Shown here in pieces: positions 1-63,719 of a stretch of 63,719 nucleotides of DNA. How positions within the stretch are numbered: position 1 is the first letter of the stretch; each line of letters starts with the position of its first letter. The position numbers and the translations under genes were made by a program. This DNA comes from a virus, in IMG/VR virus record IMGVR_UViG_3300036851_000548, positions 1 to 63,719 of that record. The stretch is one strand, 5' to 3'. The notes beneath the pieces are model-generated. The model was not told the origin of the DNA, made no database searches, and was given only the letters and a program-made list of their open reading frames with translations.

Positions 1-9
1 GGTGCCCAT
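1..9 (-). CDS. Start of a gene leaving the window (partial)
   Basis: Only the first three codons (M-G-T) lie in the window. The ATG is preceded by an excellent ribosome binding site (AGGAGG, about 7 bases upstream) and by the only consensus sigma-70 promoter in the window. The strong expression signals and the place directly after the head module suggest an abundant virion protein, possibly the major capsid protein, which I do not see elsewhere. The identity is inference. Confidence 0.7.
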
Positions 10-48
10 ATCGTTTCCTCCTCGTTCGGTTACGGCGAACATGTCCAT

Positions 49-77
49 ATATTAGACGGAGGCGGTGCGGCTGTCAA
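49..77 (-). promoter_or_regulatory. Consensus sigma-70 promoter
   Basis: On the minus strand TTGACA (72-77) is followed by a 17-base spacer and TAATAT (49-54). The -10 is an AT-rich island in very GC-rich DNA. It should fire leftward with a start near 42 and a 5' leader of about 35 bases carrying AGGAGG before the partial gene. It is unlike every other promoter in the window. Confidence 0.85.
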
Positions 78-90
78 GTTTTTGGACGGC

Positions 91-113
91 GGGATTTTCC
101 CCCCTATCAGGGG
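91..113 (-). terminator. Weak hairpins after the leftmost glycosyltransferase
   Basis: Two short inverted repeats (CCCC/GGGG around 101-113 and GGGA-TTTT-CCC around 91-101) lie between the stop codon at 107 and the sigma-70 promoter. The stems are only about 4 bases and there is no clear U-tract on the minus strand, so termination is only possible. Confidence 0.2.
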
Positions 114-769
114 CCGACCTCCCAGTCGATCGTGAGGGGGTCGCAGTCGGGGTGGATCATGCAGGCCGCGACGCGCGAGCGGTCGGTGCCGCCTCGGGCG
201 CGGCGGCCGATCAGCGACGGGACGACGTCCTCGTGCTCGACGAGGGACGGCACGGACGCGAGTGGCCGGATCTTCTCGCGGCGGAGCCAGCGGCCGGCGA
301 TCTCGTCGTCGGCGCGGAACGTGTCGGGCCAGTTCTGCGCGTCGACGTAGCCGAGGAACGGCTCGATGTACGCGACCGGCCAGCAGGTCGCGATGACGGG
401 GCACCAGCGCATGTGGTCGAGTTCGGCCCACGACCAGTCCCGTTCGCAGGCGCGGTAGACGGCGCGGGCGTGTTCGGCGGGGAGGCCGCCGACGAAGAAC
501 ACGGTCAGCCAGTCGGGGCGGGCGGCGACGGCGGCGCGGACGACCTTGTCGAAGTCGCGGCAGAGGGTGACGTCGTCCTGCAGCACCAGCCGGTTGGTCG
601 CGCCGGGCGGCGTCTGCTCCAGGGCGCGGCGGTAGGTCCGCCACGGCGACCGGATCCCGCCCGGGTCGGGGTCGACGATGAGGTCGGGGGCGGTCAGCTG
701 CGCGGCGAGCGCGGCCGCCATGCCTGCTCGGATCGGGTGCGTCTGGATGGCGATGCTTACCTGCGTCAT
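107..769 (-). CDS. Glycosyltransferase-like protein
   Basis: A 220-residue soluble protein with an LVLQDDV segment (about residues 61-67) that fits the acidic metal/sugar-nucleotide site of glycosyltransferases, followed by a WP-rich middle as in GT25/GT2-type phage enzymes. Its ATG overlaps the stop of the upstream repeat protein (TATGA), so the two are probably translationally coupled. Being the last gene of the head module, it could decorate virion proteins. The exact family and the sugar are not determinable. Confidence 0.6.
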   Translation of the reverse strand: MTQVSIAIQTHPIRAGMAAALAAQLTAPDLIVDPDPGGIRSPWRTYRRALEQTPPGATNRLVLQDDVTLCRDFDKVVRAAVAARPDWLTVFFVGGLPAEHARAVYRACERDWSWAELDHMRWCPVIATCWPVAYIEPFLGYVDAQNWPDTFRADDEIAGRWLRREKIRPLASVPSLVEHEDVVPSLIGRRARGGTDRSRVAACMIHPDCDPLTIDWEVGP

Positions 770-1650
770 AGGAGTCCGAGCGTGCGGAGTATCGCGATCT
801 CGTCGTCCTCGCGCGGCGGCGGGGCGGCGTGCGCGAGCAGTCCGTGCAGGCGCTTCGCCTCCGCGACGACCCCTGCCGTCACCACCGCCGTGGTCGCTGG
901 CTTCGCGACCGAGGGCGGCGCGTAGTCGAACTCCCCGGCGACCCCGGTCTCGACGACGAGGGGGTCCGCGTTCCGGAGCGCCTCGTCCAGTTCGGCGGGG
1001 ATCCCCGTGAACCGCCGCTTGGCCGCGGTCTGCGGGAGCGCCGCGTTGGCCTCCTCCGCGTAGGACCCGCCGACGGCCTTCGCGGCGCGGGCGGCCAGCG
1101 GCGCGTCGAGGTCGAGCGCGACGCCCGTACGCGCAACCTTCGCGCCGGTCGAGGCGAGGGCGGCGTCCGCCTCCCCCGACGCTGCCGTCGTGGAGGCGTG
1201 GGCCGCAGCCGACGCGGGCGCGCCGTCGGTCTCGCCGGGGATGCCGGTGGTGACACGCTTGGGGAGCACGGCCGCGAGCGCGGAGTCCTGTTCCTCCGCG
1301 AACCCGGTCGCGGCGAGCTTGGCGGCGCTGGCGGCGGGTGCCATGTCGGTCTCGGCTGCGATCCCCGTGCGGACGGCGCGGCTTCCAAGCGGCGCATCCG
1401 TCTCGGCTGCGATCCCCGTCTGCCTTGCGTGGGCGACTGACGAGGCGGGTGCGGCGTCGCTCTCCTGCGCGACCCCGGTCGAGAGGCGCCGCGCCGCACT
1501 TGAAGTTAGGGCGGCGGCGGTCTCGGAGCCGATGCCGGTCTGACGGGCGTGCTGCGCGCGGGAGACGAGAGCGCTATCGGTCTCGGCTGCGATGCCGGTC
1601 ACGACAGTCTGGCCGCCACCGGCCTGCGGCCAGAAGAAGAGCACGCTCAC
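766..1650 (-). CDS. Protein of twelve 20-residue repeats
   Basis: A 294-residue protein made almost wholly of tandem repeats of about 20 residues with consensus TGIAAETD-x-AL-x-S-x-A-x-x-A (residues about 16-253, twelve copies, copies 4 and 5 slightly shortened). A charged C-terminal tail ends the protein. GTG start, with GAGGGG a few bases upstream. It lies among the virion genes, so a fibrous or surface structural role is the best guess. I do not recognise a named family. Confidence 0.7.
   Translation of the reverse strand: MSVLFFWPQAGGGQTVVTGIAAETDSALVSRAQHARQTGIGSETAAALTSSAARRLSTGVAQESDAAPASSVAHARQTGIAAETDAPLGSRAVRTGIAAETDMAPAASAAKLAATGFAEEQDSALAAVLPKRVTTGIPGETDGAPASAAAHASTTAASGEADAALASTGAKVARTGVALDLDAPLAARAAKAVGGSYAEEANAALPQTAAKRRFTGIPAELDEALRNADPLVVETGVAGEFDYAPPSVAKPATTAVVTAGVVAEAKRLHGLLAHAAPPPREDDEIAILRTLGLL
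892..1605 (-). repeat. Twelve tandem 60-base coding repeats
   Basis: This is the DNA behind the 20-residue repeats. Copies have diverged at the nucleotide level but keep the TG-x-x-x-E-x-D core. Copies 8 and 10 are the most degenerate. The regular length suggests growth by in-frame duplication. Confidence 0.75.
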
Positions 1651-1653
1651 GGA

Positions 1654-2097
1654 CTACCCCTCGACGTTCGCCTTGGCGAGATCGAGATGGTGGCGCGCGT
1701 CGGCGGGGCCTCGGGCGTAGGTCTCGACCCGGCGCCTCGCATCGTCGACGAGGCGCTCCTGCCTCGCGATCATATGCTGTTCCTCGTCGCCGCCGCGAAG
1801 TCGTTCGGCCTCGCCCTCTGCCGCGGCGAGCGCGATCTCGGCGTTCCTGAGCAGGGTGTCGGCGCGCTCGACCTCGCGCTCGGCTGCCGCGACCTGTTCG
1901 ATCCGGAACGTCTCCCACTCCTCGTCGAGCTGCTCCCGCAAGCAGGAGGCGTGGTTATCGGCTGCAAGGATCGCCGCGGAGCGCGGCGTCTTCGCGCGAT
2001 TCCACGGCACGGCCTCGTCGACCACGCCGTGCTCGGGGCACTCGATGGTGACCCACCACTGGCCTTCGGCCTGGTCCAGGTGGACGCGATCGCTCAT
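1654..2097 (-). CDS. Coiled-coil protein of the head module
   Basis: 147 residues from the ATG that overlaps the upstream stop (ATGA). The N-terminus has CPEHG and a lone later Cys. From about residue 70 the sequence is a heptad-like helix rich in Ala, Glu and Arg, so a long coiled coil is likely. Not recognised. Position among virion genes suggests a structural or assembly role. Confidence 0.6.
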   Translation of the reverse strand: MSDRVHLDQAEGQWWVTIECPEHGVVDEAVPWNRAKTPRSAAILAADNHASCLREQLDEEWETFRIEQVAAAEREVERADTLLRNAEIALAAAEGEAERLRGGDEEQHMIARQERLVDDARRRVETYARGPADARHHLDLAKANVEG

Positions 2098-2825
2098 TCG
2101 AGGGTCACCACCAGCAGGACGCCCCACACACCGACGGTGCTCGCCGTGATCTGGATCATCCTCACGCCGTCGCCCTCCGGCAGGACGATCTCCTGGATGC
2201 TCGGGCCTTCAGGAACCCAGTTGATCATCGCCATCAGCGCCGCGCCGGGACGCGTCTCCTCCGGGTCGACCGCGACCCCGAACAGGGTGAAGTCCTTCGT
2301 GGCCCCGCCCGTCGCGGCGTGGCGGCACGTGATCTGCGCCGGGATCGCTGCGTTCGCCGGGTCCGCTGGTCGGCCGGTGACCGCTGTGCCCCCGGTCCCG
2401 ACGGCGGAGGTGAGGTCGACGTCGAAGAGGTGCCCGACCCCCGTGATCGCGGCCATGTTGTGCTGCAGGAACAGCCTCTTGACGCGGACTGTCTTGCCGC
2501 TACCGGCGCCGTTGAACAGGTCGATGACGATCTCGTTCTGCGCCCCGGCGTCGTACGGCGACCAGTAGTAGTACGTCGGAAGCGTGTCGTAGATGTGGCC
2601 CGACGAGGCCGCGAGCATCACGACCTGGTGTTCCTTGCCGTTCGCGAGCTGAGTCGCGACGGTCGCGCCGGAGCCGGGGGTGACGAGGACGCTGTCGTTC
2701 GCGAAGCTGCCGACCAGGCCCGGCGCCTGCTCGGCCATCCTGATCAGGTCCCGGACGTGCTCTTCTTCCTCGGCGCGTTCCGCTTCCGGCCTGCCGGTCT
2801 TCGGGTCGAGGAGGACGCCGCGCAC
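2094..2825 (-). CDS. Probable virion protein, unknown
   Basis: 243 residues from GTG at 2825, 8 bases after the upstream stop; the frame stays open further upstream but there it runs into the neighbouring gene. A short acidic helix (residues 12-35) is followed by a beta-rich body with many Gly, Thr and Val residues. I know no named family. The place between the AAA+/protease block and the repeat protein suggests a head or connector component. Confidence 0.6.
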   Translation of the reverse strand: MRGVLLDPKTGRPEAERAEEEEHVRDLIRMAEQAPGLVGSFANDSVLVTPGSGATVATQLANGKEHQVVMLAASSGHIYDTLPTYYYWSPYDAGAQNEIVIDLFNGAGSGKTVRVKRLFLQHNMAAITGVGHLFDVDLTSAVGTGGTAVTGRPADPANAAIPAQITCRHAATGGATKDFTLFGVAVDPEETRPGAALMAMINWVPEGPSIQEIVLPEGDGVRMIQITASTVGVWGVLLVVTLE

Positions 2826-2833
2826 GCGTGCGC

Positions 2834-3316
2834 CTAGCTGGCTGTCGCTCGGAAGAACCCGGACGCGTTCAGCTGCCAGATGATGTCGGTGCCGTCCGGG
2901 GTCACCGCGAAGTCGAGGCCGACGAGCGGGACGATCGTCGCGTCGGTTCCGACCGTGGTGTCCGGGTCGTAGCAGACGAGCAGCTTCCCCCACGCGCCCC
3001 CGGCGGCCGCGACGGCCGCCCAAGTCTGGTCTGGCATGTCGACCTCTGACTTGTCCGATCCGTCGGTGACGGTGATCACGATCCCGCCTGCCTGGTCGAT
3101 CACCTTGCGGGCGTAGCCGGTGTTCGTCGCCTCGTCGTTGGCTGCGGCGAGCAGGTCTGCGAGCGTGTCGTAGTCGCGGAGCGTCGCGTCGGGTTCGATC
3201 CCGGCGGCCTTGAGGATCACGATGACGAGCGCGGAGTTCGCCGGGTCGTTCGCGTTCACGCGTGCAGCGAGTTCGGAGACCCGGCCGGTCGCGATCGTGA
3301 AGACGAAGTCAGACAT
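2834..3316 (-). CDS. Conserved phage structural-type protein
   Basis: 160 residues. The plan (N-terminal GRV..., 'DPANSALVIVIL', 'LRDYDTLADLL', then 'CYDPDT', 'TDATIVPL' and 'TPDGTDI') matches a family often found beside tail and capsid genes of actinophages, where it has no proven function. The ATG overlaps the upstream stop by 8 bases. A minor virion or decoration role is likely. Confidence 0.65.
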   Translation of the reverse strand: MSDFVFTIATGRVSELAARVNANDPANSALVIVILKAAGIEPDATLRDYDTLADLLAAANDEATNTGYARKVIDQAGGIVITVTDGSDKSEVDMPDQTWAAVAAAGGAWGKLLVCYDPDTTVGTDATIVPLVGLDFAVTPDGTDIIWQLNASGFFRATAS

Positions 3317-5321
3317 CGGTCACGTCCTCCTGCGTGTAGAGCGTCGACCCGTCCTCTAGCTTCTCTACGCGGACGACGCGCGGCTTCGGTGCCTCGATCG
3401 AGGCCGTGACGTGGACGGGGGCGGGCGGCTGCGCTGGCACCTCGTTGCGGACGATGACCTGCGCCTCTGACGGCGCGACCGTTATGGCCGGTGGCGGCTG
3501 CGCCGGTACGTTGACCGAAATCTGCGCGGGCGCCTGCGCGGGCACGTCGATCAGCGGCTCGACGCGGATCGCGCCGTCCGCGAGCGTGATGGGCGCGTCG
3601 ACGACGAGCGTGTCCGGCCCCTGACGCGCGACCGTGATGCCGGGCAGGTGGACGTTGAACGTCGGCGCGGGGTCGGCGGGCCTGCGTGCGAACTGTTCGA
3701 TCACGTCGAGCGCGCGGTGCGCGAACGCCGCGTCCTGCGACACAGGCTGCGCCGAGGCGGGCGGATCCGGGTCGGCCGGGATCTCGCCGAGCGGCTCCGC
3801 GGCGAGGGCGAGCACCTCGGCGAGCGCGGCGGCCTCGTCGGGGTCCCCGAGCGCGGCCGACCTGTAGACGACCTCCCACTCGTCGCCCTCGGGGAGCGCG
3901 GCCTCAGCCGAGGCTTCGACCCACTCGACGCCGTCGATGGCGAGGAACGCGGCGACGGCCGCGTCGTACTCGTCGTCGGTCGTCCAGTCGGCGGAGACCC
4001 AGGCGACGACGCCCTCGTCGGCGTTCCAGGCGGTGTCGCCGTAGCCGCCGTCCGGGGCGTGCATGGCGGCGACCTCGCCGATCTCGCGTCCCTTCGCGGT
4101 CTCCGCGACGACCGCCCCGGCGGTCAGCGACGCCGCCAGGTCTCGGGCGTCCTCCGGCTCGGGGTCGTCGGGCTGGTCGCGCTCGGGGAGCGGGTCCTCC
4201 TGGTCGCCCCGGAGCGCGTACATCTCCGCGACCGTCATCGGCACCTCGACGTCGCGGCCGAGCCACGCGGACGCCTCGTCCGGATCGAACGGCCCGAACG
4301 TCAGCTGCGACGCGCACCGGCCGGGGCGGCGGACAGCGGGCGTCAGCTCGCCGAGCTCGTCGTTCGTGGTGACGAGGCAGAGGACGCGGAGGCCCTGCCC
4401 GATCATCCCGTCGACGACGTTCAGGAGCCGGGAGAGGCCCTGCCCGTACTTCTCCTTCGCGTTCACGCTGAGGAGCTCGCCGGTGTCCTCCAGGATCAGC
4501 ACCCGCCACTTCCCCTCGGCGGCCTGCTCCTGGTAGACGTCGCCGGTCGTTGGCTCCATCACGTCGTAGGAGTCCGCGAGCAGCACGTCGATCATGTACG
4601 ACGGGTTGTCGACGAAGAACGAGTCCGGGTCTGTGATGTAGTGGAACTCCGCCCACGGCGCCCACTCGGACGCGAGCGCACGCAGCGCCCACGTCTTCCC
4701 CGTCCCCGGCGGGCCCTGCCAGAGCATCAGCTGCCCGTCGGCGCCGGGGCCGTCGTGCCACGCCATCACGCCGTCGAGTTCGCCGCGCACCTCAGCGGTG
4801 TAGTTCGAGGCGATCGGCTCCCACGGGGACGCGTCGATGCGGCGCAGCCGCGACTGCGGCCCGAACGGACCCATCGACCAGAAGGTGATCGCGACCCGCT
4901 CGTCCTCGATGTCGGAGAGGTACGAGGCGGGGTACCCGGCCCGGAACGCGGAGCAGGCGGCGTACGCGGCGGCGAGGTCGCGCGACGCGGCCTGGACGCT
5001 GAACCAGCCGCCGTGCAGGGACGCGTACGCGATCGTGCCGTCGTCGAGCCGCCAGATGGCGCAGTGGGAGCCGTCGTGGAACTCGGCCCCCGCCCCGTCG
5101 AGCGCGGCGACCTCGCACGGCCACTGCTCGGAGGCGAACTCCGTCAGCCCGGCGGCCAGCGCGGACTCGTAGAAGTGGCGCAGCGCGGGCGGCCCCTGCG
5201 TCATCTCGTAGGTGGCGAGGAGCGGGGCCGCGGCGGCGGTCAGCGACGACCGGAGTCCGCGGCGGCGGTCGGCCTCGCTGCGCGGGCGCCTGCGCGTCCC
5301 GGCGGTGACGGCGTGCCGCAC
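3309..5321 (-). CDS. AAA+ ATPase in the head module (DUF5925-like)
   Basis: 670 residues from GTG at 5321, just after the protease stop. An N-terminal domain of about 180 residues resembles the DUF5925 region that precedes AAA domains in actinobacterial proteins. The AAA+ core has Walker A GPPGTGKT (203-210), Walker B LILEDTGE (about 275-282), sensor-1 TTN (318-320) and RRPGR as the likely arginine finger (about 331-335). A long acidic, proline-rich tail with repeated VPAQ units ends in a basic-acidic segment. AAA+ machines remodel proteins. In this setting it could act on head assembly or be packaged. That role is inference. Confidence 0.75.
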   Translation of the reverse strand: MRHAVTAGTRRRPRSEADRRRGLRSSLTAAAAPLLATYEMTQGPPALRHFYESALAAGLTEFASEQWPCEVAALDGAGAEFHDGSHCAIWRLDDGTIAYASLHGGWFSVQAASRDLAAAYAACSAFRAGYPASYLSDIEDERVAITFWSMGPFGPQSRLRRIDASPWEPIASNYTAEVRGELDGVMAWHDGPGADGQLMLWQGPPGTGKTWALRALASEWAPWAEFHYITDPDSFFVDNPSYMIDVLLADSYDVMEPTTGDVYQEQAAEGKWRVLILEDTGELLSVNAKEKYGQGLSRLLNVVDGMIGQGLRVLCLVTTNDELGELTPAVRRPGRCASQLTFGPFDPDEASAWLGRDVEVPMTVAEMYALRGDQEDPLPERDQPDDPEPEDARDLAASLTAGAVVAETAKGREIGEVAAMHAPDGGYGDTAWNADEGVVAWVSADWTTDDEYDAAVAAFLAIDGVEWVEASAEAALPEGDEWEVVYRSAALGDPDEAAALAEVLALAAEPLGEIPADPDPPASAQPVSQDAAFAHRALDVIEQFARRPADPAPTFNVHLPGITVARQGPDTLVVDAPITLADGAIRVEPLIDVPAQAPAQISVNVPAQPPPAITVAPSEAQVIVRNEVPAQPPAPVHVTASIEAPKPRVVRVEKLEDGSTLYTQEDVTDV

Positions 5322-5323
5322 GG

Positions 5324-7780
5324 CTAACCGGCCACCCGGGCGGCGAGCGCCGCGACCCGCCCGTCGGCGGCGGCGCGAAGCGCGTCGATCCGGACGAGGT
5401 CTTCCTCGCTCAGGTGCTGCTCCTCGACGTGGATCCCGGCGGCGACGAGCGCGAGCACCTCCGCGCCCTCGTCCCCGGCCGCGACGAGCGCGCGGGCGCG
5501 CGGGACGGGGAACCCGGGGACGTTGACGGCGAGCAGCGCGACGAGCTCCAGGTTGCCGTCGACGTTCCGCCAGTCGCCGGAGAGGACGGCTCCGCGCAGG
5601 TCGCGGGCCTTCTCCGCGTCGATGTCGGGGCGGAGCGCCCCGGCGACCCAGATGCCGTGCTCGTCCTCGCCCACGGTCACGTCCGCGGCTGCGGTGCCGG
5701 TGTGGTCGTAGTGGGCGGTCGCGGCCTCGCTGCGGAGCCGCCGGTCGGCGTGCCCGGTGTCGAGCGTGATCGTGCCGCAGGGAACGGACTCGCCGCCCTC
5801 GCACTCGACCGCCTTCAGGAGGAAGTACGCGTAGTCGGTCTCGGACGTCGGCGCGGTCGTGCACACGTCGGGGATCCCGATGTGGCAGGTGTCCCAGGCG
5901 GCGGCGTGTCCGAACACCCGGCCGTCCTCGGTGACCGTCAGCGGCGACAGCCCCTCGAACGCGGGGTCCGCGAACCACTCGGCGGGGGGCCTGACCGGCG
6001 CGAGACCGGCGACGGACGCCGTCAGCGGCCCCGGATCCCCGGCGCGAGCGGCGACGCACGTGAACCCGGCCTGCTGCGTGACCGTGCAGATGGCCGGGCT
6101 GGCGGCGGAGACGAGCGACGCGGCCAGCTCGATCGTCGCGTCCGCGAACGCCTGGAACGGGCACACCGTGGTCGCGCCGATGACCGCCTCCGTGATGACG
6201 AAGATGGTGTCGTCGGCCTCGCCGCCGAAGAGGATGTCGAGCAGCGTCGGCTCCTCCTCGTCGGCGGACATCTCGCGGGGCGCCCAGTTGCCGTCCTCGT
6301 CGAACCAGTCGGCGCGCGGGCCGACCTCGTACTTGTGGATGGCGAGGTCGACGCTGACGCCGCGGAGGGTGCCCTCGCCGACCATGCGGGCGATCTCCCG
6401 GCCGTACTCGGCGTCGTCGAAGATCCCGGACGCGCGGACCATGTTCCCCTCCCGCCAGATCTCGTCGATGCGCCCGGCGACGAGCGCGCCGTTGTGGCCG
6501 CCCTCGGTCGTCTCGACCATCGCCATCAGCGTCAGCGGCAGCTCGCGCCACGTCAGCGCGCCCGGCGCGATGGCGCGTCCGTCGTCGGTCAGCGCCGCCT
6601 CGGGCACGATCGACGCGGTCCAGCGGACGGCCGCGAGGTCGGCGCCGGTGCGCTGCGCGGGCACGGGGACGTCGGGGGACGGGTTCGGGGAGGGCAGCGT
6701 CTCGCCGGGCGCGAGCTCGTCGGGCAGCACGACCTCGAACGTCTCGGGGACCCGGGGCAGTTCGATCGTGGAGGTGTCGACCTCGATCGTGAAGTCCTGG
6801 AGGCTCGCGCGGATCGCGGCCGCCAGCACCCCGCCGTCGGTGGTGTCGACCGGCGCGCCGCCGAGGGTGACCCCGGCGAGGAACTCCTCGACGCTCGCGG
6901 GGGCGATCGTGAACGTCAGCCTCTCCGGCGGGGCGAGCGTGAGTTCGACGCGCGGGTCGGCGGGCGTCGAGTCCTCGGTCGCCATCTCGGAGTAGCCGCC
7001 GCAGGAGCAGGTGCCGCGGCCGTCCTCGTGGCTGCACGGCCCGTCGGCGCCGGTGTGCTCGTCGAGGCTGTGCCCGCAGGAGCACTTCGGGTTGTGGAGC
7101 AGCGCTTCGGTGACCGCCGCGAGCGCGGCCCTCTCAGAGGTCGCGAACCCGTCCGCGAACGCCTCCCCGACCGCTTCCCCGGCCAGCGTGGCCTCGATCT
7201 CCTTGGCGCGGCGGGCGAACTCGGCCTGCTCCGCGCCGATCTCGTGGTCGGTCTCCCCGATGCCGGGTCCGAGTTCGGCCCGAGCGAGGAGCACGGCCGC
7301 GGCGCTGAGACCGATGGCCGCGGCGGCGGCCTCGTCCTCGGCGGACGCCTCCCACGGCGGCTTGATGCCGTCGTCGCCGTACTTCTTCGCGGCCTTGCGG
7401 TAGTAGGAGGCGATCCTCGACTTGACCCCGGAGACGTCGGCGGAGGGGATGCTGACCCCGCCGCGAGCGCCCTGCACGGCACCGGCCGCGGCGGTGACGC
7501 CCTTCCAGACGGCGGTGAGCGTCCCCCCGCTGTTCGAGGCGAACGGGAGCTTGTACGACGACAGCGCGTCCGCGTCTCCGTCCGGGTCGCGCCAGAAGTG
7601 CGCCTTTCCGTACTGGCCCTCCGACAGGCTCTTCTTGGCGGCCGACGCGTCCCATGACGCGTCGCGGTCCGACAGCGGCAGGCTAGTGGATCCCGAGGCT
7701 GCGGCGGTGAGGGTGTCGCCCTTCTCCAGGGCCTCGCGCTCTGCCCGGCGGCGGGCGAGGCGGCGGTCGCGTGCGTTCAT
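5324..7780 (-). CDS. Capsid maturation protease (multi-domain)
   Basis: 818 residues from an ATG with AAGGAG upstream. Domains: an N-terminal segment (36-135) with 'GKAHFWRDPDGD' and 'VKSRIASYYRKA' typical of phage prohead-protease fusions; a Cys/His-rich stretch (233-262) that may bind zinc; a prohead-protease-like region with H429 (EGGHNG) and S476 (LRGVSVD) as probable catalytic pair; and a C-terminal domain (about 580-770) with 'GHAAAWDTCHIG' and 'DTGHAD', seen in actinophage capsid maturation proteins. It would cleave scaffold or capsid during head assembly. It has its own predicted promoter. Confidence 0.8.
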   Translation of the reverse strand: MNARDRRLARRRAEREALEKGDTLTAAASGSTSLPLSDRDASWDASAAKKSLSEGQYGKAHFWRDPDGDADALSSYKLPFASNSGGTLTAVWKGVTAAAGAVQGARGGVSIPSADVSGVKSRIASYYRKAAKKYGDDGIKPPWEASAEDEAAAAAIGLSAAAVLLARAELGPGIGETDHEIGAEQAEFARRAKEIEATLAGEAVGEAFADGFATSERAALAAVTEALLHNPKCSCGHSLDEHTGADGPCSHEDGRGTCSCGGYSEMATEDSTPADPRVELTLAPPERLTFTIAPASVEEFLAGVTLGGAPVDTTDGGVLAAAIRASLQDFTIEVDTSTIELPRVPETFEVVLPDELAPGETLPSPNPSPDVPVPAQRTGADLAAVRWTASIVPEAALTDDGRAIAPGALTWRELPLTLMAMVETTEGGHNGALVAGRIDEIWREGNMVRASGIFDDAEYGREIARMVGEGTLRGVSVDLAIHKYEVGPRADWFDEDGNWAPREMSADEEEPTLLDILFGGEADDTIFVITEAVIGATTVCPFQAFADATIELAASLVSAASPAICTVTQQAGFTCVAARAGDPGPLTASVAGLAPVRPPAEWFADPAFEGLSPLTVTEDGRVFGHAAAWDTCHIGIPDVCTTAPTSETDYAYFLLKAVECEGGESVPCGTITLDTGHADRRLRSEAATAHYDHTGTAAADVTVGEDEHGIWVAGALRPDIDAEKARDLRGAVLSGDWRNVDGNLELVALLAVNVPGFPVPRARALVAAGDEGAEVLALVAAGIHVEEQHLSEEDLVRIDALRAAADGRVAALAARVAG

Positions 7781-7820
7781 GGTGCTCCTTCTGCAGGAGG
7801 GGGGAACGTATCGAGGCGGA

Positions 7821-7841
7821 ACGCTAGCGCGGGGGGCGGCT
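7821..7841 (-). promoter_or_regulatory. Promoter P1 (AGCCG-N10-TAGCGT)
   Basis: AGCCG at 7837-7841 and TAGCGT at 7821-7826, exactly 10 bases apart, as in 14 other sites. Predicted start near 7814, giving a leader of about 34 bases with AAGGAG before the protease gene. The box is the AGCCG variant. Confidence 0.45.
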
Positions 7842-10215
7842 AACCCTGGGCGATGCGTCTCCGGAGTGCGGCGATCCTGTCCTGCGCGGCATCGACCTCG
7901 GCTGTGGCACGCTTGACCGCGCGGTCGTCTTTTGCGCGTCTCGCCCTTGTCCGCTTCGCCCTCACTTCCGTGCTGTGTCCGAGGACGCGAGGGAGTTCCT
8001 TCCGCGCGTCCTCGGCCGACATGTCGGTGACGGGCGTCCGCGCGTAGTCGGGAAGGAGGTCGTCCGCGGCAGGGGGCGGCACGGCTCGCGACTCGGGGGC
8101 CGAGCGTACCGTCGGCTCCGGCACGGCTAGCCTTTCGAGCGGGTCTCGGTCGGCGGACGCGGCCCGCGGGGCCTTCTCGTCCAGCACGCGTGCCGCGCGG
8201 GGGTTCAGGATCACGACGACGCTCGGGTTGCCCTGCCACGTCGTCTCTATCGCGTCGTACCCGTCCTTCACCATGAGTTCCCTTGCGCGCTTGAGCGCGC
8301 CGTCGCGATCGAAAACGTCCTCCATCTCCCACGCCTTTTGGTCGTATCGGTTCAGGAAGTTGAGCAGCTTCTTGGAGTCGTCCTCGGCCTTGAACACCTT
8401 CCGGGCGTTCACCGCGATCTCCAGGTTCTCGCTGCCGTATCTGTCCTTGCGCGCTTTCTGCGGCGTCGTGTAGAGGCCGTGGCCGAGCCTGATGTTGACG
8501 GACTTAGAGGGGTCGAACCCGCTTGTTTTGATGCCGCGCGCCCCGGCGAGGTTCGTCTGGTGGAAGACGGTCGGGGTGTCCCCGTATGCGCTGCCCGCCG
8601 TCCAGTCCGCGACGTCGTCCGGGTGGATCACGGTCGCGGACGGCAGGTCGATAGTGCGGGCGGCGGAGGTGGTGCAGGAGACGTTGAGCATCTCGTCTGG
8701 GTCGGGGGCGCTCCACCCGGCCGGTCCAGCCGCGGTCAGGGACGCAGCGATCCCGACGAGTGCGGCTTCGACGCGCTGCGTGTCCTCGTGCCCGGCGGCG
8801 CACGGGTGGTTCCCTCCCGCGGACGCGGTGACGGCCTCGGGGTCCTGCGTGTACCCCATCGCGCAGCGGCAGTTGCAGACCTCGGCCGGTGGCCCGGACG
8901 GGTCGCCGGGGTGCTCCAGGGAGGCGCCACCGACGTCGAAGTAGCCGTCGAGGGCGCGCGTCTGGCCGTCCAGGCCCGCGTAGGTCGCGTGCCGCGGGTA
9001 CTTGGCGCCGCGGGCGGTCATCCACGTCTTGAAGAACGCCTCGCCGGTCGCCTCCGCGACGATCCGGGTCGCAGCGAGGCTGCCGCCGTTGACGGCCCCG
9101 GCCAGTTCGGTGCGGGCGATCAGGCGCGCGCGGGCGGGTGCGGCCTCCCTCATCTTCGCGCGGATCGCGGCGGCGGTGTCGTCGATCGAGAGGCCCTCCT
9201 CGTGCGCGGCCCGGATGACGCGCATCACGTCCAGCTGCGTCGTCAGGGAGATGTGCCCGATCTGGCTGGCGGACTGCGCGAGCACCCGCTGCGCGACCGG
9301 GTGCGTGACGTCGAAGGAGAGGCCGACCCCCTCCAGGCTGGCGCGCATCATCGTCCGGACGACCTCCTGCCGGACGGGGTCGGTGCGCGTCCGCAGCTGC
9401 GCCGGGAGGCAGTAGCGCTCCTCCCCAGCCGCCGCGAGCGACGCGGTCGCGGCGGGGCGCCCGACGAGCGGGACGGGGACGATCTCGGTGTCGCCGCGGA
9501 CGACGAGCAGGTCGTCGAAGTGGAGCGGCGACCCGGACAGCGGCAGCATCTTCTCCAGCTCGCCGGGTTCGGGGTCGCCGTCGACGGTGATGTGCGCCTC
9601 GAAGCCGTGGTCGCGGCTGTAGCCGACCCCGGCGTCGACGAGCGCCTCGGTGACGGCGACGCGGAGCTCGACCAGGCCGGGCACGTCGGGGAGCAGGATC
9701 CCGACGCTGGAACCGTCGGGCATCCCGAACTGGCCGTATCCGCCGACCTGCCCGGCGAGCGGGGCGTGCTCGGCCGCCACGGCGGCGAGCGCGTCCGCGA
9801 CGGGGCGGAGGTCGCCGTCGACCTCGCCGAGGTAGCAGAGCGTGACGTGGAGGTTCTCGGCGGGGCCGCCGTCAGGGTCGGCGATGGCGGCGGCCTCGTC
9901 GGGACGCGGCTTCACGGCGACCATCGTGGAGTTCGCCTTCACGTCGACGGCGGCGGTCAGCGACATCGAGGCGAGGAGCCGCCTCGCCTCCCGCATCCCC
10001 ATCTTCTCGGCGGCGCGGACGTCGGCGGCGCGCAGGCGGGCGGCGGCGGCGAGGTGGTCGACCGCGAGCGCGGAGAACGCGCGGGCGGCCTCGTCCCCGG
10101 CGCGTTCGAGCACCGGCTCCAGGATCCGGGCGAACTTCTCCTCCATCTCGCGCGCACGCCGCTCGCCCTGCCGGAGCACGGCGTTGTGGCGGGCGGCGGA
10201 GGGCGCGTCCGGCAT
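7840..10215 (-). CDS. MuF head protein fused to 2H phosphoesterase and ART-like domain
   Basis: 791 residues; ATG overlaps the portal stop by 1 base (TGATG). Order: helical N-terminus (1-85); a 2H phosphoesterase (LigT/2'-5' ligase-like) domain with HVTL (123-126) and HITV (208-211) about 80 residues apart; a Mu gpF-like minor head domain (about 270-455) ending in the Cys cluster CNCRC (447-451); then a C-terminal domain (about 545-680) with FHQT (H552), GHGLYTTP (578-585) and YDAIET, a layout typical of ADP-ribosyltransferase toxin domains; last, a charged tail. MuF proteins sit at the portal, and MuF-toxin fusions are known from temperate phages. The 2H calls rest on clear motifs; the ART call is weaker. 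Confidence 0.75.
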   Translation of the reverse strand: MPDAPSAARHNAVLRQGERRAREMEEKFARILEPVLERAGDEAARAFSALAVDHLAAAARLRAADVRAAEKMGMREARRLLASMSLTAAVDVKANSTMVAVKPRPDEAAAIADPDGGPAENLHVTLCYLGEVDGDLRPVADALAAVAAEHAPLAGQVGGYGQFGMPDGSSVGILLPDVPGLVELRVAVTEALVDAGVGYSRDHGFEAHITVDGDPEPGELEKMLPLSGSPLHFDDLLVVRGDTEIVPVPLVGRPAATASLAAAGEERYCLPAQLRTRTDPVRQEVVRTMMRASLEGVGLSFDVTHPVAQRVLAQSASQIGHISLTTQLDVMRVIRAAHEEGLSIDDTAAAIRAKMREAAPARARLIARTELAGAVNGGSLAATRIVAEATGEAFFKTWMTARGAKYPRHATYAGLDGQTRALDGYFDVGGASLEHPGDPSGPPAEVCNCRCAMGYTQDPEAVTASAGGNHPCAAGHEDTQRVEAALVGIAASLTAAGPAGWSAPDPDEMLNVSCTTSAARTIDLPSATVIHPDDVADWTAGSAYGDTPTVFHQTNLAGARGIKTSGFDPSKSVNIRLGHGLYTTPQKARKDRYGSENLEIAVNARKVFKAEDDSKKLLNFLNRYDQKAWEMEDVFDRDGALKRARELMVKDGYDAIETTWQGNPSVVVILNPRAARVLDEKAPRAASADRDPLERLAVPEPTVRSAPESRAVPPPAADDLLPDYARTPVTDMSAEDARKELPRVLGHSTEVRAKRTRARRAKDDRAVKRATAEVDAAQDRIAALRRRIAQG

Positions 10216-12113
10216 CAGCCCAGGAGACCGGCGACGTAGTTCGTGAACGTCGAAGGAAGCGGGCCGGGCCGCTCCTGGTAGAGCGTGCGGACGGCGTGCT
10301 GCTCGACGGCCTGGACGACGCGCTCGACGAGGTCCTCGTCCGCGATGCCGTAGACGCGGAGCGCGTCCGCGATCAGGTCGCGGCACCCGGCCACGAGCGC
10401 GGCCTCGCTGCCGTTCAGGGAGCGGACGCGGTCGCGGCCGAGGATGGCGGCGACCTGGCCGGGCCGGACGCCGTCGATCGCCTCCAGCATCTTCGGGTCG
10501 CGCTTCGCGAGCGACCGGATCCGGTTTCCGGCGGCCTCGCGGGCGCGGAGCAGCGACAGGTCGGCGGCGCCGAGGACGCGCGCGACCGTCGCCGCGGAGA
10601 CGAGCGACGAGTCGTCGCGCTCGCCGGGCGGCTCGGGCGGCTCCTTCACGGCCTCCGCCGAGGAGGTGCCCGCGTCGATCGTGTCGTCGGCCGCGGTGGC
10701 GCGGCTCAGGTCCTCCTTGTCGCTGACGTGGCCGGTGACGGCGAGGACGCCGTCGTTGACGGCGACCCCGATCCGCCGCGTCATCTCGTCGGGGTCGGTG
10801 ATCGCGTCGCTGTCGTCGAACCCGGCGGCGTCGCGGAGGCTGGCGTCGCTGATCGCGAGCGACTTGTGCAGGTCCTTCGCGTCCTTCGTCCGGTCGGGGT
10901 GGTTGATGATCGCGGCGGCGTCGTAGCCGATGTAGAAGTCGCCCCAGTTCGTGACGCCGTCGGCCTTCAGCTGCGGCCGGAAGTACGCGGCGGAGAGGTC
11001 ATCGACGAGCTGCTGCGCCTTCGGCTGCAGGTGCCCCTTCCACGTCTGCTCGTCCACCTGCCACGCCGACCAGTGGTTCGCGTCGCCGAGGCCCATCAGG
11101 ATCTCGACGGGCATGTCGAGACCGATCGCGATCCGCTTGATGCACTCGTAGCGGAGGCCGGTCTCGGGGTACAGCTGCATCGGGTCGACGATCTGCAGGT
11201 GGTAGACGAGGTCCTTGACGGGGCGCGTCTCGTCGGTGGGCATCCGGACGACGAGGGGCACGACCGATGACGCGGCGCCCTCGTCGACGATCGGGGTCGT
11301 CATCGCGTCCACGAGGTCCTTCACGAACGGGTCGGCCTCAGGGTCCTCGTCGCCGACCGGCTCCGGCGGCGGCGGGCTGACTCGGTCGTCGATGAAGAGG
11401 ACGCCTGACCCGGCGAGCCTCGACTTCGCGCGCGCCCGCACCGACTGCGTCAGCAGGACGAGCTCCTCGCAGAGGTCGAGGACGCCCTGCATGGTCGAGT
11501 CCGCGAGCTGGGAGTAGCGCGGGTGCCGCTGCCAGAGCCTGTACGCGACCGCGTCGGTGTCGCCGACCGGCTCGAAGTCGGCCTCGCCGAGGTCCTTGTA
11601 GTTCTCGGCCTGCAGCGACGGCGCCTTCACGCGCAGGTACGTACCGCCCTGGATCCTCAGCTCGTCCGACGACAGCATCTCCCACTGCTCCATGTCGGTC
11701 TCGGGGTTCTTGGAGACGAACAGGATCGACTCGCCGGTCAGGAACATCAGCCGCCCGTAGGCGGAGAGGAGCGCGGTGCGGCCGCCGCCGGGGTCCTGCA
11801 CCCGCGCGAGCGCGTCGACGGCCTGCGGGTCGTCGGTCTCGACCAGCTCGCCGTCCTTCATCACGGCGGGGAAGAGCCGCAGCTGCGAGAGGCCGCGCGA
11901 GTAGAACTGCGCCGCGTACTTGATCTCGCCGAGCATGTCGTAGTAGGCGAACGCGCGCGACTGCCACGGCTGCACGAGGCGGCGGACGTCGTCGCCCTGC
12001 TTCTTCGCGTTGACGCGGGCGCCGGACGCCGTGAGCGCGTTCGCGCTCCTGTAGGCGGACGCGCCCGGGTTCAGGATCCGGGAGGCGGGCGGCCGTCGGC
12101 GGAGGATCGCCAC
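10215..12113 (-). CDS. Portal protein
   Basis: 632 residues, the usual portal size, from GTG. The region with 'RLMFLTGESILFV', the 'YPETGLRYECIKRIAIGLDMPVEILMG' segment and 'NHWSAWQVDEQTW' match actinophage portal proteins. It forms the dodecameric vertex ring through which DNA enters the head. It is directly followed by the MuF protein (1-base overlap), the classic order. Confidence 0.9.
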   Translation of the reverse strand: MAILRRRPPASRILNPGASAYRSANALTASGARVNAKKQGDDVRRLVQPWQSRAFAYYDMLGEIKYAAQFYSRGLSQLRLFPAVMKDGELVETDDPQAVDALARVQDPGGGRTALLSAYGRLMFLTGESILFVSKNPETDMEQWEMLSSDELRIQGGTYLRVKAPSLQAENYKDLGEADFEPVGDTDAVAYRLWQRHPRYSQLADSTMQGVLDLCEELVLLTQSVRARAKSRLAGSGVLFIDDRVSPPPPEPVGDEDPEADPFVKDLVDAMTTPIVDEGAASSVVPLVVRMPTDETRPVKDLVYHLQIVDPMQLYPETGLRYECIKRIAIGLDMPVEILMGLGDANHWSAWQVDEQTWKGHLQPKAQQLVDDLSAAYFRPQLKADGVTNWGDFYIGYDAAAIINHPDRTKDAKDLHKSLAISDASLRDAAGFDDSDAITDPDEMTRRIGVAVNDGVLAVTGHVSDKEDLSRATAADDTIDAGTSSAEAVKEPPEPPGERDDSSLVSAATVARVLGAADLSLLRAREAAGNRIRSLAKRDPKMLEAIDGVRPGQVAAILGRDRVRSLNGSEAALVAGCRDLIADALRVYGIADEDLVERVVQAVEQHAVRTLYQERPGPLPSTFTNYVAGLLG

Positions 12114-12119
12114 CCCGGT

Positions 12120-12302
12120 CTACTCGGCCGGAGCGGGGGAGGGCTGCCGCGGCGGCCGCTGCTGCGGCCCGTTCCAGGTGTAGCCGGGCTGGCCGGGGCC
12201 GCCCGGGCGGCGCACCTGCTGCTGCCGGTCGCGGGCGCGGCCTCCGCCAGCCTCCCTGGTCGCCGCCTGCCTCGCCGTCGAGCCAGCGCATCCACATGCC
12301 AT
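12120..12302 (-). CDS. Small Cys-containing protein before the portal
   Basis: 60 residues starting MACGC, then rich in Gln, Arg, Gly and Pro. The ATG has AGGAGG upstream. Similar very small proteins with an N-terminal CGC motif are common in phage head operons, with unknown function. Confidence 0.5.
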   Translation of the reverse strand: MACGCAGSTARQAATREAGGGRARDRQQQVRRPGGPGQPGYTWNGPQQRPPRQPSPAPAE

Positions 12303-12365
12303 CGTCGCGTTCCCTCCTCGCTCGGTTTGCCGTGCCCGCCCCGCCTAGTTTCGCACGGGCGGCGG

Positions 12366-12803
12366 CTACGCCGTGCCCGGCGGGTCCTTCAGACCGAGTC
12401 GGGGGGCGGGGCGCTCCCCGACCGTGAGCGTCCCCTGCAGCGCCCGCGCCCCGGCGGCTGCGGCTCCGACGATCGCGGCCGTCAGGAGCGCGCGGACGGC
12501 GGCGAGGTCGGGGGCCTCCAGCGCACCGGGAAGCGTGATCAGGAGCGAACTCAGGAAGCCGTGCAGGTACGAGTCGGCCCATTCGCCGTAAGGGTCGACG
12601 ATCCAGTGGCGGACGGAGAGCTGCGGGACGAACACCTGGACGGCGCGGATCCCGGCGGCGGTGGACGCGAGCAGCGCGGCCAGGCCGAGCGACCGCATCG
12701 CTTGCAGGTCGGGGGCGGCGAGGACGCCGGGGGCGAAGACGACGAGGGCGCCGACGAACACGCGCAGGAACGCGCGGCCGGTGGCGGAGAGCAGGGAGCG
12801 CAT
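12366..12803 (-). CDS. Membrane protein with internal duplication, possible holin
   Basis: 145 residues from an ATG with GGAGG upstream. Two halves repeat one plan: a hydrophobic helix, 'APDLxAxR' and a second Ala-rich hydrophobic helix followed by 'RAVQ' or 'RALQG'. This gives about four membrane segments. Size and topology fit a holin, but no lysin is adjacent, so this is tentative. Promoter P2 lies upstream. Confidence 0.55.
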   Translation of the reverse strand: MRSLLSATGRAFLRVFVGALVVFAPGVLAAPDLQAMRSLGLAALLASTAAGIRAVQVFVPQLSVRHWIVDPYGEWADSYLHGFLSSLLITLPGALEAPDLAAVRALLTAAIVGAAAAGARALQGTLTVGERPAPRLGLKDPPGTA

Positions 12804-12834
12804 GACGTGGCCTCCAGGTTCGGTGTCGCCTCGA

Positions 12835-12855
12835 ACGGTAACGCGGCTGGCGGCT
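12835..12855 (-). promoter_or_regulatory. Promoter P2 (AGCCG-N10-TACCGT)
   Basis: AGCCG at 12851-12855 and TACCGT at 12835-12840 with the 10-base spacer. Predicted start near 12828. The upstream half CAGCCGCCAGCCGCG is shared with P14. It lies in the 333-base gene-free stretch 12804-13136, which otherwise holds the tRNA and P3. Confidence 0.4.
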
Positions 12856-12986
12856 GGTGTTGCGGCGGGTTCCCTCGGCGCAGGGCCGTCCCGCCGTCTT
12901 TCAGCGATGGTCTTACGCCCTCGCCGTGCTCCCCGAGCGCCGTCCGGGAGGCGGGTCGACGGACCGCCTTGGGGTCATCTATCGGA

Positions 12987-13062
12987 TAGCACCGGCGGGA
13001 TTCGAACCCGCGACCTCCGCGTTATGAGCGCGGCGAGATGGGCCTGGCTTCTCCACGGTGCG
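12987..13062 (-). tRNA. tRNA with CAT anticodon, initiator-like
   Basis: A 76-base cloverleaf: acceptor 6 pairs plus a C1-U72 mismatch, D-stem GAGA/TCTC with A11-U24, anticodon stem CCGCG/CGCGG with loop CTCATAA (anticodon CAT), variable AGGTC, T-arm GCGGG-TTCGAAT-CCCGC and discriminator A. The 1-72 mismatch, A11-U24 and the TGGAG-AGCC-GG D-arm match bacterial initiator tRNA rather than elongator Met or Ile2. The three G-C pairs above the loop are present but as GCG/CGC, not GGG/CCC. CCA is not encoded. No other tRNA was seen. Confidence 0.85.
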
Positions 13063-13067
13063 GGCGC

Positions 13068-13088
13068 ATCGTAGCGCGGCGGGCGGAC
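13068..13088 (-). promoter_or_regulatory. Promoter P3 of the tRNA (GTCCG-N10-TACGAT)
   Basis: GTCCG at 13084-13088 and TACGAT at 13068-13073 with a 10-base spacer. The predicted start (13061-13062) coincides with the mature 5' end of the tRNA at 13062. Confidence 0.55.
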
Positions 13089-13136
13089 GGTGGCCGGGCT
13101 GGGCGGTCCCCCGGCCGCCGTCCTGGGCGCCGCCCG

Positions 13137-13304
13137 CTACTCGGCGTCCGGCTCGGCCTCGTCGCCGTCGCCCGGCTCGCCGTCCGCGGCGGGGTCGTCC
13201 GCGCCCGCCCCGGCTTCGTCGTCGGCGGTCGTCTCGGGGTCGGCGCCGGTGCCGCCGTCGCCGTCGCCGCCGGACTGCGTCTCGTACATGATGTCGCTCT
13301 TCAA
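13137..13304 (-). CDS. Small, very acidic protein
   Basis: 55 residues from TTG with AAAGGAG 5 bases upstream; the in-frame ATG five codons later is too far from that site. More than a third of residues are Asp or Glu in a Gly/Ala/Asp low-complexity run. Not recognised. Confidence 0.45.
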   Translation of the reverse strand: MKSDIMYETQSGGDGDGGTGADPETTADDEAGAGADDPAADGEPGDGDEAEPDAE

Positions 13305-13363
13305 GGCGACTCCTTTCGGTTGGGTGGCGCCGAGCCTATACCCGCCCGAGGGGGAAGGGAAGC

Positions 13364-13843
13364 CTACGGGTCGAGGTTCCGGGCGAGGAGTCCGACGGCT
13401 CCGGAGAGCGCGAACGGCGCGATCAGCCAGAGCGTCCACGCTGGCGTGAGGTTCCAGCTCGCGTAGGCGGCGAGGCTGACCCACCAGCCGAGGCAGAACG
13501 GGCAGTGGACGAGGTGCGCGAGCGTCGGCCGGTCGTACGCCGGACGCACGTCGCTCACCTCAGACGGCGGCTGCTTCCCCGGCAGGCCGAGGTCGGGAGC
13601 TTCGGCCGGGAGGTCGTCCTGCGTGATCCCAGTGCGCTCAAGCCGCGCCTCGGTCAGCTCGGAGAACTCGCGCTCGACGAACTCGACCTGCACCGGCTGA
13701 GTCGTGACCCAGCGCTCGCCGATCGCCCACTGGCGGACGCGGAGGATCGGGGGCCAGTCGTCCCAGCCGAGGAAGCGGGTGATGCGGTAGCAGCCGAACG
13801 CGAGGACGATCGCGTGCCACGGGTCGGGGATCGCGACGTCCAC
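13364..13843 (-). CDS. DUF1360-like membrane protein
   Basis: 159 residues from GTG, 2 bases after the upstream stop. 'FGCYRITRFLGWDDWPP' near the N-terminus and 'HCPFCLGWWVS' (about 117-127) are the hallmarks of DUF1360. Two or three hydrophobic segments place it in the membrane. Members are common in actinophages near lysis genes, but function is unknown. Confidence 0.7.
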   Translation of the reverse strand: MDVAIPDPWHAIVLAFGCYRITRFLGWDDWPPILRVRQWAIGERWVTTQPVQVEFVEREFSELTEARLERTGITQDDLPAEAPDLGLPGKQPPSEVSDVRPAYDRPTLAHLVHCPFCLGWWVSLAAYASWNLTPAWTLWLIAPFALSGAVGLLARNLDP

Positions 13844-13845
13844 GG

Positions 13846-14064
13846 CTATCGGTCCTCGACCGGCACGCCGAGGTAGACGCCGAGGCAGCGGGCGACGTCG
13901 CGGGCTTCCTGCTCGTACGCGTTGCTGAACAGGATGCGCTCGCACCAGCCGTAGTCGGCGACCACGCCGAAGAGCGGCGTCGCGTGGCCCTCGGGCGTGA
14001 AGTCGCACACGATGAACTTCTCCGGAGCCTTGCCTTCGTGCTCTAGCGGGTTGGGTCGCGCCAT
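13846..14064 (-). CDS. Small hypothetical protein
   Basis: 72 residues from an ATG with GAGAGGAG upstream. Soluble, alpha/beta composition, ending in 'ARCLGVYLGVPVEDR'. Not recognised. Confidence 0.5.
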   Translation of the reverse strand: MARPNPLEHEGKAPEKFIVCDFTPEGHATPLFGVVADYGWCERILFSNAYEQEARDVARCLGVYLGVPVEDR

Positions 14065-14075
14065 GGTTGCTCCTC

Positions 14076-14288
14076 TCAGGTGATGTCGGCCGCGTTCGGG
14101 TCGTCGCGGGCTATCGCGATCAGCCAGCCTGCCGCCCACAGGAGCAGGGGGACGGCGATCCAGAGCTCGGCTGGCCCTTCGATCGCCAGGAACGTGAACA
14201 CGAGCGCCGCCAGCGCCGCGACGAGTCCGGCGACGAACAAGCGCCTGCTGTAGACGGTGATGCTGAGGACTGTGCTGGTCTCGATCAT
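14076..14288 (-). CDS. Two-helix membrane protein
   Basis: 70 residues; ATG with AAGGAGG, overlapping the epimerase stop (ATGA). Two hydrophobic helices (about 18-40 and 45-62) separated by a short acidic turn. First of several tiny membrane proteins interleaved with the glycan genes. Confidence 0.55.
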   Translation of the reverse strand: MIETSTVLSITVYSRRLFVAGLVAALAALVFTFLAIEGPAELWIAVPLLLWAAGWLIAIARDDPNAADIT

Positions 14289-15181
14289 GTTGCCTCCTTC
14301 TCGTTGAACCACTCGGCCGTCATGGCCAGACCTTCCTCGATCGTCGTCGCCGGTGCCCAGCCGAGCGCGGCGATCCTGTCGATGTTCGCGAGCAGGAACG
14401 GCGGCTCTCCCCCGCGTCCGTGTTCGAAGCGCACCGGCGCGCCCAGCATGTCGGCGACCTCGCGGGGGCTGCGCGCGGAGCCGGAGCCGACGTTGAGGAC
14501 GTGGATCCCGTCGAGCGCGAGCAGGTGCGCGTGCGCGGCGGCGAGGTCGCCCACGTAGACGAGGTCGCGCCTCTGCTCGCCCCGATTGTAGAGCGGCGCT
14601 GGCTCGCCCGTCGCGGCCGCCCGGATCAGCGCGGGCACGAGGTGCGTCTCAGGCCTGTGGTTCTCGCGGGGTCCGTACGGGTTGAAGTAGCGGAGCGAGC
14701 AGGCGTCCCACCCATAGGTGCGAGCCCACCCGAGGATCAGGTCCTCGGCAGCGAGCTTCGTCGCGGCGTACGGGGACGCCGGGGCCGCCGGGGCGTCCTC
14801 GGGGATCGGCCCGTCCGCAGACGCGAACCCGTACACGGCAGCGGTCGAGCTGTAGATGATCCGGCCGCACCCGGCCTCGCACATCGCGGCGAGGAGCGCC
14901 GCCGTGCCTCGCACGTTGGTCTCGAAGTACCCGCCGGGGTGCGCGCAGCTCTCCGGCACCGACGTCCTCGCGGCGAGGTGGACGACCGCGTCGACGTCGC
15001 AGTAGGCGGGAGCGAGGTCGGCGAGCGCGACCTGCGAGAAGGCGTCGATGTCCGCCCAGGCGTCCTCAAGCCGCGACGCGCTCAGGTCATCGACGACCTT
15101 CACCGAGTGGCCGTCGGCTTTCAGCGCAGCCGCGACGTGCTGGCCGACGAACCCCATGCCGCCCGTGACGAGGACCCTCAT
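14285..15181 (-). CDS. NAD-dependent sugar epimerase/dehydratase (GalE-like)
   Basis: 298 residues, the usual extended SDR length. Nucleotide-binding motif GGMGFVG (7-13), then 'VVHLAA', 'YSSTAAVYG' and the catalytic YAATK. It would epimerise or dehydrate a nucleotide sugar with NAD(P) in the cytoplasm, supplying the glycosyltransferases next to it. Starts at an ATG overlapping the upstream glycosyltransferase stop. Confidence 0.88.
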   Translation of the reverse strand: MRVLVTGGMGFVGQHVAAALKADGHSVKVVDDLSASRLEDAWADIDAFSQVALADLAPAYCDVDAVVHLAARTSVPESCAHPGGYFETNVRGTAALLAAMCEAGCGRIIYSSTAAVYGFASADGPIPEDAPAAPASPYAATKLAAEDLILGWARTYGWDACSLRYFNPYGPRENHRPETHLVPALIRAAATGEPAPLYNRGEQRRDLVYVGDLAAAHAHLLALDGIHVLNVGSGSARSPREVADMLGAPVRFEHGRGGEPPFLLANIDRIAALGWAPATTIEEGLAMTAEWFNEKEAT

Positions 15182-15945
15182 GCGCCGGGGGCGGGGTCGT
15201 AGATCAGCGTCTCGTCGGCGGCGGGGTCCTCGCGCCAGAACCACGTCCGGAAGTGCTCCAGGACGGCCTCGTCGGTGGCTCCCTGGAACATGCGCCAGTG
15301 CGCGCCGACGCTCGGATCCATGCCGGTGGCGGCGTAGGCGCGCTCGCCGTTCCGGATCTTGCGGAGGTACTGCTCCGGGCTGCGCCAGCTGTAGTGGCGG
15401 ATGACGAGGCCGGACGAGGTCACCCCGGTGCCTGGCGCCCAAGCGGAGTGGTTGCCCATCCGGATCTCCAGGCCGGGGCGGGCGCGGCAGCAGACCTTGC
15501 CGAGCGCGCCGTGCTCGCGCTGCCTCCACCCGATCCGCAGGAACGGCGACGGCTCGTCGGCGGGATCGAGCGCGGACGGTATGTGGTTGTAGAGGTCGGC
15601 GGTAACGAACGCGACGTCGGGAGCGAGTCCGGCGAGGAACGCGGCGAGGGTGCGGCCGTCGGGGGCGTACCAGTACTCGTCGGCGTCGCAGGGGATGACC
15701 CAGTCGAAGCCGCGGGCAAGCGCGTGCGCCGCGAGGTCGCTCGTCTTGCGGTCCTGGTAGTAGCCGACCTCGGGGTCGTCGATGACCTGCAGCGGCCCGC
15801 CGATAGCGCGGAGGACGTCGCGGGTGCCGTCGGTCGAGCCGTTGTCCGAGACGATCACGTAGTCGACCTGCCCGAGCAGGTGCCGGACGGTGTGCCCGAT
15901 GATGTCGGCCTCGTCCTTGACCAGCATGACCGCGCAGACGCTCAT
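15178..15945 (-). CDS. Family 2 glycosyltransferase
   Basis: 255 residues. 'MLVKDEADIIGHTVRHLL', 'VSDNGSTDGT' and the metal-binding 'PCDADEYW' give the GT-A fold of family 2. No membrane segment. It transfers a sugar from a nucleotide sugar to an unknown acceptor. Tightly coupled with the epimerase. Confidence 0.85.
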   Translation of the reverse strand: MSVCAVMLVKDEADIIGHTVRHLLGQVDYVIVSDNGSTDGTRDVLRAIGGPLQVIDDPEVGYYQDRKTSDLAAHALARGFDWVIPCDADEYWYAPDGRTLAAFLAGLAPDVAFVTADLYNHIPSALDPADEPSPFLRIGWRQREHGALGKVCCRARPGLEIRMGNHSAWAPGTGVTSSGLVIRHYSWRSPEQYLRKIRNGERAYAATGMDPSVGAHWRMFQGATDEAVLEHFRTWFWREDPAADETLIYDPAPGA

Positions 15946-16241
15946 TCTCCGTGCCTCGGGTCGTGCGGCTCCGGCTCGACCAGTGAGTACCTCCGCAGGA
16001 GCCAGTCGCCGAGGCGCCCCGTCCACGGCTGGTCTCCGAGCCAGACGAGCGGGTCGCTGAGAGGCCGGATACCGGCAGCCTTGAAGGCGAGGAGCATGCG
16101 AGCGATCGCGAGACCGAGCGTCGTGCCGAAGATCGCGGCGACGAGCGCGTCCTCTCGCCGTACGGCGATCACGACGAGGGCGACCACCAAGATCACGTTG
16201 AGCGCGCAGACCGACAGCGTCAGGCGGTGATAGGCGCTCAC
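15942..16241 (-). CDS. Small membrane protein
   Basis: 99 residues from GTG, coupled to the upstream gene. Two hydrophobic helices (about 6-25 and 33-52) and a soluble tail. Not recognised. Confidence 0.5.
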   Translation of the reverse strand: MSAYHRLTLSVCALNVILVVALVVIAVRREDALVAAIFGTTLGLAIARMLLAFKAAGIRPLSDPLVWLGDQPWTGRLGDWLLRRYSLVEPEPHDPRHGE

Positions 16242-16447
16242 CCGTGCACCGTATCGCGCAGGGGGCGGAGGCGTCCGCCGGGGTCGTGCGTCGCCCTGTC
16301 CCATGTCGAGTTGCAGAGGCAGACGTACTGGCGGATCTCGCCGCCGTGGTTGCGCCTGTTGGACGGGTGCCACGGGCAGTTCGGCTTGTGCTCTGGTTCC
16401 TTCGGCTGGCTAGCGGCGCGGCGCGGCCGGGCTCCGGCGCGGCTCAC
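16238..16447 (-). CDS. Small Cys/His protein
   Basis: 69 residues; GTGA overlaps at both ends. 'CPWH...CLC' (about 25-46) could bind one zinc. Basic and soluble. Not recognised. Confidence 0.45.
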   Translation of the reverse strand: MSRAGARPRRAASQPKEPEHKPNCPWHPSNRRNHGGEIRQYVCLCNSTWDRATHDPGGRLRPLRDTVHG

Positions 16448-16629
16448 GGTCGTCCCTCGGTGACCTTGCTGGAGTGGATCGCCATCGAGTGCAGGCCGTC
16501 GGCGTCGTGCCACTCGATTCCGAGACAGTCGCCCTCCCGGCCCCAGATGCGGACGGTCGTGCCCGCCTTCAGCACCGACCCGGATTCAAGCTGCACGTCC
16601 CGGCGGACGATTGCCGTCTCGGGGGTCAC
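16444..16629 (-). CDS. Small beta-rich protein
   Basis: 61 residues in a GTGA chain. The pattern 'GSVLKAGTTVRIWGREG' looks like a small beta-barrel (SH3-like). Function unknown. Confidence 0.45.
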   Translation of the reverse strand: MTPETAIVRRDVQLESGSVLKAGTTVRIWGREGDCLGIEWHDADGLHSMAIHSSKVTEGRP

Positions 16630-17306
16630 GGGCGCTCCGCGATGATCGCGAGCATGGCACGCCGGTCTTTCTTCGCGGCGAGGTACCGCTGCCCGAGCAC
16701 CATGTTTCTGCTGTGGTTCGCGTTCGCGCCGATCATCTCCTCCCACGTCCCCGTCGGGTGCCACAGGTGGTAGGCGTCGCCGCGGACGCGGACGGGGACC
16801 CCAGCGAGCGCCTCGCACGAAGCCATGAACGCGAGGTCGTCCCAGCCCCAGTCGACGAACCGCTCGTCGAAGCCTCCGACGGCGTCCCAGAGGGGGCGGG
16901 CGACGGCGAGCGCCTGACTCCACGTGTTCGGGTGCCTCGTCAGGCCGATGCCAGCGTCGTACGGCGAGAGGCGCCCTGCGAGCACGCCTTCCGTCCCCGG
17001 CTCGTCCAGCATCGTCAGGTGGTCGTGCGCGTACGTGAGCCTTCCGGTCGCGAGCGCGAGGGTGGCCGCCTCGCGCGCCTGCGCGGCGTCTGCGAGGACG
17101 ATGTCGGCGTCCGCTATCACGGCGACGTCCCAGGCGCCAGCGAGTCCTGCGGCGGCGTTGAGCGCCAGGCCGCGGTTGAAAGGACCGTCGTCGGAGAAGC
17201 CCTCGAAGACGCCGAACCCGGCGGCCTCCCACAGCGGCCGTGTGAACGCCCAGAGACGGTCGCGGGGACCGCGGTCGAGCCGCCGGGGGACGAGGAGCGG
17301 TATCAC
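16626..17306 (-). CDS. Glycosyltransferase (galactosyltransferase-like)
   Basis: 226 residues. 'VAVIADADIVL' supplies the DxD site and 'GGFDERFVDWGWDDLAF' is the acceptor-side motif of family 2/7 enzymes such as GalNAc/galactosyltransferases. Coupled at both ends by 4-base overlaps. Confidence 0.8.
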   Translation of the reverse strand: MIPLLVPRRLDRGPRDRLWAFTRPLWEAAGFGVFEGFSDDGPFNRGLALNAAAGLAGAWDVAVIADADIVLADAAQAREAATLALATGRLTYAHDHLTMLDEPGTEGVLAGRLSPYDAGIGLTRHPNTWSQALAVARPLWDAVGGFDERFVDWGWDDLAFMASCEALAGVPVRVRGDAYHLWHPTGTWEEMIGANANHSRNMVLGQRYLAAKKDRRAMLAIIAERP

Positions 17307-17986
17307 GGACGCGCCGCCAGCATCGCAGCTGCGATGCGCGGATGGACGACCGGGAGGGGCTCGCTGAACGCGTGCGGACCAAACCATTCGTACCCAGCGA
17401 CGTTCCGCACGTCCTCGTCGAGGCGGTCGGTGCGCGTCATCGCGACGAGGAGGTTCTGCGAGTACCAGGGATCGACCCGCTGGTCGCTCCAGAAGCTCCA
17501 GCGCAGCGCGCCGGACACGTCGAAGGCGTTCGCCTCAAACCGATCGGCCCAGTAGTCGGGCCACTGCTCGTTGATGTGGCCCTCGCCCCCCTGCCCCGGC
17601 GTGGCGGCCGAGAACAGGACGGTCGGCGCGAGCGAGCAGAGCCAGTCGACGAGGCCGGGCGCGCATTCCTCCGGGAGGTGCTCGCCGACCTCTAGGCAGA
17701 GCGCGAGATCGAAGCTCCCGAGACTGGGCCCCGGCGCGTGTGCGAGCTGGGAGAGGTCGAACCCGACAGGCTCGACGCCCGGCGATGTGACCGTCGCCGC
17801 GTCGCGCTCGACCCCGACGACGTTGCAGCCGAGCGAGGCGAGCGCGGCTCCCCAGGCTCCTCGGCCGCAGCCGACGTCGATCGCGCTTTCCGGGGCGACG
17901 AGCTCGTAGACGACGGGAAGCACGACGCTCGCGGAACGCCGGGCGCCGAGGTCGATCAGGTCGTGCCAGTCGTCGGTGTAGGCCAT
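17303..17986 (-). CDS. SAM-dependent methyltransferase
   Basis: 227 residues from ATG. Motif I 'AIDVGCGRGAWGAAL' (about 35-49), then 'VGVERD' and 'FDLALCLEVGEHL', a class I methyltransferase. In a glycan module it may methylate a sugar. Substrate unknown. Confidence 0.78.
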   Translation of the reverse strand: MAYTDDWHDLIDLGARRSASVVLPVVYELVAPESAIDVGCGRGAWGAALASLGCNVVGVERDAATVTSPGVEPVGFDLSQLAHAPGPSLGSFDLALCLEVGEHLPEECAPGLVDWLCSLAPTVLFSAATPGQGGEGHINEQWPDYWADRFEANAFDVSGALRWSFWSDQRVDPWYSQNLLVAMTRTDRLDEDVRNVAGYEWFGPHAFSEPLPVVHPRIAAAMLAARP

Positions 17987-17987
17987 G

Positions 17988-18656
17988 TCAGTAGCCCCTC
18001 GCGCCCAAGGCGCGCTCGACCCCGATGTGCGCCACCTGGATCTCGCCGCCGCCCCAGATCCCGAAGTGGGCACCGCCGGGGGTGCCATCGATCATGCGGG
18101 GGCCGATCTCGGTCTCGCAGCCCGGCTCAGGCGACCACGGGAACGCCCGCGCGGTCTCGGTGCGAAACAGGGACGGCGCGCACGACCAGTTGCGGGCCGT
18201 CTCGAACCAGCGGGCTCCGTGGAGGTTCTGCTTCGCGATGTACCAGCCTGGGGTCTGCTGGACGTAGCCGCCGTGCTCGACCTCGGCGCCCCAGGGCGTC
18301 CGCATCAGCGCCATCTGCTTCAGATGCGGCTCGGCGCCAAGGACGGCCTCCAAGTCGGTCAGGTCAATGGGGCAGAGGATCCGCATGTCGTCCTCCAAGT
18401 GGAACGCCCAGCCGAGGTCGGATCGGGCGGCGGCGTCCCAGCAGCTCGCGTGCGCGCGGCACATGCCCGAGACGTACGGCGAACCCTCGATCCTGGCGTC
18501 CTCCCACCCGGCGAATGCCTCGGGGGGCGTGCGGAGGCCGTCGTCGAAGATGTAGACGTCGGACGGCTGCGGCGTGACGAGGTCTTGGAACGCGACTAGC
18601 GTCGTCCGCAGGTAGTCGGGGCGGCCGTTCGTCAGGACGGTGAGCAGGTACCTCAC
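17988..18656 (-). CDS. Glycosyltransferase-like protein
   Basis: 222 residues from GTG. 'YLLTVLTNGRPDYL' at the start and 'FHLEDDMRIL' match a family 2-like fold. It is a paralogue of the protein at 20612-21310 (same start, same ED/END motif, similar end with 'FGIWGGGE' versus 'FGVWGDGS'). Confidence 0.7.
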   Translation of the reverse strand: MRYLLTVLTNGRPDYLRTTLVAFQDLVTPQPSDVYIFDDGLRTPPEAFAGWEDARIEGSPYVSGMCRAHASCWDAAARSDLGWAFHLEDDMRILCPIDLTDLEAVLGAEPHLKQMALMRTPWGAEVEHGGYVQQTPGWYIAKQNLHGARWFETARNWSCAPSLFRTETARAFPWSPEPGCETEIGPRMIDGTPGGAHFGIWGGGEIQVAHIGVERALGARGY

Positions 18657-18817
18657 GGGTGCCGCCTTGCGAACTCCTCCAGCCGGTTCAGCGGTCCGGC
18701 ATCGCGGGTTGCGAGCATCCACGACCGGGCCGCGATCCACGCGAACGGGTAGAGCACGATGACGACGAAAACGACCGGTAGAAGCACGACCCCAGCGAGC
18801 ATCTTCAGCGGGATCAC
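18653..18817 (-). CDS. Single-helix membrane microprotein
   Basis: 54 residues from GTG overlapping the upstream stop. One strong hydrophobic helix (about 5-30) then a charged tail. Function unknown. Confidence 0.5.
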   Translation of the reverse strand: MIPLKMLAGVVLLPVVFVVIVLYPFAWIAARSWMLATRDAGPLNRLEEFARRHP

Positions 18818-19353
18818 AACGCCACCGTCCAGATCGACGTGCCCGGCGCGAGGCGGACACGGTCGCCGAACGCCTCGTCGACGGCGCGCTTCACGCCCTC
18901 GTATCCGCCCGACTCGGGCGTGTAGTCGGCGGGGTCGCTGTAGTCGTGCCCGCAGATCAGCTTGCGCGTCTTCGGGAGCCACACCTCGATGTCGGCACGG
19001 ACGGACTCGTACGCGTGGTCGGCGTCGATGAAGACCATGTCGACCTTCGGCACGCGGCTGGCGGCCGCCGGAGACAGTCCCCTGACCGCGAAGAGGTTCG
19101 GGAAGTGACCGCACGACTCCATGAAGCCGCGGTAGGCGTGGTCGCCTGGGTCGGACCACGGGTCGAGGCAGTAGACGGGGCCGGGGCAGCCGGTCAGGAG
19201 CGCGAACGCGCTGCGGCCCCGGAGGACGCCGACCTCGGCGACGCTCCGCATCTCGGCGGCCGTGGCCCGGAGCCACTCCAGTTCGGCGGGACTCATCCAG
19301 CCCCAGATGTGCATGCCGGGGGTGGGGTGGCCGGGAACCGGGTCCGGTTTCAC
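18814..19353 (-). CDS. Methyltransferase (Methyltransf_24-like)
   Basis: 179 residues. 'VAEVGVLRGRSAFAL' is motif I and 'VDMVFIDADHAYESVRADI' is the diagnostic second motif of the family, often linked to glycan or macrolide modification. GTG start overlapping the upstream stop. Confidence 0.75.
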   Translation of the reverse strand: MKPDPVPGHPTPGMHIWGWMSPAELEWLRATAAEMRSVAEVGVLRGRSAFALLTGCPGPVYCLDPWSDPGDHAYRGFMESCGHFPNLFAVRGLSPAAASRVPKVDMVFIDADHAYESVRADIEVWLPKTRKLICGHDYSDPADYTPESGGYEGVKRAVDEAFGDRVRLAPGTSIWTVAL

Positions 19354-19601
19354 GGCTCGATCTTCTCCAGCACGTTCTGCATCGCGTAGACGGCGTAGCG
19401 GCCGTCCTCGCGGAGCACCTCGTAGCGGTACGAGGGCACCGTCCGCGCAGCTTCGAGGGCGCGGCGGCGGCGCTCGGCGCGCCAGCGGAACCGCGTGACC
19501 AGCTCGGGCTCAGACAGCACCTTTTCGTCGGTCTCGGCGACGCGGTAGCCCCACGGGACGCCCGCAACACTGAGCACGCGATCGGCTCCCCCTATCGCCA
19601 T
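19350..19601 (-). CDS. Hypothetical protein
   Basis: 83 residues; the ATG lies 10 bases inside the end of the FkbM gene. Arg-rich middle helix and a beta-like C-terminus ('YEVLREDGRYAVY'). Not recognised. Confidence 0.45.
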   Translation of the reverse strand: MAIGGADRVLSVAGVPWGYRVAETDEKVLSEPELVTRFRWRAERRRRALEAARTVPSYRYEVLREDGRYAVYAMQNVLEKIEP

Positions 19602-20254
19602 GCGTACACGGCCTGCGGGTGCGGGAGAAGGTGGCAGGCGCGGAGGCCGAGCCGTTCGAGCGCGGTGATCGCGCCTACGAGCAGCGCGGGACTGCCTCCT
19701 GCGCCGTGGAGTTCGACGAGCAGGTGCCGGACGAGCGGCGCCCATGTGTCGCCGACCTCGAACAGCGCCCACTCCTCGCCCTCGACGTCCATCTTCACGA
19801 AGTCGACGCCGCCCTCCCCGAACTCGCGGAGGATGACCTGCTGGAGCGTGTGCGAGTGGACGCGCCTCCCCTCGGCGGCCTCGGGGTCCTGTCCGATGCG
19901 CCGCGTGAACGCGTACGCCTCGGCGCGGACGGCGGGGTCGTAGGTGCCCCAGCCGCCCTCGCCGCTGACGGCGTGCCGTCGCACCGTGGTGTCTGGCGCG
20001 TTCATCTCGGCGAGGTCGGCGCACGCCTCGTCCATCTCGACGGCGACGACCGCCGCGAACGGCCACATCTCGGAGTAGTGCGCTGCGGTCAGGCCGATGT
20101 TCGCCCCGAGGTCGAGCACGGTCTCGGGCTTCGGCATGTCCGCCGGGGGGACGTGGTAGAGGCCGGTGAATGTGTCGGCCCACACCTGCCGGTCGCTCGT
20201 GCCGGGGCGCAGCAGGACGTGGCGGCCGAGCGCGGGCGTGAACTGCCTGTCCAT
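19592..20254 (-). CDS. FkbM-family methyltransferase
   Basis: 220 residues. 'VLDLGANIGLTAAHYSEMWP' and 'VDFVKMDVEGEEWAL' are the two FkbM hallmarks. These enzymes O-methylate sugars or polyketides. It fits the glycan module. ATG coupled by TGATG. Confidence 0.85.
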   Translation of the reverse strand: MDRQFTPALGRHVLLRPGTSDRQVWADTFTGLYHVPPADMPKPETVLDLGANIGLTAAHYSEMWPFAAVVAVEMDEACADLAEMNAPDTTVRRHAVSGEGGWGTYDPAVRAEAYAFTRRIGQDPEAAEGRRVHSHTLQQVILREFGEGGVDFVKMDVEGEEWALFEVGDTWAPLVRHLLVELHGAGGSPALLVGAITALERLGLRACHLLPHPQAVYAWR

Positions 20255-20397
20255 CACGGCGTCCTCAGCCGCGTGCACCCGAAGTGGATCGCGAGCAGCG
20301 CGACGGCGAGCGCGGCGACCCACCAGCGGCCGGTCAGCAGGTAGGCGATGCACGTCAGCGAGCCCGAGACGAGTCCGTGGACGGCGTCGCCGTTCAT
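20254..20397 (-). CDS. Membrane microprotein
   Basis: 47 residues with one or two short hydrophobic helices ('IAYLLTGRWWVAALAVALLAIHFG'-like, residues about 16-40). Coupled at both ends. Function unknown. Confidence 0.45.
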   Translation of the reverse strand: MNGDAVHGLVSGSLTCIAYLLTGRWWVAALAVALLAIHFGCTRLRTP

Positions 20398-20612
20398 CCG
20401 AGCCACAGGGCGACGATGAAGCCGACCGCGCCGAGGGCGAGGAACCACTGCCACTCGGCGCCCGCGAGGAAGAGGATCGCGACGCAGCCGATCACCGCGG
20501 CCAGGAAGACGCGGTCGACCGCCTCCGGCGACGCGTAGTGCCACCGCTCGGGCAGCACCCTGGCGACGACGGCCCGGACGCGGAGGAAGAGGCGCTGCAT
20601 CGCCGTGACCAT
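20394..20612 (-). CDS. Two-helix membrane protein
   Basis: 72 residues from ATG (a second ATG four codons later is possible). A basic amphipathic start is followed by two hydrophobic helices (about 37-52 and 57-72). Function unknown. Confidence 0.5.
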   Translation of the reverse strand: MVTAMQRLFLRVRAVVARVLPERWHYASPEAVDRVFLAAVIGCVAILFLAGAEWQWFLALGAVGFIVALWLG

Positions 20613-21310
20613 CAGTAGCCGAACCCGTCGCGCTGGCCGATGTGCTCGCACCACGGGCTGCCGTCGCCCCAGACGCCGAACGTGTAGCCCTCCTTGACGA
20701 GGTCGATCCCGAAGCGGCCCTCGCACTCGCGGTCGTAGCCAGGCCAGGGGTTCGCGAGCATGAAGTCGGCTGGCATAAGGCACGGGTTTGTCGTCATGTA
20801 CGAGCGGTGCTCCAGCCACGGCGCGTTCCACCAGTCGCCCGGGTCCGTCGAGTCGGCGGCAACGGTCGTGCGCGGCTCGTACTGGCCGGGGCGGGACTCG
20901 TAGAGGCCCCCTGCGGCCCGCTCCTCGGCGTTGACGGCGCCGCGCATCAGCTGCATCTGCGCAAGCCTCGGCCAGCGATCGTCGAGGACGTAGGCGAGTT
21001 CGCTGAGGTCGACGGGGCGCGTGAGCACGAAATCGTTCTCCAGCCAGAACACGTAGTCGGCCGTGGCCTCGACGTTCGGCTCGGACGCGAGCCGCCAGAG
21101 CTCTCGGGAGGCGAAGCAGAACCCGGACTGCTGCGGGAGCACGAGGCCGCGCCACTGCCCAAACGGCTCGACCGGCGGGGTGCGGCCGGGGCCGTCGACG
21201 ACGCAGACGAGGTCGGCGGGGGCGGGAGACGCGTGCTCCGCGAACGATTCGATCGCTCGGTCGAGATGGGGGGCGTCCCCGTGCGTGAGGACTGCGAGCC
21301 GGTACCTCAC
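20612..21310 (-). CDS. Glycosyltransferase-like protein
   Basis: 232 residues from GTG. 'RLAVLTHGDAPHLDRAIESF' is a family 2-type start, and 'FWLENDFVL' holds the acidic site. Paralogue of the protein at 17988-18656. Coupled with the GNAT gene upstream. Confidence 0.72.
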   Translation of the reverse strand: MRYRLAVLTHGDAPHLDRAIESFAEHASPAPADLVCVVDGPGRTPPVEPFGQWRGLVLPQQSGFCFASRELWRLASEPNVEATADYVFWLENDFVLTRPVDLSELAYVLDDRWPRLAQMQLMRGAVNAEERAAGGLYESRPGQYEPRTTVAADSTDPGDWWNAPWLEHRSYMTTNPCLMPADFMLANPWPGYDRECEGRFGIDLVKEGYTFGVWGDGSPWCEHIGQRDGFGY

Positions 21311-21741
21311 CAGCGCTCTCCTCCGTCCTCGACGGTCTGGTAGTCGACGCGGGGGCCTCCGTACGCCCACCCGACGAGCTGCGCGACGAGCAGCGTCGGT
21401 ACGTTCGTGCCGAGGTAGCCGTGCGGCTCGTAGAAGTCGTCGAGGTCGCTGAACAGCGCGGCCATGGTGACGCCCCGCCCGACGGCCAGCGCGTGCGCGG
21501 CCTCCAGAAGGTGCGACGCGTGCCCCTCCCGGCGGTGGGCGGGGTCCGTGCAGACGGCGCCGATCCCGGCGACGGGGACCTCGATGTCGCGGAACCGGAG
21601 GGTGCGCCAGTAGAGGCCGACGTGGGAGATGACGTCGGGGGCGTGGCCGTTGTTCGCGCCAACCTCGATCTGGAGCGAGAGGTCGGGCGGCTTGATCTCC
21701 GCGCCGGGGAAGCACTCCCGGATCAGCGCCAGTTGGTTCAC
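21307..21741 (-). CDS. GNAT N-acetyltransferase
   Basis: 144 residues. 'VCTDPAHRREGHASHLLEAA' is motif A with the acetyl-CoA loop, and 'DFYEPHGYLG' is motif B. It could acetylate an amino sugar of the local glycan. Confidence 0.8.
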   Translation of the reverse strand: MNQLALIRECFPGAEIKPPDLSLQIEVGANNGHAPDVISHVGLYWRTLRFRDIEVPVAGIGAVCTDPAHRREGHASHLLEAAHALAVGRGVTMAALFSDLDDFYEPHGYLGTNVPTLLVAQLVGWAYGGPRVDYQTVEDGGERW

Positions 21742-22073
21742 GCGGCGACTCTGTTTGGGACGAGGGCGCCGAACACGTCGTCGACGCGGTCGCACTCGTA
21801 GTGGGGCGCGTTCGGGTCGGCGTCCTTGTAGAGCAGCTGGTTGATCGCGGCGGAGTGCTTCGCGCTCGACGTGGTGAAGCCGGGCGTCTCGTCGTAGGAC
21901 GGGAACTCCATGACAACGAAGTCCGCGCGGCCGTCGTCGCGGTCGATCCAGCCGTACACGGTCAACATCTCGTACTGGGAGTCGCCACCGACGGGGACGC
22001 GAAGGCAGCGGTCCCACCTGACGAACGGGAGCCGGTTCAGCCACTCCGCGATGGGTTCGGGATCGAGGTTCAC
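21738..22073 (-). CDS. Hypothetical protein
   Basis: 111 residues, alpha/beta mix, ending 'DDVFGALVPNRVAA'. GTG start overlapping the upstream stop. Not recognised. Confidence 0.5.
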   Translation of the reverse strand: MNLDPEPIAEWLNRLPFVRWDRCLRVPVGGDSQYEMLTVYGWIDRDDGRADFVVMEFPSYDETPGFTTSSAKHSAAINQLLYKDADPNAPHYECDRVDDVFGALVPNRVAA

Positions 22074-22240
22074 CGCAGCCTCTCGTCAGTCGCGATCCGG
22101 TACAGAAGCCGCGTTCCTACCGCCGCGAGCGCGGGGGGCACGGCGGCCGCGTACTCGCCGTAGAAGACGGCCAGGACGGCCGCGGTGGCGGAGAGCAGGA
22201 ACGCCACGCCGAAGAAGAGCATGGTCAGCACGCGCCTCAC
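22070..22240 (-). CDS. Membrane microprotein
   Basis: 56 residues. Two hydrophobic stretches (about 5-25 and 30-45) and a charged end. GTG in a 4-base overlap chain. Confidence 0.5.
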   Translation of the reverse strand: MRRVLTMLFFGVAFLLSATAAVLAVFYGEYAAAVPPALAAVGTRLLYRIATDERLR

Positions 22241-22914
22241 GGCTGCACCTTCGCGGTCCGCCACCAGCCTGGATCGATGTCGGCGTGCTCGGCCCGGATC
22301 GCCGCGTAGGTGCGGGCGCGGACGCCGCGGTCCTGCAGGTTGCGTCCGGCGGGGTTCACGCTGGCACGATAGACCGCTTCGGGCACCGGGAGCAAGTACG
22401 CCCCGGCGCGGACGCAGCGGAGCCAGAGGTCCCAGTCCTCGTAGACGGGCCACTCGCGGAACCCGCCGACGGCGAGGAACAGGTCGCGGCGGACGAGCGT
22501 GCCGATGACGGCGCAGTTGAGGTCGACCAGCAGCCTGTCCCAGTCGGGGATCGCGGCGGGGCCGCCTCCGCGCTGCAGGGCGGGGACGAACAGCCACGAC
22601 GCGGTGGCGTCGGGGTCGAGCGGCTCCGTGTCCTGCTCCTCCTCCGGCGGGGGCCAGTCGCGCTCGTAGGCGGCCTGCATCGCGGCGAGGTAGCCGGGCG
22701 CGAGTTCGTCGTCGGCGTCGAGGAAGCAGAGCCAGTCGCTGGTCGCGGCCGCCGCGGCGGCGTTCCGGGCCTCGGCGAGGGTGCCCCCGTCGAGGTGGAG
22801 CAGGATCGTCTCGCGGGGCGCCGGGTGCTGGGCCTCGGCGCTGCGCGCGGCCTCAGCGGCGCGGTCGGCCCAGGCCCGGTCGCTGTAGGTCGCGACGATC
22901 ACGGAGACGTTCAC
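22237..22914 (-). CDS. Family 2 glycosyltransferase
   Basis: 225 residues. 'VSVIVATYSDR' start, 'LCFLDADDEL' metal site and 'YEDWDLWLRCVRAG' are classic GT2 elements. Fourth or fifth transferase of the module. Confidence 0.87.
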   Translation of the reverse strand: MNVSVIVATYSDRAWADRAAEAARSAEAQHPAPRETILLHLDGGTLAEARNAAAAAATSDWLCFLDADDELAPGYLAAMQAAYERDWPPPEEEQDTEPLDPDATASWLFVPALQRGGGPAAIPDWDRLLVDLNCAVIGTLVRRDLFLAVGGFREWPVYEDWDLWLRCVRAGAYLLPVPEAVYRASVNPAGRNLQDRGVRARTYAAIRAEHADIDPGWWRTAKVQP

Positions 22915-23105
22915 GCGCCGCCCTCGCCGTCGAGCAAGGCGGTCTCGCGGAGGTCTACGAAGCCGATCCGGAGGTGGCCTCCGTGCTGGCAGGTCGGACA
23001 CAGCTCGTCCTTCATCTGCTCGGCGCGGCCGGTCGCGTCGTCCACGAACACGTCGTAGACCGCGCCGCAGTCGCCGCACCGCCACCGCTGCAGCACGGTC
23101 GCCAT
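22911..23105 (-). CDS. Zinc-ribbon protein
   Basis: 64 residues with CGDC (10-13) and CPTC (36-39), a four-Cys zinc ribbon. ATG coupled by TGATG. Confidence 0.6.
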   Translation of the reverse strand: MATVLQRWRCGDCGAVYDVFVDDATGRAEQMKDELCPTCQHGGHLRIGFVDLRETALLDGEGGA

Positions 23106-23467
23106 CAGCGGCGGACCATCCCGGCCCGGATCTTCTTCGCCTCGTGGTCGACGCCGTCGAGGGCGACCAGGAGCGTCGTCACGACCAGCGTGCGGGCGCG
23201 GGCGCCGCTCTCCTTGACCGCCCAGCAGCGGGTGCCGTCGGCGTCCCAGACGTAGTGGCCCTCGGTGGCGACGCCGCGCCGGTGAGGCTCGCGGACCCAG
23301 TTCGGTTTTCGGTCGGCGACGCGACCGGCGAGGATGCCGATCCTGACCTCGGCGCGGATCCGGGCGGCCGCCTCGGCCTCGTCCCTCCAGCCGAGCCGTT
23401 CGCGGGCGCGGTCGACGGCGTGACCGGATGCGACGATGTGCGCGAACGCGTCCGGGCCGTCGTTCAC
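23105..23467 (-). CDS. Hypothetical protein
   Basis: 120 residues from GTG. 'AFAHIVASGHAVDRARERLGW' and 'KPNWVREPHRRGVATEGHYVWDADG' give an alpha then beta layout that recalls small phage nuclease or toxin-like folds, but I cannot name it. Confidence 0.5.
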   Translation of the reverse strand: MNDGPDAFAHIVASGHAVDRARERLGWRDEAEAAARIRAEVRIGILAGRVADRKPNWVREPHRRGVATEGHYVWDADGTRCWAVKESGARARTLVVTTLLVALDGVDHEAKKIRAGMVRR

Positions 23468-23910
23468 GCGAGCAGCCACCCGCCGAGGACGGCGACCTGC
23501 AGGACGTGGAGGGTCTGGTCGAGCGCGAGCGGCGTCGCGGGCCACGGGTTCGGGGGCGGCCACCTGTGCCACGCCTCGGAGTCGTCGATCGGCGTCCGGC
23601 CGGTCAGGGCGCGCCATTCGCGCTGCCGTTCCGGGGTCGTCCTGGTCCGCCACTCCGCGAGGTCGCCGAGCGTGACCCGGAAGCGGCGGCTGTCGGTCAG
23701 AAAGTGCAGCCCGGCGAGCAGGCCAAGGAACGTGACCACCTCCTGCCAGGGTGCGCCGGAGACGGCCGCGACGGGAACGAACGCGAGCGTGTAGGTGAGG
23801 ACGTGCATGCTCCGGATCCGCGGGTCGTCGAGCTTCTGCTCGGCCTGCCAGCGGTTCTGGAGCGCGAAGTCGCCGACCATGTGCGCAGCGAGGAGGTAGA
23901 GCGGCAGCAT
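23464..23910 (-). CDS. DUF3307 membrane protein
   Basis: 148 residues. 'LLAAHMVGDFALQNRWQA' is the DUF3307 signature, followed by further hydrophobic helices. Widespread in phages and plasmids, function unknown. Confidence 0.72.
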   Translation of the reverse strand: MLPLYLLAAHMVGDFALQNRWQAEQKLDDPRIRSMHVLTYTLAFVPVAAVSGAPWQEVVTFLGLLAGLHFLTDSRRFRVTLGDLAEWRTRTTPERQREWRALTGRTPIDDSEAWHRWPPPNPWPATPLALDQTLHVLQVAVLGGWLLA

Positions 23911-24221
23911 CAGGGATCCTCCGGCGCGAGCGCATCGATCCGTCGCCTCATCTGCTCGATCGCTTCGCTGTCGGTCGGCTGCTCGTCGAGTTCGTCGGCC
24001 GCGTCCTTGGCGATCAGGTACAGGGCGCGGTACCTGCCGAGGAGCACGTTCGCGCGGCCGGTCGGCCGGAGCCGGTCTCCGCCCGGGGTCCGCTCGGGCA
24101 CGTTGAGCGCGTCGAACATGTCCTCGCATCCCTTCACGTCCTGGCGGGCGAGGACGAGGTCGGCCTCCTGCGAGGCGACGCGGCGCTCCAGCTCGGCGCG
24201 GCTGAGGTGGGAGAGGTTCAT
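23910..24221 (-). CDS. Helical hypothetical protein
   Basis: 103 residues, mostly helical with possible coiled coil in the first 35 residues. ATG overlaps the upstream stop. Not recognised. Confidence 0.5.
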   Translation of the reverse strand: MNLSHLSRAELERRVASQEADLVLARQDVKGCEDMFDALNVPERTPGGDRLRPTGRANVLLGRYRALYLIAKDAADELDEQPTDSEAIEQMRRRIDALAPEDP

Positions 24222-24592
24222 AGGACGGCCTGCAGTTCCTCGATCGTGACGACGCCGAGCGACGACAGCAGCACGGCGGACCCCTTCTCGGTGAGCACAG
24301 GCCACGTCTCCCCGGTCTCGTCGCTGCCGTGCTGGATCAGGCCGCCGTCGTACAGGCTGTCCCAGACGTCCTGCGGGATCGCGGCGGCGGCGTTGCCCTC
24401 CCAGTTGCCGTCGAGGAGCGCGAGCGCCGTGACGGGGTGCACGACGCTCATCAGGTCGGCCATCGCCTCCCGCGCGAGGTCGTAGTTCGCGGTCGCCCGG
24501 CGTGCGTGTCGGATCGCGAGGAACATCGTGGCGAGGCTGACCGGGACGCACAGGGCGGCGGCGGCCAGGAAGGCCGCGTCGGCGGCGGTCAT
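24218..24592 (-). CDS. Membrane-anchored hypothetical protein
   Basis: 124 residues; one N-terminal hydrophobic helix (about 7-28), then a soluble domain resembling a winged helix ('VLTEKGSAVLLSSLGVVTIEEL'). Not recognised. Confidence 0.5.
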   Translation of the reverse strand: MTAADAAFLAAAALCVPVSLATMFLAIRHARRATANYDLAREAMADLMSVVHPVTALALLDGNWEGNAAAAIPQDVWDSLYDGGLIQHGSDETGETWPVLTEKGSAVLLSSLGVVTIEELQAVL

Positions 24593-24792
24593 AGCGGTTC
24601 CACGACGCCGGTGAACGAGTCGGCGTCGCCGCGGTCTCGGGCGCGCCGGTTCAGTTCGGCCTCCGCGATGGCGCGGACTTTGGGCAGGTCGGACTGCTTC
24701 CACTGCTCCAGCACGGACGGCCGTTCGGTCAGGGCGCGGTCGCTCAGTTCGAGCGACGTCAGTCCTTCGAGCGCCCGCAGCGTTTCGTTCAT
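24589..24792 (-). CDS. Small helical protein
   Basis: 67 residues from ATG with AAAGGAG about 10 bases upstream, overlapping the upstream stop. Charged helices. Not recognised. Confidence 0.5.
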   Translation of the reverse strand: MNETLRALEGLTSLELSDRALTERPSVLEQWKQSDLPKVRAIAEAELNRRARDRGDADSFTGVVEPL

Positions 24793-25472
24793 CTCCGTCG
24801 TCTCCTTTCGGTGGCGCGCCAGAGGCGGGCGCGGGTGTTGAAGAGGGCGCGGTCGGCGTCGAAGTGCAGCTGCCCCTTCTCGTAGGTGGCGTCCATGTCG
24901 GCCTTCCGCCAGTGCGGGTGGAGGTGCTCGACCAGCGCGGCTGCCGCGTGCGCGTACGTGCGCCGGTGCAGCGCGGTCTGCACGAACTCGTCGTCCACGA
25001 AGTTGTGCCAGTACCCCTCGTGCAGCAGCAGCCCGGGGTCGTCGGCGGTGCCGCACTCGCCGTAGTCGCGGTGGACGAGCGAGTGGGTCGAGTGGCGGCC
25101 GGAGACGACGCGGCGGTTGCCGAGGTCGTTCGTGCCGACCACGCACGCCCCGGTCCGCGCGTGGACGGCGAGCGCAGCCTCCAGCCAGCCCTGGTGGAAG
25201 ACGAGGTCGTCGGCACCGAGGAGGACCCAGTCGTGATCGGTGTGCCGCCACGCGAGGTTGATCTTCCGAGCGTAGTCGCCCCGGCCGGGCTCCCAGTCCG
25301 CGATCAGCGGTTCGGCCCCGGCGTCGAGGACCGCGTCGATCTCCTCCATGTCGCCGGGGCTGCAGACGAACACGGGGTCGGCGCGGCGCGCGGTCTCGCG
25401 GAGCGAGTCGACGATCGGCCGGACGCGGTGCGGCCGATCGAGGACGGGGACGAGGACGGCGGCGCGGGTCAC
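24789..25472 (-). CDS. Glycosyltransferase-like protein
   Basis: 227 residues. 'AAVLVPVLDRPHRVRPIVDSL' and 'DWVLLGADDLVFHQGWLE' match GT2-like nucleotide-sugar and DxD regions. GTG start coupled to the microprotein at 25469. Confidence 0.72.
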   Translation of the reverse strand: MTRAAVLVPVLDRPHRVRPIVDSLRETARRADPVFVCSPGDMEEIDAVLDAGAEPLIADWEPGRGDYARKINLAWRHTDHDWVLLGADDLVFHQGWLEAALAVHARTGACVVGTNDLGNRRVVSGRHSTHSLVHRDYGECGTADDPGLLLHEGYWHNFVDDEFVQTALHRRTYAHAAAALVEHLHPHWRKADMDATYEKGQLHFDADRALFNTRARLWRATERRRRR

Positions 25473-25597
25473 GCGGAGCCGGAGTCCGTGTCGGCGAGCA
25501 GTTCGAGCCGCCGCCGGTCGCGCCAGTCGAGGGCGAGGCAGACCGCGAGGGGGAGCAGCGCGGCGTACAGGAGGGTGATCGGCAGGAGCGTCGTCAC
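25469..25597 (-). CDS. Leaderless membrane microprotein
   Basis: 42 residues, one hydrophobic helix (about 5-24) then a charged tail. Its GTG begins about 2 bases after the predicted start of P4, so it heads the glycan operon without a ribosome binding site. Confidence 0.6.
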   Translation of the reverse strand: MTTLLPITLLYAALLPLAVCLALDWRDRRRLELLADTDSGSA

Positions 25598-25605
25598 GCC
25601 GTAGC

Positions 25606-25626
25606 AGGATACGTCGGGGGGCGGAC
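25606..25626 (-). promoter_or_regulatory. Promoter P4 (GTCCG-N10-TATCCT)
   Basis: GTCCG at 25622-25626, TATCCT at 25606-25611. The surrounding 14 bases form CGTA-N6-TACG, an inverted repeat. Predicted start 25599, driving the glycan module. Confidence 0.6.
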
Positions 25627-25632
25627 GGAGGT

Positions 25633-26349
25633 CTAGGCCGCCGCGGGCGCGGACCGCAGGAGCGGGATGCACGCCTCGCCCTGCTCGTGCAGGAGCCGGT
25701 CGAGGTCCGCGAACGTGATCCAGCAGGTGCCGTGCCATCCCCAGTCGGCGCCCCACGAGTTCGTCAGCTTGACGCGGCCGCCGAAGTTCTCGACGTCGAC
25801 AGCGTTCGCGACGATCGCATGGCCGCCCGTGACGCCACCGGCGACGTTGACGTGCGCGTACCCGTCTGTGTTCTCCATCCCCTCATACCAGGGGATGCCG
25901 AGGACGGCGGGACCTTTCCAGGAGAGAGCGAGGATCAGGTCGTCGAGGCCGAACGCCCATCGGTACTCGCGGTACCAGCCGAGCTCGACCCCGGCCTTGA
26001 CGGCCGCGAGGACGCTGGAGCCGCTGTAGTCCTCGCCGGGCCACTCGTCGAGTTGCTGCGCGCGCCGGTAGACGGAGCGGGCGACCTCGTCGTCGAGGCC
26101 CGGGACGGGGTCGGGTTCGGCGGCGGCCTCGTGCGTGACCGCGAACCCCGTGCAGGCGCCCTCCCGCCCCTGGTTGAGGCGGATCCCGAGCGGCCACTCG
26201 TGCGTGCGCGGCTTCGCCTCGTGGTCGTCCAGCGCGGCGCGGATCGGGAAGGAGCGGCTGCGGTCGTCGAACGAGACGAGCCGGTCGAGGCGCGGGTCCC
26301 GGGTGACGGTGCCGTCAGGGAGGGGCGTCTCGTCCACGGGCGGGATCAT
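25633..26349 (-). CDS. Papain-like cysteine protease
   Basis: 238 residues. Catalytic set: 'GREGACTGFAV' (Gln-less variant, Cys about residue 66), 'GGHAIVANAV' (His) and 'LTNSWGADWGWHG' (Asn), which together define the C1A peptidase fold. No signal peptide and no propeptide are obvious. It may act in the virion, in lysis or on host proteins. Confidence 0.82.
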   Translation of the reverse strand: MIPPVDETPLPDGTVTRDPRLDRLVSFDDRSRSFPIRAALDDHEAKPRTHEWPLGIRLNQGREGACTGFAVTHEAAAEPDPVPGLDDEVARSVYRRAQQLDEWPGEDYSGSSVLAAVKAGVELGWYREYRWAFGLDDLILALSWKGPAVLGIPWYEGMENTDGYAHVNVAGGVTGGHAIVANAVDVENFGGRVKLTNSWGADWGWHGTCWITFADLDRLLHEQGEACIPLLRSAPAAA

Positions 26350-27323
26350 ACAGCGGGGAGCGGCGCAGGCAAGAGGTCGCGTTCGATCTCCCAGGCGCGG
26401 CGGTCGGCGGCGGTCGGCCCGGACGCGCGGCGGAGGGGACGCGCCCTCGCCCCGGCGAGCATCTCGGCCTCCCCCTCGGGACCCGACTCGATCATCATCT
26501 TCAGCGAGAGCGCGACGTCCTCGTCCGGGATCCAGTCGTCCGGGTGGATGCAGAGCGAGACGACCGGCTCGTGCGTAACCGGGTCGACGATCGAGGCGCC
26601 GTTGCCGACGGAGATCCGGTAGAGCCAGTTGATCGTGCCGCGCACGTGGAAGCCGCCCTCGCAGACGAACTCGATCAGCTGCAGCGGGGAGAGGTGCTCG
26701 CGAAGGAGCGCCTCGGCCTTCCGGTTCGCGGCCTGGTACGGCATCTCCGCTTCAAGCGCCGCCGCGTTCAGCCCTTCGACGTGCGCGACGTAGGCGCGGT
26801 GCATCCGCTTTCTGGCGTTCTTCGGCAGCCTGAACCTGCGCTCTCCGGGTTCGAGCGTGAGCGGCGGCAGGCGCCCGTACCTGCGCTTCAACTCGACGCA
26901 CTGCTCCACGATGAACGCGTCGCCCTGGTCCTGGAGGTCGGCGCTCGCCATGTGCACGTCGTGGAGGCCGCGCCGGTATTCGAGCTCCTGCTGCGACCCC
27001 ATCCGCTCGGTGACGGCGACCTTCAGCGTGTAGATGCACGGCCGCCACGACCACACCGCGTCGGGGTCGTCGTGGAGCGCGGTGAGACCCGAGGGGGCGC
27101 GGAGCGTCGCCATCATGTACGAGTGCGGCATCAGGAGCGGCGCGCCCGAGTCGGCCCTGCCGAAGAACGCGACGAGCGTCTCCATGACGAGCAGCGCCCC
27201 GGTCTCGGACTCGTAGGCGGGCATCCCGGCGTGGGGGACGCAGGGGGCCGGTCGCCCGCCCTTCGAGACGGTGCGCGGCCCCGGCTCGGCAGCGAAGACG
27301 TCGAGGTGGGGAAGGCCGCTCAC
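26346..27323 (-). CDS. Conserved phage protein of unknown function
   Basis: 325 residues from GTG. The C-terminal part, 'FHVRGTINWLYRISVG...LCIHPDDWIPDEDVALSLKMMIE', follows a pattern I know from uncharacterised phage and bacterial proteins (G-x-Y-x-I, LC-HP, P-x-D-x-x-L). No catalytic motif is evident. Confidence 0.55.
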   Translation of the reverse strand: MSGLPHLDVFAAEPGPRTVSKGGRPAPCVPHAGMPAYESETGALLVMETLVAFFGRADSGAPLLMPHSYMMATLRAPSGLTALHDDPDAVWSWRPCIYTLKVAVTERMGSQQELEYRRGLHDVHMASADLQDQGDAFIVEQCVELKRRYGRLPPLTLEPGERRFRLPKNARKRMHRAYVAHVEGLNAAALEAEMPYQAANRKAEALLREHLSPLQLIEFVCEGGFHVRGTINWLYRISVGNGASIVDPVTHEPVVSLCIHPDDWIPDEDVALSLKMMIESGPEGEAEMLAGARARPLRRASGPTAADRRAWEIERDLLPAPLPAV

Positions 27324-27661
27324 TGCGGCGTGTACGTGTGCAGGACGTAGTCGGAGCCGCAGCCAGGGCAGACGCAGAGCCAGTCCTCGCAGGGCTGCTG
27401 ATGGGAGAGGCCGACCCACTCCCATCCGTCGCGGAGCAGCCGCGTGCGCGGCGAGAGGAGCGGTGCGCACACCCTGTAGCAACCGGGGCACTTCACCTTC
27501 ACCTTCGCCCGCGAGAACGTCTCGCGCTCATCGTCGATCGCCTCCTCGTTGTCAAAGAGGACGGGGCGGTGTACGACGCGCATCTCGCGGCGACGGTCCT
27601 CGGCATCCGCCCTCGGGATCGGGCGAGGACGCATCCCGGCCAGTTCGTCCAGGTCTATCAC
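27320..27661 (-). CDS. Zinc-ribbon protein
   Basis: 113 residues. 'CPGCYRVC' and 'CVCPGCGSDY' form a likely zinc ribbon at the C-terminal half. GTG start coupled upstream. Confidence 0.55.
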   Translation of the reverse strand: MIDLDELAGMRPRPIPRADAEDRRREMRVVHRPVLFDNEEAIDDERETFSRAKVKVKCPGCYRVCAPLLSPRTRLLRDGWEWVGLSHQQPCEDWLCVCPGCGSDYVLHTYTPQ

Positions 27662-27846
27662 GTGTCCGAGTCCGTGTCGCTGACCTCGACCGTGACCGAG
27701 CGCGCGCCCGGGTCGCGGAGGAGTTCGGCGACGTCGTCGGCAGCCTGTTCGGGCGTCATGGCGTCCGTGTAGCGCGTCCCGGCGACGGAGCGCCTCTCGT
27801 CGCCTTCGCCCTCCCACCGGCAGAAGGACAGCGTGTAGCGGGTCAT
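27658..27846 (-). CDS. Small hypothetical protein
   Basis: 62 residues; begins 'RYTLSFCRWEGEGDERR' and ends acidic. Coupled at both ends. Not recognised. Confidence 0.5.
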   Translation of the reverse strand: MTRYTLSFCRWEGEGDERRSVAGTRYTDAMTPEQAADDVAELLRDPGARSVTVEVSDTDSDT

Positions 27847-28538
27847 GCGATCACGTCGAGTCGTCCGCAGCGGATCCCGACGCGGACGGACATCTCGCGG
27901 CCGTCGATGTCGAACGCGAGCACCATCTCCTTCGCGTCCGACTCGACCCGCGCCGACGCCAGCGGATGGCCGAGCGCCTCGGTCAGCATGAGCGCGATCC
28001 GGAGGCCCCGGTCGGCCACGGACTCGGCGGGCACGAGCGCGCGCATCTCGCCGCCGCAGGACGGGCAGGCGCCCGTCGAGGTCGCCTCGCTCTGCCGTGC
28101 GATGCGCTGGCACCCGAGGCAGGAGTAGCGGGGGTCCCACCGATCGATCAGCGCCTGCGTCTCCTCGATCCGCTCCTCCGTGTTCGCGGCCGTCACGATC
28201 ATGTGGAACCTGTGCGGGCACGGCTGCACCTCGCCGCCGTGCTGCACAGCCGGGTGCAGCTGCGGGTCCGGGGAGTCGCAGCGGGGGCAGCGGGCGATCC
28301 GGACGAGGCCGTTCACTCCGTCCGCGCGGTCGGTGACGAGGCCCTCCTCCTCCAGGTGCCGGACGGCGTCGCGGACGCCGCGGACGAGCGGCATCTTCAC
28401 CTGGTCGCGGGGGATGCCCTTCAGTCGTGCGCCGATCGCCGACCACGCGAGGCTGCCGGGGGCGTGGTCGGCGACGAGACGCAGCACCTCGTCGGGGTCG
28501 ACGTGGTCGATCTTGTCCTTCGCGGCGAGGAGTCCCAT
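27843..28538 (-). CDS. Winged-helix and zinc-ribbon protein
   Basis: 231 residues. A winged-helix-like N-terminus ('AVRHLEEEGLVTDR', about 50-65) is followed by CPRC and 'CLGC...CPSCGG' zinc pairs and a C-terminal beta domain. It may bind nucleic acid. Confidence 0.55.
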   Translation of the reverse strand: MGLLAAKDKIDHVDPDEVLRLVADHAPGSLAWSAIGARLKGIPRDQVKMPLVRGVRDAVRHLEEEGLVTDRADGVNGLVRIARCPRCDSPDPQLHPAVQHGGEVQPCPHRFHMIVTAANTEERIEETQALIDRWDPRYSCLGCQRIARQSEATSTGACPSCGGEMRALVPAESVADRGLRIALMLTEALGHPLASARVESDAKEMVLAFDIDGREMSVRVGIRCGRLDVIA

Positions 28539-28828
28539 CAGCGGGTCACCGCGGCCGACGCGACGGGGCCTCCGGCGCTCGCGCGCGGGCGCGTCCCCTC
28601 GGCCTTGTCCTTCGCGGACCGCGCGCCAGGCGCGGCGAGCAGCTTGCCGTGCTTCTTCGAGAACCGCTGCACGGGCTTGCCGCGCGCCTCGGCGACCTCG
28701 TAGAACAGGTAGCCGTCCTTCTTCAGCCGGTCGAACTCCTCCTTCGCCTTCTTCACGCTCCCAGCGTCGTCGGGGTCCCATTCGACCTTCACGTCGCCGT
28801 GCTCATTCAGTACCACGATCTCGCCCAC
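28538..28828 (-). CDS. Small conserved phage protein
   Basis: 96 residues from GTG with AGGAG upstream. The order 'VEWDPDDAGSVKKAKEEFDRLKKDGYLFYEV' then 'FSKKHGKLLAAPG' is typical of a small actinophage head-operon protein of unknown function. Transcribed from P5. Confidence 0.55.
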   Translation of the reverse strand: MGEIVVLNEHGDVKVEWDPDDAGSVKKAKEEFDRLKKDGYLFYEVAEARGKPVQRFSKKHGKLLAAPGARSAKDKAEGTRPRASAGGPVASAAVTR

Positions 28829-28862
28829 GGGGGATCTCCTGTCTGGTCGGGGGTCGCGTATC

Positions 28863-28883
28863 AGGATAGACGGGCGGGCGGAC
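28863..28883 (-). promoter_or_regulatory. Promoter P5 (GTCCG-N10-TATCCT)
   Basis: GTCCG at 28879-28883 and TATCCT at 28863-28868, with CCTGATACG overlapping. Predicted start 28856, leaving a 28-base leader with AGGAG. Confidence 0.58.
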
Positions 28884-28901
28884 GATTGCCACCCGCCCGT
28901 C
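28869..28901 (-). terminator. Hairpin terminator candidate
   Basis: A 10-base-pair stem (28869-28878 with 28892-28901) and 13-base loop lies just after the stop at 28911. There is no U-tract, as is common in actinobacteria. The loop begins with the GTCCG box of P5. Confidence 0.45.
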
Positions 28902-28910
28902 GGCCCCGGG

Positions 28911-29393
28911 CTACTCCGGGCGCGCGTTCGCCTCGTCCGCGAACGCCCCGACCGGGACGTCGTCGACGAGTTCGCCGCTCTCAGTGAAGTGCAGCTCCGG
29001 GCCGTACCGCTTCGCGACGACGTTCGTGTTCGGGTGCCCCTCGTACGCCGTCTCCCCCTCCTCGGGCGGCTCGACCAGGCTGCAGCGGCCGAAGACGGTC
29101 AGGCCGGTATTGCAGACGAGGACGATCTCCTCGTAGGGGACGTCCTCGTAGACGACCTCGCCGCCCTCCCTGACGATCTCGCCGTCGGCGCGCTTCGGCT
29201 GGTGGCGGACGTACCGGCGGCGCTGGATCCGCGAGCCGGGCGGGATCACGAGCCGCGTCTCCTTCGCCCCGCCGATCGTGAAGGTGACGTCGTCGCCCTG
29301 CTTCGCCGGGACGCTCGCCCGGGTGGCGGCGGGGTCGTTCAGGGTCGACGTGAGCGGGCGGGCGCCGCTGACGTCGAGGATGTGCGTGGACAT
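28911..29393 (-). CDS. Hypothetical beta-rich protein
   Basis: 160 residues from ATG with AGGAGGAG upstream. Beta-rich body with 'DDVTFTIGG', 'TRLVIPPGSRI'. May be a virion component. The 151 bases upstream hold no clear promoter of the common type. Confidence 0.5.
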   Translation of the reverse strand: MSTHILDVSGARPLTSTLNDPAATRASVPAKQGDDVTFTIGGAKETRLVIPPGSRIQRRRYVRHQPKRADGEIVREGGEVVYEDVPYEEIVLVCNTGLTVFGRCSLVEPPEEGETAYEGHPNTNVVAKRYGPELHFTESGELVDDVPVGAFADEANARPE

Positions 29394-29544
29394 GCGCTCC
29401 TCCTGTGTCGGTTTTTCCGGTGCAGTCGCGCCTCGGCGGGTCGCGTTCGGGTGGTGCGGTCGGCGGCTCGGCGGCCTGCCGTCTCAGGTGGGCGCCCTCG
29501 GTGCGGCGCGTCCGGGTAAGAGTAGCGGCCAGGGCCGGGTGGCG

Positions 29545-30177
29545 CTAGGTGAGGACGCCTGCCCGGAGAAATCCGTGGTAGCCGGGCGAGGCGATCGAGC
29601 CCGCGCCTGCGGCGCAGGTCTCGCCGTCCTTGCCGACGGTGACCATCGGCGGCTCGCCGTTCCGGATCCAGCACTTGTGGGCGCGGTCTCCCTTGCGGGT
29701 GCAGTTCGTCGCCTCGGCGTCGACGGTCCACTGGTGCCCATCGGGGAGCTTCACGACGAGGGTGCGGCCGTCGGGTCCGTGCGCCCATTCGCCCATCCAG
29801 TCGGCGTACCACATCGCGCCGGGCGGCGCGTCCTCGATCGTGGCGAAGTCGCCGACGGAGGCCGCCGCGCCGGGGACGGCCGAGGCGACCCTGTAGATGC
29901 GCCTGACCAGCACTTGGCGGTGGTCGTCTGGAGCGAATGACCGGCCGCACCCGTCGCAGCCGGTCGGCCAGCGGGGATCGCCTGCGAACGCGTCGGGGTC
30001 CGGGCTGCGGTGCAGGCCGTCATCGGTGATCAGGGCGTGGCCGTTCTCGATCGCGGCGAGGGCCTCGTGCCAGCCTCCCGCGCAGGTGTAGTCGCCGCCC
30101 TCGTGGTCTCGAACGTAACGGCGAAGCCAGCGCTTCTCGTCCTCGGTCGGCTCCAGCAGGTAGCAGGGGGTCGGCAC
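29545..30177 (-). CDS. Hypothetical protein with zinc-binding motif
   Basis: 210 residues from GTG. CDGC (about 74-77), further Cys and Trp residues, 'HQWTVDAEATNCTRKGDRAHKCWI' in the C-terminal half. Not recognised. Confidence 0.5.
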   Translation of the reverse strand: MPTPCYLLEPTEDEKRWLRRYVRDHEGGDYTCAGGWHEALAAIENGHALITDDGLHRSPDPDAFAGDPRWPTGCDGCGRSFAPDDHRQVLVRRIYRVASAVPGAAASVGDFATIEDAPPGAMWYADWMGEWAHGPDGRTLVVKLPDGHQWTVDAEATNCTRKGDRAHKCWIRNGEPPMVTVGKDGETCAAGAGSIASPGYHGFLRAGVLT

Positions 30178-30181
30178 GGGG

Positions 30182-30856
30182 CTACGCCGCGGCCGACTGT
30201 TCGGAGTCGGCGCGCTGGCGGGCGAGGGCGCGCATCGCGGTCTCGATCAGCCGGAGCGCGGTCTTGCACTGCTCGTGGGTGAGGCTCTGCCCGTACCGTT
30301 CGTCCGACTCGCGCAGCTTCCGGATCACGTCGGCGGGGGACGACCCGGCGAGCGGGCGGCCGATCACGGTCTCGCCCCGCAGCCTGCGCTCGCGGACGTC
30401 GGCGAGCTCGGCGCGACGCGTCTCCTCGCCGCGGAGCAGCAGCAGCGTCTGCCCGACGTGCGACTGCGACTTCCCGACCAGCTCGCCGATCTGCCGGTTG
30501 TTCAGGCCGAACTCGTCGCGGAGCCGCAGGTACAGCGCGGCCCGCTCGTCCTTGGTCAGGTTCTCGCGGTGGACGTTCTCGACAATCATCGCGGCGAGCC
30601 GCTCCTGCTCGGAGCCGAACTCGCGGAGCACGGCGGGGACAGCCGGGAGGCCCGCCTCGCGCGCGGCGGCGTGGCGGCGGTGGCCCGCGACGATCAGGTA
30701 GCGGCCGTCCGGCTTCGGCGTCAGCACGAGCGGCTGCAGCACCCCGAACCGGCCGATCGTGTCCGCGAGCTCCGAGATGTCGCCGACGCTGGCGCGGGGG
30801 TTGTCGGCGGCCGGGTCGATCAGGCCGACCGGCACCTGGACGGTCATGGCTTCCAC
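30182..30856 (-). CDS. ParB-like nuclease/partition-domain protein
   Basis: 224 residues. 'IDPAADNPRASVGDISELADTI' start, the ParB box 'VAGHRRHAAAREAG' and a helix-turn-helix ('NNRQIGELVGKSQSHVGQTL'). GTG at 30856 coincides with the predicted start of P6, so I prefer it over the ATG at 30847. It may bind DNA site-specifically near the terminase. A second ParB-like gene is at 53287. Confidence 0.8.
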   Translation of the reverse strand: MEAMTVQVPVGLIDPAADNPRASVGDISELADTIGRFGVLQPLVLTPKPDGRYLIVAGHRRHAAAREAGLPAVPAVLREFGSEQERLAAMIVENVHRENLTKDERAALYLRLRDEFGLNNRQIGELVGKSQSHVGQTLLLLRGEETRRAELADVRERRLRGETVIGRPLAGSSPADVIRKLRESDERYGQSLTHEQCKTALRLIETAMRALARQRADSEQSAAA

Positions 30857-30862
30857 GCTCCG

Positions 30863-30883
30863 AACGTATCAGGATGCCCGGAC
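30863..30883 (-). promoter_or_regulatory. Promoter P6 (GTCCG-N10-TACGTT)
   Basis: GTCCG at 30879-30883 and TACGTT at 30863-30868. CCTGA lies in the spacer (register 2). Predicted start 30856, the first base of the GTG. Confidence 0.55.
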
Positions 30884-30886
30884 GGG

Positions 30887-31087
30887 TCAGCCGTCAGGGG
30901 GGTGCATCCGGAGCGCGTCGATGTAGCCCCGGCCGTACGCGGCCCGCACGTGGGGGCCGACGAGCGCCTCGACGGGGTCGGCGTCGATGGTCGCCCACGC
31001 CTTCGGGAGGTCCGCGAGCAGCGACTGCATCTCCGGGTCCGCGTCGAACATCGCGTCGAGCTGCTCCCTGGTCGGCGCCTCGGCCAC
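30887..31087 (-). CDS. Small leaderless protein after the terminase
   Basis: 66 residues, mostly helical and acidic. GTG lies about 1 base after the predicted start of P7. Not recognised. Confidence 0.5.
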   Translation of the reverse strand: MAEAPTREQLDAMFDADPEMQSLLADLPKAWATIDADPVEALVGPHVRAAYGRGYIDALRMHPPDG

Positions 31088-31094
31088 GGCGGGG

Positions 31095-31115
31095 ATCCTA
31101 TCGCCTCGTCCGGAT
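31095..31115 (-). promoter_or_regulatory. Promoter P7 (ATCCG-N10-TAGGAT)
   Basis: ATCCG at 31111-31115 and TAGGAT at 31095-31100. The TAG is also the terminase stop codon. Predicted start 31088. Confidence 0.42.
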
Positions 31116-32513
31116 CGTCTCCAGGCGGTCGCCGACGCGCGGGATCCGGCCCTGCGGGACGCTGGAGGTGCCGCGGCGACCGGCGGCGCGGCCGGTGATC
31201 GCGTTGTGCGCGCCGGAGAGCGCGTCGACGCAGTCGTCCTTCGCGCCGTTCGGGAAGATCGAGACCTCGTCGAGGAACTCCAGCAGGTTCGGACACGTCT
31301 CCATGATCTGCACCAGCCCGTTGCCGACGGCGGCGGCGACGGGGCGCGCCCTGACCTCCTTCGCTGCGTTGGCGCCCTGGATCCTCGTCAGCCCCTCGTG
31401 GCACGCGAACCCCTGCAGCACCCGGCGCTTGTAGTTCGCGAGCTGCGCCTTCCCCGCCTGCCCGGGGTCCCTCTCGACGTAGACGGGGACGGCGCGGCCG
31501 TCCTCCTCGGCGGTGCGGCGGACGGTCTGCTCGACCCTGTCGTCCTGCCAGCGGCCCCGGACGATGTGGCGGACGGTGAAGGTGCCGTTTGCGTCGACCT
31601 CGTAGCGGAGCCCGACGGTCCAGTCGGGGTCGGGGTAGGCGGCGGACACCTCGCTCCCGGCGAGGTCCCAGTAGCGGAGCGACGACACGGCCGGGGCGAC
31701 CTCGTCGGGTGCGACGATCCGGAAGTCGTCCCGCTTGAACTTGCCGCCCTCCTCGGTCACGTCCCAGTCGCCGTCGATCAGCCGCTGCCGGTCGATCGGC
31801 GAGAGGTGCGCGAGCGATAGCAGGTAGGCGTCATAGTCGAGGTGCGGGTTGTCGTGGATCGTGGCGGGCACGAATACCGCCTGCGGGTCGCGGGTCGCGC
31901 GCTCGATGAAACGGCTCTTCACCCACTGGTGCCCGATGTCGCCCGGGTTGGACGCGGACCGCATCCGCAGAGGGATCTCGTCGAGGTAGCCGCCCTTCGC
32001 CTGCCGCAGGACGCGGAACATGGCGCGGTAGAGGCCCTCGGGGAACGACGTCAGCTCGTCGAAGCCGCAGAACGAGTACGACGGCCCCTTGTAGATCTTC
32101 ACGTCGGCGGGGGTGGCGAGGTACCCGAACCGGATGCTCGCGCCAGACGGGAACGTCCAGGAGCGCTTGGTGCCGTTCCAGTAGGCGTCGCTCGTGTCGA
32201 GCCAGTCGTGCGACGCCTCGATCAGGCCGCCGGGCTGCTCGAACTCGCCGAGGCTGGGGCGGAGCAGCAGCCCGTGGTAGCCGGGCACGTCGACGTACTG
32301 AAGCGAGGCCATCAGCAGCCCGTACGACTTGCCCGGCCCCGCTGCGCCTCCGAAGAACGCCTCCAGTTCGTCGCGGCGGAGGTACCACTCCTGCTTCGGC
32401 GTCGGCTCCAGCGGGCAGTAGGCGCGGGGAAGGCGGAGCGGTCCGAGCGCCTCCTCCAGCGTCTCCCAGGCGACGTCGTCGAGGTCGGCGGCGGCGAGGT
32501 CGAGGACGGTCAC
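31098..32513 (-). CDS. Terminase large subunit
   Basis: 471 residues from GTG overlapping the upstream stop. ATPase: Walker A GGAAGPGKS (55-63), Walker B 'SFCGFDE' (147-153). The C-terminal RNase H-like nuclease is shown by 'RYWDLAGSE' and 'KDDCVDALSGAHNAI'. It packages DNA through the portal. The TerS-like gene is 11 kb away, and a helicase and nuclease stand directly upstream. Confidence 0.92.
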   Translation of the reverse strand: MTVLDLAAADLDDVAWETLEEALGPLRLPRAYCPLEPTPKQEWYLRRDELEAFFGGAAGPGKSYGLLMASLQYVDVPGYHGLLLRPSLGEFEQPGGLIEASHDWLDTSDAYWNGTKRSWTFPSGASIRFGYLATPADVKIYKGPSYSFCGFDELTSFPEGLYRAMFRVLRQAKGGYLDEIPLRMRSASNPGDIGHQWVKSRFIERATRDPQAVFVPATIHDNPHLDYDAYLLSLAHLSPIDRQRLIDGDWDVTEEGGKFKRDDFRIVAPDEVAPAVSSLRYWDLAGSEVSAAYPDPDWTVGLRYEVDANGTFTVRHIVRGRWQDDRVEQTVRRTAEEDGRAVPVYVERDPGQAGKAQLANYKRRVLQGFACHEGLTRIQGANAAKEVRARPVAAAVGNGLVQIMETCPNLLEFLDEVSIFPNGAKDDCVDALSGAHNAITGRAAGRRGTSSVPQGRIPRVGDRLETIRTRR

Positions 32514-32770
32514 AGCGGCCTCCGGCCGCCGCGGCGGACCCACCCGGTGATCCCGCGCGAGCGCGGCGTGCGCCGCACCGTCCGGGGCGCGGACGCGTAG
32601 ACGGCCCGCAGGACGCGCACGGGCGTCCCTGTGGGACGGATGGCGCGCGCGAGGTGCCAGCGGTCGCGCTCGATGTTGTCGGGGAAGAACGGCCCCTGGC
32701 GCCACAGGGCGGCAAACGACAGGTTGAAGAGGGTCGCATCGACCGTGGCGACAGGCAGCGTGCCGGTCAT
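32510..32770 (-). CDS. Small hypothetical protein before terminase
   Basis: 86 residues from ATG, overlapping stops at both ends. A neutral N-terminus with 'NLSFAALWRQGPFFPDN' and a very Arg-rich end. Not recognised. Confidence 0.45.
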   Translation of the reverse strand: MTGTLPVATVDATLFNLSFAALWRQGPFFPDNIERDRWHLARAIRPTGTPVRVLRAVYASAPRTVRRTPRSRGITGWVRRGGRRPL

Positions 32771-34521
32771 GCCGCGCCCCTCCTGCGCCTGCGCTCCCAG
32801 ACGTCGCGGGCGAGTTCGCGGATCCGGTCGCGGACGTCGGGGGCGGGTTCGAACAGCGGCGCGTCGGGGTCGAGGATCGGGTCGGCCTGCTGCCGCTTCA
32901 GCTGCAGCACCTCCGCCATGACGGGGTCGCTGCCGTGGTCGGACAGGAGGAAGTACGCGACGACCGGCTCCTCGGGGACGGTCCCGTCGGCGTGGTCGCG
33001 CTGGAGCCTGCCGATGCACTGCGTGTGGATCGCGGGGGCCCAGTCGATTTCCCCGAACACCGCGATCCGGGCGGCCTCCTGCAGCCCGTCGAGGCCCGCC
33101 CCGGCGCGGAGGCTCATCAGCAGCACGCGGCTGGCGCCGGACAGGAACGCGTCCGCGTTCCGCTGCTTCTGCGTTGGGGACTCGGTGCCGGTGTAGAGGA
33201 CGGGGTTCGCGTCCGCGAGCCTGTCCAGCCAGATGTCGTAGACGGCGCGGTGCCAGCCGAAGAGGACGACCTGCTCGTCGGTCTCCAGCAGCATCTTCAC
33301 GAACTCGGCGACGTACGGGGCCTTCGCGATCCCGGTCGCCTGCCGCATCCGCCAGTCGAACTCGCCGGACGCCTGGAACAGCTGCTGCCTCGGCGCGGTG
33401 CGGTGCACGAGGATCTCCGCGAGGTCGAGGGCGTCCTCGATGAGCGACTCGAACAGGTCGGCGTCGGCGTCGATCGCGTGCGGCACCCGGATCACCGGCG
33501 GCAGCTCGCGGCCGACGTCCTTGCGCGACCGGCGCAGCATCAGCCCCTGGTCGCGGAGGTAGAGGCCGAGCGCGGCGGGGTCGCGGACGGTCGCGTGCCT
33601 GCCCTCGAAGCCGACCTCGGAGCGGCCACCCCACTCGCGCAGGAACTCCTCGCGGCTGCCGAGGCGGCCGGGGGCAAGCACCTCCATGATCGTGTGCACC
33701 TCGTCGCCGTAGTTGTAGACGGGGGTCGCGGTCAGCCCGACCCGATACTCGGCCTGGAACGCGACCCGCGACGCGGCCTGCCACTTCTGGCTGTCCATGC
33801 GGCGGAGCTCCTGCACCTCGTCGAAAATCACCGTGCGGACGTTCCCGGCGAGGTGGTCGCCCCAGCCGCGCAGCTTTGAGTACTGCATGATCAGCACGTC
33901 CGGCTCGTGCCCGTTGCGGTCGCGGAGGTCGTGGGGCTGCATCCGCTTGGCGACGTGGTAGCGGAGCAGCGGAAGCGTCTTCAGCAGTTCATCGACCCAC
34001 TGCGCCGGGAGGTGCGTCAGCGTCACGATCAGGGCGGGCAGCGCGTTCGGCTCCCGCAGCAGCAGCAGGCCGCTCATCGACTTGCCGAGACCGACGTCGT
34101 CGGCGAGCAGCAGCGACCCGGTCGTCAGTGCGAGGTCGGCGGCGACGAGCTGGTACTCGCGGGCGGGGCGGGCTGGCTCCGCGAACGGCAGGTGCGGGCG
34201 CTCGCCGGTCAGGATCGCATGGACGGCCTGCTCCGTCCGCCGGTGCTCGTCGGCATCCCCGGCGAGGCGCGCGGCGGTCTCCGCGTCCATCTCCATCGGG
34301 TACCGCTCCAGCAGCCACTGCAGGTCGCGGCCGACCTCGGGGGTGGCGTGCAGGACGATGCCGCCGTCGAGGTACGGGTAGGCGCGCGGAAACAGCCGCT
34401 TCGCCTTGATCAGCACGTACGGCGCGGCCTTCAGCGCCCACATCGGGCGCGGGCCGCCGTTCCGCCACCCGACGCGGGCGGCCGGGTTCGGGTCGTAGCG
34501 GAGGACGCCGTGCGTTTTCAA
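32767..34521 (-). CDS. SNF2-type DEAD/DEAH helicase
   Basis: 584 residues if started at TTG 34521, which overlaps the upstream stop; an ATG 18 codons later is also possible. Motif I 'LADDVGLGKSM', motif II 'IFDEVQEL', motif III 'GLTATPVYN', then 'VLLMSLRAGAGLDGL' and 'QCIGRLQRDHADG' (motifs V and VI) define an SNF2-like superfamily 2 ATPase. It forms a pair with the nuclease at 34518, suggesting recombination, repair or host DNA attack. Confidence 0.85.
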   Translation of the reverse strand: MKTHGVLRYDPNPAARVGWRNGGPRPMWALKAAPYVLIKAKRLFPRAYPYLDGGIVLHATPEVGRDLQWLLERYPMEMDAETAARLAGDADEHRRTEQAVHAILTGERPHLPFAEPARPAREYQLVAADLALTTGSLLLADDVGLGKSMSGLLLLREPNALPALIVTLTHLPAQWVDELLKTLPLLRYHVAKRMQPHDLRDRNGHEPDVLIMQYSKLRGWGDHLAGNVRTVIFDEVQELRRMDSQKWQAASRVAFQAEYRVGLTATPVYNYGDEVHTIMEVLAPGRLGSREEFLREWGGRSEVGFEGRHATVRDPAALGLYLRDQGLMLRRSRKDVGRELPPVIRVPHAIDADADLFESLIEDALDLAEILVHRTAPRQQLFQASGEFDWRMRQATGIAKAPYVAEFVKMLLETDEQVVLFGWHRAVYDIWLDRLADANPVLYTGTESPTQKQRNADAFLSGASRVLLMSLRAGAGLDGLQEAARIAVFGEIDWAPAIHTQCIGRLQRDHADGTVPEEPVVAYFLLSDHGSDPVMAEVLQLKRQQADPILDPDAPLFEPAPDVRDRIRELARDVWERRRRRGAA

Positions 34522-34877
34522 AGGTCGGCCCCGGGGAGCGCGATCACGGCGAGCCGCTTGTCCGCGATGGCCCGCTGCAGGCGGAGGTGGCTGACGCGGG
34601 TCGTGACGAGCACTATCCCGTCGATCTTGCCCGTGTCGAGGTAGCGGCGCAACTGGCGGGCGACCTCCCCGGCGCTCCCGCTCGTCTTCACCTCGACCGC
34701 GACCCGGTCGACGAGGACGTCGGGGCGGCAGCCCTTCGCGATCGTGACCTCGCGGCGGGGGCTGAACCCGGCGTGGAAGAGCGCCGCCGCGACCCCGGCC
34801 TGCAGCGCGTCCTCGCTGGCGTACGCGAACCTGTAGGCGCGGATGGCGTGCTCGACCTGCCGGAGGGCGTCGGTCAC
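34518..34877 (-). CDS. PD-(D/E)XK-like nuclease
   Basis: 119 residues. 'CRPDVLVDRVAVEVKTSGS' holds the D...ExK core (about 50-68), and the following helix fits the restriction-endonuclease fold. GTG overlaps the stop of the methyltransferase, and its own end overlaps the helicase start. Confidence 0.72.
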   Translation of the reverse strand: MTDALRQVEHAIRAYRFAYASEDALQAGVAAALFHAGFSPRREVTIAKGCRPDVLVDRVAVEVKTSGSAGEVARQLRRYLDTGKIDGIVLVTTRVSHLRLQRAIADKRLAVIALPGADL

Positions 34878-36412
34878 GCGTCCGCCAGGAGGTCGAGCTG
34901 CCCGGACGCGGCGACCTGCTCGCGCGCGGCGTCGGCGCGCTCACGGGCGCGAACGTAGTCGAGGGCGCCCTCGCCGTGCTCCGCCCAAAACCGGATCCGC
35001 GCCTCCGCGATCCGCATGTAGCCCGGCTCTCGCTCGACCCCGACGAACCGATGGCCGTCGATCGCGGCGGCACAGCCGGTGGTGCCCGAGCCGAGGAACG
35101 GGTCCAGCACGACTCCTCCCGGCGGGGTCACGAGCCGGATCAACCAGCGCATGAGCGCGATCGGCTTCACGGTTGGGTGGCCGTTGCGGGAGGTCCGGTC
35201 GGTGCCTTCGGCCTGGAATGTGCCGGGGCTGGCGTCGCCGCTCGACCAGTTCAGCGGCTGCGCGTCGAAGCCCTCCAGCCCGGCGTTCCGCTCGGCACGG
35301 CTGACCTTGGCGCAGTAGAAGAAGCGGGACGCGCCGCCGGAGTCGCCGTAACTGGGTGGCATCTCGTCTTCGCCTTCCATCCCGTAAACCTGATGTGGCT
35401 GCCAGCGGCGCGGCGTTCCGCCCTTGTTTCCGGCCGCGTGAAGGTGCTCGGTCTGCTCGTCGAGCGCCTCGGCGGCGTCCTCGTCGAGCAGCACGTTCGC
35501 GGGCCAGCGCCCCACCTGCCCGTCCTCGGCCGCGACGGCCTGCGACCTGAACTCCTCCCGCCCCGGCGACGCATTGAAGCGGACGGGTTCGTCGGGATCG
35601 CGGCCTGCGTTCGACGTGCCCCAGACGCCGTCGCCCTTCGGCCCCGCGACGCGGCAGGCGTCCACGTTCAGCGCCCCGGTCCCGTGCGCCAGCACGTTCG
35701 CCGCCACCGTCCCGTCGAGGGGCTTCCTCGCCAGCACGATCGGCTCGAACGCGGGCTTCAGCGCGGTCCCCCATCCCTGGACGGCACGAGCCTCCTCGGT
35801 CTCCGGCTCGTACACGTGGCGGAGACCGTCGGGGTTCTCTGGGCTGGCGTGGAACGTCTGCCCGATCCTCGGCCCCTCCTTCTCCTCCTGCCGCCGGACG
35901 CCGCCGCGAATGAAGTGGTCCTCGCGTCGCCAGCCGCCCTCCGCGCCGAGCACCTTGTCGACGGCACGGGCGACGTCGTGGCTTTTCGGGAACCCGCTGC
36001 CGTACATCCAGGCGAGCGTGTCGCGGATCTCGAACCCGGCGTCCTCGACCCCGGAGACCATCCGGTGGTAGGTGCGCGTCCCCGCGAAGCAGAGCAGGTG
36101 GCCGCCGGGCTTCAGGACTCGGTACGCCTCCTGCGCCCACGCCTCCGTCCACATCTGGAAGGCGCGGTTCCCCGTCGCGCTCACGTCGTAGATCCCCGCC
36201 GACTGCGCGCCGTTGCCGAAGTCCCCGCCGTCAGCGTCCCGGCCGAGGGAGCGGCGACGCTCGACCTCCCGTTCTATGTCGGCGCCGTCCCACGACTTCC
36301 CCATGAAGCGGATCCCGTACGGCGGGTCGGTCACGACGGCGTCCACGCTCTCGGCTGACAGTCCGCGCATGGCCTCGACGCAGTCGCCGAGGATCAGGGT
36401 CGGCTCGCTCAC
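34874..36412 (-). CDS. DNA methyltransferase (DPPY type), paralogue 1
   Basis: 512 residues from GTG. Motif IV 'TDPPYGIRFMGKSWD' near the N-terminus, the middle substrate region, and C-terminal motif I 'VVLDPFLGSGTTGCAA' give the class-beta order of N6-adenine or N4-cytosine enzymes. Close paralogue of 51888-53294 (same 'GSGFPKS' and 'KPAFEPIV' segments). Confidence 0.88.
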   Translation of the reverse strand: MSEPTLILGDCVEAMRGLSAESVDAVVTDPPYGIRFMGKSWDGADIEREVERRRSLGRDADGGDFGNGAQSAGIYDVSATGNRAFQMWTEAWAQEAYRVLKPGGHLLCFAGTRTYHRMVSGVEDAGFEIRDTLAWMYGSGFPKSHDVARAVDKVLGAEGGWRREDHFIRGGVRRQEEKEGPRIGQTFHASPENPDGLRHVYEPETEEARAVQGWGTALKPAFEPIVLARKPLDGTVAANVLAHGTGALNVDACRVAGPKGDGVWGTSNAGRDPDEPVRFNASPGREEFRSQAVAAEDGQVGRWPANVLLDEDAAEALDEQTEHLHAAGNKGGTPRRWQPHQVYGMEGEDEMPPSYGDSGGASRFFYCAKVSRAERNAGLEGFDAQPLNWSSGDASPGTFQAEGTDRTSRNGHPTVKPIALMRWLIRLVTPPGGVVLDPFLGSGTTGCAAAIDGHRFVGVEREPGYMRIAEARIRFWAEHGEGALDYVRARERADAAREQVAASGQLDLLADA

Positions 36413-38286
36413 GCAGCGTGAGGCCCGTCGAACAGGGACGGCTGCGCGTCGTCGCGGGGCCGCGCGCGGGCGGGTTCCTTCCACCACCGCGCGACTCTGG
36501 CCTCGCACAGCGCGGCGTACTCGGGGTTCAGTTCGACGCCGACGGCGCGGCGGCCGAGGCGGAGCGCGGCGACCGCCGCCGTGCCGCTGCCGATGAACGG
36601 GTCGAGGACGGTGCACGGCTCGACCGCGACCTCGGGAGGCGGGGGCACGTGGACGCGCTCCAGCAGGCCGCGCTCGATCCACGACTCCAGCAGCAGGTGC
36701 GGCACCGGCCGGGCACCGGAGCGGTCGGCGCGGACGTAGTGGGCGAACGCCTCCCTCCCGGCCTCGGACTCCAGCACGTCGACGAGTTCGACTTCCTCTA
36801 TCGCACGCAGCTGCGCCGCGTACGCCTGCTGCTCGTAGCGGGTGATGGTGCGGACGCCCTCGTCCTCGGCCCGCTCGCGCTCGAATCCGGCCCGGCCGAC
36901 CTCCAGCGTCGGGTCGGCGGCGGGGGACTCCCCGAGGGGCGTCTCGATCGGGGTCCGGTCGACGCCGTCACACGCGCACGTCGGCTGCCACCCGATCGTG
37001 CGGTTTGCGCGGACGTGCTTCAAGGTGGAGCCGCCGTCGAGTCCGCGCTCCTCGCGGCCGCCGATGCCGATCTCGTACTGGCTGGCGCCCTTGGCGCTCC
37101 ATGTGCCCTCGGGCAGCTCCGGCTCGCCCTTCTCGATGATCCGCGCCCACGGCGCGCCGCAGCCGGTGCAGCAGCCCTTCTCGCTCGTCCCGGCCCTGAT
37201 CGCGCGGGCGGCGAGCTCGACGGGGAAGGTGGCGAAGTGGGCGGACGGGTACGGCTGCGTGGCGATGTCCCAAACGGTGGTCGCGAGCGACTCGTCTCCG
37301 ACGCGCATCGCGTCCGCGAACACGTCGGCGAGCCACGCGGCCTCGTCCTCGGCCTCCTGCGCGATCTGCCAGACGCCGCGCATGTTGCGGGTGGCGACGC
37401 CCTCCATAACCCCGCCGGGGCTGTGCCTGACGGTGTGGCCGTTTGCGCCGCCAACTCGGTCGGATCGGACGCGGTCGGGCTGGACGCTCGGCTCCTTCAC
37501 GGCCTCGGCGTCGTAGAAGTACATAGGGCGCTTCGAGAGCAGGAAAACGTACTCGTGCGCGGTCGTCGGCCTGTCGGCGACGCTGGCGGGCATCGCGTTC
37601 CTCTTCCACCAGATGATGTCGGCGCGAAGCCACCAGCCGTCGGCGCGAAGCGCGGATGCGACCGACCACGGGATTCCCGCGAGGTCCTTCGGCTTCAGTC
37701 CCTCGACGGCCGGGGGCCGGACGTTCGTGCCCTCCCCGACCCCGCCGCGCTTCCGGTCTACCGTCTGCGGCGTACGGCGCGCGGTCACATTCGGCCGGTG
37801 CGGGCCGTCCTGCTTCCAGCCGCGCTCGGTCGCGATCGACTGCGACGTGTTGTAGGTGCTGCTCGACGCGTAGCTGTCGCCGAGGTTCAGCCAGACCGTG
37901 CCGTCATCGCGGAGGACTCGGCGCACCTCCCGGAACACGTCGACCATCGCTGCCACGTACTCGTCGGGGGTCGGCTCCAGCCCGATCTGCTGGTCGACAC
38001 GGGAGGCGCCGCATTTCGAGCACGTCTGTCCCATCGGTTCGCGGTCCTCAGCGTTCTTCACGTCGGCGTAGCCCTCGCCCCAGTTCTGATTCAACTTCGA
38101 CTTCGTACGAAACGGTGCACCGAGGTGGTCGCAGTCGGGACTGCCTCCTTCCCATGTGCCTGTGCCGTAGTCGCGGAGGCCGAAGTAGGGCGGGCTGGTG
38201 ACGACGCAGTGGACGCTGGCCTCGGGGAGGGTGCGCAGTTGCTCGCGTACGTCGCCCACCAGGAGCGTGAATCCCTCGGTCGTCAT
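36409..38286 (-). CDS. DNA methyltransferase (SPPY type), with zinc finger
   Basis: 625 residues. 'VVTSPPYFGLRDYG' (SPPY, seen in N4-cytosine and some adenine enzymes), 'VWLNLGDSY' and C-terminal 'LDPFIGSGTAAVAA' (motif I). Cys pairs 'CSKCG' and 'CCTGCG' suggest zinc sites. The ATG lies about 3 bases after the predicted start of P8, so it is leaderless and heads the downstream methylation genes. Confidence 0.87.
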   Translation of the reverse strand: MTTEGFTLLVGDVREQLRTLPEASVHCVVTSPPYFGLRDYGTGTWEGGSPDCDHLGAPFRTKSKLNQNWGEGYADVKNAEDREPMGQTCSKCGASRVDQQIGLEPTPDEYVAAMVDVFREVRRVLRDDGTVWLNLGDSYASSSTYNTSQSIATERGWKQDGPHRPNVTARRTPQTVDRKRGGVGEGTNVRPPAVEGLKPKDLAGIPWSVASALRADGWWLRADIIWWKRNAMPASVADRPTTAHEYVFLLSKRPMYFYDAEAVKEPSVQPDRVRSDRVGGANGHTVRHSPGGVMEGVATRNMRGVWQIAQEAEDEAAWLADVFADAMRVGDESLATTVWDIATQPYPSAHFATFPVELAARAIRAGTSEKGCCTGCGAPWARIIEKGEPELPEGTWSAKGASQYEIGIGGREERGLDGGSTLKHVRANRTIGWQPTCACDGVDRTPIETPLGESPAADPTLEVGRAGFERERAEDEGVRTITRYEQQAYAAQLRAIEEVELVDVLESEAGREAFAHYVRADRSGARPVPHLLLESWIERGLLERVHVPPPPEVAVEPCTVLDPFIGSGTAAVAALRLGRRAVGVELNPEYAALCEARVARWWKEPARARPRDDAQPSLFDGPHAA

Positions 38287-38293
38287 CCGCGTA

Positions 38294-38920
38294 TCAGGCT
38301 ACGGCAGGGGTCGGACGTACGGTACGGAGTCGCTTCCGGAACTTGTGCTTCGGGAACGAGCCGATGCACTCGGCGCCGAGCGCCAGCATGTCGGCGTGCG
38401 TGCGGGTGTTCGGACCCGCCTTGCGTGCGACCATGACGCCGTCGCGCACGTAGACGCGCTCGGCCTTCGTCATCCCGACATACTCCCATCCGGCCGCGAG
38501 GTAGATCGCCTCGGTGTGCCCCTGCCACTCGTCGGCGTAGGTGACGAGCAGCGACCAGCGCGGGTCAGCGCGGATCAGCCTGACCGATCGGCCGAGCAGG
38601 AAGCTCGCCGCGTTCGTTGGCACGTCCGGCTCGATCGCAAGACGCGAGAGAGCGAGTACGCCCTGCCAGGTGCTGTCGTCCATGCCTGCCTCGCGGAGCG
38701 ACGCCTCGGCAGCGGTCCGTGTCGGTGGCATCCAGAGTGCGCACCCGACGACATCGAGCGGCCACGCTTCTCGGCGGTATAGGCCGTGCCGGAACGTCGC
38801 GGTGTTCGCGGCACCAGCGGCGTAGTGGAGCCGCTCGATCAGTGCCACGGCTTGGTTGAGGGAGCAGGTGTCCACGATCCAGTCGGCACGGTGGAGCGGG
38901 TTCGCGGGGCGGTGTCTCAT
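38294..38920 (-). CDS. Mom-like DNA-modification protein
   Basis: 208 residues, GNAT-like layout: 'IERLHYAAGAANTATFRHG', 'VGCALWMPPT', 'LALSRLAIEPDVPTNAASFLLGRSV', 'SLLVTYADEWQGHTEAIYLAAGWEYVG' and the end 'FPKHKFRKRL'. This order matches the Mom family of phage Mu and actinophages, which carbamoylates adenine to block restriction. It sits between three DNA methyltransferases. The call rests on pattern memory, not on a search. Confidence 0.65.
   Translation of the reverse strand: MRHRPANPLHRADWIVDTCSLNQAVALIERLHYAAGAANTATFRHGLYRREAWPLDVVGCALWMPPTRTAAEASLREAGMDDSTWQGVLALSRLAIEPDVPTNAASFLLGRSVRLIRADPRWSLLVTYADEWQGHTEAIYLAAGWEYVGMTKAERVYVRDGVMVARKAGPNTRTHADMLALGAECIGSFPKHKFRKRLRTVRPTPAVA
38296..38316 (-). 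promoter_or_regulatory. Promoter P8 (GTCCG-N10-TAGCCT)
   Basis: GTCCG at 38312-38316, TAGCCT at 38296-38301, inside the CGTA-N6-TACG inverted repeat (38290-38303). Overlaps the stop of the Mom-like gene. Predicted start 38289. Confidence 0.62.
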
Positions 38921-39423
38921 CCGAGCAGACGAGCGAGGCAGGCGCGGGCAAGCAAGGGCGGGACGGCGTTCCCGATCTGCTCAAACTGCTTCGTGCGTGA
39001 TCCCTGCCACGGATAGTTCGGCGGGAACGACTGAAGTACGCTCGCCTCAGCAACCGAGATCCTGACCGCGTTCGTCTGGTGCGAGGGTGGCGTATCGCCA
39101 GCTACATACTCAGGGTTCCTGCCTACTCGGGTCGTCGCTGGAATGCGGGCGTCGCCAGCGACCGTCGGTGAGGGCCTCTGTTCGACCCACTCTTCCTTCG
39201 GCTTCGGGCCTGTCTGCGACGGCTGGTCGGACTCGGACCACACGGGGACGCCTTGCGCGAGTCCGGCCGCGAGCATCGTCGGGGCTGGTTCCTCGATCGG
39301 CCGCGGCTTCGCGCCGACCTGCCGCACATCCATGTGTGTCGGGTGCCCCTTCTTCCACGACTGCGGCGCGTCAGTGTGCTCGCCCTCGGGCGCGATCTTC
39401 CAGGCACCGGCGGCCTTCGGGGA
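38917..39423 (-). pseudogene. C-terminal part of C5-cytosine methyltransferase (shifted frame)
   Basis: This frame continues the protein of 39371-40897. It holds motif IX/X elements 'ISVAEASVLQSFP' and 'QIGNAVPPLLA', which a C5 methyltransferase needs. It joins the upstream frame at a run of four C (minus strand, 39419-39422) by a +1 shift. Either one base is extra (error or mutation) or the ribosome shifts. Confidence 0.7.
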
Positions 39424-40897
39424 CGAGCGTCGGCGCGGGTTCGTCGACGGAGCGTTCGTACGGTTCCATGTCCTCGGGGTCGCGGGACACGCTCATCGTG
39501 TTGTCGCCAGTGCGAAGCACCAGCGGCGGTGACTCTTCGCCCTCGACCTGCCACTGGCGGGCAGTGCTGCCGACCGTCGGCGCAGGCTGTTCCTCGGGAT
39601 CGACGGGGCCACGATTGAACTCGTCGCTGCGGCCGTCGTGAACGGTCCAGCTTCGCGCCTTTGAGGTCAGCGCCTGCGCTGGCATCTCGTCCGGCGCGAA
39701 CCCTTCCTCGGAGCGGTCACCCGAACGTTCCCGCTGTACCCACTGGACGTCGTTCATGCGGTGCCCGAAAAACATCGTCCCCGCCGGTTCGTCAAGACCG
39801 CGTACGGCAACGTTTTCCTGGTTGCCGTTCCGGAGCGCCACGTCCTCGACATCCTCGACGGGCAGGCCGTCGCCGTCGCCGACGACCCAACTGTCGGTCT
39901 TGCCGGTGACGACCCGGCTCGGCGCGTCGTTCGCGTCGAACACGTCGGTGGGGCGGCTGCCGTCCTCGCCGCGGGTTCGGATCGGGATCTGCTGGTCGTA
40001 GCTCCAGCGTGGTGTGTGGTGGCCGCAGAGGACACGGGCTGGTCTGTCCTCGGACGGCACCCAGCCGAGCGCCTCCGCCATGCTGATCCACGGCAGCAGA
40101 GCCTCGTCGCCAGCCACGATGATCCGCTGCCGTGGGCCAGGGTCGAAGAGCGTGGCGTGCCCGTTCTCCTTCGGCATCGGCACATACCGCTGGTGCGTCG
40201 GCTCAGGCGGACCGACCAGCCGCTCGCGATCAGCGAGCAGGATCGCCCGCTGCCGTGTCTGCGGCACCCCGAACTGCTCACTCGACAGGCAGCCCGTCCA
40301 CACGTTCCAGCCCGCGATCCTGAGTGCCTCGGCCATCTTCTCCCAGATCGGGAGGACGGGCGGCACCTGCTCCAGCGCGATCCACCGAGGCTTCAGCGCG
40401 AGCGACCACCGGAGCGGCTCCACAACGAGGATACTCATCTCTGCCTCACGGCGGGCCTTCACGGCTGCCTTCGCGAGGTCGGGTTCGCGACCTTTCCTTG
40501 TGGCCTTCTGGCGTTCCTCCTCTTGGGCGCGGGGGAGCAGTTCCGCGTAGGCACGGTCGCGTGACTCGGCACGGGTGTCCTGGCCGTTCAGGAGCGCGTC
40601 GATGCACTCGATGATGATGTCGATGACGACGTGGCCCGACCCTCCCCCTGCGTTTGAGAACGTCGGGCAAGGAGGCGACCCGATCAGGAGACGGCACGGC
40701 GCGAACTCCAGCGGGTCGAGCTCGAACACGTCCGCCTGCATGGTGCGGAGTCCAGCGGTGTTGCGTGTCGCGCAGGCCGCGTCGTCCCACTCGATGCCGA
40801 GCGGCTCGACGCCGAGTGCGAGTGCGCCGACATCCCAGCCTCCAGGCCCAGCGAAGAGGTCGAGTGCGTCCTCCATCACCTCCACGGTAGCCGTCAA
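39371..40897 (-). CDS. C5-cytosine DNA methyltransferase, N-terminal part
   Basis: 508 residues before the frame ends. Motif I 'LDLFAGPGGWD' (12-22), motif IV 'GSPPCPTFS' with catalytic Cys77, motif VI 'ALEQVP', motif VIII 'QTRQRAIL'. The target region has a series of degenerate blocks of the type 'PAPT-x(3-6)-SW'. Motifs IX and X are missing from this frame and lie in the +1 frame downstream. TTG start overlapping the HNH stop (TTGA). Confidence 0.82.
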   Translation of the reverse strand: MTATVEVMEDALDLFAGPGGWDVGALALGVEPLGIEWDDAACATRNTAGLRTMQADVFELDPLEFAPCRLLIGSPPCPTFSNAGGGSGHVVIDIIIECIDALLNGQDTRAESRDRAYAELLPRAQEEERQKATRKGREPDLAKAAVKARREAEMSILVVEPLRWSLALKPRWIALEQVPPVLPIWEKMAEALRIAGWNVWTGCLSSEQFGVPQTRQRAILLADRERLVGPPEPTHQRYVPMPKENGHATLFDPGPRQRIIVAGDEALLPWISMAEALGWVPSEDRPARVLCGHHTPRWSYDQQIPIRTRGEDGSRPTDVFDANDAPSRVVTGKTDSWVVGDGDGLPVEDVEDVALRNGNQENVAVRGLDEPAGTMFFGHRMNDVQWVQRERSGDRSEEGFAPDEMPAQALTSKARSWTVHDGRSDEFNRGPVDPEEQPAPTVGSTARQWQVEGEESPPLVLRTGDNTMSVSRDPEDMEPYERSVDEPAPTLVPEGRRCLEDRARGRAH

Positions 40898-41361
40898 GCG
40901 ACGAGTGCTCCGCGCTTCGCCGCGTCGTAGCGGGCTTGCCGCTCACGGTGGCAGGTCAGGCAACGGCGGCGGCCGCTCGCCAGGTTGCCGAGGTTCGCGC
41001 CGGAGAGCGGATGCCTGTTCACGCACTCCTCCTTGCGGGCGTTGATCCCGGCGGGGCTGTTGCTGATCCGAATGTGCGGGCCTCGCGCGATCTCTTCCAG
41101 GTGGTGCGGGTTCGCGCAGGCGCGGTCCTCACAGCGATGGTGCAGTTCCAGTCCAGGGGTCGGGTCGGCGACCAGCACGCGGTAGAGCAACCGATAGACG
41201 CGGAGCACCTTACCCCCGACGTGGATCTGGCCGTAGCCGGTGCGGACGTTCAGGCTGCCCGGCCAGATCCAGCACGGAGTGTCGAGTGGACCCGATGCCG
41301 GGACGAGGCGGAGGAGGGCACGGCCTGCGGCGGCGGCCTCGATGGCATAGCGTTCGTCCAT
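40894..41361 (-). CDS. HNH endonuclease with zinc sites
   Basis: 155 residues. 'PCWIWPG', 'GYGQIHV' and 'ELHHRCEDRACANPHHLE' match the HNH_3-type homing/nicking family, with Cys pairs in the core and end ('CLTCHRER'). ATG lies about 3 bases after the predicted start of P9, hence leaderless. Confidence 0.82.
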   Translation of the reverse strand: MDERYAIEAAAAGRALLRLVPASGPLDTPCWIWPGSLNVRTGYGQIHVGGKVLRVYRLLYRVLVADPTPGLELHHRCEDRACANPHHLEEIARGPHIRISNSPAGINARKEECVNRHPLSGANLGNLASGRRRCLTCHRERQARYDAAKRGALVA

Positions 41362-41370
41362 TGACGTATC

Positions 41371-41391
41371 AGGCTACGCGGCGGATCGGAC
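41371..41391 (-). promoter_or_regulatory. Promoter P9 (GTCCG-N10-TAGCCT)
   Basis: GTCCG at 41387-41391, TAGCCT at 41371-41376, CGTA-N6-TACG at 41365-41378. Predicted start 41364. Confidence 0.63.
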
Positions 41392-41394
41392 GGC

Positions 41395-41769
41395 CTAACG
41401 GCGCGCCGGGCCGAACTGAAGCCAGACGGGGCAGGATCGGACGCACGCGCCGACCTTGCAGTCGCGGGCGTGGACGTGCCGGTGGCCGGTGTCGAAGAAC
41501 CCGAGCGCGGCCTGCCGCGACTGGACGCGACGCATCCCCTTCCGGATCCGGTGGTGGTCGTGTTCGAGCGGCGTCGCGTTCACCGGCAGGTTGCGGAGGC
41601 CACCCCGCGCCTCAGCCCCAGCGATCGAGTGTGCGCGCTTATGCACGGGGTCGCGGACGCCCCGGCCGAGCAGGTCGATACCGACGTTCATGTTCAGCCG
41701 CCGCAGCTGTGCGGCCAGGGCGTCCCAGTACTTCCGGTCACGGTTCGACCCGCACGCGTTGCCGAGCAT
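41395..41769 (-). CDS. Hypothetical Cys/His protein
   Basis: 124 residues from ATG 41769. Third codon positions are strongly GC as in the neighbours. Several His and three Cys near the end ('CKVGACVRSC') suggest metal binding. It overlaps the small gene 41738-41830 by 32 bases, so the true start may be later. Confidence 0.45.
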   Translation of the reverse strand: MLGNACGSNRDRKYWDALAAQLRRLNMNVGIDLLGRGVRDPVHKRAHSIAGAEARGGLRNLPVNATPLEHDHHRIRKGMRRVQSRQAALGFFDTGHRHVHARDCKVGACVRSCPVWLQFGPARR

Positions 41770-41830
41770 CGTCGCCGTGGCCGCGCTCGATCAGGGCGTC
41801 GCGGAGCCGCCGGTACTCGGAGGCGGTCAC
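41738..41830 (-). CDS. Tiny hypothetical protein
   Basis: 30 residues from GTG that overlaps the upstream stop (GTGA). Helical, charged. Real only if the 4-base coupling is used. Confidence 0.35.
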   Translation of the reverse strand: MTASEYRRLRDALIERGHGDDARQRVRVEP

Positions 41831-42234
41831 TCGGCGGGGACGACGTCGAAGTCGTACCGCTCGAAGATCGCTGAGAAGTGCTCGCGTGCTGCGGCGAGCG
41901 CCGCGTCGAAGTCGAGCACCTCGTCGAAGACGTAGGTCGAGTGCGAGCCGGGACGGTCGTCGACCGAGTAGTCGGGGAAGGTGAGCGCCGTCCAGCCGCC
42001 GAGATGGTGCACGGTCGCACGTCCCTGGACGTGCGACCGCAGGAGGCCGCCGTCGACGCGGTAGCCCCACGGGATCGCGGGGCCGCCCGGTGGGTCGGCC
42101 TGGGTCGTGTGGGGATACCCGCCCGCCATCGCGATCAGCTCGTCGCGGTCCGGGCGGTACGGATGGCCGTCGCTGCCGGGGAGCCAAAAGTGGTGGCCCG
42201 GCACGCGCCAGCAGCCGAAGTAGTAGGCCCTCAC
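41827..42234 (-). CDS. Hypothetical protein
   Basis: 135 residues from GTG. Aromatic start 'YYFGCWRVPGHHFW', a middle 'DYSVDDRPGSHSTYVFDE', acidic end. Not recognised. Confidence 0.55.
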   Translation of the reverse strand: MRAYYFGCWRVPGHHFWLPGSDGHPYRPDRDELIAMAGGYPHTTQADPPGGPAIPWGYRVDGGLLRSHVQGRATVHHLGGWTALTFPDYSVDDRPGSHSTYVFDEVLDFDAALAAAREHFSAIFERYDFDVVPAE

Positions 42235-42674
42235 GCGCCGACCGCCGCCTGGAGGGACCGGGCGCGGGCCGAGGCGGCGAGGGCGTCCGCGCGCTCGTTC
42301 TCCGGCGTCCCGGCGTGCCCCTTCGTCCACCTGAACGTGACCGACCCGTGCCGCGCCACGGCCTGCTGCAGCCTGCGCCAGTGCGCCTGGTTCGCAACCG
42401 GCCCCGTCCTCGTGCGCCACCCGCGTTCGATCCACCCGGGCAACCAGCCCCACCCTCGAACGACGTACTGGCTGTCGCTGACGACGAGCACGTGGTCGGC
42501 GGGGCCGAGCTGGTCGAGGGCATAGGCGGCGGCGAGGATCTCCGCCTGCTGGTTCGTCGCGGCGGGGAGCTCCAGCGCGCCCTCGACGGTCGCGTCGCCG
42601 ATCAGGGCGACGTAGCCGACCCCGGCGGGGCCGCCGGTCGCGAGTCCGCTCCCGTCGACGTACGCGACGATCAC
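42231..42674 (-). CDS. Ribonuclease HI
   Basis: 147 residues, the normal size. Catalytic residues: 'AYVDGSG' (Asp), 'NQQAEI' (Glu), 'VSDSQYVV' (Asp) and 'GHAGTPENERAD' (His, Asp). It degrades RNA in RNA-DNA hybrids, for instance primers. GTG coupled to DUF1643. Confidence 0.92.
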   Translation of the reverse strand: MIVAYVDGSGLATGGPAGVGYVALIGDATVEGALELPAATNQQAEILAAAYALDQLGPADHVLVVSDSQYVVRGWGWLPGWIERGWRTRTGPVANQAHWRRLQQAVARHGSVTFRWTKGHAGTPENERADALAASARARSLQAAVGA

Positions 42675-43141
42675 CGGAATGGCTCCGGGTGGAGTCGGCC
42701 GGGGAGGTAGAGCGGGTGGCGCGGCTCGCTGTCGAGGGTGAGTCCGAGGTGGTGGAGCTTGGCGGCGGGCAGCAGCGCTGTGACCTCGTCGCTGCGGCCG
42801 CGGAGGGCGCCGTGCGTGCCCCACGCGCACACGATCAGGTCGGCGCGGTCGGCGAGTGCGAGCAGGTGCCGGTCGTTCTCGGGGTCGTCGTCGACGAGCA
42901 GCGCGGCCGGGTCGGTCGATCGGAGCGCGAAGAGGTTTCCGACGAGGAGGCGCGTGTGGCCCCAGGCGCGGGCGAACGCGACGCAGCGGCGGATCGTGGC
43001 GTCGTCGACGCGCGCGTCGGCCGTGGACGGGTTCAGCATGACGAACAGCACGGCCTCGGGCCCGGCGGCGAAGAGGTTGGGGGCGAGGTCACGCTCCAGG
43101 GTGTAGCGGTACCGGCCGCACTCGGAGAGGACGGCGGTCAC
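42671..43141 (-). CDS. DUF1643 protein
   Basis: 156 residues. 'LFVMLNPSTADARVDDATIRRC' and 'LLVGNLFALRSTDPAAL' are the DUF1643 signature. Common in phages and some bacterial islands, function unknown. Confidence 0.85.
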   Translation of the reverse strand: MTAVLSECGRYRYTLERDLAPNLFAAGPEAVLFVMLNPSTADARVDDATIRRCVAFARAWGHTRLLVGNLFALRSTDPAALLVDDDPENDRHLLALADRADLIVCAWGTHGALRGRSDEVTALLPAAKLHHLGLTLDSEPRHPLYLPGRLHPEPFR

Positions 43142-43554
43142 GGCCTCAGCGGGGTCGGCGGGGGCGGGGACTTCCGGAGGCCGCGGAAGGGGCGGACGAC
43201 CCGGCTGCCATCGAGTCGGCGGATCAGGACGTTGCGGGGGCCGCCGTGCGTCGCCTCGCCCTGCTTCTTCGTGCCCCACTGCGCGAGGATCCTGACCGGC
43301 TGGCCGCGCTCCCAGTAGACGCGCCCGCGGAGGCTGTTGCGGGACGTCTGCGGCGGTGCCCACGCGATCCCCGTCATCGCCTCCGCGTACAGCCTCCGCT
43401 CCGCCGTCCGGTCGTCCTCGCCGTCGCGGGCGTGGCGGCGCAGCGGCGGATGGCCGGAGTACCCCGCCGGGAGGCCGTGCCAGCGGCAGTCCGGATCCGC
43501 GCGGACGACGAGCGCTCGGCCGCCGACCTGCGTCTTCTCGCAGGCGCAGCTCAC
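43138..43554 (-). CDS. Hypothetical basic protein
   Basis: 138 residues from GTG. Cys residues at the start, a beta-like 'GRVYWERGQPVRILAQW' segment in the middle and a basic proline-rich end. Not recognised. Confidence 0.5.
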   Translation of the reverse strand: MSCACEKTQVGGRALVVRADPDCRWHGLPAGYSGHPPLRRHARDGEDDRTAERRLYAEAMTGIAWAPPQTSRNSLRGRVYWERGQPVRILAQWGTKKQGEATHGGPRNVLIRRLDGSRVVRPFRGLRKSPPPPTPLRP

Positions 43555-44117
43555 CCGCCCGGCCCGAGCTCGCCCTGCTGCTCCTGCGGCTCAAGCTCGC
43601 CCGCGATCCGGACGAGTTCCAGGATCCGTTCCCGCGTCGGCCTCCGGTTCACCTCGATCTCGATCGGGCCGTCGCCCGGCCCCACGTGGCGGTGGTCGAC
43701 GCGCTCTCGGTAGACCTCCGGCCGGTGCGCCTTCAGCAGCAGCGTCAGCATCGCGTCCGAGACCCGTACGGACTCCTCGACCCACTCCGTCCGCTCGACC
43801 ACCTGCCCGTCGACCGTCCGCGTGATCGTCCGGAGCACGCGGCGCGCCTCGCCGGTCGTCGCCCTCGTGTGCGCCACCTGCTCCAGCAGGTCGACGCCGA
43901 CGTCGACGGCCTCGTCCCACGCGGCCCGGAACTCGGGGTTCTCCTTCCGCTCCAGGTAGACCATGGCGCGGCTGATCCCGGCGGTCCGGGCGGCGCTGCT
44001 CACGTTCGGCATCAGGGAGAGCGCTTCGAGGAAGCGCGGGATCCAGTCGCGGTCGCCCCAGTCGCGCGGCTCAATCGCTGTGCGGGGCCTGTCGTCGGGT
44101 TCGGGGCGGGTGCTCAT
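43551..44117 (-). CDS. Terminase small subunit-like protein
   Basis: 188 residues. A helix-turn-helix ('NVSSAARTAGISRAMVY', about 38-54), a central helical part, and 'VSDAMLTLLLKAHRPEVYRER' match TerS proteins that recognise packaging DNA. It lies 11 kb from TerL, unusual for the usually adjacent pair. The leader has tandem CTAGACAC repeats and no ribosome binding site. Confidence 0.72.
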   Translation of the reverse strand: MSTRPEPDDRPRTAIEPRDWGDRDWIPRFLEALSLMPNVSSAARTAGISRAMVYLERKENPEFRAAWDEAVDVGVDLLEQVAHTRATTGEARRVLRTITRTVDGQVVERTEWVEESVRVSDAMLTLLLKAHRPEVYRERVDHRHVGPGDGPIEIEVNRRPTRERILELVRIAGELEPQEQQGELGPGG

Positions 44118-44122
44118 GGGGT

Positions 44123-44138
44123 GTGTCTAGGTGTCTAG
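44123..44138 (-). repeat. Tandem CTAGACAC repeat before TerS
   Basis: Two perfect 8-base copies in the leader of the TerS-like gene, starting 6 bases upstream of its ATG. They could be an operator or a TerS binding site. TATAAC just upstream may be a -10. Confidence 0.55.
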
Positions 44139-44151
44139 GTTATAGCGCGTA

Positions 44152-44388
44152 TCAGGATGCAGCGGCGGGCGGGTTCGCGGTGGCCGGGTTCTCGTCCTGG
44201 AGGCGGCGCATCCAGGCGCCGATGTCTTCCGCGAGTTCGGGCCTGTAGGCGTCCAGCGGTGCGGCTGCGACCATGTCTGTGATCCGCTGGCAGGGGCGGC
44301 ACATGGCGTAGGTGCCCCCGGCGCCGTCGGACTCGTGGACGAGGACGCCGTTCGTCCGTTCGCAGACGGGGCAGGCGGCGTCGCTCAC
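44152..44388 (-). CDS. Zinc-finger protein
   Basis: 78 residues. CPVC (6-9) and 'CRPC' (30-33) form a four-Cys site. Its TGA is part of a CCTGATACG box. GTG overlaps the upstream stop. Confidence 0.6.
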   Translation of the reverse strand: MSDAACPVCERTNGVLVHESDGAGGTYAMCRPCQRITDMVAAAPLDAYRPELAEDIGAWMRRLQDENPATANPPAAAS

Positions 44389-44618
44389 GCGGCGTGAGGT
44401 CCTATCTCCTCGGCGGGGAGCCAGCCCCCGTTTTCGGCCCTCGGGTGCCTCCGGGCGAGTCCGAGCTGCTCCAGGGCGTAGAGGTGGTGGTGGGTGGTGG
44501 AGGGGGACGCGTGCCCGCAGATCGCGCCGACGTCGCGGACGCGGGCGGGCCAGCCGTCGACGGTGGCTTGCCTGAGCGCGTCGAGGACCTGCCGCTGCGC
44601 CGGGGTAATCCTCTCCAC
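44385..44618 (-). CDS. LexA-like winged-helix protein
   Basis: 77 residues. 'ERITPAQRQVLDAL', 'PARVRDVGAICGHASPSTTHHHLYALEQLG' follow the LexA DNA-binding domain, without any protease domain. A small repressor is likely. GTG one base after the predicted start of P10. Confidence 0.65.
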   Translation of the reverse strand: MERITPAQRQVLDALRQATVDGWPARVRDVGAICGHASPSTTHHHLYALEQLGLARRHPRAENGGWLPAEEIGPHAA

Positions 44619-44625
44619 GCGTATC

Positions 44626-44646
44626 AGGCTACGCCGTGGATCGGAC
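44626..44646 (-). promoter_or_regulatory. Promoter P10 (GTCCG-N10-TAGCCT)
   Basis: GTCCG at 44642-44646, TAGCCT at 44626-44631, CGTA-N6-TACG at 44620-44633. The TAG is also the stop of the upstream gene. Predicted start 44619. Confidence 0.63.
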
Positions 44647-44889
44647 GCGGGGGAACGGATTGACGATCCACTCCCGTTCTACTGCGTCGAGGATCCCGAT
44701 CTGGCCGAGGTCCCCGAGGGTGCCCCCGTGCTCGCGCTGGTCGGCGTGCAGCTGCGCGATGGCCGCGCCGACGCCCTCCGGGTCCGGGGCGCATGCCAGC
44801 ACCGTCAGCGCGTCCCCGTCGCGCCCGTAGAGGCGGTAGCGGTGCGCCTCGTCGCGCGGGTAGACGGCGTCGGGGTCGATCCGGTTCAC
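44629..44889 (-). CDS. Hypothetical protein
   Basis: 86 residues from GTG. The last six codons (V-R-S-T-A-stop) are the sequence of promoter P10. Not recognised. Confidence 0.5.
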   Translation of the reverse strand: MNRIDPDAVYPRDEAHRYRLYGRDGDALTVLACAPDPEGVGAAIAQLHADQREHGGTLGDLGQIGILDAVEREWIVNPFPRVRSTA

Positions 44890-45098
44890 CGGTCGGCAGC
44901 CAGCGGTTCCACGATGACGTGCCTTCTGCCCGACGGCGCGAGCGCGTACCTGCCCCGCAGGGCCTCCAGCCTCCGGTCAGCGAGGCCGACGGCGATCACG
45001 ACGCCTTCCCACGGGTACACGGCCGTGTCGATCGGCGCGTAGACGGGCAGGCCGAGCCGCACGGCCTCCCGCATGACCTCGTCGGTGCGGTCGGTCAC
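44886..45098 (-). CDS. Hypothetical protein
   Basis: 70 residues, beta-rich with 'EGVVIAVGLADRRLEALRG' and 'RRHVIVEPL'. GTG overlaps the upstream stop. Confidence 0.45.
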   Translation of the reverse strand: MTDRTDEVMREAVRLGLPVYAPIDTAVYPWEGVVIAVGLADRRLEALRGRYALAPSGRRHVIVEPLAADR

Positions 45099-45271
45099 GC
45101 CGCCCTCCGCCGCGCTCGCCTCGGCCCGAGGGTCAGTCGCCGAAGCGCCCGCAGGTACGCGTCCCGGGTCATCCGGCCCTTCACGTACGCCTCGCGGAGC
45201 CGACCGGCGGGGCCGCTCCACTTCCCCGGCGTGAACCGGTCGAGGTCGCCGTAGGGGTCGCGGACGTTCAC
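45095..45271 (-). CDS. Small basic protein
   Basis: 58 residues between two 4-base overlaps (GTGA at both ends). Starts V-N-V-R-D-P-Y-G-D-L; the end is Arg-rich. GC-rich third positions support coding. Short length and coupling make it likely real. Confidence 0.5.
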   Translation of the reverse strand: MNVRDPYGDLDRFTPGKWSGPAGRLREAYVKGRMTRDAYLRALRRLTLGPRRARRRAA

Positions 45272-45525
45272 GCGAACCGCTTCAGATCAGTGAGCGAGTA
45301 GGCGAGCCTGACACCGCCGAAGTCGCTGATCTCTGCTTCGAGGAGCGCGTCGTCGCCCTTGGCGAGGCGCGTGATGACGGCCTGATCGACGCGGATGCTT
45401 CCGCCGTCACGGGTGCGCTGCGTCCACGTCTCCTGCCCGTCCCCGCGGCCGGTGCGTCGCCAGCCGCCGCGCCGGAGGACTCGGTGCCAGCGGCGCAGTT
45501 CGAACGCCTGCCGGAGGCGCCTCAC
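45268..45525 (-). CDS. Small basic protein
   Basis: 85 residues; Arg/Trp-rich N-terminal half and an acidic C-terminal half ('DALLEAEISDFGG'). Not recognised. Confidence 0.45.
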   Translation of the reverse strand: MRRLRQAFELRRWHRVLRRGGWRRTGRGDGQETWTQRTRDGGSIRVDQAVITRLAKGDDALLEAEISDFGGVRLAYSLTDLKRFA

Positions 45526-45710
45526 CGCGCCACGACCTTGACACCCTCGGTGTCCTGCTCGGCCTGCTGCGCGAGCCGGGTTCGGTTCCCGATCCGCCAG
45601 TGCGTCTGGTAGGTGGCGTCGAGCCAGCGTGCGGGGCGACCGGCGAGGCCGTCCGTGTAGCCCTGCTCCCGGAACTGCCGGTCGCGGAGGGCTCGCTGCC
45701 TCGCGTTCAC
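45522..45710 (-). CDS. Small basic helical protein
   Basis: 62 residues. 'RALRDRQFREQGYTDGLAGRPARWLD' has an amphipathic helix and a Gly turn. GTG coupled. Not recognised. Confidence 0.45.
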   Translation of the reverse strand: MNARQRALRDRQFREQGYTDGLAGRPARWLDATYQTHWRIGNRTRLAQQAEQDTEGVKVVAR

Positions 45711-45901
45711 CTGGGCACCTCGGGCGCGCGGTCGCTGCGGCGTGCCAGTTCGTCCTTCAGATCGGCGTAGAACGCGCCGACGATGGCGACGAAGTCAGCG
45801 AGCGTCGCCGTGTCGATACCGCCGAGCGTCCCGGTTGTGCTGTGGTCTTCGGCGACCTGGCGGATCGCTCGGGACATAGTCGCCATCGGGCTAGCCATCA
45901 T
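45707..45901 (-). CDS. Small hypothetical protein
   Basis: 64 residues from ATG 45901 (GTG 45916 and ATG 45898 are alternatives). Ala-rich helices. Overlaps the upstream gene. Confidence 0.4.
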   Translation of the reverse strand: MMASPMATMSRAIRQVAEDHSTTGTLGGIDTATLADFVAIVGAFYADLKDELARRSDRAPEVPR

Positions 45902-46184
45902 GCGGACGTCCGCCACGACGTCCGTCCTGAGCGGTCACGTAGACGGCGCCGTCGCGGCCGTCGTAGCCGGGCGCGAACGCGTAGCGGCGCTCGGCCCCGT
46001 CGTCCTGCTGGATCTCGCCGAGCCACACCTCGTGGTTCAGGTCGCTGCCCTCCCGGCGGACAGCGGCCTTGCGGGTGCTGCCGCACTCGGTCTCCATGAC
46101 GACGGCGCGGTAGGCGCGGCCCGGCCCCGACGGGACGACGGTGACCCATTCCCCGCGCCTGAGGTCCATCGCGCGCCTAGTCAT
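45891..46184 (-). CDS. Small beta-rich protein
   Basis: 97 residues from ATG overlapping the upstream stop by 8 bases. 'GEWVTVVPSGPGRAYRAVVME' looks beta-stranded. Not recognised. Confidence 0.45.
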   Translation of the reverse strand: MTRRAMDLRRGEWVTVVPSGPGRAYRAVVMETECGSTRKAAVRREGSDLNHEVWLGEIQQDDGAERRYAFAPGYDGRDGAVYVTAQDGRRGGRPHDG

Positions 46185-46467
46185 CGGCGTGCCCGCTCAT
46201 GACGTCGTGGTGGTCGGGGTGCTTCGGGTCCGCGATCTCGTACGCCTCGCGCGGGTCGACGTGCGCGGCCCGCTCGCGGCGGACCGCCTCGCCCTCGGCG
46301 CGGTGCTCCAGCGCCGCCTGCACCTGCCGCGAGTCGAGGAACTCGTACAGCACCTCCTCCGGAACCGAGAACACGAGGTCGGCGAGCGCGATGGGGAGGT
46401 CGTGGTCGCCTGAGACGAGCAGCGTGTAGCCACTCTCGTCGTAGTCGAGCGCGATCCTGTCGATCAT
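46177..46467 (-). CDS. Hypothetical acidic protein
   Basis: 96 residues. 'ALDYDESGYTLLVSGDHDLPIAL' then a charged helix and an end rich in His and Asp. ATG overlaps the upstream stop. Confidence 0.5.
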   Translation of the reverse strand: MIDRIALDYDESGYTLLVSGDHDLPIALADLVFSVPEEVLYEFLDSRQVQAALEHRAEGEAVRRERAAHVDPREAYEIADPKHPDHHDVMSGHADD

Positions 46468-46805
46468 GTCCCGCTCGCCTCCCAGTCATAGACGGTCGCG
46501 CCGCTGACCACGCGTCCCGAGAAGAGGTGTTCGTCCTCGTCGAGCCGCAGGATACGGCGGAGGCCCTGCTCCGGGGCGGCCGTGATCGCAGCGTCGCGGA
46601 CGGTCAGGCCCGGCAGGTCGGGGCTCGGGCGGGCCGCGAGCCATATCCGCAGCGACTGCTCGTACCGCTCCGCGTCGGCGGGGTCGTCGAACTCCGCCCG
46701 CTCGCGGATGTGCTCGACGGGGATGCCGGTCGCGGAGTCCTGCGCCACGATCAGGGTGATGTGCACCGCCTCGGGGCGGATCAGGCCAGGGGCGTGTTCG
46801 GTCAT
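46464..46805 (-). CDS. Hypothetical protein
   Basis: 113 residues from ATG with AGGAGGAG upstream. Alpha/beta composition with 'AVHITLIVAQDSATGIPVEHI'. Not recognised. Confidence 0.5.
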   Translation of the reverse strand: MTEHAPGLIRPEAVHITLIVAQDSATGIPVEHIRERAEFDDPADAERYEQSLRIWLAARPSPDLPGLTVRDAAITAAPEQGLRRILRLDEDEHLFSGRVVSGATVYDWEASGT

Positions 46806-47263
46806 CCGTCTCCTCCTTGCTTTCGCGGGTCGTGGGGACTGTCCTTGCCAAAGTGCGAGTCCCACCAGTCTGTGATCTGCCCGTCGGCGTCGAAGGACGC
46901 GGTCGCGGCGATCGGCGAGACGGTCGTGAGGCCGCCGCCGTCGATGGGGTCCTGCGGCCACCCCTCCGAGCGAGCGCGGTCCCACTGCTCGAACGTGATC
47001 GGGCGAAGCGACCCGACGTCGTGCGAGGACAGTTCACCGGCGGCGCACATGACGGAGTGCCAGCAGCCGTACTCCCTGCCGCGCTCCCTGCCCGAGAGCG
47101 TCAGCGGCCAGTCCTCCGGATAGCGGGTCCGCGTGAACGCGTCCGTGGTGTGCCCGTATACCGTCAGCTCGGGGTAGACGACGATGTAGAACGCCTCCGC
47201 GCCTCCGCCGTCGGGCGGATCGCATCCCATGAAGCAGGCGCAGCGGTCGGCGAGTTCGCTCAC
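46802..47263 (-). CDS. Hypothetical protein
   Basis: 153 residues from GTG. Two Cys near the start, 'YIVVYPELTVYGHTTDAF', and a Trp-rich C-terminus. Not recognised. Confidence 0.5.
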   Translation of the reverse strand: MSELADRCACFMGCDPPDGGGAEAFYIVVYPELTVYGHTTDAFTRTRYPEDWPLTLSGRERGREYGCWHSVMCAAGELSSHDVGSLRPITFEQWDRARSEGWPQDPIDGGGLTTVSPIAATASFDADGQITDWWDSHFGKDSPHDPRKQGGDG

Positions 47264-47475
47264 GCGGCGGCCTCGAACGCGGGGCAGGGGCAGTCGTCGC
47301 AGCGGCCCTCGAAGCGGTCGCCGTGGTGCGCCTCGTGGTGGTGGCCGCACTCGCAGTAGTCGTCCGGGTTCGGGTCGCGCTCGTGGTCGGGGCGGTACCC
47401 GTAGGCGAGCGCGGCCTCCGCCATCACGGTGTTCGCGACCTTCAGGTCGATCGAGTCGAGGGGGCGGTCAGGCAT
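47260..47475 (-). CDS. Cys/His-rich zinc protein
   Basis: 71 residues. 'CECGHHHEAHHG' and 'CDDCPC' (about 41-64) form a likely zinc cluster, as in small actinophage proteins with a CxCGH motif. Confidence 0.55.
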   Translation of the reverse strand: MPDRPLDSIDLKVANTVMAEAALAYGYRPDHERDPNPDDYCECGHHHEAHHGDRFEGRCDDCPCPAFEAAA

Positions 47476-47701
47476 CGGTCACCTGCGTGCCCGGGGGAGG
47501 CCCCGCCGTAACCGGGACCTCCCCGAGGCGCGCCCTGAACTCCCACCGCTCCGGGTCGAAGACGTAGCCGGTCAGGTCGAACGCGTCGGGGTGCCGGTAG
47601 CGGCCTCCCTGTTCGCGGACGACGATGCGGAGGCCGTCGCACGGGCCTCCGACCACGCGGGCCTCACGGCCCCGCAGGTTGTCCGAGTCCGTCCAGCGCA
47701 C
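47468..47701 (-). CDS. Hypothetical protein
   Basis: 77 residues from GTG. 'EARVVGGPCDGLRIVV' is a motif common in small phage proteins of unknown function, followed by a beta-rich tail. Confidence 0.55.
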   Translation of the reverse strand: MRWTDSDNLRGREARVVGGPCDGLRIVVREQGGRYRHPDAFDLTGYVFDPERWEFRARLGEVPVTAGPPPGTQVTDA

Positions 47702-47702
47702 C

Positions 47703-48002
47703 TCAGGCGACCGCCTTCCGGTAGAGCGCGTCGTGCTCCCCCTTCTTCATCTCGACCAGCCCCTCCGCGATCAGGTTGGCGAGCGCCGCCTCGATCTGCC
47801 GGTGCGACGGCCGGTTCCGGGCCTCGGGGTGCCGCTCCCTGTAGAGCCTGTCGATCCGCTTCGACAGAGAAGCGCCGTCGCCTGTGTGGTAGCCGTCCAG
47901 GTACCGCGACAGCCAGACGCCGGGGCGCGCCGCCTCCTCGGCGTGCGCCTCGATCGCGTCGAGGACCACCTGCTCCACCTTGCCGCGCGATCGGTCAGTC
48001 AT
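47703..48002 (-). CDS. Winged-helix-like small protein
   Basis: 99 residues. 'SHRQIEAALANLIAEGLVEMKKGEHDALYR' looks like a winged helix. It may bind DNA. ATG overlaps the upstream stop by 8 bases. Confidence 0.5.
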   Translation of the reverse strand: MTDRSRGKVEQVVLDAIEAHAEEAARPGVWLSRYLDGYHTGDGASLSKRIDRLYRERHPEARNRPSHRQIEAALANLIAEGLVEMKKGEHDALYRKAVA

Positions 48003-48228
48003 CGTTGCTCTCGGCCTCGATGCGGATCAGGTGGCCGTGGTGCTCCACGAAATCCGTGTCGCGGTCTAGCTGACGCTGCTCGGTCTCGGTGACTTCGCGC
48101 GAGCAGACAGCGCAGGTGCTCCTCGGCGCCGGTTTGCTGTCAGCGATCAACTGCGACAGGGAGGGGTGGGTGCCGTCGCGGAGCGCGGCGATCTCCTCGG
48201 CGTGGTCGCGGAACTTGCGTGGCGTCAT
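47995..48228 (-). CDS. Small hypothetical protein
   Basis: 77 residues with 'CAVC' in the middle and an acidic end. ATG overlaps the UvrD-like stop. Not recognised. Confidence 0.5.
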   Translation of the reverse strand: MTPRKFRDHAEEIAALRDGTHPSLSQLIADSKPAPRSTCAVCSREVTETEQRQLDRDTDFVEHHGHLIRIEAESNDD

Positions 48229-50003
48229 CGCACGTACTCCATGACCAGTTCGCCCTCTTCGGTGACGACGACGACCCGCTGGAAACTACTGCGGCGGTAG
48301 ACGGCCCAGGCGGTCTCGATCGCGACCTTCGAGTCGGTGTGCACGCCGAGCAGGATGTTGTCGGCGTGGAGGTTGAACACGCCGGGGCGTCCTGCGACGT
48401 CCTCCGCGACCGTGGCCTGCGGGGTTCGGGGCGATGCGGCGTTCCCGTCGATGGAGACGTGGTCGGCCGTGCCGCGCTGCGCGATCTCGATCGTCGCGGC
48501 GTCTGCCTCGACCTCGAACGTGGTGCCCATGCCGTCGGTGGCGACGAGCACGCCCGCCTGCAACCCGAAGAACTCGCTGGCGGCGGTGAGGTCCAGCGCG
48601 AGCCGGGCGCGGGTGACCGCGACGTACATCAGCCGGAGCTCTTCGCCGCTCGGCTCGTCGGGGAAGTCGTCCGCGATCTTCACGCTGTCCCACTCGCGAC
48701 CCTTCGCCTTGTGCGCGGTCGAGATCACGATGTCGGCGTCCTCTTCGCGAGGCATCCGCTCCAGCGCGTCGAGAATGGTCTGGACGCCGAACTCGTCGAT
48801 CAGGTTGACCATCAGGCGGAGGTCGCCGCCCTGCTCGTCCTGCTCGACGTACTCCTGAACCTCGCCCCAGGACTTGAAGCAGGCGAGTTCGGGGTGCGAC
48901 GTCCAGCCCTGCGTCATCAGGTCGTTCGCGGCCTTCGCGAAGTCAGCGACCTCGCGGCCTCCGCCGACGAGGTGCGGGCGGCGCCCGCGCTTCAACTCGT
49001 CCAGCAGGATCGTGATCGTCGTCGCGTTCGTGCGGCACAGGTACGCGTCCGGTTCGGCGAGCGCGCCGACGGTGCTCGGGATCGACTCGGTGCCGGTCAG
49101 CGTCAGCTCGGCGTCCAGGAGGCGGAGGCAGTGGTTCGCCTTCTCCGCGACGGCGGGGCCGAACCGGAAGGACTGCGACAGGTACGCCTTCTGCTCGGCC
49201 TGCACCTTCTGCAGCGCGTTGACCGCGCCCGTGAACGTGTAGATCTGCTGCTGGCTGTCGCCGACCCAGACGATCTGCGCGTGCGTCTGCGCCTCGATGA
49301 TCGCGACGAGGACGGGGTTGGCGTCCTGCGCCTCGTCGAAGAGGATGAACTCGGTGTCGATGCGCGGGCTGCTGAGGTGCCACATCTTCAAGTAGTGGTC
49401 GTGGCGGAACGGGAGGATCCCCCGCTCGTTCACGATGTCCGCCCATGCCTTCCGCATGTACGGGACGTGCGTGCGGGCGACCTCGTTGTTGTTGACGTAG
49501 GAGCCGGGTGGGAGGTCGATCCCGTCGATGTACGGGACGTGCCGCGCCTCGGGCTGCAGGTCGGCGGACTGGCAGAACCCGATGACGCCGCGCATCGTCA
49601 GCCCGGCGAGGAAAGCGGGGCCGAGCCGCTTGTGCGTGCCGTCGGGGAGCGTCAGGTGGATCGGCTCGCGGATGCCGAGGTGCTTCGCGAGGTCGGTCGA
49701 CTTCATCCGCGCGCTGTTCTTCAGGCGGGCGGCGTAGCGGGTGCCCGGCACGACCGCGCGGTAGGCGAGCGAGTGGGCGGTCGAGCAGGCGACGTTGCGG
49801 GGCATCTTCGCCTTCGACTCTTCGACGATCGCCCTGTTGAAGGCGACGTACTGGCCGCGCCGCGTGGTGCTCTCGGCGAGCAGGCGGAGCGTCGATGTCT
49901 TCCCGGCTCCTGCGCCCGCCTCGATGACGAGCGACTTGCCGGTTCCGAACAGCGCGAGCGCTTTCTGCTGCTCGGCGGTCGGGGTGATAGTAGTGCTGGA
50001 CAT
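48225..50003 (-). CDS. UvrD/Rep-like superfamily 1 helicase
   Basis: 592 residues. Walker A 'EAGAGAGKTS' (28-37), motif II 'FDEAQDANP', motif III 'VGDSQQQIYTFTGA', motif V/VI 'TAHKAKGREWDSV' and 'MYVAVTRA'. A C-terminal domain after residue 480 is unrelated to standard UvrD. It unwinds DNA in repair, recombination or replication. ATG has GGGAGG upstream and is driven by P11. Confidence 0.9.
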   Translation of the reverse strand: MSSTTITPTAEQQKALALFGTGKSLVIEAGAGAGKTSTLRLLAESTTRRGQYVAFNRAIVEESKAKMPRNVACSTAHSLAYRAVVPGTRYAARLKNSARMKSTDLAKHLGIREPIHLTLPDGTHKRLGPAFLAGLTMRGVIGFCQSADLQPEARHVPYIDGIDLPPGSYVNNNEVARTHVPYMRKAWADIVNERGILPFRHDHYLKMWHLSSPRIDTEFILFDEAQDANPVLVAIIEAQTHAQIVWVGDSQQQIYTFTGAVNALQKVQAEQKAYLSQSFRFGPAVAEKANHCLRLLDAELTLTGTESIPSTVGALAEPDAYLCRTNATTITILLDELKRGRRPHLVGGGREVADFAKAANDLMTQGWTSHPELACFKSWGEVQEYVEQDEQGGDLRLMVNLIDEFGVQTILDALERMPREEDADIVISTAHKAKGREWDSVKIADDFPDEPSGEELRLMYVAVTRARLALDLTAASEFFGLQAGVLVATDGMGTTFEVEADAATIEIAQRGTADHVSIDGNAASPRTPQATVAEDVAGRPGVFNLHADNILLGVHTDSKVAIETAWAVYRRSSFQRVVVVTEEGELVMEYVR

Positions 50004-50043
50004 GCGGGCCTCCCGGTTACGGCGGGTGGACGTGGACGGCCTT

Positions 50044-50064
50044 ACTGTATCAGGATAATCGGAC
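50044..50064 (-). promoter_or_regulatory. Promoter P11 (GTCCG-N10-TACAGT)
   Basis: GTCCG at 50060-50064, TACAGT at 50044-50049, with CCTGA in the spacer (register 2). Predicted start 50037, leader about 34 bases. Confidence 0.55.
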
Positions 50065-50089
50065 GGGAAGCAAGCACCGGAAGGGGGAT

Positions 50090-50455
50090 CTACGCGGCGA
50101 CGGTCTCGCGTTCGCGCTGCCGCGCCAGCCGCGCCTCGCAGATCCGGCGCGCCTCAGCCGAGCGGTGCGAGTGCGGGCACGCAACCGGGCGCCGCTCGTC
50201 GAGGCCGAGCAGCTTGCGGACGAGCAGGCGGCGGAGCGCCTCCCACTGCGGGTGGTGCGCCGCGCAGGTCGTGCCGACGTTGTCCAGTTCGAACGGTGCG
50301 CCGCCCTCGCCGACGGGGACGATGTGGTGCGCGTGGAGAGGCCCCGGCGCGCAGGCGCCGCCCAGGAGCCTAGAGACGGTGCAGCGGCCCTCGTCGCGCT
50401 CGATCGCGCGTCGACGGGTCATCCGCCAGCGGAGTGTGCTGTAGATGTTCTCCAC
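50090..50455 (-). CDS. HNH endonuclease
   Basis: 121 residues from GTG 50455. 'CTVSRLLGG', 'LHAHHIVPVGEGGAPFELDN' and 'CAAHH' make the HNH core. TATCCC lies 8 bases upstream and could be a -10 of a variant promoter, giving a near-leaderless mRNA. Confidence 0.78.
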   Translation of the reverse strand: MENIYSTLRWRMTRRRAIERDEGRCTVSRLLGGACAPGPLHAHHIVPVGEGGAPFELDNVGTTCAAHHPQWEALRRLLVRKLLGLDERRPVACPHSHRSAEARRICEARLARQRERETVAA

Positions 50456-50520
50456 GGGGCATCGGGATACATCGTTCCCGACGCGTCGGACGGACAAACC
50501 TCACGCCGCGTGAACGAGAT

Positions 50521-50554
50521 GGGGGGCGGGGTCCCTTCCGGCACCCCGCCCCCC
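50521..50554 (-). terminator. Strong GC hairpin
   Basis: A perfect 12-base-pair stem (50521-50532 with 50543-50554) and 10-base loop lies between the stop at 50581 and the HNH gene. No U-tract. The strongest hairpin I noticed between genes. Confidence 0.55.
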
Positions 50555-50580
50555 TCGCCCTACCCCCCTCCTCGGGGAGG

Positions 50581-51222
50581 CTACTTCGTCTTCGCGCCCG
50601 GCTTCGGGTGCGGGCGCGCCGGGCGGTCGCCGGCCGCTGCGGCCCCGACCTGGTCGACAGTCGCCTCGGCGGTCGCGGACTCGGGCGGCTTGGCCTTCGG
50701 CGTCTCGTCCTTCTTCGGGGCCGTGGCCTCCTTGACCGCAGCCTTCAGCGCCTCGACCAGTTCGGCCGGGCTCTCGGGTGCGTCGGACTTCAGGTCGAAC
50801 CGGGACGGCTTCGTGCTGCCGACCCGCTTGAAGACCTCGCCCTTCTTCGCGCCGCTCGTGATCTGCGCCGACAGGGTCGCCTTCGGCGTCTTCCCCTTCA
50901 GCGTCGGGACGACCCCGGACGCGATCACCGCGGTGGCGATCTCGTTCGCGGTCAGCGGCTTCCCCGCGGCCCGGATCGCGGCGATGCACGCCTCGCGTCC
51001 GGACACCTTCGTCTTCGTGCTGCCTGCCATGCTGTCCTCCGTTCCGTTCCCCGACTGTTGAGGGCGCGGGCGCGTCGGGGATGCCGCGCGCGCGCCGTGG
51101 TTGAGATGGTGTTCCCGCCGCTTCGCGTCGGGCCACTCCCAGCGGAAGCCGCGGACGTCGCAGCCCTCCTCGATGCAGACGACCCGGATGCCGAGGTCGT
51201 CGAAGCCGTAGCGGTCAGGCAC
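50581..51222 (-). CDS. Zinc-finger and HARE-HTH protein
   Basis: 213 residues from GTG with AGGAGG upstream. Residues about 15-45 hold 'CIEEGCD' and 'HHLNH', a C2H2-like zinc finger known in actinophage proteins. Residues about 70-140 ('CIAAIRAAGKPLTANEIATAVI') form a HARE-HTH domain; the tail is Lys/Ala/Pro-rich. A second good site (GGAGG-ACAGC-ATG) precedes the ATG at 51028, which would give a HARE-HTH-only product. Confidence 0.68.
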   Translation of the reverse strand: MPDRYGFDDLGIRVVCIEEGCDVRGFRWEWPDAKRREHHLNHGARAASPTRPRPQQSGNGTEDSMAGSTKTKVSGREACIAAIRAAGKPLTANEIATAVIASGVVPTLKGKTPKATLSAQITSGAKKGEVFKRVGSTKPSRFDLKSDAPESPAELVEALKAAVKEATAPKKDETPKAKPPESATAEATVDQVGAAAAGDRPARPHPKPGAKTK

Positions 51223-51232
51223 CTGCGGCCTC

Positions 51233-51445
51233 CTACCCGTCGTGGAACGCCGCGAATATCTCGGACGCGGCCTCGCGGTGCTCGATCGGCACGTCCGAGG
51301 GGTCCTCGAACGCGACCTCTGACGCAGCCTGGAGCGCGTCGTACACGTCGGGGCTGACTACGAGGATCGCGTACGGCGTCCGCTCGTCGATCGCGACCTG
51401 GTACGGGCGCGGCGATTCGTCGGTGACGACCATCTTCTTGAGCAT
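51233..51445 (-). CDS. Small hypothetical protein
   Basis: 70 residues, coupled to its neighbour by TGATG. 'PYQVAIDERTPYAILVVSPDVYDAL' is alpha/beta. Not recognised. Confidence 0.5.
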   Translation of the reverse strand: MLKKMVVTDESPRPYQVAIDERTPYAILVVSPDVYDALQAASEVAFEDPSDVPIEHREAASEIFAAFHDG

Positions 51446-51636
51446 CAGGCCACCGCCTCGGCCTCGACCCGCTGGAAGTCGACGTTCCACCGGTCGAGGA
51501 CGCGGCCGACGATCTCCACAGCCTCGTCCTCGGACGCGGCCTCGACGGTCACCCCTCGGAGGGCGCGCATGTCTCGCGACTCGCGGTCTCCGCTGCTCGT
51601 CCAGGCGACGTTCTTGAACGGCACGAAATACTCCAT
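51445..51636 (-). CDS. Small hypothetical protein
   Basis: 63 residues, alpha/beta ('VTVEAASEDEAVEIVGRVL'). TGATG coupling upstream and downstream with nearly the same 14 bases. Not recognised. Confidence 0.5.
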   Translation of the reverse strand: MEYFVPFKNVAWTSSGDRESRDMRALRGVTVEAASEDEAVEIVGRVLDRWNVDFQRVEAEAVA

Positions 51637-51797
51637 CAGGCCACCGCCTTTGCGCACGTGCACTCGGGGCGGCCGCAGTCGTCCGCGTGGCCGCACGCGA
51701 TGGCGTTGCTGGCGTAGTGGACGTGCAGGTCGTGCTCCCGTTCGGTCAGCGGAGCGGCGGGCTGCTCGTAGGTGGTGGTGCGGGCGTCGACGATCAC
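51636..51797 (-). CDS. Small Cys/His protein
   Basis: 53 residues from GTG with GGAGGAGG upstream. 'CGHADDCGRPECTCAKA' looks like a small zinc cluster. A variant CGTATCCCGATA site lies 28-41 bases upstream. Confidence 0.52.
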   Translation of the reverse strand: MIVDARTTTYEQPAAPLTEREHDLHVHYASNAIACGHADDCGRPECTCAKAVA

Positions 51798-51887
51798 GGT
51801 GCCTCCTCCTGCGGCGCGTCCCCGTTTATCGGGATACGCGGCGCTCACCACATGTAGCGGACGGCTGCTGGAGAAGTCAAGCGCCCG

Positions 51888-53294
51888 CTACGAGGAGGCG
51901 GGTCGGGCGCGGCCGTGTGCGAACGCGTAGTCCGAGATCCGCGCCAGCGACGTCTCGTGGCTCGCAGGGTCGTTCTCGATCCCGACGAACCGGAACCCCT
52001 CCATCATCGCCGCACAGCCGGTCGTGCCGCTCCCGAGGAACGGGTCGAGCACCAAGCCGCCCGGCGGGGTGACGAGCCTGACGAGGTGCCGCATCAGTTC
52101 GATCGGCTTCACGGTCGGGTGGAGATTCCTGGTCGTGCCGCCGATCCGTTCGCGGCGGCGCGGCTTCGCGATGTAGAAGAACCTGGCGGCTCCGCCGTCG
52201 TCCGCGTCCGCCTCGTTCAGTTCCGCGACGGGACAGCCTGGCGCGCACAGCGTGGCCGTGTGCCGGGCGCCGTTGCCCTCGCAGTCGGGGAGGTGCGCGA
52301 GCAGCACGTTCGCGGGCCAGCGCCCGGCGTCGACGGCCTCCCTGACGGTCGCGCTCGGCGGGAAGTCGGTCGCGCCGTCCGTCTTCCCCTTGGGCCGCTC
52401 GACGGCGTGCGAACCCGGCTCCCCGCCGGGGCGGGCGGCGTCGATGTTGAGCGCGCCGGTTCCGTACGCGAGCACGGTCTCGGTGACGGTCCCCGCGAGC
52501 GGCTTCCGGGCCATGACGATCGGCTCGTGCGCGGGCTTCAGCGCGGTGCCCCAGCCGTCCCACTGCTGCGCCTCTGGCGTCACGGGGGTGCCCTTCGCGA
52601 TCGGCGCCTTCGTCGGAGAGAACACCTCGTTGCCGCCGTAGTCGGACACGACCCGGTCGGGCCGTTCGGCACCGGCGCTCTTATCGATCTGCTTCGACAC
52701 GTCGAGGCTCTTCGGGAACCCCGACCCGTAGATCCAGTGGAGGCTGTCGCGGATCTCGAACCCGGCGTCCTCGACCCCGGCGGCGAGCCGGTGGTACATG
52801 CGGGTCGCGCCGAACGCGAGGAGGTGGCCGCCGGGCTTCAGGACGCGGTACGCCTCGGCCGCCCACGCCTTCGAGAACTGCTCGAACGCGAGCACGTCCG
52901 GACTCGCCCCGGCGTAGGAGGGGACCGCGCGCCAGTCGGCCTTGTCGCCGCACTTGTGCGGGTTCCGGAACGCGTCCCGCTTCCCGCACGTCTGGCACTG
53001 GTAGGAGGTGCGGCGCCCGCCGAACGACGGCAGCTTGCCGTGCTTCGCGTCGCCGGGGTCGCCCCAGTTCGACTTCGACGGGTCGGCGCGCTCGGCGTTC
53101 GCCCAGCGCGGGTGCATCTCGACCTCGTCGTGGGGGATGAACCTGTCCCAGTCGCGGCCCATGAACTCGATGCCGTAGGGCGGATCGGTCACGACCGCGT
53201 CGACGGACTCGTCGGGGAGCGTGGCCATCACGGCGATGCAGTCGCCGAGCAGGATCCGCGCGTCGGGAGGGGCGGCGCGGCGGGGCCTAGCCAT
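51888..53294 (-). CDS. DNA methyltransferase (DPPY type), paralogue 2
   Basis: 468 residues. 'TDPPYGIEFMGRDWD' (motif IV) and 'LVLDPFLGSGTTGCAA' (motif I, C-terminal) give class-beta order. A zinc pair 'CQTCGKRD' is inserted after the first motif. Near relative of 34874-36412. The ATG overlaps the ParB-like stop. Confidence 0.88.
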   Translation of the reverse strand: MARPRRAAPPDARILLGDCIAVMATLPDESVDAVVTDPPYGIEFMGRDWDRFIPHDEVEMHPRWANAERADPSKSNWGDPGDAKHGKLPSFGGRRTSYQCQTCGKRDAFRNPHKCGDKADWRAVPSYAGASPDVLAFEQFSKAWAAEAYRVLKPGGHLLAFGATRMYHRLAAGVEDAGFEIRDSLHWIYGSGFPKSLDVSKQIDKSAGAERPDRVVSDYGGNEVFSPTKAPIAKGTPVTPEAQQWDGWGTALKPAHEPIVMARKPLAGTVTETVLAYGTGALNIDAARPGGEPGSHAVERPKGKTDGATDFPPSATVREAVDAGRWPANVLLAHLPDCEGNGARHTATLCAPGCPVAELNEADADDGGAARFFYIAKPRRRERIGGTTRNLHPTVKPIELMRHLVRLVTPPGGLVLDPFLGSGTTGCAAMMEGFRFVGIENDPASHETSLARISDYAFAHGRARPASS

Positions 53295-53931
53295 GCAGCG
53301 TCCGGGCGGCGACGTCCAGCGCGGCGTAGACGGTCTCGCTCGGCCCGGCGGTGCCCTTCTCCTTCGCGACGACCGTCAGCCACGCCTCGACCTGGTCGCG
53401 CTGGTCGGCGCTGTAGAGCAGCACCAGTTCGCTCATGCCCGGCGGCGGCGGCTCGGGGCCGGGCGGCGCGGCAGGCGTCTCTCGGTTCAGCTGCCGCAGC
53501 TTCGCGAGCCGGTCGTCGAGGTCGTCGCGGGTGTAACCGGTCCCCTCCAGCGCGTCGAGCTCGGCGAGCGCGTTCAGGTGCGTGACGAGCGCGTCGAGGC
53601 TGTAGGTGCCGAGCTCGGGGATCCGGTTGTCGGCGAGGAGGTAGGCGCGGGCCTCGTCCTCGTCAGCGAAGTCGTTCTCGATCCCCGCGACGTGCGTCCA
53701 CCCCTCGGCCTTCGCAGCGAGCCGAACGTGGTGACCGGCGACGATCCGCGGCCCGTCGACGAGGATCGGCCTGACCTGCCCGAACCGCCTGAGCGAGGCG
53801 CGGACGGCGTCGACGTCGCCGACCCTGGGGTTGCCGGGGAACGGCTCCAGCTCGTCGATCGGGATCAGGAAGCGGCGGAGCGTCTTCGCCCCCCTCCAGA
53901 CGGTCCTCTGCCTCGCCGCGGTCTCGGTCAC
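53287..53931 (-). CDS. ParB-like domain protein
   Basis: 214 residues from GTG. 'IPIDELEPFPGNPRVGDVDAV', 'RIVAGHHVRLAAKAEGW' (ParB box with GHH instead of GHR) and 'ENDFADEDEARAYLLADNRIPELG'. Such proteins often pair with DNA methyltransferases, as here. C-terminal region differs from 30182-30856. Confidence 0.78.
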   Translation of the reverse strand: MTETAARQRTVWRGAKTLRRFLIPIDELEPFPGNPRVGDVDAVRASLRRFGQVRPILVDGPRIVAGHHVRLAAKAEGWTHVAGIENDFADEDEARAYLLADNRIPELGTYSLDALVTHLNALAELDALEGTGYTRDDLDDRLAKLRQLNRETPAAPPGPEPPPPGMSELVLLYSADQRDQVEAWLTVVAKEKGTAGPSETVYAALDVAARTLHG

Positions 53932-54401
53932 TCCGCCTCCAAGTGTAGGTGGTAGACGCGCCGGAGGAAGTCGCGGCCCGGCCCGTCGCCGAGCTTGCGG
54001 AGCACGTAGGCGACCACGTCGGGCCGTTCGCCGGGGAGCCGCTCGCCGATCCGGCGGGCGACCCACTCGCGGTCGCGCCGCTCGGTCCGGTACGCGGCGC
54101 GGAGGGCCGTCCCCCCGCCCTTGGCGGGTTCGGTCCACTCGTGCCCGAGCGTGATCACGTACGGGCTGCCGTGGAACGCGCCGTGGCAGAGCATGGCGCC
54201 CGTCCCGCACAGGCCGACGACGTTCTCGACGACGTCGTCGCCGGACTGGCCCCGGCCGACGGGTAGGACGTGGTGGCCGTTCGAGGCGGGTCCGCCGCAG
54301 GCGAGGCACTCGGGGTGCGCCAGCAGCGCCCTCCTGGTCGCGGTGCGGTCCTCGACCCGGGGCGGGGCCTTCGGGTCGGCGCGGCCGGTCAGAGCTGCCA
54401 C
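53928..54401 (-). CDS. HNH endonuclease
   Basis: 157 residues. 'CLACGGPASNGHHVLPVGRGQSGDDVVEN' and 'MLCHGAFH' are an HNH core with a Cys pair. GTG lies inside the end of the upstream gene (13-base overlap). Confidence 0.75.
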   Translation of the reverse strand: MAALTGRADPKAPPRVEDRTATRRALLAHPECLACGGPASNGHHVLPVGRGQSGDDVVENVVGLCGTGAMLCHGAFHGSPYVITLGHEWTEPAKGGGTALRAAYRTERRDREWVARRIGERLPGERPDVVAYVLRKLGDGPGRDFLRRVYHLHLEAE

Positions 54402-55513
54402 CCGGCGTCGCGGCTGACCGACAGGTAGGCGGTGCGGGCCTCGCCGGGGACGAGCGCGCGGGCGCAGCAGAGGCAGTCGGGGAGGCCGCTGCCGCCCTCC
54501 CACGCGTGCAGCATGACCTCGGTGTCGGCCTCGTCGCGGCGCTTCGCGACCTCCCACTGCCTCGTCAGCGACCCCATCCCGGTGCCGGAGCCGCCCTGCA
54601 GGCAGTAGTCGCCGCACGGCGCGTCCGCGAACCGGGCGCGTCCGTCGGCGTCCTGCGCCCACCTGTCGAGGCCGACCGTGGCCCCCTCCCACTGGCCGCG
54701 GCCACCGTAGTTCGTCGGCTTCCCGTCGGGGCCGTACGTCGGGACGTCGCTGCCGCGCGCCACGACGTTGAAGTGGTTCGCGCCGTCGTAGAACCGGAGG
54801 CGGCAGCGGCTGTCGAAGCCGACCTGGACGGTGCCGACCGCCGGGTCCTGAAGCTTGGGGTCGTTCCACAAGTCGATCTCGCGGAGACGCGACCCGGCGG
54901 CGTCGAACACCTCAAGGACGCCGGGCGTGTAGGAGTCGCCGCCGACGCCGACCGCGATCTTCGGCTCCTTGACGTACGCCGGGGGGCCGGAGTCGGAGCC
55001 ATCGGGCTGCTGCACGGCGGTCACCCACACCTTCGCCTGCGACGCGTCGACGATGTAGTCATAGCGGACGAGCATGATCCGCTTCCCCTCGGCGGCGGAG
55101 TACCGGTCGACCCAGTCGACGCCGAACGAGGCGCGGATCTCACCGGCAGCGTTGACGTACGGCGCGACGATGACGTTGGCGCCGCTGATCCCGAACGGGT
55201 CGGCCGGGTTCGACGGCGAGCGGTGCGCGAGCATCTCCCACCCCTTGTTCCAGATGTCCGGCTCGCCGGGGATGTCGCGGAAGTGGTGCCAGCCGAAGCC
55301 GCCGAGGCCCTGCCAGCGGGGGTCGTTCATCGAGAGCGCGGGCGGCACGAACCCGTCGATGCGGTCGCCGTTCGTCCTGAACGTCATCCGGCCGATGTAT
55401 CCGGGTCCGACGACGAGGTCACCCGCGGCCGTGACCTGCTTCCAGATCGCGAAGGTGCCGTCGTCGTTGCCGAAGACGTAGCGGTCGCCGAGGTCCTGGA
55501 TCGTCTGCGTCAT
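54389..55513 (-). CDS. Unrecognised 374-residue protein
   Basis: Beta-rich and soluble, with many Asp, Gly and Trp residues. Landmarks are 'DRYVFGNDDGTFAIWKQ', 'FGWHHFRDIPG', 'RYDYIVDAS', 'NPFG'-like 'DPFGISGA', and a C-terminal Cys cluster 'CLCCA'. It looks like a jelly-roll or lectin-type fold, which is odd inside an early/replication cluster. ATG overlaps the HerA stop. No function is claimed. Confidence 0.6.
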   Translation of the reverse strand: MTQTIQDLGDRYVFGNDDGTFAIWKQVTAAGDLVVGPGYIGRMTFRTNGDRIDGFVPPALSMNDPRWQGLGGFGWHHFRDIPGEPDIWNKGWEMLAHRSPSNPADPFGISGANVIVAPYVNAAGEIRASFGVDWVDRYSAAEGKRIMLVRYDYIVDASQAKVWVTAVQQPDGSDSGPPAYVKEPKIAVGVGGDSYTPGVLEVFDAAGSRLREIDLWNDPKLQDPAVGTVQVGFDSRCRLRFYDGANHFNVVARGSDVPTYGPDGKPTNYGGRGQWEGATVGLDRWAQDADGRARFADAPCGDYCLQGGSGTGMGSLTRQWEVAKRRDEADTEVMLHAWEGGSGLPDCLCCARALVPGEARTAYLSVSRDAGWQL

Positions 55514-57264
55514 GCGAAGAGGTCGTCGCTGGCGCGGACGGTGCCGGTGCCCTCGATCAGGCCGAGGGTGCGCAGCTTTGAGAGGGCGCCGCGGAAGCCG
55601 CCCCCTGCGGCCTCGTAGCCGGTCTGTGCGGCGACCTCGGCCACGTCGATCCAGCCGCCCCCGTTGCTGCTGTGGGCGTCGTAGACGGCCTGCAGGACGG
55701 CGCGCTCGGCTGCGCGGTTCATCTGGCCGAGCCAGTAGTCGAGCAGCGCCCGCCCCTGCGGTAGCGGCTCCCACTGCCCGTCGATCGCGGCGAGGCCCGC
55801 CTCCGTGATCCGGAGGTCGCCCTGCCCGACGATCAGGCCGTGCGTCCGCAGCTTCGAGAGGGCGCCGCGGAAACCGCCGCCGCCCTTCGCGTACCCGGCC
55901 TGGATCGCGACCTGCCGGACGGTGCGCGACTCGGGAGAGTGCTGCGCCAGGACAGCCAGCACGGCCCGCTCCGCCCTCCGGTTCAGCGCCACGCCGGGGT
56001 CGGCCCCGGCGACGTTCGGCACGGCGGGTCGCCTCGGCGGCGGCGGGGGCTTCCGCGCGGGCGGCTGCGGCACCTCCGGCCGGGACGGCACATCGCGGGC
56101 GATGTCGATCGCGAGGTCGTAGTCGGCGTCGAGCATCTTCAGCCTGTACTCGGCGCTCTCGATCAGCGCCTGCCCCTGGCCGCGAAGTCCCTCGTAGTCG
56201 GCGCGGATCGCGTCGCGCAGCGGGGCGGGGAACACGGGCACCTCGACGCTGACCTCAACCGGCTCGGCGGGCTCCGCCTCGGGGCGCTCGGCCAGCTGCC
56301 GCTGCAGGTCGCGGATCTGCCGCCGCAGCTCGTCGGGGTCGTTCGCCTTCGCGCGCTCGACGGTCGCGGCCATCTGCTCCCCGAGCGCGGCGAGGTCGAG
56401 TTCCTTGCGGGCGGTCGGCTCGACCAGCGTCTCGCCCGGCTTCGGCTTCGCGAACGAGTCGAACGTGCGGATCCGCCGGAGGGCGACATTTTCCAGGATG
56501 CCGCGCAGCGGCGACCACACCCACGCGGTGCCGTCGGGGAGGGAGTCGAGCGTGGCGATCACGCCGCGGTCGTCGTCCTCGTGCTTCTCCATGATCCAGC
56601 CGCGCACCGCGTCGCGCGCCCGCGGGGAGAGCATCCGCATGACGATCAGTGTCTCGATCAGATCGAGCACGGCCTTGTTCAGCGACTGCGTCCGCTGCGT
56701 CGTCAAGACGACGCCGAGGCCGCGCGACCGGCCGAGTCCGACGACGTCCTCCATCGCCCCCATCAGCCTCGCGGAGTCGCCCTTGAAGCCGCCGCGCGGC
56801 GTCTGCGGCGCGTAGAAGTGCGCCTCGTCCATGATCAGCAGCGTCGTGGTGCGCGCGCGGGCCTTTCGGTCGTAGAGGCGCTCCAGGAAGTCGGCTGCGA
56901 ACCGCACGGCGCCCGACTTCGACATGTCCGAGAGGTCGAGCACGAACGAGTGCCCGGAGTCGACCGCGAGGTCGGCGATCAGGACACCGGCGTGCGGCTC
57001 CAGCGGCACGTCGCCGTGCGGTCCGCCGAGGACGTAGATCGGCAGGCCCGGCCCGTCGCCCTTCCGGTTCGAGCGGAGGCCCCAGTAGACCCCGGTGCGG
57101 TCGAAGATCACAGACTGCACGCCGATCGGGAAGGACTCCTCGACGATGACGGCGCTTGCGCTCGACTTCCCGGCGCCGCGGGTCGCGACGATCGCGGTCG
57201 CCTCGGTGACGAGGTCGAGCGGCAGCGCGAGGGTGCGGCTGATCTTCAGGGTTGCGGGGGGCAC
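55510..57264 (-). CDS. HerA/DUF87-like ATPase with twin winged helices
   Basis: 584 residues from GTG. Walker A 'TRGAGKSS' (28-35), Walker B 'LLIMDEAH' (142-149) and 'QRTQSLNKAVLDLIETLIVMR' match the HerA/FtsK clade. A proline-rich linker leads to two winged-helix repeats that share 'AERAVL', 'GGGFRGALSKLRT' and 'GLI' (about 430-500 and 515-584). A DNA-translocating motor is likely. The GTG lies about 3 bases after the predicted start of P12, so translation is leaderless. Confidence 0.82.
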   Translation of the reverse strand: MPPATLKISRTLALPLDLVTEATAIVATRGAGKSSASAVIVEESFPIGVQSVIFDRTGVYWGLRSNRKGDGPGLPIYVLGGPHGDVPLEPHAGVLIADLAVDSGHSFVLDLSDMSKSGAVRFAADFLERLYDRKARARTTTLLIMDEAHFYAPQTPRGGFKGDSARLMGAMEDVVGLGRSRGLGVVLTTQRTQSLNKAVLDLIETLIVMRMLSPRARDAVRGWIMEKHEDDDRGVIATLDSLPDGTAWVWSPLRGILENVALRRIRTFDSFAKPKPGETLVEPTARKELDLAALGEQMAATVERAKANDPDELRRQIRDLQRQLAERPEAEPAEPVEVSVEVPVFPAPLRDAIRADYEGLRGQGQALIESAEYRLKMLDADYDLAIDIARDVPSRPEVPQPPARKPPPPPRRPAVPNVAGADPGVALNRRAERAVLAVLAQHSPESRTVRQVAIQAGYAKGGGGFRGALSKLRTHGLIVGQGDLRITEAGLAAIDGQWEPLPQGRALLDYWLGQMNRAAERAVLQAVYDAHSSNGGGWIDVAEVAAQTGYEAAGGGFRGALSKLRTLGLIEGTGTVRASDDLFA

Positions 57265-57273
57265 TCGCGTATC

Positions 57274-57294
57274 AGGCTACGCCGTGGGTCGGAC
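57274..57294 (-). promoter_or_regulatory. Promoter P12 (GTCCG-N10-TAGCCT)
   Basis: GTCCG at 57290-57294, TAGCCT at 57274-57279, CGTA-N6-TACG at 57268-57281. The TAG is also the stop of the ASCH gene. Predicted start 57267. Confidence 0.64.
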
Positions 57295-57795
57295 GGTGCC
57301 CGCCAGGGCGCGCGTCAGCAGGGCGAGCGCGCCGGGGTCGGGCGTCCACAGTCCGAGCTCGCCCTTCGCGGGGACGGGGTCGGGGAGCCGCACGACGTCC
57401 TCCAGGAACCATGCGTAGCGGTCGCGGCTGTAGTCCCCGAACGCGGCCTCGCGAAGCACGGCCTCGCCGTCGGCGTCGGGCGCGCCGAACAGTCGGCGGG
57501 TGCCGCCGATCTCGTTTGTGGAACAGACATCGGCGAGGTTCGCGACCGCGAGGATCGAGCCGAGCGGCAGCACCTTCTGCGGTGACAGCAGCGCAAGGCC
57601 GCCGAGACCCTCGCGTCGGAGCGCGGCGGCGAACGGCTCGGACGAGCAGAGCGCGCGGGCGTGCGGCGGGAACCCCTTGGCGGCGTGGATCGCGAGCAGG
57701 CCGCGGTACGGCGTCGACCAAGAGCGGGTCTCGATCCGCTTCTCCCCGGCGGCGACGAGCGTCGCCCACGGCTGCGTGAGCGTCAGCGCCCTCAC
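57277..57795 (-). CDS. ASCH-domain protein
   Basis: 172 residues from GTG. 'ALTLTQPWATLVAAGEKRIETRSWSTPYRGLLAIHAAKG' is the ASCH signature (RNA/nucleotide-binding beta-barrel). The last codons V-R-P-T-A-stop are the DNA of promoter P12. Possible role in RNA or nucleotide processing. Confidence 0.8.
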   Translation of the reverse strand: MRALTLTQPWATLVAAGEKRIETRSWSTPYRGLLAIHAAKGFPPHARALCSSEPFAAALRREGLGGLALLSPQKVLPLGSILAVANLADVCSTNEIGGTRRLFGAPDADGEAVLREAAFGDYSRDRYAWFLEDVVRLPDPVPAKGELGLWTPDPGALALLTRALAGTVRPTA

Positions 57796-58316
57796 CCGGT
57801 CGCCGTCAGGTGCGCGTCGAGGATCGCGAGGTCGGCCTCGTGCTTCGCGTGCTCCTCGCTGCCGAGGTCGTGGCTGTGCGCGAACCGCTTGTGCTGCCTG
57901 ATGAGTTCCAGCGGGATGCAGCGCCAGCCGACGGTGTAGGTGGCGAAAACGGCGTCGCGGTCTCGGAAGCGGATGCCGACGGACTCGGCCCGTTCGAAGC
58001 ACTGCCGGACGCTCATCCAGTCGGCGTCGCGGGCCGTCCACTCGTAGAACACGTGCAGCGGCGGGTCGTCCCCGAGGTCCCATGCGAGCAGCGGCGGGTC
58101 CCCGGCGCGGGGGGTCAGGACGGCCGCGCCGGTGCGGCCGAGCAGTTCGCCCCAGACGCGGCGGTTCACGAACACGTCCACGTCCCCCGGCGGCCGCCCG
58201 ACGTCGACGCCGTGCAGGTAGAGCACCGCCGAGCCGAAGAGGACGTACTCCGAGTCGAACGCCCCGGCGAGCGCGAGCACCTGATCGAGCACGCCGAGCG
58301 TCGTGTCCACGCTCAC
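57792..58316 (-). CDS. Nucleotidyltransferase-like protein
   Basis: 174 residues. 'VLFGSAVLYLHG' and 'DVDVFV' form the GS-x-D-x-D site of the polymerase-beta/AbiEii-type nucleotidyltransferase superfamily. The C-terminus ends 'HAKHEADLAILDAHL'. It may modify a protein or RNA. Toxin or modifying role is inference. Confidence 0.7.
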   Translation of the reverse strand: MSVDTTLGVLDQVLALAGAFDSEYVLFGSAVLYLHGVDVGRPPGDVDVFVNRRVWGELLGRTGAAVLTPRAGDPPLLAWDLGDDPPLHVFYEWTARDADWMSVRQCFERAESVGIRFRDRDAVFATYTVGWRCIPLELIRQHKRFAHSHDLGSEEHAKHEADLAILDAHLTATG

Positions 58317-58888
58317 GCGAGCAGCTCGTCGACGAGCGCCTTCAGGTCGGGGTAGAGCGGCTCGACCGCCTCGCGGAACTCGACGCTCTCGCGGAGCACG
58401 GCCGCCCGGGCGCGGAGCCGGTCGAGCCTCTCGCTCGCCTGCTTCAGTTCCCACTTCGTCTTGTGCTGCTTGTCCTGCAGCGCCTTCAGCTGCTTGCCGC
58501 GCTCGCGGAGCCGGTCGACGGCGCGGGGGTTCTCGGCGTCGCCGACCCGCCACGGCTTCATGTACCGGATCTGCCGCAGGCTCGGGAACCGGCCTCGGAA
58601 CCGCCAGCCGCGGTCATCGATGTAGAAGAGGGCGGGCACCTTCTCGGCCGTGACGAGGACGGGGCCGTCGAATCCGTGCTGGCGCAGGTACGCCTCGGCC
58701 GCCTCCGCCCCGCCGTCGTGGCGGGCGCGGATCACGACGTCGTAGTCGGCCGCGGCGAGCTCCCGGAGGAAGTCGATCGCGCCGTCGACGGGCGGGTCGG
58801 GGATCACGTCGGCGCCCTTCCAGCCAGACGTGTAGCTGTGGATGACGCCGTCGAAGTCGACCGCGACCGCGTACCTCTGTTCGCCCAT
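58313..58888 (-). CDS. HAD-like phosphatase with coiled-coil tail
   Basis: 191 residues. 'AVDFDGVIHSY' is HAD motif I (DxD), and 'FYIDDRG' fits motif IV. The segment 120-170 is a charged coiled coil. Similar HAD proteins with 'DFDGVIH' are common in actinophages. ATG coupled by TGATG. Confidence 0.78.
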   Translation of the reverse strand: MGEQRYAVAVDFDGVIHSYTSGWKGADVIPDPPVDGAIDFLRELAAADYDVVIRARHDGGAEAAEAYLRQHGFDGPVLVTAEKVPALFYIDDRGWRFRGRFPSLRQIRYMKPWRVGDAENPRAVDRLRERGKQLKALQDKQHKTKWELKQASERLDRLRARAAVLRESVEFREAVEPLYPDLKALVDELLA

Positions 58889-59022
58889 CAGTCCTCCTCG
58901 CACTCCTCGTGGATCCATTCCTCATCGTCGTCGAGGACGATGTCGTCGCCCGGCTCGATCCACTCGCCGCAAGCGGCGCACTTCGACCGGAACTCGGCCT
59001 CGTACACGTTCCCGTTGCTCAC
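58888..59022 (-). CDS. Zinc-finger microprotein
   Basis: 44 residues. 'CAACGEWIEPGD' and 'IHEEC' make a C-x2-C...H-x3-C site found in small phage proteins. GTG coupled. Confidence 0.6.
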   Translation of the reverse strand: MSNGNVYEAEFRSKCAACGEWIEPGDDIVLDDDEEWIHEECEED

Positions 59023-59276
59023 TGCGGCACCGGCGCGGGGTCGACGACGAGGCCGAGCGCGACGAGGTGGGCGCACAGGGTCGGGGCCGGGCACGAGCAG
59101 GACGACACGCCGCGCCGCCGCCGGAGGCGGTAGACGCCGTGGTCGCCTTCGCAGGTCGCGTTCACGGCGTCGTGGCCGTCGACCTCGCCGCGGCGCTCCA
59201 CCGTCAGCCTGCCCTCGACGAGCAGCCGCTGCGCCTTCTCCAGGACCTCCTCGCTGACCTCTACCGCGTCGGGCAC
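59019..59276 (-). CDS. SWIM zinc-finger protein
   Basis: 85 residues. 'CSCPAPTLCAHLVAL' (about 58-72) is a SWIM motif (CxCxnCxH), used in DNA- or protein-binding. GTG overlaps the upstream stop by one base (TAGTG). Confidence 0.68.
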   Translation of the reverse strand: MPDAVEVSEEVLEKAQRLLVEGRLTVERRGEVDGHDAVNATCEGDHGVYRLRRRRGVSSCSCPAPTLCAHLVALGLVVDPAPVPQ

Positions 59277-59953
59277 TAGGACTCCTCGCCGAGCGCCTCG
59301 CGCAGCTGCATCATCGGCTCCGCAGGGACGAGGTACGCGCCGTCCGGGGTCGGCTGCGCCTGCTGGTGGATGAGCCTGGCGGCGTGCTCGATCCGCTCGC
59401 CGATCGTCAGCATGGCCCCGGGGCCGGGCGGCGGCTCCGGCCCCGGCTCGGGCAGGCCGCCCTTCGCCTCCCGGATCGCGTCGCGCAGTTCGTTCCGCGT
59501 CCAGCCGGAGTCGATCGCCTTCTGCAGCCACTGCGACTGCTCCTCCGGCTCCAAGGGGGAGACCTCGGCGTGGATCCAGAAGCCGAGTTCCTTCCGACGC
59601 CGCGAGCGCGCGACCTTCGCACAGACCGACCTGATGTTCATCAAGGTGCCGTGGTCGAGGCCGGTCGTCCGCGCCGCCTCGTCGTACCGCTCCCGGGTCG
59701 TGCTCTCGACGCCCTGCGCGGCGTCCTCCCCGTAGACGGACTCCCCGAAGATGAGCCAGTCGCCGATGTACCAACGGGCGCGTCGGTCGATCGAGCCGAG
59801 GAACCGGCCGAGCGCCTCCCACGCCTCGATCTTCATGTCGGGGTCGGTCAGGGTGAGGGAGACCTCGTCGGCCTTCCCCTCCGCCTCCAGCGAGAGCAGG
59901 AGCTGGATCGCGCCGTGGCGCTCCTCCTCGTCGTGCCGCACCAGGTCAGTCAT
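59276..59953 (-). CDS. LmbU-like putative regulator
   Basis: 225 residues. The central part with 'WYIGDWLIFGESVYGEDAAQG', 'TGLDHGTLMNIRSVCAKV' and 'LGFWIHAEVSPLEPEEQSQWLQKAIDSGWTRNELR' follows the LmbU/actinophage DNA-binding family (LmbU activates lincomycin genes). It is a candidate to recognise the GTCCG box, but that link is speculation. Confidence 0.68.
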   Translation of the reverse strand: MTDLVRHDEEERHGAIQLLLSLEAEGKADEVSLTLTDPDMKIEAWEALGRFLGSIDRRARWYIGDWLIFGESVYGEDAAQGVESTTRERYDEAARTTGLDHGTLMNIRSVCAKVARSRRRKELGFWIHAEVSPLEPEEQSQWLQKAIDSGWTRNELRDAIREAKGGLPEPGPEPPPGPGAMLTIGERIEHAARLIHQQAQPTPDGAYLVPAEPMMQLREALGEES

Positions 59954-60074
59954 CGTCGTCGCCTTCCTCCTCGTCGGCGGTGTCGAGGCAGTCGAAGTGG
60001 GCTCCGCCCCCGCCGAGTCCGGGCTGCCACGGCCTTGTGTCGTCGAGCGGCTTCCCGCACACGTCGCAGGTCAC
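59946..60074 (-). CDS. Zinc-binding microprotein
   Basis: 42 residues: T-C-D-V-C-G at the start, 'HFDC' in the middle and a D/E-rich end. Coupled by GTGA upstream, 8-base overlap downstream. C-x2-C...H-x2-C zinc site. Confidence 0.55.
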   Translation of the reverse strand: MTCDVCGKPLDDTRPWQPGLGGGGAHFDCLDTADEEEGDDDD

Positions 60075-60235
60075 TCGTCCTCGCCCAGGATCAGCTCCAC
60101 CGTGTCTGAGCCGAGGAACGGCTGCACGAACTCGGCCCGTTCGATCTCGATCGGCCTTTGGAACGAGTTGAGCCTGACGAGTACCTCCGCGTCGGGGTGC
60201 AGTTGGAGCAGCGCGAGCAGGTCGCGGGCGGTCAC
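60071..60235 (-). CDS. Small hypothetical protein
   Basis: 54 residues. 'VTARDLLALLQLHPDAEVLVRLNS' is a motif common in short actinophage proteins of unknown function. GTG coupled. Confidence 0.5.
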   Translation of the reverse strand: MTARDLLALLQLHPDAEVLVRLNSFQRPIEIERAEFVQPFLGSDTVELILGEDE

Positions 60236-61347
60236 GCGAGCACGGGCCTCTCCGGCATCTCGCGCCAGGTGGTGCCGTCGAGGACGTGCCCCCCGGCGTC
60301 GGGGCCGCTCCCGGCGTAGCGCATCCGGACGGCGCCGTTCATCTCCGAGCCGAGGCCGAGCGCGTCCATGCTCAGGCGGGTCTCGACTCGCCCGTCCGGT
60401 GCGACCCACACGCCGTCGGGGTCGCGGCCGTGCGGGTCCTCGACCCACGCGCCCCACTGCTTGAAGTGGAACACGGGGCGGTCGTCGGGAGGGTGGCAGC
60501 AGCCGTCGCCGCACGGGATCATGTCGCCCCATAGGACGTGGTCGCGGATCTCTCGCGCCCACTGCGGGTGCATCGGCCGGGCCGGAGGGATGTCGCTGCC
60601 ATCGCGGACGCGGCGCGGCCCGGACTCGCCGCCGACGATGACGAGGCCGATGTCATCGAGGTCGAGAGGGGCGGGGGCTGCGCGGCCCCGCGCCCCCCTC
60701 TGCGCGCCGTCTGCGGCAGGGACCCCGCCGGGTGTGCCCGTCGTGACGCGGTCGCGCTCGGACGAGGGGGGCGGGCTGCCGCCCGGGCCATTCAACCCCG
60801 ACTGAGGCTCTGCGCGCGAGCCTGACGGGAGCACCTCGTTTCCCTCGCCCGAGGGGTAGAGCGAGCCGACGAGCGGCTCGCAGGATAGGAACCTGAGCGC
60901 GGCCGGGATCCGGCGCAGCTGGTCGGCGCGATGGTTGAAGCGCGCCGTCTCGATCGAGACGCCGAGCCAGACGTTCGGCCACCCGTCGCCCCAGTCGGCC
61001 GGGAGGCAGCGGTGGATGCGGCCGGGCCGCTTCGTCAGGATCATGTACGTGTGCTGCGGGGAGCGTCGGATCACGTCCCACGCCTCGTCGCGCCACGGGT
61101 CGGCGTCGGCGTGGAACCAGTCGCTCCAGGAGCAGGTGAAGATGACCGACGGGTCCGCGCCCCGCCAGCGCCTGACGGGCGCGTAGAACGTGGGGTCGGC
61201 GGCGCGGACGACGATCTCGGGGTCGCGGCCGTAGCGTCGCTGGTCGCGGAACATGTAGCAGCCGTCGCAGCCGGTGCTGACGCGGGTGCAGCCGCGCCAC
61301 GGGTTCCACGTCTTCTGCGCCCAGGAGATGCTGGTCTCGTCACCCAC
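60232..61347 (-). CDS. DUF5131 (Gp37/Gp68-like) protein
   Basis: 371 residues. 'ISWAQKTWNPWRGCTRVSTGCDGCYMFRDQ' (Cys pairs) and 'FHFKQWGAWVE' are the DUF5131 landmarks. An insertion of about 60 residues rich in Gly/Pro/Ser sits in the middle. Common in phages; role unknown, Cys pattern recalls radical-SAM-type iron-sulphur sites. Confidence 0.85.
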   Translation of the reverse strand: MGDETSISWAQKTWNPWRGCTRVSTGCDGCYMFRDQRRYGRDPEIVVRAADPTFYAPVRRWRGADPSVIFTCSWSDWFHADADPWRDEAWDVIRRSPQHTYMILTKRPGRIHRCLPADWGDGWPNVWLGVSIETARFNHRADQLRRIPAALRFLSCEPLVGSLYPSGEGNEVLPSGSRAEPQSGLNGPGGSPPPSSERDRVTTGTPGGVPAADGAQRGARGRAAPAPLDLDDIGLVIVGGESGPRRVRDGSDIPPARPMHPQWAREIRDHVLWGDMIPCGDGCCHPPDDRPVFHFKQWGAWVEDPHGRDPDGVWVAPDGRVETRLSMDALGLGSEMNGAVRMRYAGSGPDAGGHVLDGTTWREMPERPVLA

Positions 61348-61837
61348 CGGCCGCGCTCCCGACGGGGCGAGCCCCGGCCGCTAGAGCCGCGCGGCGGTCG
61401 CAGGCGAGGCAGCCGCTGTAGGTGATCGGGCCGTCATCGTCCCACTCGTGGCCGCACCTCGGGCAGATGGCGGTGTCGGGCGAGTCGGGGACGCGTCTCC
61501 AGTCGCCGCCGTATCGGGAGGCGTTCTCGTACTCCCCGACGGCCGCCTCCAGGGGCCAGCGGGAGAGGACGATCCGGAGCACCGTGTCGAGGCCGCGGTA
61601 GAGCTCCTTGTAGCGGTCGAGCAGTTCGTCGGGGAGGTTCCCGCCCGAGTCGTAGGCGTGCGGGTCGCCGCCGAGCAGCTCGTGGATCCGCTTCTCCTGG
61701 AAGCCGCTGACCCCGAGCGGGCGCTTCGCGTCGAAGGCGGGGCCGCCCCAGAGGTCGTCGCCCTGCCAGACGATGTTCGCCGCCTGAAGCAGCGCGATGT
61801 GCTCGGCCGTGACGGTGAACCGTTGCGGGGGACTCAC
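61340..61837 (-). CDS. Hypothetical protein with zinc ribbon, leaderless
   Basis: 165 residues. 'CPRCGHEWDDDGPITYSGCLAC' is a C-terminal four-Cys ribbon. The GTG at 61837 lies one base after the predicted start of P13, so I prefer it over the in-frame TTG at 61846. Confidence 0.6.
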   Translation of the reverse strand: MSPPQRFTVTAEHIALLQAANIVWQGDDLWGGPAFDAKRPLGVSGFQEKRIHELLGGDPHAYDSGGNLPDELLDRYKELYRGLDTVLRIVLSRWPLEAAVGEYENASRYGGDWRRVPDSPDTAICPRCGHEWDDDGPITYSGCLACDRRAALAAGARPVGSAAGG

Positions 61838-61844
61838 GCCGCTC

Positions 61845-61865
61845 AACGTATCAGGCTACGCGGAC
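61845..61865 (-). promoter_or_regulatory. Promoter P13 (GTCCG-N10-TACGTT)
   Basis: GTCCG at 61861-61865, TACGTT at 61845-61850, with CCTGA in the spacer (register 2). Predicted start 61838. Confidence 0.58.
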
Positions 61866-61870
61866 GGAGG

Positions 61871-62089
61871 CTAGGGCGCGAGCGCCCAGTCGCGGATCAT
61901 CCGGTCGGCGACCTCCAGCGGCGTGACCTCGACGGACGAGGCCAGGTTCGCGCGCCGGTACTCCTCCAGGAACACCTCCCGCGACGGCGGGGACGGCAGG
62001 ACGGCCTCCAGGCGGATCATCGCCTCCTCGAACGCGGCGGCTCGCGCGAGCTGCGACCGGACGGACGCGAGGAACCCGAGCGCCCTCAC
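61871..62089 (-). CDS. Small helical protein
   Basis: 72 residues, GTG coupled. Helical with 'FLEEYRRANLASSVEVTPLEVADRMI'. Not recognised. Confidence 0.45.
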   Translation of the reverse strand: MRALGFLASVRSQLARAAAFEEAMIRLEAVLPSPPSREVFLEEYRRANLASSVEVTPLEVADRMIRDWALAP

Positions 62090-62298
62090 AGGAACGACCT
62101 GACGAGGTCGGCGTGCTCGCGGCACAGGGCCTCATGCTCGCGAACGAGCCTGGCCGCCGCCGCCCGGAAGATCCCGCCGGGGAGCGCGGAGGCAAGGGAG
62201 AACTTCAGCCGCGTCCACGTGATCCGCAGTTCGAGCCACTCGTCCCACCTGCGTGCGAGCCGTTCGGCCTCGCGGTAGGGGTCGGCGGCCGCGCTCAT
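62086..62298 (-). CDS. Small helical protein
   Basis: 70 residues. 'RRWDEWLELRITWTRLKFSLASAL' is amphipathic and aromatic. ATG overlaps the upstream stop (ATGA). Not recognised. Confidence 0.45.
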   Translation of the reverse strand: MSAAADPYREAERLARRWDEWLELRITWTRLKFSLASALPGGIFRAAAARLVREHEALCREHADLVRSFL

Positions 62299-62681
62299 GC
62301 GGCGCGGGCGCGGGTCCGCTGCGGCGGCTCGGGCAGCGCGAGGCCGTAGTGGTCGCAGAGCGCCGCGAGGATCTCCCGCTGCAGCGACCGTCCGTGCACG
62401 TTCGCCTCGGCGCCGATCGCGGTCTTCAGGTCCCAGGGGATCCGGAGGTTTAGTTCCTCGCCGTCGGGGCTGGCAGCGGTCTTGCGGCCGGTCGGCTCGA
62501 ACGGGACGCGGTACCTGGCCGCGAGGATCTCGTTCGCGACGTCGGTCAGGTTCGAGCCGCGCGCCTCGGCATCCGCGACCAGCCTCGGCCTCAGTTCCTC
62601 CGGCGCGAGCCGTTCGCCGCCCGGCCTCGACCTGAGCCGGACGAACGCCTGGAAGTAGCCGTTCCCGTTCGATCCCTCCAT
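62295..62681 (-). CDS. Ribbon-helix-helix protein, likely tandem
   Basis: 128 residues from ATG 62681. Two RHH-like units: 'ADAEARGSNLTDVANEILAARYRV' and 'LNLRIPWDLKTAIGAEANVHGRSLQREILAAL' (Arc/MetJ-type). A dimeric DNA-binding regulator is likely. Predicted start of P14 is 4 bases upstream. Confidence 0.65.
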   Translation of the reverse strand: MEGSNGNGYFQAFVRLRSRPGGERLAPEELRPRLVADAEARGSNLTDVANEILAARYRVPFEPTGRKTAASPDGEELNLRIPWDLKTAIGAEANVHGRSLQREILAALCDHYGLALPEPPQRTRARAA

Positions 62682-62691
62682 ATCCGGATAC

Positions 62692-62712
62692 ACGATAGCG
62701 CGGCTGGCGGCT
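62692..62712 (-). promoter_or_regulatory. Promoter P14 (AGCCG-N10-TATCGT)
   Basis: AGCCG at 62708-62712, TATCGT at 62692-62697. Shares CAGCCGCCAGCCGCG with P2. Predicted start 62685. Confidence 0.45.
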
Positions 62713-62716
62713 GACG

Positions 62717-63217
62717 TCACGGCCCGAGGCTCCGCTGCGTCGGCCCGAGCGGGAGCAGGTCGGCGCCGAGCTGCGCCTCCCGGACGGCGCGGGCGCGCAT
62801 GTCGCGGAAGATCCGGAGGAACTGCCCTCGGACGACGCCCGGCTCGTCGGCAGTCCTGAACGCGGCGAAGCCGCCGACCTGCGCGAGCGCGTCGAGAACG
62901 ATCGGGTGGACGGCCGGGGGGTCGCCGTCGCGGTCGGCCTCGTCGACGCGCGCCCACGCGACCCGGGCGTGCACCTGCTCCAGCGCGGCGGCCTCGCCGG
63001 GGAGCGCGAGCGCGCGCTCCGCGACCGCCTCCCGCAGTTCGCGGACGGTCGGGAAGAAGTCCTTGGTGCGGATCATCTCGCGGACGGCGGCCTCCAGCAG
63101 CGCGGGCGGTACGTCGTCGAGCTCGCGCAGGTAGACAGCGAACGTCTCGCGGGGGACGGCCTGGCGGGGGAAGGCGCGGGCAAGGTCGGCGAGTATCTGC
63201 TGCGGCGTCGGCGTCAC
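62717..63217 (-). CDS. Helicase-loader-like protein
   Basis: 166 residues. 'ILADLARAFPRQAVPRETFAVYLRELDDVPPALLEAAVREMIRTKDFFPTVRELREAV' resembles the N-terminal domain of phage G39P-type helicase loaders. It lies directly after the endonuclease that follows DnaB, the expected place for a loader. Confidence 0.62.
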   Translation of the reverse strand: MTPTPQQILADLARAFPRQAVPRETFAVYLRELDDVPPALLEAAVREMIRTKDFFPTVRELREAVAERALALPGEAAALEQVHARVAWARVDEADRDGDPPAVHPIVLDALAQVGGFAAFRTADEPGVVRGQFLRIFRDMRARAVREAQLGADLLPLGPTQRSLGP

Positions 63218-63585
63218 CGCACGCCCATGAGAGCATCGCGGATGGCGAACGCCCGCTGCCCCGCTGAGTCACATTGGCACAGTTCGACGGCGAGCACGAC
63301 CTGGTCGCGCTTGATCCTCGTCCACGGCAGGACGACCTCTCCAAACGCCGCCACGTCAGATCGCGCGTAGATCCTCCATGCCCACAGCTCGCGAGGCGGC
63401 TTCCGCATACGGGTCACGCTGCCGATGCGGGTGAGACGCTGGAGTTCGTTGAGAACGGCCGGGCTCTTCTGCGTGATCTGGATCCACGCCGTTACGCGTC
63501 CCCGCGTTATCCCCGCCCCGACGCTGCCCTCGCCGTCGAAGAACCCCGACAGATAGGCGGCGTCGACATCGCGTAACTTCGCCAC
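63214..63585 (-). CDS. LAGLIDADG endonuclease, leaderless
   Basis: 123 residues. 'AYLSGFFDGEGSVG' is the LAGLIDADG motif, with a single motif so it should act as a dimer. The GTG coincides with the predicted start of P15. It lies between DnaB and the loader, a typical homing position. Confidence 0.85.
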   Translation of the reverse strand: MAKLRDVDAAYLSGFFDGEGSVGAGITRGRVTAWIQITQKSPAVLNELQRLTRIGSVTRMRKPPRELWAWRIYARSDVAAFGEVVLPWTRIKRDQVVLAVELCQCDSAGQRAFAIRDALMGVR

Positions 63586-63591
63586 GCGGTC

Positions 63592-63612
63592 AGGCTACGC
63601 GGCGGGTCGGAC
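63592..63612 (-). promoter_or_regulatory. Promoter P15 (GTCCG-N10-TAGCCT)
   Basis: GTCCG at 63608-63612, TAGCCT at 63592-63597. Predicted start 63585. The left TACG arm is changed (CCTGACCG). Confidence 0.58.
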
Positions 63613-63617
63613 GGGCT

Positions 63618-63719
63618 TTAGCCGGTCAGCCCGGGTGGCGCGGGGTCGCTGAAGCGGGTGTACCGCTTCACGAACGCGAGCTTGACGGTGTTCGTCGGGC
63701 CGTTCCTCTGCTTCGCGAC
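63618..63719 (-). CDS. dnaB: Replicative DNA helicase DnaB, C-terminal end (partial)
   Basis: The last 33 codons are inside the window. 'AKQRNGPTNTVKLAF' then 'YTRF' is the diagnostic C-terminus of DnaB-type helicases. Stop TAA at 63618. The gene continues to the right. It opens DNA at the replication fork. Confidence 0.85.
   Translation of the reverse strand, partial: VAKQRNGPTNTVKLAFVKRYTRFSDPAPPGLTG

Follow-up and report, generated by a model that had tools for sequence, protein, structure and literature searches.

A DUF5925-AAA+ ATPase encoded behind the head maturation protease of an uncultured phage group is a candidate processed head protein

We propose that the AAA+ protein encoded in the head module of an uncultured phage group, whose relatives infect actinobacteria, is a head protein that is processed by the maturation protease and bears a Bcs1-like ATPase. 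Judged from sequences and a predicted structure, this reading has a probability of roughly 0.5. The protein is probably built into the virus head and trimmed there, since it combines a slot behind the maturation protease with a likely cutting signal and with end pieces of the kind found in capsid proteins. A complete AAA+ ATPase with a head-protein tail inside a head module was the core of the original prediction and is borne out; the family as such is not head-specific, because relatives are found elsewhere. Comparison much strengthens the link of the protein to the head, and its presence in the virion is a prediction.

The window, i.e. the whole stretch of DNA analysed, is a virus record of 63,719 bases with a G+C content of 72%, and 100% of its predicted genes are on the minus strand. 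Along that strand the terminase large subunit (TerL) gene is followed by a long run of small genes, then by the portal, MuF and protease genes, the AAA gene, the phrog_26662 gene and additional genes up to the contig end (Table 1). The gene boundaries proposed originally, 3309-5321, are correct and delimit a minus-strand gene for 670 residues. The predicted position beside the capsid protease is likewise found, as just 2 nt separate the stop codon of the head maturation protease gene from the downstream GTG of the AAA gene. The window stops before the gene for the major capsid protein (MCP); in the relatives L007, L008, L009, L010 and L011 the MCP (phrog_777) gene follows 3.5-7.7 kb after the protease gene.

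Table 1. Features of the AAA+ protein and of the neighbouring head genes in the window. Residue numbers refer to the AAA+ protein.
Feature	Position	Strand	Remarks
DUF5925-AAA+ protein, 670 aa	3309..5321	-	GTG start 5321, stop 3309
N-terminal arginine-rich extension, residues 1-29, predicted propeptide	5235..5321	-	11/11 clade members; low pLDDT
Candidate protease site 1, LTAA, residues 27-30	5232..5243	-	predicted cut between A29 and A30
DUF5925-type N-terminal domain, residues ~38-190	4752..5210	-	Pfam 136-187; AlphaFold core model
AAA ATPase domain, residues 199-343	4293..4727	-	PF00004; Bcs1/YjoB-like fold
Walker A, GPPGTGKT, residues 203-210	4692..4715	-	
Walker B-type, LILED, residues 275-279	4485..4499	-	E-D order, not canonical D-E
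Arginine-finger region, RRPGR, residues 331-335	4317..4331	-	
Candidate protease site 2, LTAG, residues 399-402	4116..4127	-	between ATPase core and C-terminal modules
GGYG domain, residues ~412-489	3855..4088	-	shared with L162 head protease and L178 MuF protein
VPAQ-repeat tail, residues ~553-670	3312..3665	-	similar tail on the L162 head protease and in L036
Gene after the AAA gene, unknown	2834..3316	-	phrog_26662; overlaps AAA gene
Head maturation protease, 818 aa	5324..7780	-	phrog_859, phrog_18402
N-terminal TLTAAASG site and further LVAAG sites	in head maturation protease 5324..7780	-	
MuF head protein with 2H phosphoesterase domain	7840..10215	-	L-x-A-[AS] sites next to its domains
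Portal protein	10215..12113	-	phrog_776; N-terminal ANALTASG site
Terminase large subunit	31098..32513	-	phrog_979

Several other minus-strand genes of the window were recorded. A repeat protein with TGIAAETDAALAS-like units, possibly located on the virion surface, is encoded at 766-1650, and comparable repeat proteins occur in L003, L007 and L162. The small protein at 107-769 is conserved near the capsid genes of relatives; its L003 homologue matches phrog_854 (glucosyltransferase). Judged by eye, the genes at 34874-38286, 39371-40885 and 51888-53294 are DNA-methyltransferase-like, and the run of small genes at 14285-25472 includes sugar-nucleotide, glycosyltransferase-like and methyltransferase-like genes. 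A single tRNA-Met (CAT) gene is located at 12987-13062 among the head-region genes.

The protein belongs to the DUF5925-AAA family, since both AAA (PF00004; E 4.8e-10, 40.4 bits, cut-off 21.2) and DUF5925 (PF19347; E 9.6e-10, 38.7 bits, cut-off 27) exceed the curated Pfam cut-offs and the ATPase motifs are present. The full motif set expected from the first reading, i.e. Walker A, a Walker B-type motif, sensor 1 (TTND, residues 318-321) and the arginine-finger region, was recovered, and nearly all of these residues are invariant across 10 homologues. In searches of Pfam and PHROGs, the ATPase domain was the one enzymatic domain detected.

The AlphaFold model of the full-length protein is poor (pLDDT 59), while that of the core is better (75.5). 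Comparison of the core model with known structures (VIA-align) gave Bcs1 (Z 12.9, 199 aligned, 3.6 Å) and B. subtilis YjoB (Z 12.6, 286 aligned, 6.0 Å, N-terminal domain included) as the best matches. The Walker B motif of Bcs1 and YjoB likewise has the E-D order. Proteasomal and other AAA proteins score within about 1-2 Z of these two, so the fit is not exclusive. The window protein shares ~12-20% identity with Bcs1 and YjoB over the aligned parts and differs from them in its phage head context and in having no visible membrane helix; no long hydrophobic stretch resembling the N-terminal transmembrane helix of Bcs1 was seen when the sequence was judged by eye. Bcs1 moves folded protein across a membrane (PMC12219900, PMC11143374). 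On the basis of the core model, the AAA protein may be read as a protein-remodelling ATPase.

In the viral collection, with near-copies counted once, the AAA gene lies directly behind the protease gene in 11 distinct contigs including the window, and the encoded proteins of this clade are 46-66% identical to the window protein. These contigs were found by a search with the AAA protein, with no selection for the slot; L029 was added via a protease search. DUF5925-AAA proteins beside capsid proteases, the subject of the check suggested originally, occur in these 11 contigs and in L172, where a distant AAA relative occupies the same slot between protease and capsid protein. The refuting condition named originally, a gene that is purely cytosolic and host-derived in related phages, does not hold, because each of the 11 clade members has the gene in the head slot.

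AAA+ proteins are indeed not standard at this position: portal and protease of this type each match 848 cultured phage records, whereas the AAA protein has any match in 8 cultured records only, none of them shown in the head slot. Most other phages with this protease are without the AAA gene, and in Megan, Pureglobe5 and Atuin the capsid protein follows the protease with no AAA gene between. Arthrobacter phage Atuin (L018) encodes a 3113-aa 'DNA helicase' between portal and protease (1363-10704, plus strand), by annotation a further large ATPase within a related operon of head genes.

A wider search returned 26 viral loci and 52 bacterial homologues. The scan of bacterial genomes gave no relative with narrow patterns and the 52 cellular homologues with wider ones, and no consistent gene neighbourhood was found among the latter. 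In a maximum-likelihood tree, a 10-member head clade has a support of 100/100, L162 and L164 form its sister pair and L172 is a separate lineage. L172 has evidently recruited the AAA gene into the head slot independently. In L162 the AAA gene is among head genes on the opposite strand; it lies between terminase and portal in L164, just after the terminase in L163, near helicases in L168 and L169, and next to a DNA polymerase in L170. Cluster C2 mycobacteriophages carry it away from the head genes, and their tree position is near a Mycobacterium protein. The proteins from this cluster (Myrna gp262, ScoobyDoobyDoo gp256) and from actinobacteria have the same two domains and the same motifs, with ~37% identity to the window protein over the core, but lack both the L-x-A-[ASD] extension and the head modules. 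In ScoobyDoobyDoo, nucleotide-metabolism genes surround the gp256 gene, and the portal is ~37 kb away on a circular reading of the genome. Given these replication, packaging and chromosomal contexts, the family is general and one lineage has settled in the head slot. Since many relatives work outside heads, residence in the late operon could be secondary.

The pattern [x]-L-[TV]-A-[AS] is common to portal, MuF, protease and AAA protein of the window, and the motif recurs in portal, MuF and protease throughout the phage group. With the pattern fixed, there are 7 matches in the 2911 aa of these four window proteins and 6 in 17,455 aa elsewhere (p 9e-4). That the motif is short and alanine-rich and not confined to head genes counts against a processed head protein. 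The same bias towards head proteins is present in the cultured relatives Megan (p 8e-3), Pureglobe5 (p 2e-3) and MelBins (p 1.5e-4). All proteome tests used one fixed five-residue pattern, as 'LTA' alone is too common; MelBins is the sole fully blind test, because some matches in Megan and Pureglobe5 were already known when the pattern was chosen. In at least 36 of 48 MCPs the motif is found at the domain/maturation boundary (SLVAAGGWCAPSE, SLVASGGLCAPVTP). HK97-type capsid proteins lose their delta domain at the corresponding boundary. For these MCPs, a sequence search found no solved relatives in the PDB, and the papers found contained no published N-termini or cleavage data. Short protease motifs are described for T4 (L/I-x-E), phiKZ (S/A-x-E) and SPN3US (A-x-E) (PMC9026906, PMC10052503). 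The termini of T4 Alt are cleaved, with propeptides at both ends (PMC9026906), and SPN3US propeptides comprise 20-24 residues (PMC10052503). From the head-protein bias, the MCP boundary and the short-motif precedents we infer that the L-x-A-[AS]-type motif is a candidate recognition site of the maturation protease.

In the AAA protein, the N-terminal extension ends in L-x-A-[ASD] in every one of the 11 clade members and is mostly arginine-rich. Among 66 homologues elsewhere, an N-terminal L-x-A-[ASD] occurs once, as a chance match (counts uncorrected for phylogeny). The extension is poorly conserved overall, and L27 and A29 are among its few invariant residues. Site 2 closes a low-pLDDT stretch (residues 374-402); it is weaker than site 1 and weak in some members (L008). 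Both candidate sites are within or border stretches of low model confidence that are probably flexible, or whose low pLDDT may stem from a shallow alignment instead. The AAA protein of L172 is without the N-terminal motif and extension, while the MCP and protease of L172 carry the motif. L172 is thus an exception and counts against a processed head protein.

The C-terminal modules point in the same direction as the extension in the head clade. The GGYG domain shares 48% identity with the beginning of an L162 protein assigned by its matches to head maturation protease families; the end of that protein, a VPAQ/VPEQ tail, resembles the VPAQ tail (35% identity). The VPAQ tail, which had been noted as a trait of virion-type proteins, is therefore real and has a related counterpart on a head maturation protease. 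The GGYG domain is also present in the L178 protein with 2H and MuF regions, directly after an LTAS motif. The C-terminal region has nothing in Pfam at E 0.1, weak matches only in PHROGs (E 0.03-0.06) and no tblastn match in phages; its identity came from metagenomic relatives alone. In L036, known from a single 6.3-kb contig, the AAA slot holds a 337-aa protein that lacks the ATPase core and whose N-terminal peptide runs in frame into the C-terminal module. L009 and L010 show the reverse, an ATPase core not followed by the module. By sequence, the two ends are parts of a head protein type and the ATPase is a load that can be exchanged.

Observations on MuF proteins were made in addition. The giant MuF-type protein of L178 (3100-5890, plus strand) has 2H and GGYG and, by eye, a HAD-like and a possible RelA/SpoT-like region, with its domains separated by L-x-A-type motifs. 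The C-terminal region of the window MuF protein (7840-10215, minus strand) looks ADP-ribosyltransferase-like by eye; neither Pfam nor PHROGs gave a match for it. At the 2H position, the L015 protein has a weak match to GNAT instead.

Taken as a processed head protein, the gene product would be a precursor with a DUF5925/Bcs1-like AAA+ ATPase as its payload. This precursor would be made late with portal, MuF and protease, as suggested by the gene order and the 2-nt spacing. The arginine-rich N-terminal extension and the C-terminal head-protein modules may bring the precursor into the prohead. The neighbouring maturation protease would cut it at L-x-A-[ASD] sites, presumably behind the alanine, and the capsid protein, portal and MuF, as well as the protease itself, are probably processed by it in the same way. 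After cutting, residues 30-400 or so, which form the ATPase core, would stay in the head. Least certain is the last step, in which the core might either remodel proteins of the maturing head or leave the head together with the DNA and act at once on a host or phage complex. The complete sequence of packaging, trimming by the protease, ejection with the DNA and remodelling of a host or phage protein complex in the first moments of infection is a possible but tentative form of this reading.

The main rival is an assembly chaperone, absent from the mature virion, whose ATPase would act in the infected cell on head precursors (for example protease, MuF or portal), much like Bcs1-type AAA proteins, which work on proteins. 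We regard it as a possible but tentative explanation, consistent with the close spacing of the AAA and protease genes and with the Bcs1/YjoB-like fold; the L172 gene, recruited independently to the same slot, also encodes a protein without propeptide. However, a chaperone leaves unexplained why the L-x-A-[ASD] extension is specific to the head clade, why modules are shared with head proteins and why the ends occur without the ATPase in L036.

It is rather unlikely that a cellular or replication-type AAA gene merely moved to the late operon and has no head role, the motif and tail being by-products of recombination with head genes. Such a passenger would fit the relatives encoded next to helicase, DnaB and polymerase genes or on numerous actinobacterial chromosomes, and also the fact that the majority of phages with this head module lack the AAA gene. 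Against it stand the stable slot and the motif, conserved in a clade whose members share 46-66% identity with the window protein, as well as the second independent recruitment into the slot (L172). An accessory for packaging or DNA handling, with the ATPase acting on DNA or the terminase/portal complex and not on proteins, seems very improbable, because the window already has TerL and the nearest fold is that of protein-remodelling AAA proteins; the genes beside the terminase or between terminase and portal (L163, L164) and near helicases (L168, L169) would agree with it.

The processed head protein that we favour resembles known systems in part. T4 IPI-III and Alt and the cleaved head proteins of giant phages likewise have an N-terminal peptide ending in a shared short motif (PMC9026906, PMC10052503). 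Their motif is L/I-x-E or A-x-E, in contrast to L-x-A in the window, the payload is unrelated, and both cleavage and virion location are predictions here. Polyvalent and MuF-fused proteins carry enzymatic domains on head-module proteins and are thought to be injected (PMC5512222). The window MuF protein with its 2H phosphoesterase resembles these. The AAA protein, in contrast, lacks MuF and contains a single enzymatic domain, where polyvalent proteins combine two or more different enzymatic domains in one chain; the term 'AAA' is absent from the main text of that paper. In a limited search of the open-access literature, no description of a Bcs1/YjoB-like AAA ATPase among processed head components and no paper on DUF5925 was found.

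For the phages of this type, [SA]-L-[TV]-A-[AS] provides a concrete candidate cleavage motif for a maturation protease with matches in 848 cultured phage records. The motif can be checked directly in laboratory actinophages without the AAA gene. If the AAA protein is a processed head protein, the functions potentially carried in tailed-phage capsids would include protein remodelling as well.

Follow-up and report, generated by a model that had tools for sequence, protein, structure and literature searches.

The 63,719-base viral stretch analysed here (the window) codes for a single tRNA, a tRNA-Met(CAT) at 12987-13062 on the minus strand (ARAGORN), which probably serves as a phage initiator-like tRNA, supplementing or replacing the initiator pool of the host. 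Its anticodon stem carries C30-G40 in place of G30-C40, a swap that, to our knowledge, is otherwise known in an initiator only from a laboratory mutant.

Identity of the window tRNA

The gene matches Rfam RF00005 over its full length, with 55 bits (threshold 29) and an E value of 4e-9, in agreement with the single CAT-anticodon tRNA described in the initial annotation. Its cloverleaf is CGCACCG-TG-GAGA-AGCCAGGCCCA-TCTC-G-CCGCG-CTCATAA-CGCGG-AGGTC-GCGGG-TTCGAAT-CCCGC-CGGTGCT-A, and its features are the following, read from the sequence where no program is named.

12987-13062, minus strand: tRNA-Met(CAT), initiator-like, 76 nt, CCA not encoded (ARAGORN, Rfam RF00005, profile comparison)
13062, minus strand: C1, unpaired with U72 (12988), a formylation-type determinant
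12987-12988, minus strand: U72 (12988) and discriminator A73 (12987)
13050-13053, minus strand: 5' strand of the D stem, GAGA, with A11 at 13052
13035-13038, minus strand: 3' strand of the D stem, TCTC, with U24 at 13036 pairing with A11
13029-13031, minus strand: GCG at positions 29-31, with C30-G40 in place of G30-C40 (the 'M1' swap)
13019-13021, minus strand: CGC at positions 39-41, the partner of GCG at 29-31
13024-13026, minus strand: anticodon CAU within the loop CTCATAA (ARAGORN)

Pairing is Watson-Crick throughout the D, anticodon and T stems and in the six acceptor pairs below 1-72, and the bases next to the gene are TCC, with no templated CCA. The C1-U72 mismatch, A11-U24, the GCG/CGC stem and the absent CCA are thus all present as first annotated. 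A thermodynamic fold of the window tRNA did not recover the cloverleaf, its energy being no better than that of shuffles (z -0.8), so that the support for the tRNA comes from the covariance models and the comparison with other tRNAs.

Bacteria have three kinds of CAU tRNA: the initiator, the elongator tRNA-Met and tRNA-Ile2. Reference tRNAs were drawn from Actinomycetota genomes (29 initiators and 30 elongator CAU tRNAs) and from Chloroflexota (20 initiators). In a simple position profile built from the 29 actinobacterial initiators, 10 elongator tRNA-Met and 20 tRNA-Ile2, the window tRNA scores 36.3 bits as an initiator, 3.0 as an elongator tRNA-Met and 4.0 as a tRNA-Ile2 when all positions are used. 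Leave-one-out classed every reference tRNA correctly under the same conditions, the classes having been assigned by the analysis from sequence features and the retrieval patterns having fixed the D arm. If the D arm is omitted, the scores become 30.7 bits for the initiator, 15.2 for elongator tRNA-Met and 21.3 for tRNA-Ile2, and if 1-72 is also omitted, 27.9 bits for the initiator are left against 26.6 for tRNA-Ile2. The gap to tRNA-Ile2 then nearly disappears, which places the initiator identity on A11-U24 and 1-72.

Formylation is determined by an open 1-72, A11-U24, G2-C71 and C3-G70 (PMC7949028), and all of these are present in the window tRNA: 1-72 is C1xU72 and forms no Watson-Crick pair, 11-24 is of the R11-Y24 type, and G2-C71 and C3-G70 follow. 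CAU and A73, the features for Met charging, are also found. The C1xU72 mismatch had been listed as a peculiarity; it is real, and it is ordinary. In the comparison with host tRNA-fMet genes that the initial annotation had proposed, the 29 actinobacterial initiators show C1xU72 in 14 cases, C1xC72 in 13 and C1xA72 in two, and 9 of the 20 Chloroflexota initiators have C1xU72, C1xU72 being a usual state of the initiators in both phyla. All 30 elongator CAU tRNAs of Actinomycetota, a set defined by the C11-G24 D arm, have G1 paired with C72 or U72; the window tRNA has neither this pair nor C11-G24. The acceptor and D arm of the Ile2 type are likewise absent, and AUA accounts for 15 of 20,100 window codons (0.07%), so that a tRNA-Ile2 would have little work. 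An initiator-like identity is therefore supported, and assignment to tRNA-Ile2 or elongator tRNA-Met, which the initial annotation had named as the outcome against its reading, is disfavoured in both forms.

The anticodon stem is where the window tRNA departs from the host. Three G-C pairs (29-41, 30-40 and 31-39) are regarded as an almost universal mark of initiator tRNAs; here they are G29-C41, C30-G40 and G31-C39. Since a strict definition by the three G-C pairs fails in this one feature, the tRNA is filed as initiator-like.

The anticodon stem in hosts, phages and a laboratory variant

Among the matches listed, which come from 184 of 199 actinobacterial genomes, nearly every host initiator carries GGG/CCC, and those of Chloroflexota have either GGG/CCC or AGG/CCT. 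Their D stem is GAGC in all host initiators listed, extra or phage copies excepted, and the window tRNA has A13-U22 where host initiators have C13-G22. Two actinobacterial genomes hold copies with other unusual stems, being AGC/GCT in an extra initiator copy (G160:C149:4164-4201) and GTG/CCC, which includes a mismatch, in an initiator copy (G189:C17:58882-58919).

The GCG/CGC stem together with an initiator-type D arm was found in 19 viral contigs but in only three contigs when 84,980 species were searched. One of the three is a Bradyrhizobium copy, whose tRNA recurs unchanged in an IMG/VR contig (L203/L223), and another is an Acidimicrobiales copy; both genomes have a second, usual initiator besides. 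The third contig (L205, 3.4 kb) has a major-head-protein gene adjoining the tRNA, which shares the GCG/CGC stem and is 87% identical to the window tRNA. Judged by these occurrences, initiator-like tRNAs with GCG/CGC seem to belong to mobile elements, although the Acidimicrobiales copy may or may not lie in one.

The same three pairs are found in M1, a laboratory variant of E. coli tRNAfMet with C30-G40 between G29-C41 and G31-C39, in which the A-minor contacts of 16S A1339 and G1338 are weaker, discrimination against CUG is reduced, and GUG and UUG complexes are about 10-fold less stable in E. coli (PMC11497404). However, M1 is engineered, whereas the window tRNA is natural and phage-borne, with C1xU72 and A13-U22.

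The initial annotation regarded phage initiator tRNAs as rare, but one strict pattern (A11-U24, A13-U22, G26 and the CAU loop, with 1-72 left free) is matched in at least 118 viral contigs, and an annotated tRNA-fMet is present in T5. The statistics were taken from 96 distinct, well-folded members, among which some host DNA is possible since IMG/VR contigs are predicted viruses, and 100 phage CAU tRNAs with a C11-G24 D arm served as the control. The 1-72 position is unpaired in 77 of the 96 members, against 14 of the 100 controls (paired in 86), and the mismatches are diverse (CA, CU, UU, AA, AC and CC), whereas each of the pairs from 2-71 to 7-66 is kept in 94-96 of the 96. Because neither pattern fixes 1-72, its unpaired state speaks independently for selection of the A11-U24 class as initiators. 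Moreover, G2-C71 is present in 91 of 96 members and C3-G70 in 87. GGG/CCC is kept in only 11 of 96, although each of the five anticodon-stem pairs is still paired in 94-96 of them; G30-C40 occurs in 85 and C30-G40 in 10. U33 is near-universal in tRNAs and C33 is known from eukaryotic initiators; in this class C33 replaces U33 in 11 of 96 (for example L016 4365-4440, L083 1501-1576 and L084 1501-1576). The locus holds no other tRNA in 56 of the 96 cases, and 12 members lie within 300 bases of the locus edge. Searching with the host-type D arm (GAGC) instead gave a similar spread of stems, but these matches include prophage edges, where the initiator gene may be the attachment site of the host.

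Among named phages, the tRNA-fMet of T5 (AY543070, 32428-32505) resembles the window tRNA in being phage-encoded, with an unpaired 1-72 (T1xT72) and A11-U24, and this annotated initiator also lacks the three G-C pairs (stem AGT/GCT). In contrast, it keeps G30-C40, encodes CCA and belongs to a large tRNA cluster, whereas the window tRNA has C30-G40 and stands alone among head genes. The tRNA-Met of Pseudomonas phage D3 (AF165214) is 80% identical to the window tRNA and has C1xU72, A11-U24 and A13-U22 in common with it, but differs in its GGG/CCC stem, C33, encoded CCA and position in a group of four tRNAs; it is labelled as plain tRNA-Met, and relatives of D3 likewise carry one. A tRNA-fMet is annotated among the 35 tRNAs of Erwinia jumbo phage pEa_SNUABM_47 (PMC7760394), for which later authors proposed a takeover of initiation (PMC9686651); this phage fMet, compared here by description, comes from a jumbo phage with a tRNA set unlike that of the window. 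Unannotated initiator-like tRNAs lie downstream of the large terminase gene in Xanthomonas phage Elanor (L548 582-657) and Pseudomonas phage PaMx74 (L550 579-654), and a 735-kb uncultured phage (L551, LR756501) has three tandem initiator-like CAU tRNAs followed by tRNA-Ile(UAU) at 479-822. In cells, some Mycoplasma and Rhizobium initiators reportedly lack the full set of three G-C pairs (Samhita et al. 2012); these are chromosomal and the cell's own, and are likened to the window tRNA by description only.

A phage initiator with a non-GGG stem is thus already known as a kind from T5. On the other hand, the open-licence literature searched gave no direct report of phage initiator tRNAs with altered three G-C pairs, and neither the relaxed-stem class nor the natural M1 form seems to have been described there. 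Phage starter tRNAs of the altered type are mostly labelled as plain tRNA-Met or left unlabelled, and such labels may hide many phage initiator tRNAs.

Relatives of the window were found in one viral contig by the portal query and in 80 by the head-gene query. The contig with a 56% identical portal protein (L016) carries its own initiator-like tRNA near the corresponding genes, with C1xC72 and AGG/CCT; the synteny is approximate, the tRNA lying on the opposite side of a 145-residue gene. In the L027/L446 contig, a homologue of the 818-residue head gene of the window is preceded, about 10.7 kb upstream, by an initiator-like tRNA with C1xU72 and GGG/CCC. ARAGORN detected no tRNA in several relatives (e.g., L005 and L011). 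A13-U22 is common to the tRNAs of the window, L016, D3 and L205. That the stems differ between the window, L016 and L027/L446, which are related phages, suggests rapid change or repeated acquisition.

Proposed role and alternative explanations

As an initiator, the tRNA would be transcribed with the structural genes or from a -10-like element of its own, trimmed and provided with CCA by host enzymes, and charged with Met via its CAU anticodon. The host formyltransferase would then formylate it, given the open 1-72 and the presence of G2-C71, C3-G70 and A11-U24, and IF2 would place it in the P site. Because of the M1 swap, it should bind 16S A1339/G1338 less firmly than the host initiator does, and should therefore matter mainly when the latter is scarce. 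Such scarcity could arise at a late stage of infection, when initiation is in heavy demand, or after host toxins that cut tRNAs, such as VapC, have removed the initiator pool. According to Samhita et al. 2012, unconventional initiators are said to perform poorly beside a full host pool and yet to sustain E. coli alone. Growth under an fMet-cutting VapC is partly rescued by extra metZWV (PMC8522696). However, the window tRNA has an unaltered anticodon loop, the site of VapC cleavage, which counts against the proposed role. A 2023 survey indicates that, where an fMet-cutting VapC is known, phages generally avoid tRNA-fMet genes (PMC10264068).

The initial annotation had also supposed many leaderless GTG/ATG starts, which an own initiator could favour. 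However, an overlap with the preceding gene is seen in 66 of the 106 called genes (4 bases long in 49), and 43 of the 106 starts have an SD-like motif in front of them, 2.5 times the background of 16%, so that the starts look mostly coupled or SD-led and not generally leaderless. GTG is the start codon of 59 of the 106 genes, and the instability of GUG and UUG complexes with M1 argues against help for these starts, at least on E. coli-like ribosomes, and counts against the initiator role. There was no sign of CTG starts, which M1 would tolerate, as in-frame CTG at the 4-base overlaps is mostly C followed by TGATG, with ATG as the start.

A different use of the tRNA would be that of a decoy or modulator: once formylated, it would bind to IF2, to ribosomes or to a host nuclease, in order to disturb host initiation or absorb a toxin instead of starting phage proteins. 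Overproduced 3GC-mutant initiators disturb 30S biogenesis (PMC7949028), and the phage stems vary widely with pairing kept; nonetheless, the class retains its formylation determinants and mostly G30-C40, as expected under selection for P-site use, which makes this reading rather unlikely. It is still less probable that a host initiator was recently captured or is decaying without function. The tRNA is a lone one and some relatives appear to lack it, but its stems are perfectly paired below 1-72, its stem changes are compensated relative to every usual host initiator seen, and A13-U22 recurs in L016, D3 and L205.

Very little probability is given to a tRNA-Ile2 (CAU with lysidine) or an elongator tRNA-Met; the near equality with tRNA-Ile2 outside the D arm and 1-72 stands against C1xU72 and A11-U24, the G1 of all elongator CAU tRNAs compared and the scarcity of AUA codons. 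It is scarcely credible that the tRNA is an attachment-site remnant, carried because the phage integrates there. Many contig-edge initiator genes of the host-type set do resemble prophage attachment sites; the window tRNA, however, is surrounded by head genes, with about 13 kb between it and the nearer end of the window, and its stem is unlike those of host genes.

Beyond the initiator role of this one gene, we tentatively consider a broader and rather doubtful proposal, in which phages of many lineages would carry initiator tRNAs freed from the three G-C rule, with formylation needs and stem pairing kept and stem identity lost, the natural M1 form of the window being an extreme with altered start-codon selection. 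The stem identity could be lost because these tRNAs would act once the host initiator is destroyed or outnumbered, for instance by fMet-cutting toxins, no competition being needed. A natural set in which the three G-C pairs are widely replaced and the 1-72 and formylation features are kept would separate two initiation checkpoints in nature, and it offers ready test molecules, some from cultivated phages (D3, Elanor, PaMx74 and T5). It also bears on why phages carry tRNAs, since replacement of a depleted pool can explain an initiator and codon supply cannot.

Gene neighbourhood and other genes of the window

The window has 72% G+C and 106 called genes, all on the minus strand, including genes for portal, head morphogenesis and head proteins, the large terminase, helicases and several DNA methyltransferases. 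Next to the tRNA are the following features.

10215-12113, minus strand: portal protein gene, downstream of the tRNA (phrog_776, E 3e-99)
12366-12803, minus strand: 145-residue gene between the tRNA and the portal gene, 63% identical to that of L016, no family match
13068-13073, minus strand: TACGAT, a possible -10 element, 5 nt upstream of the tRNA (judged by its letters)
13137-13289, minus strand: acidic ORF of 50 residues upstream of the tRNA (gene call), no family match

L016 has TACGCT at a similar distance upstream of its tRNA, and TANNNT occurs directly before phage initiator genes only somewhat more often than expected (35 against 24). A consensus scan gave no sigma-70 site for the window tRNA, and no terminator was found near it. 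The host is likely a member of Actinomycetota; the best matches of the portal protein are weak (27-35% identity) and come mostly from actinophages. None of the 25 of 38 Pfam families listed for the 78 other window proteins is translation-related.

The head-morphogenesis protein (7840-10215, minus strand) has an N-terminal 2'-5' RNA ligase/LigT-type (2H phosphoesterase) domain at residues 114-222 (PF13563, E 9e-8), fused to a Mu F-like part; this candidate enzyme for RNA ends or cyclic nucleotides, linked to the virion, merits attention. There are four large genes within 34874-38286, 39371-40885 and 51888-53294 with matches to phage DNA methyltransferases, as well as a protein with a match to the Mom DNA-modification family, which suggests heavy DNA modification. 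Also, nucleotide-sugar epimerase and glycosyltransferase genes (14285-15945) adjoin the structural genes.
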